Positions 1 through 24,308 of a stretch of DNA of 24,308 bases are shown piece after piece (position 1 is the stretch's first letter; the number at the start of each line of letters is the position of its first letter). Made by a program: the position numbers and the translations under genes. The DNA is taken from positions 1-24,308 of IMG/VR virus record IMGVR_UViG_3300036828_000358. One strand, given 5' to 3'. Source of the DNA: a virus. Below the pieces are notes generated by a model. It worked only from the letters and a program-made list of their open reading frames with translations, made no database searches and was not told the DNA's origin.

Positions 1-702
1 CCAGTGGTTGGCCCCGTCGAGCACCAGGACCCAGGAGCTGGAGCTCGAGTCCGAGTTGGTCAGCTTGGCGTGGTCGAAGTTCGAGACCTCGCAGGCGAAG
101 TCGTACATCGCCGCGAAGCTGAAATCGCCGTGGATCGTGAACTGGTCGTACTTGTCGTTGTCGCAGAACTGCATGCTCGAATTGTTGACCCGGCCGATTT
201 GCAGTCCGGTGGCCGGTGGCGTGCCGCCGGCGCCGTTCATGTAGAAGTTGGACCAGAAGAGAAACCGCGAGCCCAGCGCGTCGATGCAGATGCCGCCAGC
301 CACCCGGCAGTCGATGCCCAAGTCGAGGATCCGGATCTGGCCGATCTGCGCGCCGGTGAAGTTGACCGTCTGCGTGATCCGGCTGACCTTGTTGGGGCAG
401 CCCCGCACGGTGCCGGCTACGCCGCTGGCGTAAGGCGTCGAGGCAACGAGGGTCTGGAAGGCCGCGGTGATCGCCGCACTGTCGTCGGTGGCACCATCGC
501 ACTTGGCGCCAAAGTCGGCGATGCTGAGGACGCGGGCGCCAAAGTCGTTGAGCGCGCTCGTCGTGGTCCCGCCGGTCGGCGCGATGCGCGCGGTCGATCC
601 GCTCGCGGCGGTGCCCGACAGCGGGCCGCTCATGTTTTGAGCCAGCGCGCTCGCGGCAATCAGCGAGGCGACGATTGCGCCCCATAAAACACGGTAGCGC
701 AT
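1..702 (-). CDS. Tail spike paralogue with beta-helix (pectate-lyase-like) fold, 3' end beyond window
   Basis: The reading frame is open from an ATG at 702 to the left edge, giving 234 residues without a stop. A GAGG ribosome site lies 5 bases upstream of the ATG. Residues 1-22 look like a Sec signal peptide: basic start, hydrophobic core, then ALA before Q. Residues 23-60 form a Gly/Ser/Thr-rich segment nearly identical to that of the 864-residue spike upstream in the operon. Next comes a FGAKCDG...DDSAAI motif, the usual opening of a pectate-lyase-3 type beta-helix, as found in phage depolymerase spikes. Past about residue 70 the two spikes no longer resemble each other. The role is inferred to be binding to, or cleavage of, a host surface polysaccharide. 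A secreted enzyme is the alternative. Being cut by the window edge, its active site and C-terminus cannot be judged. Confidence 0.85.
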   Translation of the reverse strand, partial: MRYRVLWGAIVASLIAASALAQNMSGPLSGTAASGSTARIAPTGGTTTSALNDFGARVLSIADFGAKCDGATDDSAAITAAFQTLVASTPYASGVAGTVRGCPNKVSRITQTVNFTGAQIGQIRILDLGIDCRVAGGICIDALGSRFLFWSNFYMNGAGGTPPATGLQIGRVNNSSMQFCDNDKYDQFTIHGDFSFAAMYDFACEVSNFDHAKLTNSDSSSSSWVLVLDGANHW

Positions 703-762
703 GCGAGCCTCGTTTGTTGGCCCGCGCGCTTAGCGGCGCGGGGCGTCCAGGGGATTATCGGG
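494..762 (-). repeat. Spike 5' module, copy A (leader + N-terminus)
   Basis: About 265 bases are nearly the same as 3193-3460. The shared part covers the untranslated leader (GATAA..CCCCTGG element, GC hairpin, CCAACAAACGAGG ribosome site) and the first roughly 70 codons of each spike. Copy A has one extra codon near the start. The similarity stops abruptly within the coding region, after the KCDG codons. Confidence 0.9.
721..742 (-). other. GC hairpin in leader of left spike
   Basis: A 7-bp perfect inverted repeat (CCCGCGC / GCGCGGG, 8-base loop) sits just upstream of the ribosome site for the ATG at 702. The other spike has an equivalent hairpin at the matching position. There is no T tract, so a plain terminator is unlikely. 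A role in translation control or transcript stability is a guess. Confidence 0.45.
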
Positions 763-803
763 GTGTGACGGTGTGACGGAGGGTCGGCGCGACGCGGCGG
801 GGG

Positions 804-3398
804 TTATTCGAACCCCGTGCAGGTGTAAGCAATTGTGTCCGCTGCGCTCGCCGTCCCTGTCAGGGTGAGGAGTGACCCGGAGGCAGTCGCTGCGAATACG
901 GTGCTCTTGGTCTCATCGGTAGCATGGCAGGCCGGGGCATTCGTCCAAGTCGCGCCAAACGAGATTACGCAAGCCGAGGAGCCACCCGTCCCAACAGTCA
1001 CCCGCCCCATGCTATCCGTGCCGGCGACTGAGGGCGAACCGCTGCCGCAGCCGGAGGAGATGGACGGCGCTGTCGCAGCGCCGTTATGGTAGGCTAGATG
1101 GGTGTTACCCGACGAGCTGCTGGCGCCGATTACGAGCTCCGCGGATGGGTTGTTCTGGCCAATGCCAAGCTTCCCTATGTTGGTGAGCACCGCACGGATG
1201 CCGGCGCCAGAGGTCCAGAAGGCAAGCGATCGCGCGGGGGTGCTAGAGCTGGTGTTGTTGTAGAAGATGGCGCCGTCATTCGCGTTGAGAGGATTGGCAA
1301 AGACCAACCCCTGCGCATCGCCCGACGCCGAGGGGGACAGAAACGTAAGTTTGGCGTTTGTCCCGGAGCCCTCGATGTTGGGGCCGGCGGTATTGTACGT
1401 CCCGGCGGCCACACCAGACGCACCATAAGCGCCTATGACCATGCCACCCGGGTGAAACTCCATCTGCCCTTGCGGGGACGAGTCGTTGAAGATCTTCGCG
1501 TGGACTTCGTCAGTCGTGGCCGGTGTGCCGAGCATGAAGGTGGAGTTCGAGTCGTTCATCGATCCGTTAACGTTGATCGTGTTCCGACCAGCGTTGTCAT
1601 CGAAATTCACGACCCCGCCTTCGCAGTCCTTTACGGTAGTGAAGATATCATTCTGCCCTGAGATCAGGCCGGCCGTCGCGTCGCCGATCTGGAAACAGAC
1701 CAGAGCATTAGAGTTCTGCGGATTACGGTAATACGATCCACCGATTATGGTGTTGTTCGTCGAGCGCATCTTAACCGTGCCGACGCTAGCCCCTTCCCCG
1801 GTCGAGTTGGCCAGAAAAGCATTGCCATCTAGGAGCCAGCTCCACTGCGGCTGTCCACCCACCGCCGTGGCCCAGACGTGCGAATTGGTGACCATCCCGC
1901 CGGAAGAGCGCGTGCCGAACCAGATGCCCTGACCACCACCCTGCCCGGCGTTGATGGCGAGGACCTGGTCTAGGCGCTCGTCGTGCGGCCCGTTGAAGTA
2001 GATGTTGTCGGTCCCGTAGCCCACGGTCTGGTAGGAGGTAACGCGATACCAGGAGGCTTCGAGAGAGCTGCCGAGGGAGGTGCTCACCCCTCCCGCGGTT
2101 CCCCACTCGCTCCAGATGTTCCGTTGGTTGGCATTCCAGACCTGGATATCCTCAAACAGAGGGCGTGCACCGTAATGGTCGATGACGTCGGTCACGTTCG
2201 GTGCGTTCGCGGCATTGCCGTTGAACCGCATGTGCATCAGCGAGACACCGATCGTGCCGTTCGCCGAGTTCGTGCCTACCAACGACGCGAAGCCGCTGCT
2301 CTGAATCAGAGGGCCGGTCAGCGCGCTCGTCGCCCACAGGACCGAAGTCTCTGGGCCGTCACCTAGCAGGGTCTCCTTGCTGTAGTAGACGATCGGCGAG
2401 CCGGTAAAGCATGTCCCGGCCGGAAACCGCAGAGTGCCTCCCGCGGTTGATAGAGCCGTCGTGCCCGCATTGATCGCGGTCCCGTTGTCCGTGCCATATT
2501 CCCACTCGGTGGCGGTGGTAACGGTAGTCGACGCGTTCGCCGCCAAGGTTGCCGTGCTCCCAGATACGCTAGAGATAGTCGTGATCAGGGGATTGGTGCT
2601 GAATGTGGGGGTGACGACGAGGCCGGCACCCGACCCGGACGAGGAAGTTTGCGTCAGCGTGCCGGGAAGCGAGCCATTGGTATAGGACCCTGGGGCCTTG
2701 ACGATGACGGTGGCAGCCTGCATCACCACAGTGAGCTGGGCCCCGACCAGGCCAGCACCGGTGACCGGCTCGGCTGCGATAGCAGTGGGGTTCTGGACGT
2801 AGCTGCCGGCCACAGTGATCGACAGGACAGCGCTGATCGCGCCGCCGCCGTTGACCGTGACCGAGGCTTGGAACTTGGTCGTGCCGCCGCCGGTCGTGCC
2901 TGTCACTGTCTGCGTGCCGGGGGTGCCAAGAGTGCCCGACGTCCCGCCAGGTACTGTCGCTGAGGCCACGCTAGTCGTCGCGACAATCCATGTTGACGTC
3001 CCGTCGGTCGCTGTGTCCTGCGGCGCGTAGACGGTCCCAGGGGTACTCACGGCAGCCGAAAGCAGGCGCGATGTCGCTCCCGCGCCGGCGATACTGATGT
3101 ACTTACCAGCATCACCCGATGCGAAAGTCACTGCGGTAGAAGTGAAGGTGTTGTGACCGGAGGTGATCGACCCGTCGGAAGCGGTGGACACCCCATCGCA
3201 TTTGCCGCCAAAGTCGACGACGTTGAGGACGCGGGCGCCAAAGTCGTTGAGCGCGCTCGTCGTGGTCCCGCCGGTCGGCGCTATGCGCGCGGTCGAGCCG
3301 CTCGATGCGGTGCCCGACAGCGGGCCGCTCATGTTTTGAGCCAGCGCGGTCGCGGCAATCAACGAGGCGACGAGCGGGCCCCACAGCAGGTAGCGCAT
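804..3398 (-). CDS. Tail spike with signal-peptide-like N-terminus and beta-helix domain
   Basis: 864 residues, ATG at 3398 with GAGG 5 bases upstream. Residues 1-20 resemble a Sec signal peptide (ATALA before Q). Residues 21-58 are the anchor segment shared with the left spike. The FGGKCDG motif near 62-69 opens a beta-helix. Residues about 150-270 contain two copies of an AGSYxxxP...GxGAGL-type repeat typical of phage fibres. The parallel helix probably spans about 320-640, judged from spike-like phrases such as FPAGTC (Cys330) and LLGDG. The last about 85 residues, with several Cys and a TWTNAPAC motif, resemble a C-terminal module common in phage tail proteins. Codon use past residue 70 is visibly less GC-biased than in neighbouring genes, which suggests a recombined body on a resident anchor. 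Likely a receptor-binding or depolymerase spike. No catalytic residues can be assigned. Confidence 0.85.
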   Translation of the reverse strand: MRYLLWGPLVASLIAATALAQNMSGPLSGTASSGSTARIAPTGGTTTSALNDFGARVLNVVDFGGKCDGVSTASDGSITSGHNTFTSTAVTFASGDAGKYISIAGAGATSRLLSAAVSTPGTVYAPQDTATDGTSTWIVATTSVASATVPGGTSGTLGTPGTQTVTGTTGGGTTKFQASVTVNGGGAISAVLSITVAGSYVQNPTAIAAEPVTGAGLVGAQLTVVMQAATVIVKAPGSYTNGSLPGTLTQTSSSGSGAGLVVTPTFSTNPLITTISSVSGSTATLAANASTTVTTATEWEYGTDNGTAINAGTTALSTAGGTLRFPAGTCFTGSPIVYYSKETLLGDGPETSVLWATSALTGPLIQSSGFASLVGTNSANGTIGVSLMHMRFNGNAANAPNVTDVIDHYGARPLFEDIQVWNANQRNIWSEWGTAGGVSTSLGSSLEASWYRVTSYQTVGYGTDNIYFNGPHDERLDQVLAINAGQGGGQGIWFGTRSSGGMVTNSHVWATAVGGQPQWSWLLDGNAFLANSTGEGASVGTVKMRSTNNTIIGGSYYRNPQNSNALVCFQIGDATAGLISGQNDIFTTVKDCEGGVVNFDDNAGRNTINVNGSMNDSNSTFMLGTPATTDEVHAKIFNDSSPQGQMEFHPGGMVIGAYGASGVAAGTYNTAGPNIEGSGTNAKLTFLSPSASGDAQGLVFANPLNANDGAIFYNNTSSSTPARSLAFWTSGAGIRAVLTNIGKLGIGQNNPSAELVIGASSSSGNTHLAYHNGAATAPSISSGCGSGSPSVAGTDSMGRVTVGTGGSSACVISFGATWTNAPACHATDETKSTVFAATASGSLLTLTGTASAADTIAYTCTGFE

Positions 3399-3460
3399 GC
3401 GAACCTCGTTTGTTGGCCCGCAGGGCGCGCGGCGCGGCGCGCCCAGGGGTGTTATCGGGT
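3193..3460 (-). repeat. Spike 5' module, copy B (leader + N-terminus)
   Basis: Partner of copy A at 494-762. The two have the same layout of leader, ribosome site, signal-like peptide and anchor codons, with scattered substitutions and one codon missing here. Both copies are in direct orientation about 2.7 kb apart, so recombination between them would delete the 864-residue spike body or fuse the two spikes. Confidence 0.9.
3423..3444 (-). other. GC hairpin in leader of 864-residue spike
   Basis: Perfect 8-bp inverted repeat GGGCGCGC / GCGCGCCC with a 6-base loop, in the 169-base gap between the upstream tail gene and the spike ATG. No T tract follows. It corresponds in position to the hairpin at 721-742. 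The rest of the gap (3445-3567) shows no gene and no convincing promoter. Confidence 0.5.
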
Positions 3461-3567
3461 GCTGGCGGTGTGTCGGGAGGGGTCGGCGAAGGTGCCCTGT
3501 AGCGCCCCCGTAGCGGCCCCTATGCGAATGTCGGGATCAGCCGGTTACGAGCCTCAAAACCCGTGGC

Positions 3568-4662
3568 TCATCGGGTGCCGGCGATCGTCCCGAAGACCCC
3601 GGCAATCGTCGTGTCGACGGCGGCGATCGCGTAGCACCGCAGCCGGTCGCCGGCGGGCAGCGTGAAACCCGCCGATACCGAATAGGTGCCGGTCGTGGCG
3701 GCCGAGTTGATCGTCAATGTGCCGACCGCCGTTGGCGTCCCGGCGTGGATCGTCTGGAAGTGCAGGGTGACGGTGGCCCCCGGGGCGACCTCGCAGCCCG
3801 GTGTCGGGCTCGTCGCGAAGTTCGCCGGGAAGGTCAGGTCGACCGGCGCTTGGACGTCGAAGATCTCGTAATTGCCGTCCCACGGGTCGGTCGTCATCTG
3901 GGCGAACGTGCCGCCCACCGAGAACGCCTGAAACCACTTGTAGGCGTTCTTCCGGCCGAGCCCGGTCAGCGTATAGGTGTAGAAGGCGACGTCGGCGATC
4001 TGCTGCGCGGCACCGCCAAGAGTGTTGAACGACGGGAATTTGAAATAGAGCGTGGTGCCGACGAGGTTCGGCGGATACTGCTGCTGAAAGGTCGAGCCGA
4101 CGATCCGGCCGAACATCGTGCCGATCGCGTGGCTGCCGATCGGCGTCCCGTAGCAGCCGCGGCGGATATAGGTGCCCAGGTCGTAGTGAAAGGCGCTGGT
4201 CAGGCTCGCCGCACTGAAGGAGATCAGCTCGCCGTCGCAGTAGCTCAGCGTCAGGAAGTCATCGGCGTCCTGCATCGTGCCGGGAAGCAACTGCGAGAGG
4301 CTTTCGGTCAGGTTGACCGAGAGCGTGTGCGTCGTGTCGGGGTCGGATCCCGAAGCGAAGACCGCGGTCAAGACACCCTGGATGCCGCCGGCGAGGATCG
4401 TGCCGATCGGCGTGTAGCTCGTGTTGTCGACGCTGACGTTGACCGTGCACCCGCCCCAATTGGGGCTCGCCCCGGTGGCGATGATCCACAGCAAGAGGTC
4501 GGCGTTGCTGAGCGGAAAGGGCGGCTCGAAGATGATCGGCGGGTTGGTGTCGCCGGGATCGGCGTTGATCTGCGGGCCGATGCCGGTGCCCCTCGTCGTC
4601 GTCTGCCGCGGGTAGATAAACGCCGTCGAGACACCGCTCGGGCTAATCGGGGGGAGCGCCAT
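3568..4662 (-). CDS. Tail tip protein resembling the C-terminal part of J/host-specificity proteins
   Basis: 364 residues. The ATG at 4662 overlaps the upstream stop as TGATG, so translation is probably coupled to the hub gene. Residues about 50-185 hold the pattern NWGGCTVNVSVD...Y..IG...G.LTA, then a LP...D..DFLTLSYCDGELISFSAA stretch, then LGTYIRRGCYGT. I recognise this block from the C-terminal half of phage-tail_3/gp15-type host-specificity proteins, where it is usually fused to the hub. Residues about 200-265 (TLYFKFPSFN...) continue that theme, and about 270-364 are a beta-rich end. It probably completes the tail tip with the 736-residue protein. The call rests on motif resemblance only. 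Confidence 0.7.
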   Translation of the reverse strand: MALPPISPSGVSTAFIYPRQTTTRGTGIGPQINADPGDTNPPIIFEPPFPLSNADLLLWIIATGASPNWGGCTVNVSVDNTSYTPIGTILAGGIQGVLTAVFASGSDPDTTHTLSVNLTESLSQLLPGTMQDADDFLTLSYCDGELISFSAASLTSAFHYDLGTYIRRGCYGTPIGSHAIGTMFGRIVGSTFQQQYPPNLVGTTLYFKFPSFNTLGGAAQQIADVAFYTYTLTGLGRKNAYKWFQAFSVGGTFAQMTTDPWDGNYEIFDVQAPVDLTFPANFATSPTPGCEVAPGATVTLHFQTIHAGTPTAVGTLTINSAATTGTYSVSAGFTLPAGDRLRCYAIAAVDTTIAGVFGTIAGTR

Positions 4663-6872
4663 CAGCGGCCTCCGGTGGGTCGAAGCATGTGCCCGGTGGT
4701 CGACCGCAGGCTGCCGGCGATATTGGGGACCGTGGGGTCACTCCCCAGCACCGCGCTAAGCCCGCTGATCGACACCACCGGTGCATCCGAGGTGATGCCC
4801 CCGCCCCACGGGACTGCCCCGTCCGGCATTGCGCAGGCAAAGGGGCCGCTCAGGTTGAGGACGACTTCTTGCGGGCCGGCGCCGCCGAACCCATAGAGCG
4901 GGCCAAGACCGGAGTGGCTTTCCGAGCCCGGGTTCCAGTAGCAGCCGGAGACGACGATGTAGAAAGGCTGCTTGGTCCCAAAGCCGGTGATGTCATACCC
5001 GAAGGCGGGCATGGCGAGCGTCGACTGCCCACCGCTGTTAAGGGTAGAGGGGGCCTCTTGAAAGGCGTTGGTGTTGTACGTGTTGTCGCCGATCCATTCC
5101 GGGGAAACCCCGCCGCCGCAGGTCTTCCAGAAGAAGTCTCCGTTCACCGTGTCGACGGCAAAGCAGTAAGTGGTCGGGACGCCATTGGGGTAATACGGGA
5201 TGCCGGCGCCGGCGTTCTCGTTGACGCCGAACTTGGTGTAGCCGCTGCCAAAAAACGCCGCGTCGTAGAGGCCCACACTGCTCGGGTCATTGCCGCAAAA
5301 CGCCCCGTACACCAAGGTCCCTTCGTCGCCTCCCGGGCCGGCGGTCGGGGACCACAGCGGAAAGTCGCCGCTGCCAAAGCCCAGCCGGATCTCCGAGAGC
5401 GCGTAGCCGTTGCCGTGCAATTGGAGGATCGTGATCTCGAAGTAGACCAGTGGCGGAAGCGGTGCGCCCTGGCCTTGCTGGATCTTCTCGGCCTCGACGG
5501 TCAGGTCGCCATTGTCGTTCTCTTCGATCGAGAGGACCCGCACCGCCTCCTGCTGAAGATAGAGGTCGCCCGCCTTGCCGGTGAGCAGGACGATGTCCAT
5601 CGGTTCGAGGAGCGCCTTGTCCCAGCCGATCTGAAACTTGTAGGGGCTGTTGCGGATATACTGCGACCGCTGCAAGACCAGCTGTGCGGCGACCTGGGCC
5701 GAGGTGGCACTGGCAAAGCATTTGCCGGGCAGGCTGTTGCCGATGCGCAAGCCGTATTGGTCGATCGCCCCTTGGTCGTACACCGCCAGGATCGTCGAAT
5801 TGTAGAAGTTGTCCCGGTCCAGGTACTCAATGGAGAACCAATTGAAGGCGTCGGCCGGATTGGTGCGGGTGACGATGATCGGGTCGTCCTGGCCGACCTC
5901 GGGATTGGCGGTGTCGTCTTGGTGCGGGTGCCACGGGATAAAGTCGTCGTCGGTCAGCGAGTAGACCGGCACCAGGTTGGGGTTCCAGGTGGCGCCGTTG
6001 CCGATCAGCTGCAGGTCGCCGTAGGGGATGATCTTTAAGAGCTCGCCGGAGACGACAATCGCGCTGTTGAGGATGTTGACCAGGCCATCCATCCACTGCG
6101 CGGCGCGCTGCTGCCCGTCGAGCGAGACCGAGACCAAGAGACCCGCGGCCTGGCAGTAGTCGCCAAAGGTGGTGCCGTCGCCCGGCGCCAGATCGTCGAG
6201 ATTGTCGCCCGGAAAGCCGGCGCCGTAGCGGATGTTGGTCAGAAAGTCGCGGATCACCAGGCCGGGGTTGGCGTCGAACGGGAAAAACGGGCCACCGGTG
6301 TCAAACAGGAACGCGCTGAGCTCAAAGCCGAGGTTGGGGATCGCCGGCGACATGCCGAGGATCATCGGGGTGCCGGTGATCCAGCAGGTGCCCGAGTAAT
6401 TGATCCCCGAGCCCAGCCCGTCAAACGTCGGGTCGCCCATCTGGCCGTCTTGGCCGGCGTAGAAATTGAGCTGGGCGGCCGAGAACGCCTCGACCGAGGA
6501 ATTGGCAAAGACCTGGTTGCCGTCGTTAAAGGTGATCGGCCCCTGGCACATGCCAAAGGCGACGTCGACCGAGAAGTTGGTGCCCTTCTTCGAGCCCTTT
6601 TTGCCGCCGCCCTTGCCGCCGCCGCCGCCCTTGCCGGATTGCACCGTGTTGGTGCCGCCGAGCGGCAGCGGTCCCACACCCTTGCCCTTTTTGCCGCCGC
6701 CCGGGCCCATGTAATCGCCGAGCGCGATCAAGTTGACCTGTTGGCGCACGGTGCCGTAGCACAACGGCAAGACCGAGCCGACTTGGCTGGTGTTGTAGCG
6801 CAGCGCGTTGAGCGACTGGTTCTGCCACCCGTTGTTCTGCATGAACGCGGTTTGCGTGCGGAAAAGGCTCAT
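4662..6872 (-). CDS. Central tail hub / host-specificity protein (phage-tail_3, gp15-like)
   Basis: 736 residues, ATG at 6872, 12 bases after the NlpC/P60 stop. The N-terminus (LNALRYNTSQVGSVLPLCYG) and the later VDVAFGMCQGPI are typical of tail hub proteins that close the tail tube. Residues 58-97 form a Gly/Lys-rich loop of the kind seen in this family. Residues about 200-470 (VIRDFLTNIRYG, IVTRTNPADAFNW, MDIVLLTG, VLSIEE) match the lambda J-like hub core. Residues about 473-736 begin YFEITILQ and contain a D.V.G.FFWKTCGGG...W pattern. They may be a SPRY-like sandwich domain used for receptor contact, but that part is tentative. Its usual C-terminal continuation is encoded separately just downstream. 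Confidence 0.82.
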   Translation of the reverse strand: MSLFRTQTAFMQNNGWQNQSLNALRYNTSQVGSVLPLCYGTVRQQVNLIALGDYMGPGGGKKGKGVGPLPLGGTNTVQSGKGGGGGKGGGKKGSKKGTNFSVDVAFGMCQGPITFNDGNQVFANSSVEAFSAAQLNFYAGQDGQMGDPTFDGLGSGINYSGTCWITGTPMILGMSPAIPNLGFELSAFLFDTGGPFFPFDANPGLVIRDFLTNIRYGAGFPGDNLDDLAPGDGTTFGDYCQAAGLLVSVSLDGQQRAAQWMDGLVNILNSAIVVSGELLKIIPYGDLQLIGNGATWNPNLVPVYSLTDDDFIPWHPHQDDTANPEVGQDDPIIVTRTNPADAFNWFSIEYLDRDNFYNSTILAVYDQGAIDQYGLRIGNSLPGKCFASATSAQVAAQLVLQRSQYIRNSPYKFQIGWDKALLEPMDIVLLTGKAGDLYLQQEAVRVLSIEENDNGDLTVEAEKIQQGQGAPLPPLVYFEITILQLHGNGYALSEIRLGFGSGDFPLWSPTAGPGGDEGTLVYGAFCGNDPSSVGLYDAAFFGSGYTKFGVNENAGAGIPYYPNGVPTTYCFAVDTVNGDFFWKTCGGGVSPEWIGDNTYNTNAFQEAPSTLNSGGQSTLAMPAFGYDITGFGTKQPFYIVVSGCYWNPGSESHSGLGPLYGFGGAGPQEVVLNLSGPFACAMPDGAVPWGGGITSDAPVVSISGLSAVLGSDPTVPNIAGSLRSTTGHMLRPTGGR

Positions 6873-6884
6873 CGCAGCGCCCGC

Positions 6885-7328
6885 TCAAAAGACCGAGAAG
6901 AATTTGACCGGCCGGTGCAGCCGGAGCTTGCCCTGCTCGCCGTCGCCGCGGCACACCTCGCCGCGCTCGGCATAGGCGTGGATCAGCCGCGGCCAGGCCG
7001 TGACGATCGCGCCGTGCCAGAAGAGCCGGCCATATTTGAAGATCGCCACGTCGCCCGGCAGCGGGGCGTCGATCTCGTGGCCGTAGCGCCCCAGCCCGGC
7101 GAGGTAGGTCTCCTCGTCGGTGTGCAGCATCTGGTCGGGCTTGTAGAACGGGATGACGATTTCGCCGATCAGGCCAACCGCGCGGTAGACGCCGTAAATC
7201 AGCCCGAGGCAGTCGACCCCGGCACCCTTCAGGTGGGCGTTTGAGTGAAAGCGGGTGCCGAGCCAGGTTTCAGCTTCGGCGAGGATCGCTTGGCGGCGAG
7301 GATCGAGTTCTGTCAAGAATGCCCCCAT
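6885..7328 (-). CDS. NlpC/P60-family tail peptidase (gp14-like)
   Basis: 147 residues from the ATG at 7328. The pattern EAETWLGTRF...GAGVDCLGLIYG gives the catalytic Cys40. His105 (FWHGAIV) and His117 (IHAYA) are the likely partners. The family hydrolyses peptide bonds in peptidoglycan, and in siphovirus tail tips it helps penetration and tip assembly. Its place just before the hub gene matches gene transfer agents and many lambdoid phages. The start is unsure: TTG at 7316 (MTELDP..., GGGGG 8 bases upstream) fits the usual family N-terminus well, and ATG at 7361 is also in frame. The ATG at 7328 overlaps the divergent start at 7327 in a shared CATG. Confidence 0.88.
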   Translation of the reverse strand: MGAFLTELDPRRQAILAEAETWLGTRFHSNAHLKGAGVDCLGLIYGVYRAVGLIGEIVIPFYKPDQMLHTDEETYLAGLGRYGHEIDAPLPGDVAIFKYGRLFWHGAIVTAWPRLIHAYAERGEVCRGDGEQGKLRLHRPVKFFSVF

Positions 7329-7554
7329 GACGATTGACCCGCTCGCCATCTCAGACGGCATCGCCGGGCGGCTGATGCACGCCCACAGCCAGGCGACAGA
7401 CGAGGTTGTTCAGGCCGTCCGTGTGGCGGTGCTGGCGGCTTATCACCAGGGCTGGGAGGACGCCTTCGAGGCGTTCCGCAAGGCGATCGCCGATCGGGAG
7501 AAGCCGTCCGCCGAGATCCTCAAAGAGTTGGAGCAGCAAGTGAGGTCACGGTGA
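7327..7554 (+). CDS. Small helical protein, unknown function, opposite strand
   Basis: 75 residues from ATG at 7327, reading MTIDPLAISDGIAGRLM and then Ala/Glu-rich helices ending in a Lys/Glu/Gln segment (EILKELEQQV). Composition is that of a real soluble alpha-helical protein, unlike the Arg/Pro-rich antisense frames around it. It lies head to head with the NlpC/P60 gene, the two start codons sharing CATG, and its stop overlaps the next plus-strand start (TGATG). No good ribosome site is visible upstream. An in-frame ATG at 7255 would extend it into NlpC antisense sequence and is less likely. No family recognised. Confidence 0.65.
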   Translation: MTIDPLAISDGIAGRLMHAHSQATDEVVQAVRVAVLAAYHQGWEDAFEAFRKAIADREKPSAEILKELEQQVRSR

Positions 7555-7805
7555 TGCCCGGCTACTGGATGTCGGAAACCTCGGGCCGGCTGCGCCCGGT
7601 GATCGAGGCTTACCTGACCGACAAGCCGCTGACGTCGGACGACATCGCGATGCTGCGGGATTACCTGCGGCATTGGATCGAGGATCCGGTCTGGCAGGGG
7701 CCGGCGATCGACCAGCTACGCGCCGATATCGCCGGGCTGACCTCGCGCCCGGCGATCGCGCGCTGGCTCGACACCGCGATCGACCACGGGGTCGACCCGC
7801 TGTGA
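7554..7805 (+). CDS. Small hypothetical protein of a type common in rhizobial genomes
   Basis: 83 residues from ATG at 7554. A GTG at 7551 is equally possible. GAGG lies 5-8 bases upstream. The sequence has the order PGYWM, LRPVIEAYL, MLRDYLRHWI, PVWQGPAIDQLR, LTSRPAIARWLD, GVDPL. I recall this pattern from short hypothetical proteins of Bradyrhizobium-like genomes. It is helical with no transmembrane segment. It overlaps the 75-residue gene by one base, so the two form a plus-strand pair inside a minus-strand late operon. Function unknown. A small lysogen-expressed (moron-like) or regulatory protein is possible. Confidence 0.75.
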   Translation: MPGYWMSETSGRLRPVIEAYLTDKPLTSDDIAMLRDYLRHWIEDPVWQGPAIDQLRADIAGLTSRPAIARWLDTAIDHGVDPL

Positions 7806-7925
7806 GTTTGTCGGACTTTGTCGGGGTTGGTACAAATGCCAGTCCAACGGCCAGTCGGTTGCGGGGCGAGGGGGCCCCGGGATCGGCGATTAAGCCGGCG
7901 GACTCGTGAGCGTTGTGGGAAGGAA

Positions 7926-7961
7926 GGGAGGCGGGCCTCAGCAGCCCGTCTCCCGGCTGCT
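7926..7961. terminator. Terminator-like hairpin pair between convergent genes
   Basis: Two overlapping stems lie between the converging 83-residue gene and the fibre gene. The first is GGGAGGCGGG (7926-7935) with CCCGTCTCCC (7945-7954), 10 pairs including one G-T. The second is AGCAGCC (7940-7946) with GGCTGCT (7955-7961). They share bases, so only one can form at a time. No strong T tract follows in either direction, so termination efficiency is uncertain. The rest of 7806-7925 shows no gene. Confidence 0.45.
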
Positions 7962-9030
7962 AGGACGTGGTCCCGGTGCCGATCTGCTGCAGCACGGCCG
8001 CCGAGGTCGTGGTCAGGGTCACGTAAAAATCGCGCCACGTGTTCTGCGCAATCGTCATCGTGCCGTTGGGCGTCCAGCCGGTGTTCGTGGTGATCGTCCA
8101 GACGTGGTTCGCCGAGCTGGAATTGATGATGCGCAGTTTGTAGCTCTCGCCGGCGACCGCGTTGGGGAATGCCGTGACCAGGTTGCCGACGGTCGGCAAT
8201 TGCGCGTTGGCGTCGCCGCCGAGCGTGCCGGTCAGGTTGAGGGTGACCTCGTTGATCCCGCCGGTGAGGTTGGCCCCGGTCAAGGTCGTGCCCGCGGTCG
8301 CGGTGTTGGTGTTATAGACGGCGTTGGTCGTAAAGTTCGGCAGCCCTCTGATCTGCAATGCGCCGGCGACCGGGCAGACCACTTCGCCGATAAAGCCGGC
8401 CGGCAGGGTCACACCGGTGCCGCTGGCAAAGCCGTTGACCGTGTCGGTGCTAAAGCCAAAGAACTGCACCGGGTTGGCGGCATTGTTGGCGATCAGACGC
8501 TTTTGCCCGGCCGCCATCACGGCGCTGGGCTTGACCGAGTCGTAGGGTGTGCTCGACGCGGTCGCGGTCGTGATGTTGCTGAATTCAGTGGTGAGCTGCG
8601 TCGCACTCGCCTGCCCGCCGCCGCTAAAGGCGGTGATCCCGGTGGCGCTCGAGCGGGTCAACAGCGCCGTCAGGATCAGGTTGGACAACGTCACGGTGCC
8701 CGGGGTGGTGCCGAGCGAGCTGAGCAGCCAGACCGCCGCACCGAGCGACACCGACTGCGCGATCCACACGCGCCCGAGGGTGACGTTGATCCACATCGAG
8801 CCGGCCGCGTAATCCTGGCTGGTGTCGTTGCCGGTGCCGGGGTCAGTCGTCGCGGTCAGATTGAGCCGGCCAAACGGGACCTGATAGAACCCCATGTTCT
8901 GCAGGTTGACCGCGTCGACTTGGCTGGTGACCGCGACAAAGAGGTTTGCGTCGACGGTATAGGTGGCGCCCGAGAGCACCTTGAAAGTTGCGCCAGGGCT
9001 AACGCCTGGCGGTGCCAGCATTGCAACCAT
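7960..9030 (-). CDS. Fibre-like structural protein, unknown specificity
   Basis: 356 residues, ATG at 9030 with GAGG 7 bases upstream. The protein is almost free of charge, rich in Thr, Ala, Gly, Asn and Ser, and has the look of a beta-structured virion protein. Residues about 15-110 (YTVDANLFVAV, AAGSMWINVTLGRVWIAQS, GAAVWL) resemble the N-terminal attachment domain of phage fibres, where a GD.W.N...G.V..C...GAA.W pattern is common. The C-terminal about 100 residues (LRIINSSSANHVWTITTNTGW, TWRDFYVTLTT) resemble a small beta domain near the end of many fibre proteins. It sits between the DUF2163 gene and NlpC/P60, which are adjacent in gene-transfer-agent-type modules, so it looks inserted. 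Exact role not assigned. Confidence 0.7.
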   Translation of the reverse strand: MVAMLAPPGVSPGATFKVLSGATYTVDANLFVAVTSQVDAVNLQNMGFYQVPFGRLNLTATTDPGTGNDTSQDYAAGSMWINVTLGRVWIAQSVSLGAAVWLLSSLGTTPGTVTLSNLILTALLTRSSATGITAFSGGGQASATQLTTEFSNITTATASSTPYDSVKPSAVMAAGQKRLIANNAANPVQFFGFSTDTVNGFASGTGVTLPAGFIGEVVCPVAGALQIRGLPNFTTNAVYNTNTATAGTTLTGANLTGGINEVTLNLTGTLGGDANAQLPTVGNLVTAFPNAVAGESYKLRIINSSSANHVWTITTNTGWTPNGTMTIAQNTWRDFYVTLTTTSAAVLQQIGTGTTS

Positions 9031-9079
9031 TCGAGTGCCTCACGTTGGGGGTTGCGGCACTGGCGGCGCGCCGGGGAAC

Positions 9080-9104
9080 AATGGAATTAAAATGGAATTA
9101 CAAT
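9080..9104. promoter_or_regulatory. AT-rich direct repeat upstream of fibre gene
   Basis: The 10-mer AATGGAATTA occurs twice (9080-9089 and 9091-9100), followed by CAATTG, in an otherwise very GC-rich region. It lies 50-75 bases upstream of the fibre ATG in the gap 9031-9109. A promoter or a protein-binding site for the fibre gene is possible. No clean -35/-10 pair can be assigned. Confidence 0.35.
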
Positions 9105-9109
9105 TGACT

Positions 9110-10075
9110 TCAGATCGCTGACTCGGGCGGCGGGATGTCGGGGAACCCGCCAAAGCGCTTCTCGTTCTGCAGCAGCATGCAGTTCGTCAGCGTGTGGTCG
9201 CAGCCCGGCAATAATTGAAACGTGTCGACGCCGACGACGACCGGGAAGATCCACGGCTTGAGGAAGAAGATGCCGGAGGGTGTGGTCGTGCTGTCGAGCT
9301 TGCCGATGTTGCGGGTGTAGCCGGTGTTGGCGCCGGTCAGCCCGACCAGCGAGCCGTTGTCGTAGGCCGTCGTGGGCGACGGCACGATGCTGGCGTAGAT
9401 CGTGTTTTGGTCGGAGCCGACATCGGCGGTGATCGTCGCGGCACCAATCCCGGTCGCCACCCGCAAGGCGTTGAGGCCGTTGACCCGGTCATAGCCGCAC
9501 TGCCCTTGGTTGACATAGTCGGGCGGCTCGCCCGGCTCGCCAAAGATGTGCGTGCACGCCGCCTGAAAGAGCCGGCGCGGCATCTGCACGGTTAAGAGAT
9601 CGGTCAGGCCGTTGACCGTGATCTTGGTCTTGGTGCGGCCGATCTCGACATCGCCGACCCGGCCAAAAAACCGGCTGATCGTGCCGACGACGGTCGCCGG
9701 CGGGGTGATGTAGGCCCGCCACACCCGGCACCAGGCCCCGTCGAAGAGCCCGACCGAGAGTGCTTCCTGCCAGGTCAGATCGCCGCCCAGCCCGAGCACG
9801 TCATCGGGGCCGGCGTAGATCGTGATGTCGATGTGGCTGACTTCGGTGCCGATCTTCTCGACGATCTTGGTGCGCTCGAGCGGCGGCCCGAGCTTGAAGG
9901 CGAAGAACGGCCCGTCGGTGTTCGGCGCGCCGGCGTCGAGCTCGCGCTGGTAGCTTGTGTAGCGCAGCGTCTCGCCGCCCTGCAGCGTGAAGGTGTAGAG
10001 GTCGGCCATCTTGACGTTGACGTCGGGACCCCACGACGCCAGCAGCGCGGCCAGTGCGGGTCGCACCGGTCTCAC
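9110..10075 (-). CDS. DUF2163 / BR0599-family tail hub protein (gp13-like)
   Basis: 321 residues starting at GTG 10075, which overlaps the upstream stop as GTGA, so translation is probably coupled. The N-terminal part (DLYTFTLQGGETLRYTSYQ, then GPPLERTKIVEKIG) and the middle (DITIYAGPDD, WRVWRAYITPP-type region, IGRTKTKITVNGLTDLL) follow the DUF2163 family. The C-terminal LLPGCDHTLTNC...RFGGFPDIPPPES contains the family's hallmark Cys pair and GFP.IP ending. In the gene transfer agent this protein is a distal tail/hub component next to DUF2460, and the same neighbours occur here. No sign of truncation. Confidence 0.88.
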   Translation of the reverse strand: MRPVRPALAALLASWGPDVNVKMADLYTFTLQGGETLRYTSYQRELDAGAPNTDGPFFAFKLGPPLERTKIVEKIGTEVSHIDITIYAGPDDVLGLGGDLTWQEALSVGLFDGAWCRVWRAYITPPATVVGTISRFFGRVGDVEIGRTKTKITVNGLTDLLTVQMPRRLFQAACTHIFGEPGEPPDYVNQGQCGYDRVNGLNALRVATGIGAATITADVGSDQNTIYASIVPSPTTAYDNGSLVGLTGANTGYTRNIGKLDSTTTPSGIFFLKPWIFPVVVGVDTFQLLPGCDHTLTNCMLLQNEKRFGGFPDIPPPESAI

Positions 10076-10686
10076 AGCACCACCGAGGTCAGCTTGACCG
10101 TCTTGAGTTGCCAGAACCCGTTGGCGAACTCCTCGAAGTCGAGCGCGTCCGGCATCCAGACGCGGAAGTAATAGCTGTAGTCGACCGTGACCACGACACC
10201 CATGCCGGGCGGGCTAGTGAAGGTCAGGAGCCCGGTCAGCGGGTCGACCGTATAGGTGCCGATCGTCGGCGTGCCGTTGAGGTAGACCGCGCTGATCACA
10301 TTGGGCGCGATGATCGACTCGACAAAGCCGCCCGGCACCAGCTCGCGCACCAGCTGATAGACCATCGTCGTGTCATCGCCGACCCCGATAATCTGGCCGG
10401 CGATGTGATCGTCGCTCGGGTCGTCGAGCAGAAAGGCGTCGAACGCGCCGGCCGATGTGTTGAAGAAATCCATCATCGTGCGCAGCTCGGTCGGGCTTTG
10501 GTAATTGCACCACGCGAAGTCGTGCAGCACCGCGTAGGTTAATTTGAAGGTCCAGATCGGGTTGACGTAGTCGCTGGTGCGCAAGGTGCGGCCCGAGATC
10601 GAGCGCTGCATCCGGGTCGCCCAATTGGGGGTCTTGGTCACGGTGTAGGCGAGGCCGCGAAAGACCGGATAGGTTCGCTGTGAAAT
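10072..10686 (-). CDS. DUF2460 distal tail protein (gp12-like), probable ATT start
   Basis: The first conventional start is GTG at 10641 (189 residues), but it has no ribosome site. The frame stays open upstream, and those codons read ISQRTYPVFRGLAYTVTKTP. That fits the family N-terminus (FP.LPGL...VTKTP.W). The only plausible initiation codon after the upstream in-frame TAA is ATT at 10686-10684, with GGAGG at 10699-10695, 8 bases away. That gives 204 residues. The rest follows the family: SGRTLRTSDYVNPIWTFKLTY, MMDFFNTSAGAFDAFLLDDPSD, then Y.VDPLTGLLTF. It forms the distal tail ring joining tube and hub. The stop overlaps the DUF2163 start. The start overlaps that of the divergent 63-residue gene. 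Confidence 0.85.
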   Translation of the reverse strand: MSQRTYPVFRGLAYTVTKTPNWATRMQRSISGRTLRTSDYVNPIWTFKLTYAVLHDFAWCNYQSPTELRTMMDFFNTSAGAFDAFLLDDPSDDHIAGQIIGVGDDTTMVYQLVRELVPGGFVESIIAPNVISAVYLNGTPTIGTYTVDPLTGLLTFTSPPGMGVVVTVDYSYYFRVWMPDALDFEEFANGFWQLKTVKLTSVVL

Positions 10687-10876
10687 GGCGCGGCCCTCCG
10701 AAAGCGAGTTTCCGGTTTACGAAGACGAGCGCCTGGTCGGCAAAGCGCGCTCTTGGTGGAGCGATGACGGCGCGGCGATGGTGGAATTCACCCCGCCATT
10801 GCCAAGCGGCTACAAATTCAGGATTTCGAGCGTCGGTCGCGACGCATGGTTCGAGATCTGGCGCGACGGTGCTTAG
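10685..10876 (+). CDS. Small hypothetical protein, opposite strand
   Basis: 63 residues from ATG at 10685. The sequence has a balanced, protein-like composition (EFPVYEDERLVG, ARSWWSDDGAAMVEFTPPL, YKFRISSVGRDAWFEIWRDG), suggesting a small beta-rich domain. No minus-strand gene covers it apart from the first codon of DUF2460, so it is not a shadow. There is no clear ribosome site. Its ATG overlaps the proposed ATT of the divergent DUF2460 gene, and its stop is 3 bases from the parS-like palindrome. Family not recognised. A spurious frame cannot be fully excluded. Confidence 0.55.
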   Translation: MARPSESEFPVYEDERLVGKARSWWSDDGAAMVEFTPPLPSGYKFRISSVGRDAWFEIWRDGA

Positions 10877-10879
10877 GCT

Positions 10880-10895
10880 TGTTCCACGTGGAACA
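10880..10895. promoter_or_regulatory. parS: parS-like ParB-binding palindrome
   Basis: TGTTCCACGTGGAACA is a perfect 16-bp palindrome. It fits the bacterial chromosomal parS consensus TGTTnCACGTGnAACA at every fixed position. It lies between the 63-residue plus-strand gene and the tape measure stop, in one of the few non-coding spots of the region. ParB is a CTP-dependent clamp that loads at such sites and spreads along neighbouring DNA. No parA or parB is present in this window, so a host or distant phage ParB would have to act. No second copy is seen here: the other CACGTG found, near 8036, lacks the palindromic flanks. Confidence 0.75.
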
Positions 10896-10909
10896 CTTCG
10901 GCCTTGGCG

Positions 10910-13900
10910 TCAGCCGCCCGGCGTGTGGCGGCTGTTATTGCGGTGCGCCTTGAAGAACGATTTCGCGATCGCGTCCGAGTGGTTCATCAGAAACTGCGCG
11001 CCGCTGCGGCTGTCGATCGACGAGAGATGCACATGCGTGTCGCCGTAGCTGATCGACGGCCCAGCGTTGCCCGGGCCGCCCGCGGCCGCCTCGCGCAGAC
11101 CCTGCGCGTAGGAGCTCGGGATGACCTGCTCGCCTTGGTGCAGCATGCCCATCATGTCGTGATCGACTTCCCAGGCACCGGACGCAAAGTGCGGCATCCC
11201 GGTCATCATCCGCATGCTTAGGATCTTGCCGATCCCGCCGCTGCCCGGCGCTTCGCCCTGAGCCAAGAGGTTTGAGAGGCCGCGGGCCTCGCGCGCCGGC
11301 AGGACCATTTCCTGCGGGTGGGCGATGATCAGCCGCCCGCCCTTGCCGTCGCCGACCGCACCGCCGGCGCCGACCATCATGCCGCCGGCCGCCGAGGGGA
11401 TCACACCGCCCTTTTCGAGACCGAAGAGCCCGCCCAGCATTCCGAAGATCTGGCCAAACCCGCCCATCCCGCCGCCGCCGCCACCGCCGCCGCCGAGACT
11501 GCCGAGCAGCCCGCCAGCTTTGCCGAGCATCCCGCTAAAGCCGGAAAGCCCGCTCGAGGCGTTGTTCGTGCTGCCCGTCATCTGGGTGAGTGCGGGTGTG
11601 GCTTGATTGGCCGCCGCGGTCATGCCTTGCACGCCGTTGCCGCCGGCCCCGCCGCCGCCGCCAAAGAAATTCCAGCTCGCCCCACCGCCGCCGCCACCGG
11701 GGAGCGGCGTGTCGGTGCCAGGGGTCAGAAACGGCGTGTTGCCGCCGCCACCGCCGCCGCCTCCGCCAAAGAGCTTGCCAAAGATACCGCCGAGACCGCC
11801 GCCGCCGCCGCCGCCGCCGCCCTCCTTGTCGCCGCCGCCAAAGGCCCCCATGAGCTTCTGCAGGCCCATCAAGAGCCCGAGCAGCTCCATCATCTTTTTG
11901 ATGTTTTCCTTTGCCTGGGCCGGCTGGATCGTCGGCTTGATAAAGCCGAGCGAGGACGTGGTCGTCTGCTCGGGGATCACCGTCTCGCCTTGGTGCACGA
12001 CCGCCAGCCCGGTCTGCGAAATCGTCCCGCCGCCGGCGAGGTGCGGAATGCCGAGCATGCTGCCGAGTTGCGCGCCAGGATCATCGCCGCCGCCACTGCC
12101 CCGCAAACGGCTCATCAGGGTTTTGAGCGCACCGCCCGGCGCGCCGGCCAGCAAGTCGGCCCCCTGGAAGAAGTTGCCGCCGCCGCCGCCCGGCAGACCG
12201 CCGCCCGATCCGCGGCGCAGTCCATGCTCATCGAGGAAGCCGATCGAGTTGGCCACCGGGTCGTCGACCGAGTTGTCGCCGCCGTAGCGGTCGTAGCGCG
12301 GACGGGTGCTGTTTGGCAGGGTCTCGCTGTTGCGGATGATCGGGGTGCCGTCGAGACCCATCTCGACCTGGTCGGCCGGGATGACGAACTCGCCATCGTG
12401 CAGCATCGCCAGACCGTCACCGTCGACCGGGCCGCCGTCGTCAAACTCCGGGATGTCAGCGCCGCCGCCGGCGAGTTGGGTTGCCGGCGGTGCCGGCGGG
12501 CCGATGGGTTCGGGCGGGCCCTGGACCTCGGGCTCGGCCTTTTTGTCTTTGGCCGCGGTGTTCTTTTCAACCGCCTGCGTGTTGTCCTTGGTGGCGTCGC
12601 TGTTCTGTGTGGTCGCGGTCACGACCGGCGTGGTCCCGGTGCTCGCTTGGGCCGTCGCGCCTGGGCCAGCCCACTCAAAGTGCATTGGGTCTTTGCGGTC
12701 GTGCCAGTCGCCGCCCCAGCTCAACCCGTGCCTGGCCGCCATCTCCGAGATGTTCGCCGGCAGGTCGGTCCGGAGCGGACCGGTCCCCATCGGGTTCTCG
12801 TCGGAATTGACGTCGATGGCGTTGCCAAAGGCGTGCTGGCTGAGCTCGGTGCCGCCGCGGATATTCCGCAGATTGTAGCCGCTGCTCTCGCCGCCTTTGA
12901 TCGGGTAACCCGAATGTTCTAGTTCGTCGATGAACCCCTGAAAGGCAGCCGCCGACTGTTTGTTGACCTGAAAATTGGCGCCAGACGGAGAGCTGATCGT
13001 AACTAGGTTGGCTTCGGCCCAGCCAGGTGAGTTCGGATTGCCAAAGTTGCCCGTATTCGCGTAATTGGCCGACCCCTTGACGTCGAGCTTGCCGGCATCG
13101 GCGGCTTTGGCCAAGGCGACCAGTGCCGGGCCATACTCGTTCTTCTGACCGGCATAGGTCGCCAGTGCCGATCCCTGTCCCGAATAGGCGCCGAGCGCGT
13201 CGACCCACGAGCCCATCCTGGCGTGGAGGTCGCTCAGGTAATGCGCGGCACCTTCGATCGAGCTCGCCGCGTCATTGACGTCGACGTGGTATTCCTTGGC
13301 GGTCTCTGGGCTGAATTGCCCGAGCCCGCGGTGATTGCCGGTCACCTCGTTTGGATTAAAGCTCGACTCGGCGCCGATCAGATTTGACAGGATCTGCGGC
13401 GGGACCCCGTATTGCGCGGCCGCGGCGTTGATCGTATCGGCATAAGGACCGGTCGCCGGTGCCCCCGCGTTGCCACCGCCGCCGCCGCCACCGCCTTTGC
13501 CGGGGCCTGGTCTGCCGCCAGTCCCGCCGCCAGTCCCACCAGCACCTCCGCCGCCGCCGGCACCCGCGCGCAGCGAGTCCGCGAGCTGCTGCAGTGCCGT
13601 GGTGTTGGCGCCGGTCGACCGCGTGTTGTCGGCGGTCGCCAGGCGCAGCGCCACTTGCGCGTCGTTGCTGCCCTTTTCGCCGAGCCCCAGGAAATCGCCG
13701 ATGCCGGTGCCCTCGAGGAGCTTTTCGAGGGTCTTCTGCAGGATCTTCTTTTCCTGCTGCTCGACGAACTTCTGGATCGCCTGACCGATGGTCTCCTTGC
13801 CCTGGACCACACCCGTGATCGCGTCGGCGAGACCGTCGGCGACTTCCTTGTCGGCGGCTTTGGAGGCTTTGACGCGCTCCTCGTTGGCCTTTTCCCAGAT

Positions 13901-16864
13901 CTCGCGCTCTTTGTCGGCTTCTTTCTCGGCGACCTCGAGCGCCCGATCGGCGATCTGGTTTTCCAGCTCCTCGATGCCTTTGGCTTTGTCGGCCTCTTGC
14001 TGGAGGATCTGTGCGGTCTTCTGCGCATGGTCTTCGACGATCCGGGCTTCGGCTTCGCCGGCGGCCTGCGCGGTGATGTCGCCCGCCTGGTGCCGGCGCT
14101 CGACCGCGCGCAATTGGGCCTGCTCCTGCTGGTCGAGGACATGCCGCTGCGTCTCGAGCTGCTTGATCGCCTCTCGGGTCTGCTTGTCGGCGTAATTCTG
14201 CTGTTGCTGGTCGAGCCGCTTTTGCGCGTCGTCGTGCTCGCCCTTGCCCTTCAGGTCCTCGATCTTCTGCGCTTCGGGCGAGAGCCGCACACCGGCCGCT
14301 TCGCGGGCCGCATTCTCCTTGGCAATGATCTCGTCGATCAGCGCGATGCGCTCGCGCAACAGCCGCTCGATCTCGGCTTCGTTGTGCCGCGCATTGGTGA
14401 TCTCGTCTTCGATGGCTTTCAGACGCGCGGTTTTTTCGGCGTCGATCAGCCGCACGACCTCGGTCATGTGAGAGCGTTCCGCCGAGGCGACGCGTTCCTT
14501 CTGCGCCTGGACCGCCTGCTCGCCCACCAGGTCCTTTTGGTGCGCTTCCTCGATCTGCTCGAGGATCTTGCGCTCGGTCGCCAGCCGCTCGGCCGAGCCG
14601 GACTCGGTCTGGTCGGCGAGTGCGCGCTCGGTCGCGATGGTGATCTGCAGGCGCTCTTCGGCGGCCTTGCGTTGGGCGTCGGCGACGGCATTGATGCGCT
14701 CGATGACCTGCGGCGTGTCGTCGGCCAGCTTTCCCGCTTCTTCGGGGCTGCGGCCTTGTTGCGTCAGGCGCTCGATTTCGAGGTTGCGGACCGCGTCGAG
14801 CTTCTTCTTCTCGATTGCGATGATCCGCTCGGCATTGTGCTGGTGGGCGCGCTCCTCCTGGTCGAGGGTGCGCAATGTCGCCTGCAGGGCCTCGTCTTGG
14901 GCCTGCTTTTTGACTTCGGCGAGATGCCGATCGGCGGCTTCGACCGCGGCGGCATTGGCCCGCGGCTCAGCCTCTGCGGCCGCCGCATGGATCGCCCGAT
15001 TGACCTCTTCCTCGATCGCGATGCGTTGCGCGCCTGATCGGCCGGCTTGCGCCTCGGCCTCGCGCATCTGGTCGGTCCAGGTCTTGAACTCCTGTTCGCG
15101 CAAGGCGCGGACCGCCGACTGGTATTGGTTCTCGGCGGCCAGTGCCGCCGGCGTGTTGCGCGCCAGCGGGGCGGCTTCTTCGCGCGCTCGCGGCAATGCC
15201 TCGGCCGGGCTGATCTGGTCGCGCTTGGCAATGTCGAGCGCCAGAACCTTGGCGAGCGCCTCGGTCTCGTAGCGCACGATTTCGTCGGCCATTTTGCGGC
15301 GGATCTCGATGACGGCCTGCGCATTGTTGCGCTGCGCATCGAGCTCGCCCTGCAGCCGCGCCATGGTCGTGGCGTGGTCTTCGGCCTCGCCGGCGCCGTG
15401 CGTCTTTTCGGCTTCGAGCTCGACCTTCCGCTGCGCCGCCTTGACGAGTGCCAGCTGTACCTGCAACTGCGCAGCGGCGGCATTGGCGCCGGCCAGCTGT
15501 GCGCCTTCGATCTGGCCTTCGAGCGCGAGCTGTGCGGTTTTCAGCGTGTTAAGCTGCAGCCCGAGCGTTTCGCGCTTCTGCTCCTCTTTGGTCAATTCCG
15601 ATGCGGTCGTGACCCCGGCAGTGATGTTGGGCTCTTGCGTCGAGCGCTCTTGCTTGTCGGCGAACTGGCCGAGCTTTTTGCGGATGTCTTTGGCTTCGGC
15701 TGGCGGCTCGATAAAGCCGCCGCCGCCCTCCGCGGTCGCGTAGGCGTATTCCTTCCACGCGTTTTGAGCCTTTTGCCGCGCTTCGCCTTGGGCGGCCACC
15801 CCTTTGAGGATGGCCTGGGTCGCCGCCTCAAACGCCTTGGGGACCTGCCCCGCGTCTTCGAGGCTCTTGACGTAGTCTTTCAGCAGCTGGCCGTTCTCTG
15901 CCAGCACGCCGTTGAGATCGAGGATCTCCTCGCCCCATTTGACCGCCCCCGAAGGGGTTTTGAATGCAGCGACGACCTCTTTGACACCTTCGGCGCTGCT
16001 GCTGCTCCTGAAGCCCGCCATCGCCTCGCCGATTTTGGCGATGGATTCCTGCGAGCCCAGCGCCGCGGACGGCAGTTGGCGCAGCTCGTCGACGATGCCT
16101 TTTACCGCGCTGCTGGACTCGTGATAGGTGCTCTGCAGTAGCTGACCGAGACTTTTGGCCTGTTGTCCCGCCGCTTCAAACGAGGCCCCGCCCTGGACCA
16201 GGCGATTGGTCTCGTCGCGCAGCGCCAGGATGCCTTCGACCGCCTGATAAGCGGCATAGCCGATCGTCGCCAGCGCGCCGACCCCGGCCGCCCCGACGAC
16301 GCCCCACACGCCGCTCAGCTTTCCCAGGATCAGGTGCAGCGCGTTGCTGTATTCGAGCAGCACGACCATCGAGCCGGCGATGCGCGAGAAGCGCCCTTGC
16401 ATCGCCTCGTGACCCATCACGATAAATTCACGGGTCGCCGCCGATGACGCAAACTGCACTTTCTTGTGGGCTTCCGCGATCTCTTCGAGTTGGGCGGGGA
16501 TCTCGGAATAGTACCGAGAGCCCGCCATTGCCTCCATGTCGGCCTTGGCATTGGCCATGGCGGCCGCCGCCAAGGATTTGCGCGCCACGATCTCGGCGTT
16601 GATCCCGGCGATCGCCTGTTGCCGTGCGGCAACTTCAGCCTGCAGCGCAGTGACGCCGGCCGCTGCCTCGGCCGCGGCTTTGGCCTGCGCGCCAAACCCC
16701 TGGGTTACCTTGTCGACATCGGCCGAGGTCCTGCGCAGTTGCGCCTCGAGCGATGCGAGTTCCGTCTGTAATTTCTTTGTCGCGTCGGCCGATTGATTGA
16801 CGCCGCCGGTAAAGCCAGTGGCCTCAGCGGTGATTTTGACATTGATCGAAGAGCCATCGGGCAT
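10910..16864 (-). CDS. Tape measure protein with lytic transglycosylase and M15-type peptidase domains
   Basis: 1984 residues, ATG at 16864 with GGAGG 6 bases upstream. The N-terminus resembles tape measure proteins. Residues about 183-208 are hydrophobic and may span a membrane, and about 430-1090 are a long Glu/Gln/Ala/Arg coiled coil. Two Gly-rich linkers (about 1105-1135 and 1680-1745) break the chain. Residues about 1140-1250 form an SLT domain: YGVPPQILSNLIGAESSFNP with catalytic Glu1166, then GLGQFSPETA. Residues about 1275-1400 match Zn-dependent M15-type peptidases: His1344 and Asp1351 in SQHAFGNAIDV, and His1395 in DPMHFEW. Four copies of an H.GE.VIP-type motif occur near 1486, 1622, 1845 and 1907. 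The protein sets tail length (up to about 300 nm at 0.15 nm per residue, by family rule) and probably opens the cell wall during DNA entry. Confidence 0.93.
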   Translation of the reverse strand: MPDGSSINVKITAEATGFTGGVNQSADATKKLQTELASLEAQLRRTSADVDKVTQGFGAQAKAAAEAAAGVTALQAEVAARQQAIAGINAEIVARKSLAAAAMANAKADMEAMAGSRYYSEIPAQLEEIAEAHKKVQFASSAATREFIVMGHEAMQGRFSRIAGSMVVLLEYSNALHLILGKLSGVWGVVGAAGVGALATIGYAAYQAVEGILALRDETNRLVQGGASFEAAGQQAKSLGQLLQSTYHESSSAVKGIVDELRQLPSAALGSQESIAKIGEAMAGFRSSSSAEGVKEVVAAFKTPSGAVKWGEEILDLNGVLAENGQLLKDYVKSLEDAGQVPKAFEAATQAILKGVAAQGEARQKAQNAWKEYAYATAEGGGGFIEPPAEAKDIRKKLGQFADKQERSTQEPNITAGVTTASELTKEEQKRETLGLQLNTLKTAQLALEGQIEGAQLAGANAAAAQLQVQLALVKAAQRKVELEAEKTHGAGEAEDHATTMARLQGELDAQRNNAQAVIEIRRKMADEIVRYETEALAKVLALDIAKRDQISPAEALPRAREEAAPLARNTPAALAAENQYQSAVRALREQEFKTWTDQMREAEAQAGRSGAQRIAIEEEVNRAIHAAAAEAEPRANAAAVEAADRHLAEVKKQAQDEALQATLRTLDQEERAHQHNAERIIAIEKKKLDAVRNLEIERLTQQGRSPEEAGKLADDTPQVIERINAVADAQRKAAEERLQITIATERALADQTESGSAERLATERKILEQIEEAHQKDLVGEQAVQAQKERVASAERSHMTEVVRLIDAEKTARLKAIEDEITNARHNEAEIERLLRERIALIDEIIAKENAAREAAGVRLSPEAQKIEDLKGKGEHDDAQKRLDQQQQNYADKQTREAIKQLETQRHVLDQQEQAQLRAVERRHQAGDITAQAAGEAEARIVEDHAQKTAQILQQEADKAKGIEELENQIADRALEVAEKEADKEREIWEKANEERVKASKAADKEVADGLADAITGVVQGKETIGQAIQKFVEQQEKKILQKTLEKLLEGTGIGDFLGLGEKGSNDAQVALRLATADNTRSTGANTTALQQLADSLRAGAGGGGGAGGTGGGTGGRPGPGKGGGGGGGGNAGAPATGPYADTINAAAAQYGVPPQILSNLIGAESSFNPNEVTGNHRGLGQFSPETAKEYHVDVNDAASSIEGAAHYLSDLHARMGSWVDALGAYSGQGSALATYAGQKNEYGPALVALAKAADAGKLDVKGSANYANTGNFGNPNSPGWAEANLVTISSPSGANFQVNKQSAAAFQGFIDELEHSGYPIKGGESSGYNLRNIRGGTELSQHAFGNAIDVNSDENPMGTGPLRTDLPANISEMAARHGLSWGGDWHDRKDPMHFEWAGPGATAQASTGTTPVVTATTQNSDATKDNTQAVEKNTAAKDKKAEPEVQGPPEPIGPPAPPATQLAGGGADIPEFDDGGPVDGDGLAMLHDGEFVIPADQVEMGLDGTPIIRNSETLPNSTRPRYDRYGGDNSVDDPVANSIGFLDEHGLRRGSGGGLPGGGGGNFFQGADLLAGAPGGALKTLMSRLRGSGGGDDPGAQLGSMLGIPHLAGGGTISQTGLAVVHQGETVIPEQTTTSSLGFIKPTIQPAQAKENIKKMMELLGLLMGLQKLMGAFGGGDKEGGGGGGGGGLGGIFGKLFGGGGGGGGGNTPFLTPGTDTPLPGGGGGGASWNFFGGGGGAGGNGVQGMTAAANQATPALTQMTGSTNNASSGLSGFSGMLGKAGGLLGSLGGGGGGGGGMGGFGQIFGMLGGLFGLEKGGVIPSAAGGMMVGAGGAVGDGKGGRLIIAHPQEMVLPAREARGLSNLLAQGEAPGSGGIGKILSMRMMTGMPHFASGAWEVDHDMMGMLHQGEQVIPSSYAQGLREAAAGGPGNAGPSISYGDTHVHLSSIDSRSGAQFLMNHSDAIAKSFFKAHRNNSRHTPGG
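11796..11822. repeat. Trinucleotide (GCC/GGC) tract in tape measure gene
   Basis: About nine consecutive GCC units on the plus strand, read as a poly-glycine run near residue 1690 of the tape measure. Shorter interrupted runs of the same unit lie near 11470-11495, 11744-11764 and 13478-13495. Such tracts can change length by slippage in whole codons without breaking the frame. Confidence 0.7.
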
Positions 16865-16876
16865 GGTCGACCTCCG

Positions 16877-17742
16877 TCAGTGGATTGCGGGCATGGCCGG
16901 TGCGAGACCTTCAATCGAGATCACGCCGGTCGGGAACAGGGTGAAAATCTCGGCGGCATTGACCGCCTGGGAGCGGCCGGGCGGCTTGAAGCCGAGATAG
17001 CCGAGCACCCAAGGGGCGATCGGCGGCTCTTCTTTCCACTCGTCGTAGAGCGCCTCCAGGCGCTCCATCGTCAGATCATCCTCCCACCACTCCCAGCGGG
17101 TGCCGGGCAGGCGGTTGATGAGTTTGGCTATGATGGCGTTCCAGTCGGGGAGGTCGAGTTCGTCTCCCCCGCTGCTAAAGGGGCGACACTCGGATCGACC
17201 TTCCGCATCATGCCGGTCTGCTGGGCGATGACGCCAACCGCATCGATCAATTCGAGCGTGCCGATCGGCATGTCGTCAAATTCGGCGCGCGTCAAATTCG
17301 GGTGGGCCCGGGTCACCGCCCAATAGACCGCACTCTCGATCAACTCGAAGAACTCGGGATCGGCCTGATCAGCCAATTCCTTGGCGAAGTCGGTGACCTC
17401 CCAAATCCGCCGGCGCACCGCAGCCTCGGCGCCGACGCGGGCGATGAGTTCGGGGTCGCAGCTGGCGAGCAAGGCCTCGCGGAGCGGCTCGTCGACTTCG
17501 GCGATCTTGGCCGTGGCCAGCGCCACCATGCGCCGGGTGACCTTGGAGACCGCCGGCACGACGTGCCGGTTCTGCCGCGGTGCCAAGAGCGGGATCGGCC
17601 AATCCTTGCCGGCGAGCGTGATCACCGGGTTATTGCCGTCGAGCGCCAACTGGTTTGGTTCGATCGGTGCGGCGGCGGGTGCCGCTTGCGTCGTGCGCAA
17701 GGCAGCGAGTTCGACGAGGATGCTCGCCGTGTCGTCGGGCAT
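16877..17742 (-). CDS. Tail assembly chaperone, long frameshift product (gpGT-like)
   Basis: A second frame (-1 relative to the short chaperone) is open through and past that gene's stop at 17128, up to a TGA at 16877. It has no good start of its own at the overlap. Joined by a -1 slip at the G run 17166-17170, the product is 192 residues of the short form plus 96 new ones, 288 in all. The total length is consistent with exactly one base re-read. The new part reads GDELDLPDWNAIIAKLIN, then TRWEWWEDDLTMERLEALYDEW, PPIAPWVLGYLG. This has the LT...L..L..Y.....PP pattern of T-domains that bind the tape measure protein. The next gene is the tape measure, 12 bases on. An independent start at ATG 17068 (63 residues) would lose most of the domain and is less likely. 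Confidence 0.85.
17128..17742 (-). CDS. Tail assembly chaperone, short form (gpG-like)
   Basis: 204 residues from ATG 17742, with GGAG 6 bases upstream. The protein is acidic and helical. After a variable Ala/Pro-rich start (to about residue 35) come NNPVITLAGKDWPIPLLAPRQNRHVVPAVSKV and further helices (FFELIESAVYWAVTRAHPNLTRAEFDDMPIGTLELIDAVGVIAQQTG). The LA.RQNR.V.P...K pattern and position between tube and tape measure match gpG-type chaperones. These coat the tape measure with the longer frameshift form before the tube assembles around it. The last 12 residues (ETNSTSPTGTPS) are the zero-frame tail that the frameshift replaces. A longer frame from 17865 runs into the preceding gene and lacks a ribosome site. 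Confidence 0.88.
   Translation of the reverse strand: MPDDTASILVELAALRTTQAAPAAAPIEPNQLALDGNNPVITLAGKDWPIPLLAPRQNRHVVPAVSKVTRRMVALATAKIAEVDEPLREALLASCDPELIARVGAEAAVRRRIWEVTDFAKELADQADPEFFELIESAVYWAVTRAHPNLTRAEFDDMPIGTLELIDAVGVIAQQTGMMRKVDPSVAPLAAGETNSTSPTGTPS
17164..17170 (-). promoter_or_regulatory. Probable -1 ribosomal frameshift site (GGGGGAG)
   Basis: On the coding strand the codons read GCG GGG GAG. The Gly-tRNA on GGG can step back one base and still pair perfectly with GGG, giving GGG GGA GAC GAA. It is not an ideal X XXY YYZ heptamer, because the A-site codon GAG re-pairs imperfectly as GGA. It is the best slippery run in the overlap and lies 12 codons before the zero-frame stop. Confidence 0.65.
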
Positions 17743-17765
17743 AGGGTTCTCCTGGCGGGGATTGG

Positions 17766-18434
17766 TTAGTCTGGCTTCTCGACGAGGCGGGGGCTGCGTA
17801 TCGGGCTGTCGAGGCGGGCGGCAGTCTGCCGCTCGGTCGCGGACGGGGTCGGCTCCAGTCGCCACACCCGCATCTGGCCGTCATTGTCAAACCCGCCGTA
17901 GAACTCGCCGAGCCCTCTCTTCTTGGCGGTCAGACACGCCGACTTGAGCACGTTTACCGTGACATTGTAGATGCGCCGGCTGTCGCCGACCTTGAGCTCG
18001 GCGAACCCGTATCTGTCCTTTGGCAGCGTCCTGATCTTGCTCGGCGGCACGGGCACGCCGCTTTCGACCTCGCCGATCTCGAGCGGGGATGATCCGACCT
18101 CGACGCGTGCGCGATCAATCAGCTGGTAGCCGCCGGCATAGACGCTGGAGATGGCATAGGGTGTGGCGGTCAGCACCCGGCGCAATTTGGAGATATAGAC
18201 GTCGATGATCTTCTGGTGAGGCGGATTGTCTGGCTGGGCGTTGTAGAGCAGCGCCATAAACGAGTCGCGGGTCGTGTAGTGGCCGCGGCGTTTCCAGAGG
18301 ATCTGCATGACCTCCCAGATCTTTGGCTCGACGTGCTCGGAGCCGATGGTCCTCTGGTCGTGGTCAAACCACGGCGCGGGCAGCTTTTCGCCGGGCCGCG
18401 CGATCTCGGCCTCACAATGTTCGCACAGAGCCAT
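17766..18434 (-). CDS. Winged-helix (OmpR/PhoB-type) DNA-binding protein in the tail operon
   Basis: 222 residues, ATG at 18434, no strong ribosome site. Residues 4-7 form a CEHC motif that could be half of a zinc site. Residues about 33-106 match the OmpR/PhoB C-terminal winged helix: WEVMQILWKRRG, then TTRDSFMALLYN, KIIDVYISKLRRVL (recognition helix) and ISSVYAGGYQLI (wing). There is no receiver domain. Residues about 139-194 (DRYGFAELKVGDSRRIYNV, KKRGLGEFYGGFDNDGQMRVWRLE) resemble a small domain (PF.EL.VGDSF...V..A......F......G.RVWRV) seen in various phage proteins. The gene separates tube from chaperones, which are usually adjacent. It could regulate late genes or bind DNA during packaging. 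Function not known. Confidence 0.75.
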   Translation of the reverse strand: MALCEHCEAEIARPGEKLPAPWFDHDQRTIGSEHVEPKIWEVMQILWKRRGHYTTRDSFMALLYNAQPDNPPHQKIIDVYISKLRRVLTATPYAISSVYAGGYQLIDRARVEVGSSPLEIGEVESGVPVPPSKIRTLPKDRYGFAELKVGDSRRIYNVTVNVLKSACLTAKKRGLGEFYGGFDNDGQMRVWRLEPTPSATERQTAARLDSPIRSPRLVEKPD

Positions 18435-18468
18435 TGCGCGCCGCCCCGGTCAAATTGTCGAAAGAGAC

Positions 18469-18549
18469 GGTGCCCGCTGCGGCTGAAAATTGCCGCAGCG
18501 AGCACCTGGTCAGACCAGTGCCGAGCGTCCGTGTAGGCCCAGACGCTCG
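18469..18549 (-). promoter_or_regulatory. Cluster of three inverted repeats downstream of tail tube gene
   Basis: Three elements fill most of the 128-base gap after the tail tube stop. CGAGCGTC (18522-18529) pairs with GACGCTCG (18542-18549), 12-base loop. CTGGTCAGACCAG (18506-18518) is a short palindrome. GCTGCGGC (18476-18483) pairs with GCCGCAGC (18492-18499), loop TGAAAATT, and is extended outward by GGTGC (18469-18473) with GCACC (18502-18506). The extension competes with the middle palindrome. No T tract follows directly. It may lower expression downstream of the abundant tube protein, or be a target of the winged-helix protein encoded next. Confidence 0.6.
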
Positions 18550-18562
18550 TTCCCGGTCCGGC

Positions 18563-19312
18563 CTATTCGGACATCGCGATGGTGCCCCAATTATTGGCGC
18601 AGTCGGCGAACGCCGTGAATTCGAGGTCGAACATCAAATAGTCGATGTTCTTGAACGGCATCCCGGTCTTTGACGCCTTGCAGGCATTGAGCTTGATCGA
18701 GATGACCTTGTTCGTGCCGCAGACGTTGTAAGTGTTCGATCCGACCAATTCGAACGTGGTGCCGGCGCCCATCAGCTGGTTGGCCGCGGTGATCTGGCTC
18801 AGCGTCGTCACCGAGTAGCTGTAGTAGACGTCGAGCGCCACGCTGGTGTCGCCAGCCGAGATCGTATAGGTGCCCACACCCGACGCGGGCGGGATGTATG
18901 TGCCGGTCGACGCCCCGCTCGAAACCGGGGTCAGCTGCGTGTTGGTTGCGTGGTAGCGCACCCCGAGGTCTTCGGAGAATGTGGCACCGTGCGAGACCGT
19001 AAAGGTCGTCGCCGCCGGGGTCACCGCCTCCGGGGCGGCGATCTGGAACCCGGCGCTGGTGGTCAGCGTCTGGCCGAGGATCGTGTTGTTGAGGTTGTTG
19101 ACCGACACCGAGGCATACTTGCCCTTGCCGACGATCTTCATCTGCGCCTGGGCGACGTCGACCGGCAGCGCGTATTGGCCGATCAACTCTTTGTTCGTGC
19201 GCTCGATGTCGAGTTCGAGATCCTGCAGAACGCCGAGAAGAACGGGCTGCGTGAAGAGGACGTCGGTTCTTTTGCAAAACCAGTTACCGACGCCAAAATT
19301 GTAGGCGACCAT
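18563..19312 (-). CDS. Major tail (tube) protein
   Basis: 249 residues from ATG 19312, with GGGAG 6 bases upstream. The frame is open to 19402, but those extra codons cover the leader and are unlikely to be translated. The N-terminus VAYNFGVGNWFCKRTDV, followed by LLGVLQDLELDIERTNKELIGQYALPVDVA and KIVGKGKYASVSVNNLN, is the layout of tube proteins in many rhizobial and related siphoviruses. The middle (FTVSHGATFSEDLGVRYHAT, then GTYTISAGDTSVALDVYYSYS) looks like a beta-domain that probably decorates the tube, and the C-terminus (FKNIDYLMFDLEFTAFAD) closes the fold. It is the most abundant tail component. It is preceded by an intrinsic terminator, so it likely has its own promoter or depends on antitermination. 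Confidence 0.82.
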   Translation of the reverse strand: MVAYNFGVGNWFCKRTDVLFTQPVLLGVLQDLELDIERTNKELIGQYALPVDVAQAQMKIVGKGKYASVSVNNLNNTILGQTLTTSAGFQIAAPEAVTPAATTFTVSHGATFSEDLGVRYHATNTQLTPVSSGASTGTYIPPASGVGTYTISAGDTSVALDVYYSYSVTTLSQITAANQLMGAGTTFELVGSNTYNVCGTNKVISIKLNACKASKTGMPFKNIDYLMFDLEFTAFADCANNWGTIAMSE

Positions 19313-19400
19313 TGTTGGCTCCCTTGAGAGGAATGGGCCGCGCGTGGCGGCGGGTGCGCCTTGCCCAAGGGCGTGGGGATCTGGCGGGAGCCCAGGCAGC

Positions 19401-19424
19401 AAAAAGGCGGCGCAGCGGCCGCCT
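19401..19424 (-). terminator. Rho-independent terminator upstream of tail tube gene
   Basis: Coding-strand AGGCGGC, 6-base loop CGCTGC, GCCGCCT, then a run of T (plus-strand A at 19401-19405). The 7-bp stem is perfect. It lies 27 bases after the stop of the 58-residue gene and 89 bases before the tail tube ATG, so it would end transcripts from the glycosyltransferase/methyltransferase block. The remaining leader (19313-19400) has no recognisable -35/-10 pair. Confidence 0.8.
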
Positions 19425-19450
19425 CTCGTTAAATGAACGGGGTATTAAAA

Positions 19451-19627
19451 TCAGTCGGCGGCAGCGGGTTTGATCGTCTCGACCAGCCTGCCGACGCCAC
19501 TGCCTTCTTGGTTCACCGCCGTGTATTGGCCGTGATACTCGAAGACGTAGAGTGTCATGCGATAGTTGTTGGCAACCTTCTGCCAGCCTCTTCTCATATC
19601 CTCGAGATCACGGGCTAGAAACGGCAT
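19451..19627 (-). CDS. Small hypothetical protein after the methyltransferase
   Basis: 58 residues from ATG 19627, with GAGG 6 bases upstream: MPFLARDLEDMRRGWQKVAN, then NYRMTLYVFEYHGQYTAVNQEGSG, ending KPAAAD. An alternative GTG at 19665, overlapping the methyltransferase stop as GTGA, would add 13 residues. The ribosome site favours the ATG. The protein is a short amphipathic helix plus a possible beta hairpin, soluble, with no membrane segment. It is the last gene before the terminator and is most simply co-expressed with the methyltransferase. Family not recognised. Confidence 0.65.
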   Translation of the reverse strand: MPFLARDLEDMRRGWQKVANNYRMTLYVFEYHGQYTAVNQEGSGVGRLVETIKPAAAD

Positions 19628-19662
19628 CGGCAACCTCGATCGTGTCGAAGGCGAAGAGCGGG

Positions 19663-20535
19663 TCACCACGCGAGCACGCGCAGCAGCAGCCAGCGGACTA
19701 GCGGCACGGCCATGCTGTTGCCGATCGCCGTGTAGCGCGGGCCATCGCCGGCCGGCTTGCCGCCGTGGCTGACCGCGGTCCAGTCGTCGGGCAGGCCTTG
19801 CAGCCGTTCCCATTCGCGCGGTGTCAGGCGGCGTGGTTCAGGGTCGATAACCAATGGTGCGGCGTCGCCCCGGCCGGTCTGGCCCGAGTGCGCCTTTAAC
19901 GGCGGAACTATCGCGGCCGGCGCGCCACGACCGTTGCGCGCAAAGCGGCTCTCAAAGGTGAAGGCAGTTTCCGGCCCCGTTGGTGCGCGCGCTCGATGAT
20001 CCGAGCACACGCCGTCGCGCTCAAAAAGAACCGCGGCGGCAGGTCGCCAGCCTCCAAGATATCCGACAACGAAGACGCGACGGCGCTGCTGTGGAACTCC
20101 GGTGTGTTGAGCGTCCAGAATTCGGTAGGCGAACCCATACCCGAGTTTTGCCAGCGTCCCGAGGAGGGCACCAAAGTCGCGCCCGCCGTTAGACGACAGA
20201 AGTCCGGGCACGTTCTCGAAGACCACCCAGCGCGGGCGAAGGCGGCCAACCAGGCTGAAGCCGACCGCGGCCAATTGCCCGCGCGCGTCGGCACAGCCGA
20301 GCCGGTTGCCGGCGACGCTGAACGACTGGCACGGCGAGCCAAAGACGACGATGTTGACCGGCTCGATTGCATCCGGATCAATCCTCGTCACGTCGCCGAG
20401 ATTGCGGGTTTTGGGAAAGCGTTCAGCCAGCACGGCGCACGAAAACGAGTCGATTTCGGCACACCAGCGCCAGTCGATTTCGGGTGCAGCGAGTTCGGGC
20501 GCGCCGATCCCGCTGAAGAGCGTGCCGCCGATCAA
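19663..20535 (-). CDS. DNA (cytosine-5)-methyltransferase, phage Dcm-like
   Basis: 290 residues, beginning at TTG 20535, which overlaps the glycosyltransferase stop (TTGA). A longer frame reaches ATG 20748, but those 71 codons are antisense-like Arg/His-rich sequence, while motif I begins right after the TTG. Motif I: TLFSGIGAPELA (5-16), for S-adenosylmethionine. Motif IV: GSPCQSFSVAG with catalytic Cys69. Motif VI: ENV (107-109). Motif VIII: QQRRR (149-153). Motif IX: RRLTPREWERLQGLPDDW (about 235-252). Motif X: AIGNSMAVP (270-278). All are intact, so it should be active. The target-recognition region (about 155-234) is short. No restriction enzyme is next to it, so it is an orphan enzyme, probably protecting phage DNA from host restriction. 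Recognition sequence unknown. Confidence 0.93.
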   Translation of the reverse strand: MIGGTLFSGIGAPELAAPEIDWRWCAEIDSFSCAVLAERFPKTRNLGDVTRIDPDAIEPVNIVVFGSPCQSFSVAGNRLGCADARGQLAAVGFSLVGRLRPRWVVFENVPGLLSSNGGRDFGALLGTLAKLGYGFAYRILDAQHTGVPQQRRRVFVVGYLGGWRPAAAVLFERDGVCSDHRARAPTGPETAFTFESRFARNGRGAPAAIVPPLKAHSGQTGRGDAAPLVIDPEPRRLTPREWERLQGLPDDWTAVSHGGKPAGDGPRYTAIGNSMAVPLVRWLLLRVLAW

Positions 20536-22037
20536 GCGGCGGCCGCGGCCTCGATCGTGTACGAGGAGACGACCGTCTGGCTCTCCTCGATCTCTGCTTG
20601 CAATAGCATTTCGCGCACGGCGCCGATCACCGATGACCAGTCGTTTGGGGCTTCCTGAGTGACCAGCTGCATGGTCGGATACCACGGCGTGTCGGTGCGA
20701 TCGACGAGCCAGCGCCAGCACCGGCGGTAGGGCAAGAGAGCGATGCACGGGCGGCCGAGTGCGCCGGCCAGGTGCAAGGGTGCAGTGTCGACCGAGACCA
20801 CGACATCGACCTGCATCATCGCGGCCGCGGTGTCGGCGAAGTCGCCCAGGTAGCCCGACAGGTCGGGGACCAGGGCAGAGGCACCGTGGCGTGCAATGTC
20901 GCCGACCCGCTCGCCCTTCTGCAACGAGACCAGCGTCACCTGCGGAATGTCGGCCAGCCCGAGGATCTCCTCAAACGGCATGCTGCGTTTCAGGTCGGGC
21001 TCGTAGCCGGGTGATCCGGCCCACACGACGCCGACGACCAGGCGCACGCCCGGCGGGCGGTAGATCGGCAAGCCCGGCACCTCGGGCGCCTTCAGGTACG
21101 GGTCGCCCGGGATCGTCTCGAGGGTCAGATCGAGGAAGGCCGGCACCGATAGCATCGGCGAGTGGTAATCGGCCGGGGGCAGTGGGCCGGTGATGTCGAT
21201 GACCTCGTCGGCTAGTCCCGAGAAGACGGTCAGCCGCATCATCGCTTGCGTGACGGCGGCGACGACGTGGGCCCCGCGATCGCGCAGCCACGGCAGAAAG
21301 CGCATGAACTGGATGGTGTCGCCAAAGCCTTGCTCGTGGTGGACGATGATCGTCTTGCCCTCGAGCGGCTGGCCGGTCCAGCGCGGGATCCCACTATCCC
21401 AGATAGGGTAGTGGAAGAGGTCGGCCCACCGCGCCTCGTGGGCGAGCAGCCCTTCGCCCATGCGCCCGGTGGCCAGCAACGCCAGCCCGAGGTCGCGCTT
21501 GATGCGGTCCTCCTCCGGGGCATGCTTGCGGCCCTCGAAGAAGCACCCGACCGCACCCGTCGGATCGCGTAGACCAAGGCGGGCGAGGCCCAAATTGTGC
21601 CAGATCCCAGCCAGCCCGCGCGGGTCAATCACGTCGTTGGGGTCGACCTGCTCGCCGGCGACGACTCGGGCGGCGTTGCGGGCGATGCGCTCCTCGGCGA
21701 TTTGCTTGGCCCGCCACAGCAACCCGAAGGCGGCGTCGTATTGCTCCATGCGGAAGAGCGTCGTTCCCAGGTTGGCGAGATAGGCCGGGTTTTCTTCGTC
21801 GAGGTTCGCGGCGCGCTGGGCGAGCGCCAGGGCCGCCCGGTAGTGCCGCCGACCGGCGACGATGCCGGACAGCATGGTCAGTGAGTCGCCGTGGTTGGGA
21901 TCGAGCCGCAGCGCCTGGGCGAAGTGATGCTCGGCGGCGCCGACGTCGCCCGTGTCCTGGGCGGCCTTGCCGACGTCGAAAAAGCGTTGCGCGGTCGGAG
22001 CTACCCTGGCGGTGGGGGGCTCGAGAGGATCAATCAC
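20532..22037 (-). CDS. TPR-repeat glycosyltransferase (GT-B, GT9/GT41-like)
   Basis: 501 residues from GTG 22037, overlapping the upstream stop as GTGA. Residues about 15-200 hold four or five tetratricopeptide repeats (for example VGAAEHHFAQALRLDPNHGD at 32-51). Residues about 228-478 form a GT-B transferase part: HHEQGFGDTIQFMRFLP (233-249), VVWAGSPGY (337-345), and VVVSVDTAPLHLAGALGRP (412-430), followed by WRWL and DTPWYP. The SVDTA..HLAGALG block is the donor-binding region in this family. The last about 20 residues are variable. Such proteins transfer sugars to proteins or surface polymers. Substrate cannot be read from the sequence. The gene is joined by stop/start overlap to the methyltransferase. 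Glycosylation of a virion protein or of the host surface are both possible. Confidence 0.88.
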   Translation of the reverse strand: MIDPLEPPTARVAPTAQRFFDVGKAAQDTGDVGAAEHHFAQALRLDPNHGDSLTMLSGIVAGRRHYRAALALAQRAANLDEENPAYLANLGTTLFRMEQYDAAFGLLWRAKQIAEERIARNAARVVAGEQVDPNDVIDPRGLAGIWHNLGLARLGLRDPTGAVGCFFEGRKHAPEEDRIKRDLGLALLATGRMGEGLLAHEARWADLFHYPIWDSGIPRWTGQPLEGKTIIVHHEQGFGDTIQFMRFLPWLRDRGAHVVAAVTQAMMRLTVFSGLADEVIDITGPLPPADYHSPMLSVPAFLDLTLETIPGDPYLKAPEVPGLPIYRPPGVRLVVGVVWAGSPGYEPDLKRSMPFEEILGLADIPQVTLVSLQKGERVGDIARHGASALVPDLSGYLGDFADTAAAMMQVDVVVSVDTAPLHLAGALGRPCIALLPYRRCWRWLVDRTDTPWYPTMQLVTQEAPNDWSSVIGAVREMLLQAEIEESQTVVSSYTIEAAAAA

Positions 22038-22426
22038 TCGTGCGGCTCATCGGTGGTTGCGGCCGGTGAGGCTATTTCGTCGTCCGTCACCTCGGCGTCC
22101 GCTGCGGCCTGGCCCTGCGGCATTGGTCCCGGCTCGGGCGCTGGTGCGGGCTCGGCGTCGCGCTGGGCGATCGCCTCGGCGAGGTCGACGCAGCCGACGC
22201 GGCGCAATTCCGAGACGTCATCCGGATTGACGTCGTGGATCACGCGGCTCTCGTCGGCGCGGTAGTGGTTCCCCGAGCTGGTTTGAATGCTCTGGCCGGG
22301 GACGGGGGCGACCATTTTCATGTGAGGACCTTTGTCTGCGGGGAGGTCGGGCAGTAGCCCGAGAAGGAACTTGCCGCCGGGCAGCCGCGCGATCTGGTTG
22401 CGGACCTCGCGACACGGGCAGCCCAT
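22034..22426 (-). CDS. Small acidic protein, unknown; start uncertain
   Basis: 130 residues if started at ATG 22426, two bases after the previous stop. An internal ATG at 22321 (MKMVAPVPGQSI...) has a proper AAAGG ribosome site 7 bases upstream and gives 95 residues that look like a complete small phage protein: a short beta region (TSSGNHYRADESRVIHDVNPDDVSELRRVGC) and a low-complexity Pro/Ala/Glu tail. The 35 codons between the two starts (MGCPCREVRNQIARLPGGKF...) have a CPC motif and coding-like bases. They may be a separate small gene fused in frame, or an alternative N-terminus. The stop overlaps the glycosyltransferase GTG. Function not recognised. Confidence 0.65.
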   Translation of the reverse strand: MGCPCREVRNQIARLPGGKFLLGLLPDLPADKGPHMKMVAPVPGQSIQTSSGNHYRADESRVIHDVNPDDVSELRRVGCVDLAEAIAQRDAEPAPAPEPGPMPQGQAAADAEVTDDEIASPAATTDEPHE

Positions 22427-22428
22427 GG

Positions 22429-23097
22429 CTATTCGGGCAGCGCCGCCCGCAACTCGGCGGTGCGCTGTTTGAAAGCGGTCTCGCGGGCGGTGATCACCGC
22501 CTCGCGCGCCGTCAGCTCGGTGTGCACGCGCCCGGCGTCTTCCTTGGCCTTGGCGATGATCCGCGCGGCATCAGCCTGCTGGGCTTCCCTGCTTAGCGCG
22601 GCGTCGGTTTGCAGCTGCTGACGATCCTTGGCGAGCGCTTCGAGTTGCTCGCGCTGTTCGGTGGCGAGTGCCGCCCGGGTCACAGCACATTCCTCGGTGA
22701 AGGCTTTGGCGACCTGTGCGTGCTCCTCGACCTTCCGGGCCAGCAGCCCTTCGCGCACCGCCAGCTCAGCCGATTGCCTGTCGAAAGTCGCCTGCATCTG
22801 GCCGGTCTTCTCGACACCTTCGCGGCAGGCGGTCTCGCGGCGGACGAGTTCGGCCTCGTGCTCGCTGGCGGCGCGGATCCGCTGGTCGAGCTCCTCGGCG
22901 CGGGCAGCGTGCATCTGGTCGGCTTCCGCCAGTCGCGCCTGCGCAGCGGCGTGGTGCTCCTCTGCGGTCTTCAATTCCTCGAGCCGCTGGCCGAGCGTGC
23001 CGTCGACGCCCTGCTTGAGCAAAGCCACGAGCTCGCCGAGCAGCGAGAGCGCAGCGAGCGACGGCGGGCTTTCGCCGCGTGATCCCATCATCGGCAT
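22429..23097 (-). CDS. Long coiled-coil protein, unknown function
   Basis: 222 residues from ATG 23097, with GAGGAG about 9 bases upstream. Residues about 13-28 (SLAALSLLGELVALLK) are hydrophobic and could be a short amphipathic anchor. From about 33 to 217 the sequence is a nearly uninterrupted helix rich in Ala, Glu, Gln and Arg with heptad-like spacing (LEELKTAEEHHAAAQARLAE, LTAREAVITARETAFKQRT). No enzyme motif is seen. It lies in the gene block between tail terminator and tail tube. Possible roles are a scaffold-like or structural helper, but composition alone does not decide. The resemblance to the tape measure coiled coil is compositional only. Confidence 0.7.
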   Translation of the reverse strand: MPMMGSRGESPPSLAALSLLGELVALLKQGVDGTLGQRLEELKTAEEHHAAAQARLAEADQMHAARAEELDQRIRAASEHEAELVRRETACREGVEKTGQMQATFDRQSAELAVREGLLARKVEEHAQVAKAFTEECAVTRAALATEQREQLEALAKDRQQLQTDAALSREAQQADAARIIAKAKEDAGRVHTELTAREAVITARETAFKQRTAELRAALPE

Positions 23098-23110
23098 CTA
23101 TGCACGCTCC

Positions 23111-23413
23111 TCAAGTGTTGGCGATGACGGCGACCTGGTCGCCGGGGTACACCGCGTAAAACCGGGTCTCATTGGCTGCCAACCGCTGATTGCTGGTCGT
23201 CGCGGTCGGGCTCTGTCCAAACGCCAGTGAGCAGATCGCGTCGGTGTGGATCTGCACAAACCGGGTGTGGCCATTGAACGCCGCGCTGGGGACTGAGCCG
23301 ACGCCGATTGCGAGCGTCTGCTCGGTGATCGGCGGCATCACGGGGGCCACGACACTGGCGCCGTGCGAATCGACGCCGAGCTTGGCGATCTCGGCAATGT
23401 AAAGTGTCGACAT
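23111..23413 (-). CDS. Small beta-rich virion-type protein, unknown
   Basis: 100 residues from ATG 23413, with AAGGG 7 bases upstream. The N-terminus STLYIAEIAKLGVDSHG is followed by Val/Ile/Pro-rich beta strands. The second half (TRFVQIHTDAICSLAFGQSP, ANETRFYAVYPGDQVAVI) follows a pattern (F..I..D....V.FG..PTAT......A....Y..V.PGD.VAV) that I associate with short capsid- or tail-associated proteins of tailed phages. No catalytic motif. It is preceded by a 56-residue gene and followed 13 bases later by the coiled-coil gene. A small virion decoration protein is the most natural guess. Confidence 0.7.
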   Translation of the reverse strand: MSTLYIAEIAKLGVDSHGASVVAPVMPPITEQTLAIGVGSVPSAAFNGHTRFVQIHTDAICSLAFGQSPTATTSNQRLAANETRFYAVYPGDQVAVIANT

Positions 23414-23425
23414 GGGGTTTCCCTT

Positions 23426-23596
23426 TTAGGAAGGCGGCGCAAAGATCGCGGCGGCGCGCGGGTCGACCAGCAGCTCCTTGAGCTTCTCAAGGCGTGCGGC
23501 GGTCTCGGCCGACTTTCCGTCCCCGTATTCCTCTTCGAGGCACTGGAGGTCGTGTTGCGCGTCGGCAATGGCGTAGAGGGCTTCAACGAGGGTCAT
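23426..23596 (-). CDS. 56-residue helical protein, unknown
   Basis: ATG at 23596, two bases after the stop of the tail-terminator gene (TGAAAATG), which supports translational coupling. It encodes MTLVEALYAIADAQHDLQCL, then EEEYGDGKSAETAARLEKLKELLVDPRAAAIFAPPS: two short helices, acidic N-terminal half, soluble. It fills an otherwise empty 186-base interval between two confident genes with normal spacing on both sides. No family recognised. Confidence 0.7.
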   Translation of the reverse strand: MTLVEALYAIADAQHDLQCLEEEYGDGKSAETAARLEKLKELLVDPRAAAIFAPPS

Positions 23597-23598
23597 TT

Positions 23599-24114
23599 TC
23601 AGGGCACCACCATGTCAAAGAGGATCACTGCACCGCCCTGGCCGTCGGCGCTGGTATCGCCGCTGTGCTTGATCAATGGGCCTTCGATGGCTCCGGCCTC
23701 GATCAGCGCGATTGTCTGGCCGCCGACCAGCGGCTGCAGTAGCCGCACGGTGTTGCGGTTCGCATCGTCGGGTTGCAGTGCGGTTTCAACCGCGTCAATC
23801 AGCGGGTTGAGGATCGTCGAGCCGGCGAGCTCGCGATTGTCGTTGCGGAAAGCGATGATGAACCACACCGGCCAGTGGCGAATGCGCAGCCCGCGCTCGC
23901 CGCCCTCGGTATGCTCGGGCTGCTCCCACATCATCAACGCCGGCTGGATCAGCGGGTCGAGTGCGGCTGGGCCCTGGCCGGGCAAGGTGACGCGGCGCGA
24001 CACGGTGCGAAAGGGTGTCAGCGCCGGCAGTGGTTTTGAGGCACTGGCCGGTGCCTGCAGCGGTTCGACCAAGGCGAATAGCGCAGTGAATACCTGCTCG
24101 CGCGTGCAAGCCAT
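23599..24114 (-). CDS. Tail terminator-like (tail completion) protein
   Basis: 171 residues from ATG 24114. The order of features is TREQVFTALFALVEPL, RTVSRRVTLPGQGPAALDPLIQPALMMWEQPEH, RHWPVWFIIAFRND, ILNPLIDAVETALQPDD, and a beta-rich end (TIALIEAGAIEGPLIKH). This matches a widespread family of phage tail proteins of about 150-170 residues (R..R.....Q.PAL......E, LNPLLDALE.AL.P) located just after the neck gene, as here. It probably caps the tail tube for joining to the head. The ribosome site is poor: GGGG is only adjacent to the ATG. The 60 bases before it (24115-24174) show no gene. Confidence 0.75.
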   Translation of the reverse strand: MACTREQVFTALFALVEPLQAPASASKPLPALTPFRTVSRRVTLPGQGPAALDPLIQPALMMWEQPEHTEGGERGLRIRHWPVWFIIAFRNDNRELAGSTILNPLIDAVETALQPDDANRNTVRLLQPLVGGQTIALIEAGAIEGPLIKHSGDTSADGQGGAVILFDMVVP

Positions 24115-24174
24115 CCCCGGTCACCCCGTTTAGTGGTAGGTTTCGCGTGCGAGCGCCGTCAGCGCCGGTATTGC

Positions 24175-24308
24175 CTACAAGTGCCCGAATGTAATGGTGC
24201 CCTGAAACGCCGCCTCGATCTCGCGGCGGCGCTGCGCCAGAGCCGCCCGCAAGTAGGAGCGCTCGGGAATGCGCGTGGGGTGCGCCCTGGCGTGCATGGC
24301 AAAGACGC
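24175..24308 (-). CDS. C-terminus of neck/virion morphogenesis protein (gp10-like), 5' end beyond window
   Basis: The frame is open from the right edge and ends with TAG at 24175-24177. The 44 visible codons include HPTRIPERSYLRAALAQRRREI, ending FQGTITFGHL. The pattern (IP.R.YLR.AL.....EI) is the hallmark C-terminal region of HK97 gp10-like and virion morphogenesis proteins, which act at the head-tail junction. Position directly before the tail terminator gene agrees with that. The rest of the gene is outside the window. Confidence 0.75.
   Translation of the reverse strand, partial: VFAMHARAHPTRIPERSYLRAALAQRRREIEAAFQGTITFGHL

Follow-up and report, generated by a model that had tools for sequence, protein, structure and literature searches.

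A 16-base palindrome lying among the tail genes of a viral DNA record (the window, a linear IMG/VR record of 24,308 bases) is identified here as a parS site of the chromosomal type. The assignment is well supported and upholds the one made in an earlier note on this DNA; it draws on a perfect match to the consensus, a near-copy in the closest relative, enrichment of the motif across phages, and the absence of ParB from most of the phages that carry it. Taken together with the non-coding position of the site, the same evidence leads us to favor, with moderate confidence, the view that the palindrome is a real parS that would be recognized in trans by the chromosomal ParB of the host, so that the phage genome would be positioned or segregated when the host is not lysed. 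Of our observations, the wide spread of orphan parS sites among phages is the stronger finding; the conservation of the window site itself is thin.

The site and its surroundings

The 16-mer TGTTCCACGTGGAACA lies at 10880–10895, coordinates and letters being exact. It matches the ParB-binding consensus, TGTTNCACGTGNAACA, at 14 of 14 fixed positions with no mismatches, and with its bases at the two N positions it forms a perfect 16-bp dyad, as the earlier note had claimed. Nowhere else in the 24,308 bases of the window is there a parS match at three or fewer mismatches. Given the composition of the window, 2.3e-5 exact matches to the pattern would be expected in this length (2.4e-6 for the particular 16-mer TGTTCCACGTGGAACA), which bears out the further claim that a chance match is very unlikely. 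Like bacterial chromosomal parS sites (TGTTNCACGTGNAACA), the window site combines 14 fixed positions with a free Y..R pair. Those sites commonly lie near oriC, however, whereas this one lies on a phage tail module, between tail genes and without ParB_N. A place near oriC and parAB is usual for chromosomal parS but is not strictly required.

The features of the region are as follows.

9110–10075, minus strand: baseplate hub protein, phiJL001 Gp84 N-terminal domain / BR0599 (domain matches)
10072–10686, minus strand: DUF2460 tail protein; homology with the closest relative (L002, below) suggests translation from an ATT codon at 10686 that follows a GGAGGG ribosome-binding site
10685–10876, plus strand: 63-aa ORF (P0001), possibly not a gene; no known family, no relative found
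10870–10909, minus strand: what is left of a small ORF, ...AKAEVFHVEQA*, with sequence similarity to the 3' end of the L002 76-aa ORF (...QAKVFHVKQFTPEA*)
10877–10909, no strand: gap of 33 bases between convergent stop codons, holding the parS palindrome (gene map)
10880–10895, no strand: putative host ParB loading site, parS-type palindrome TGTTCCACGTGGAACA, unique in the window; the motif is enriched in phages
10910–16864, minus strand: tape-measure protein with SLT transglycosylase and M15 peptidase domains (domain matches)

The palindrome thus occupies a non-coding spot of the tail operon, as the earlier note had it: the gap runs from the stop codon of the plus-strand ORF at 10685–10876 to that of the minus-strand tape-measure gene, in a window of which the gene set covers about 92%. 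The same note spoke of a small plus-strand gene beside the site. An ORF is present there, but its status as a gene is unproven because its 63-aa product has no family in Pfam or PHROG and no relative was found in IMG/VR; its codon-position G+C (0.58/0.53/0.75) is only weakly gene-like.

The genes around the gap form a minus-strand tail module comprising the tape measure (SLT, M15), the DUF2460 protein, a Gp84-like hub, and a Phage-tail_3 protein. The DUF2460 gene has no ATG, GTG, or TTG where the start of its L002 homolog aligns but does have an ATT preceded by GGAGGG, and it may therefore start with ATT. The host of the window phage is probably an alphaproteobacterium, judging from the tail proteins (Rcc01698, phiJL001 Gp84, and DUF2460) and from phage matches, only some of which are alphaproteobacterial. 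Farther along the minus strand are a protein at 17766–18434 with an OmpR/PhoB-type DNA-binding domain (Trans_reg_C), an unusual neighbor for tail genes; a C-5 cytosine DNA methyltransferase at 19663–20748, whose relatives include Roseobacter, Sinorhizobium, and Caulobacter phages; and, at 20532–22037, TPR repeats followed by a weak match to glycosyltransferase family 9. Domains of the Trans_reg_C kind occur in the alphaproteobacterial regulator CtrA. No integrase was seen among the window genes scanned, and a search of the window found no tRNA. Scanning genome contigs for related sequence gave a single match of 39 residues, in Parcubacteria, and no DNA relative was found in the phage collection.

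Because the window is a linear record of 24,308 bases, the viral genome is probably incomplete, which affects how the lack of a partner protein is to be read. ParB_N (PF02195) was not found in the 24-kb window. The earlier statement that no parAB is present thus stands for ParB, within this fragment. The note had also proposed looking for parB elsewhere on the phage: the fragment has no ParB_N, but it may be part of a larger genome with a ParB gene outside the record.

The junction in related phages

The closest relative of the window is contig 3300036828_001037 (L002), whose hub and DUF2460 proteins are 94% and 89% identical to those of the window. Its tape-measure/DUF2460 junction likewise contains a site, TGTTTCACGTGAAGCA, with one mismatch to the consensus; about 4e-5 such sites would be expected in 225 bases. 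At the free positions the two phages differ symmetrically, T..A to C..G. Upstream of the sites, the DNA of the two phages is more alike than 99.6–99.8% of random position pairs; downstream it is not. In L002 a 76-aa ORF (...QAKVFHVKQFTPEA*) ends in the near-site; the window frame, ...AKAEVFHVEQA*, runs in the same direction but has no usable start codon. We infer that parS was present in a common ancestor of the two phages and that, in the window, most of the small ORF has since disappeared while the palindrome was retained.

The shared frame could also be taken to mean that the resemblance to parS is a coincidence at the protein level, the DNA being leftover coding sequence for VFHV[E/K]Q that came to look like parS through G+C-rich codon usage. 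Such an origin would account for the L002 near-site ending an ORF (...AKVFHVKQFTPEA*) that has its counterpart, in the same direction, in the window. Yet in the window the gene body is gone while the palindrome is perfect, no homologs of the L002 ORF were found outside the L002 contig, and the enrichment of parS across phages (below) would be left unexplained. We therefore consider a coincidence of this kind distinctly unlikely.

Beyond L002, no parS at two or fewer mismatches was found in the 22 other related records, and the junctions of more distant relatives differ. In L287 and L288 only 14 bases separate stop from start, and L139–L143 and L146 have unrelated inserts. A terminator-like hairpin, AACAAGGC...GCCTTGTT, stands in place of parS in L139 and L140 (around 3000–3144 in L139). 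The absence of the site from these records indicates that it is not essential to this phage group and, together with the differing junctions, that it is either recent or easily lost. The earlier note had held that absence or erosion in all close relatives would speak against the site; L002 keeps it with one mismatch, and the 22 others lack it. Given the degree to which the flanking genes have diverged, a single relative that keeps the site, one mismatch off, does not make a strong case for selection.

parS sites across phages

A collection of 50,697 deposited phage records was searched with 30-mer queries, each consisting of parS or a permuted palindrome within the same flanks. The 30-mer around TGTTTCACGTGAAACA had matches in 371 records and that around TGTTCCACGTGGAACA in 100, whereas control 30-mers with permuted arms or core had matches in 5, 1, and 4; the counts of 371 and 100 include related phages repeatedly, the AT-rich query corresponding to 33 first names of organisms. 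In IMG/VR, the parS pattern occurs in at least 120 contigs, as does the exact 16-mer TGTTCCACGTGGAACA alone (also at least 120), against a total of 38 contigs for the control palindrome TTGTNCACGTGNACAA, in which the CACGTG core was kept and the arms were permuted (16 variants). Y..R, the preference of chromosomal parS sites at the free positions, is found in 138 of 145 viral parS sites among the matches listed but in only 10 of 38 control sites. The viral sites are also underrepresented in long ORFs: 76 of 145 among the matches listed lie inside ORFs of at least 100 aa, compared with 33 of 38 control sites (Fisher p = 8e-5). The motif is thus strongly over-represented in phages relative to permuted palindromes. 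In the literature searched, mostly outside subscription journals, we found no earlier description of the breadth of orphan parS across phages. On some viral contigs, three to five exact sites are crowded into about 1 kb (L048, 2657–3444; L104, 10535–11462; L118, 240–961).

These comparisons bear on whether the palindrome might act without ParB, as an RNA hairpin or a bidirectional terminator where two genes converge. Its location between convergent stop codons would suit such a function, and as RNA it folds into a 6-bp stem with a 4-base loop (z about -2). However, its flanks contain no T tract, no terminator-like match or Rfam family was found at the palindrome, only a few of 242 viral parS palindromes among the matches listed extend 3 bp or more beyond the 16-mer, and control palindromes show no enrichment although they fold just as well. 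A role as RNA is, on this evidence, highly improbable. An intrinsic terminator in particular, taken as a G+C-rich stem followed by a T run, is unlikely here, as no T run flanks the palindrome.

We examined 15 named phages, chosen from BLAST matches to the parS queries. Twelve of them have exact parS sites, 31 in all. They include the Pseudomonas phages NoPa, UAVern, and ventosus; the Arthrobacter phages Joann and JasmineDragon, Gordonia phage Harambe, and Microbacterium phage KaiHaiDragon; the Bacillus phages B103 and vB_BcoS-136 and Lactobacillus phage Lpa804; and a Xenohaliotis phage, whose host is alphaproteobacterial, with three copies of the exact 16-mer of the window, TGTTCCACGTGGAACA. 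Twenty of the 26 sites that could be placed are intergenic, although the AT-rich flanks of one query may favor intergenic sites. An inovirus with a 5.9-kb genome (PQ006135, L298) has six exact sites within 635–5643, five of them intergenic, and no ParB. In Harambe (L282) the sites at 2798–2813 and 3219–3234 lie inside longer perfect palindromes of about 36 and 28 bp. ParB is mostly lacking from these genomes: fourteen of the 15 named phages lack ParB_N, and no match over the cut-off was found in 48 of 50 large parS-bearing IMG/VR contigs among the matches listed, a third contig having a weak match.

If the site does bind host ParB, what might it be used for? One possibility is local. Clamps of host ParB could lower or insulate transcription at the tape-measure/DUF2460 junction, or separate the small convergent ORF from the tail operon. 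Host ParB reduces the expression of parS-adjacent genes in Pseudomonas aeruginosa (PMC5521831), plasmid ParB silences flanking genes (PMC7333895), and the site sits exactly between convergent stop codons. But no promoter-like site was found near the palindrome, and the surroundings of parS in other phages are varied and unrelated, with as many as six copies per genome, a pattern more easily reconciled with a role for the genome as a whole than with control of a single gene. We judge local use unlikely. A second possibility is titration, in which the site would sequester or misdirect host ParB (or SMC) and disturb chromosome segregation of the host during infection. The many genome copies of late infection would multiply ParB sites, and multi-copy parS phages exist; one site per genome would nevertheless be a weak sponge, and titration seems very unlikely for the window phage.

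Proposed loading of host ParB onto phage genomes

Among the proposed uses, segregation or positioning by host ParB is favored by analogy with two precedents. The first is phi29, whose genome itself carries parS sites. Phages of this type, like the window phage, carry host-type parS on the genome. They encode no ParB, and host ParB acts on their DNA; the phi29-like phage B103, with two exact sites, has no ParB_N, and the window fragment has none either. The phi29 genome is entrapped in the spore by host Spo0J/ParB, as related in the part of PMC9437464 that cites Meijer et al. 2005. The analogy is not complete, because phi29 infects a spore former and enters the spore, whereas the window phage has alphaproteobacterial-type tail proteins and one site only. 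The second precedent, SGI1, uses stolen parS sites with the ParABS of its helper IncC plasmid (PMC10954446). As proposed for the window phage, it is a mobile element that has parS and relies on ParAB from another replicon; it differs in being an integrative element with the plasmid-type parS of its helper, whereas the window is a phage with the chromosomal consensus. A Par-type centromere on a phage genome is also found in phages and phage-plasmids that encode ParABS, such as P1 and extrachromosomal mycobacteriophages. These, however, have genes for ParA and ParB as well as centromere sequences of their own, whereas the window fragment has no ParB_N. On these comparisons the window site would be a further case of the phi29 kind, a parS on a phage that looks real.

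Established ParB biology suggests how such a site would work. ParB-CTP dimers of the host would nucleate on the phage parS, clamp shut around the DNA, and then slide along the neighboring phage sequence. Once coated, the genome would become cargo for host ParA and possibly a loading site for host SMC. In this way it could keep a defined cellular position and be passed to both daughter cells as long as the host is not lysed, be it in a carrier state, during delayed lysis, or as a plasmid-like prophage. As ParB spreads for kilobases, it need not matter where exactly parS lies within the tail module, and the gap between convergent genes may simply be a place where the palindrome leaves coding undisturbed.

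The over-representation of parS in phages without ParB suggests that phages borrow the segregation machinery of their hosts. More generally, orphan chromosomal-type parS could be a convergent phage strategy for attaching the genome to host chromosome segregation, of which the window is one instance; such a strategy would span filamentous inoviruses, phi29-like phages, and large tailed phages of Pseudomonas, actinobacteria, bacilli, and alphaproteobacteria, and we regard the case for it as evenly balanced. If host ParB loads on the window site, the phage DNA would be marked as segregation cargo, which would help to account for the persistence of non-integrated phages in dividing cells. With parS enriched tens-fold in phages of which most have no ParB, what had been an old, single observation on phi29 and Spo0J becomes a testable general hypothesis.
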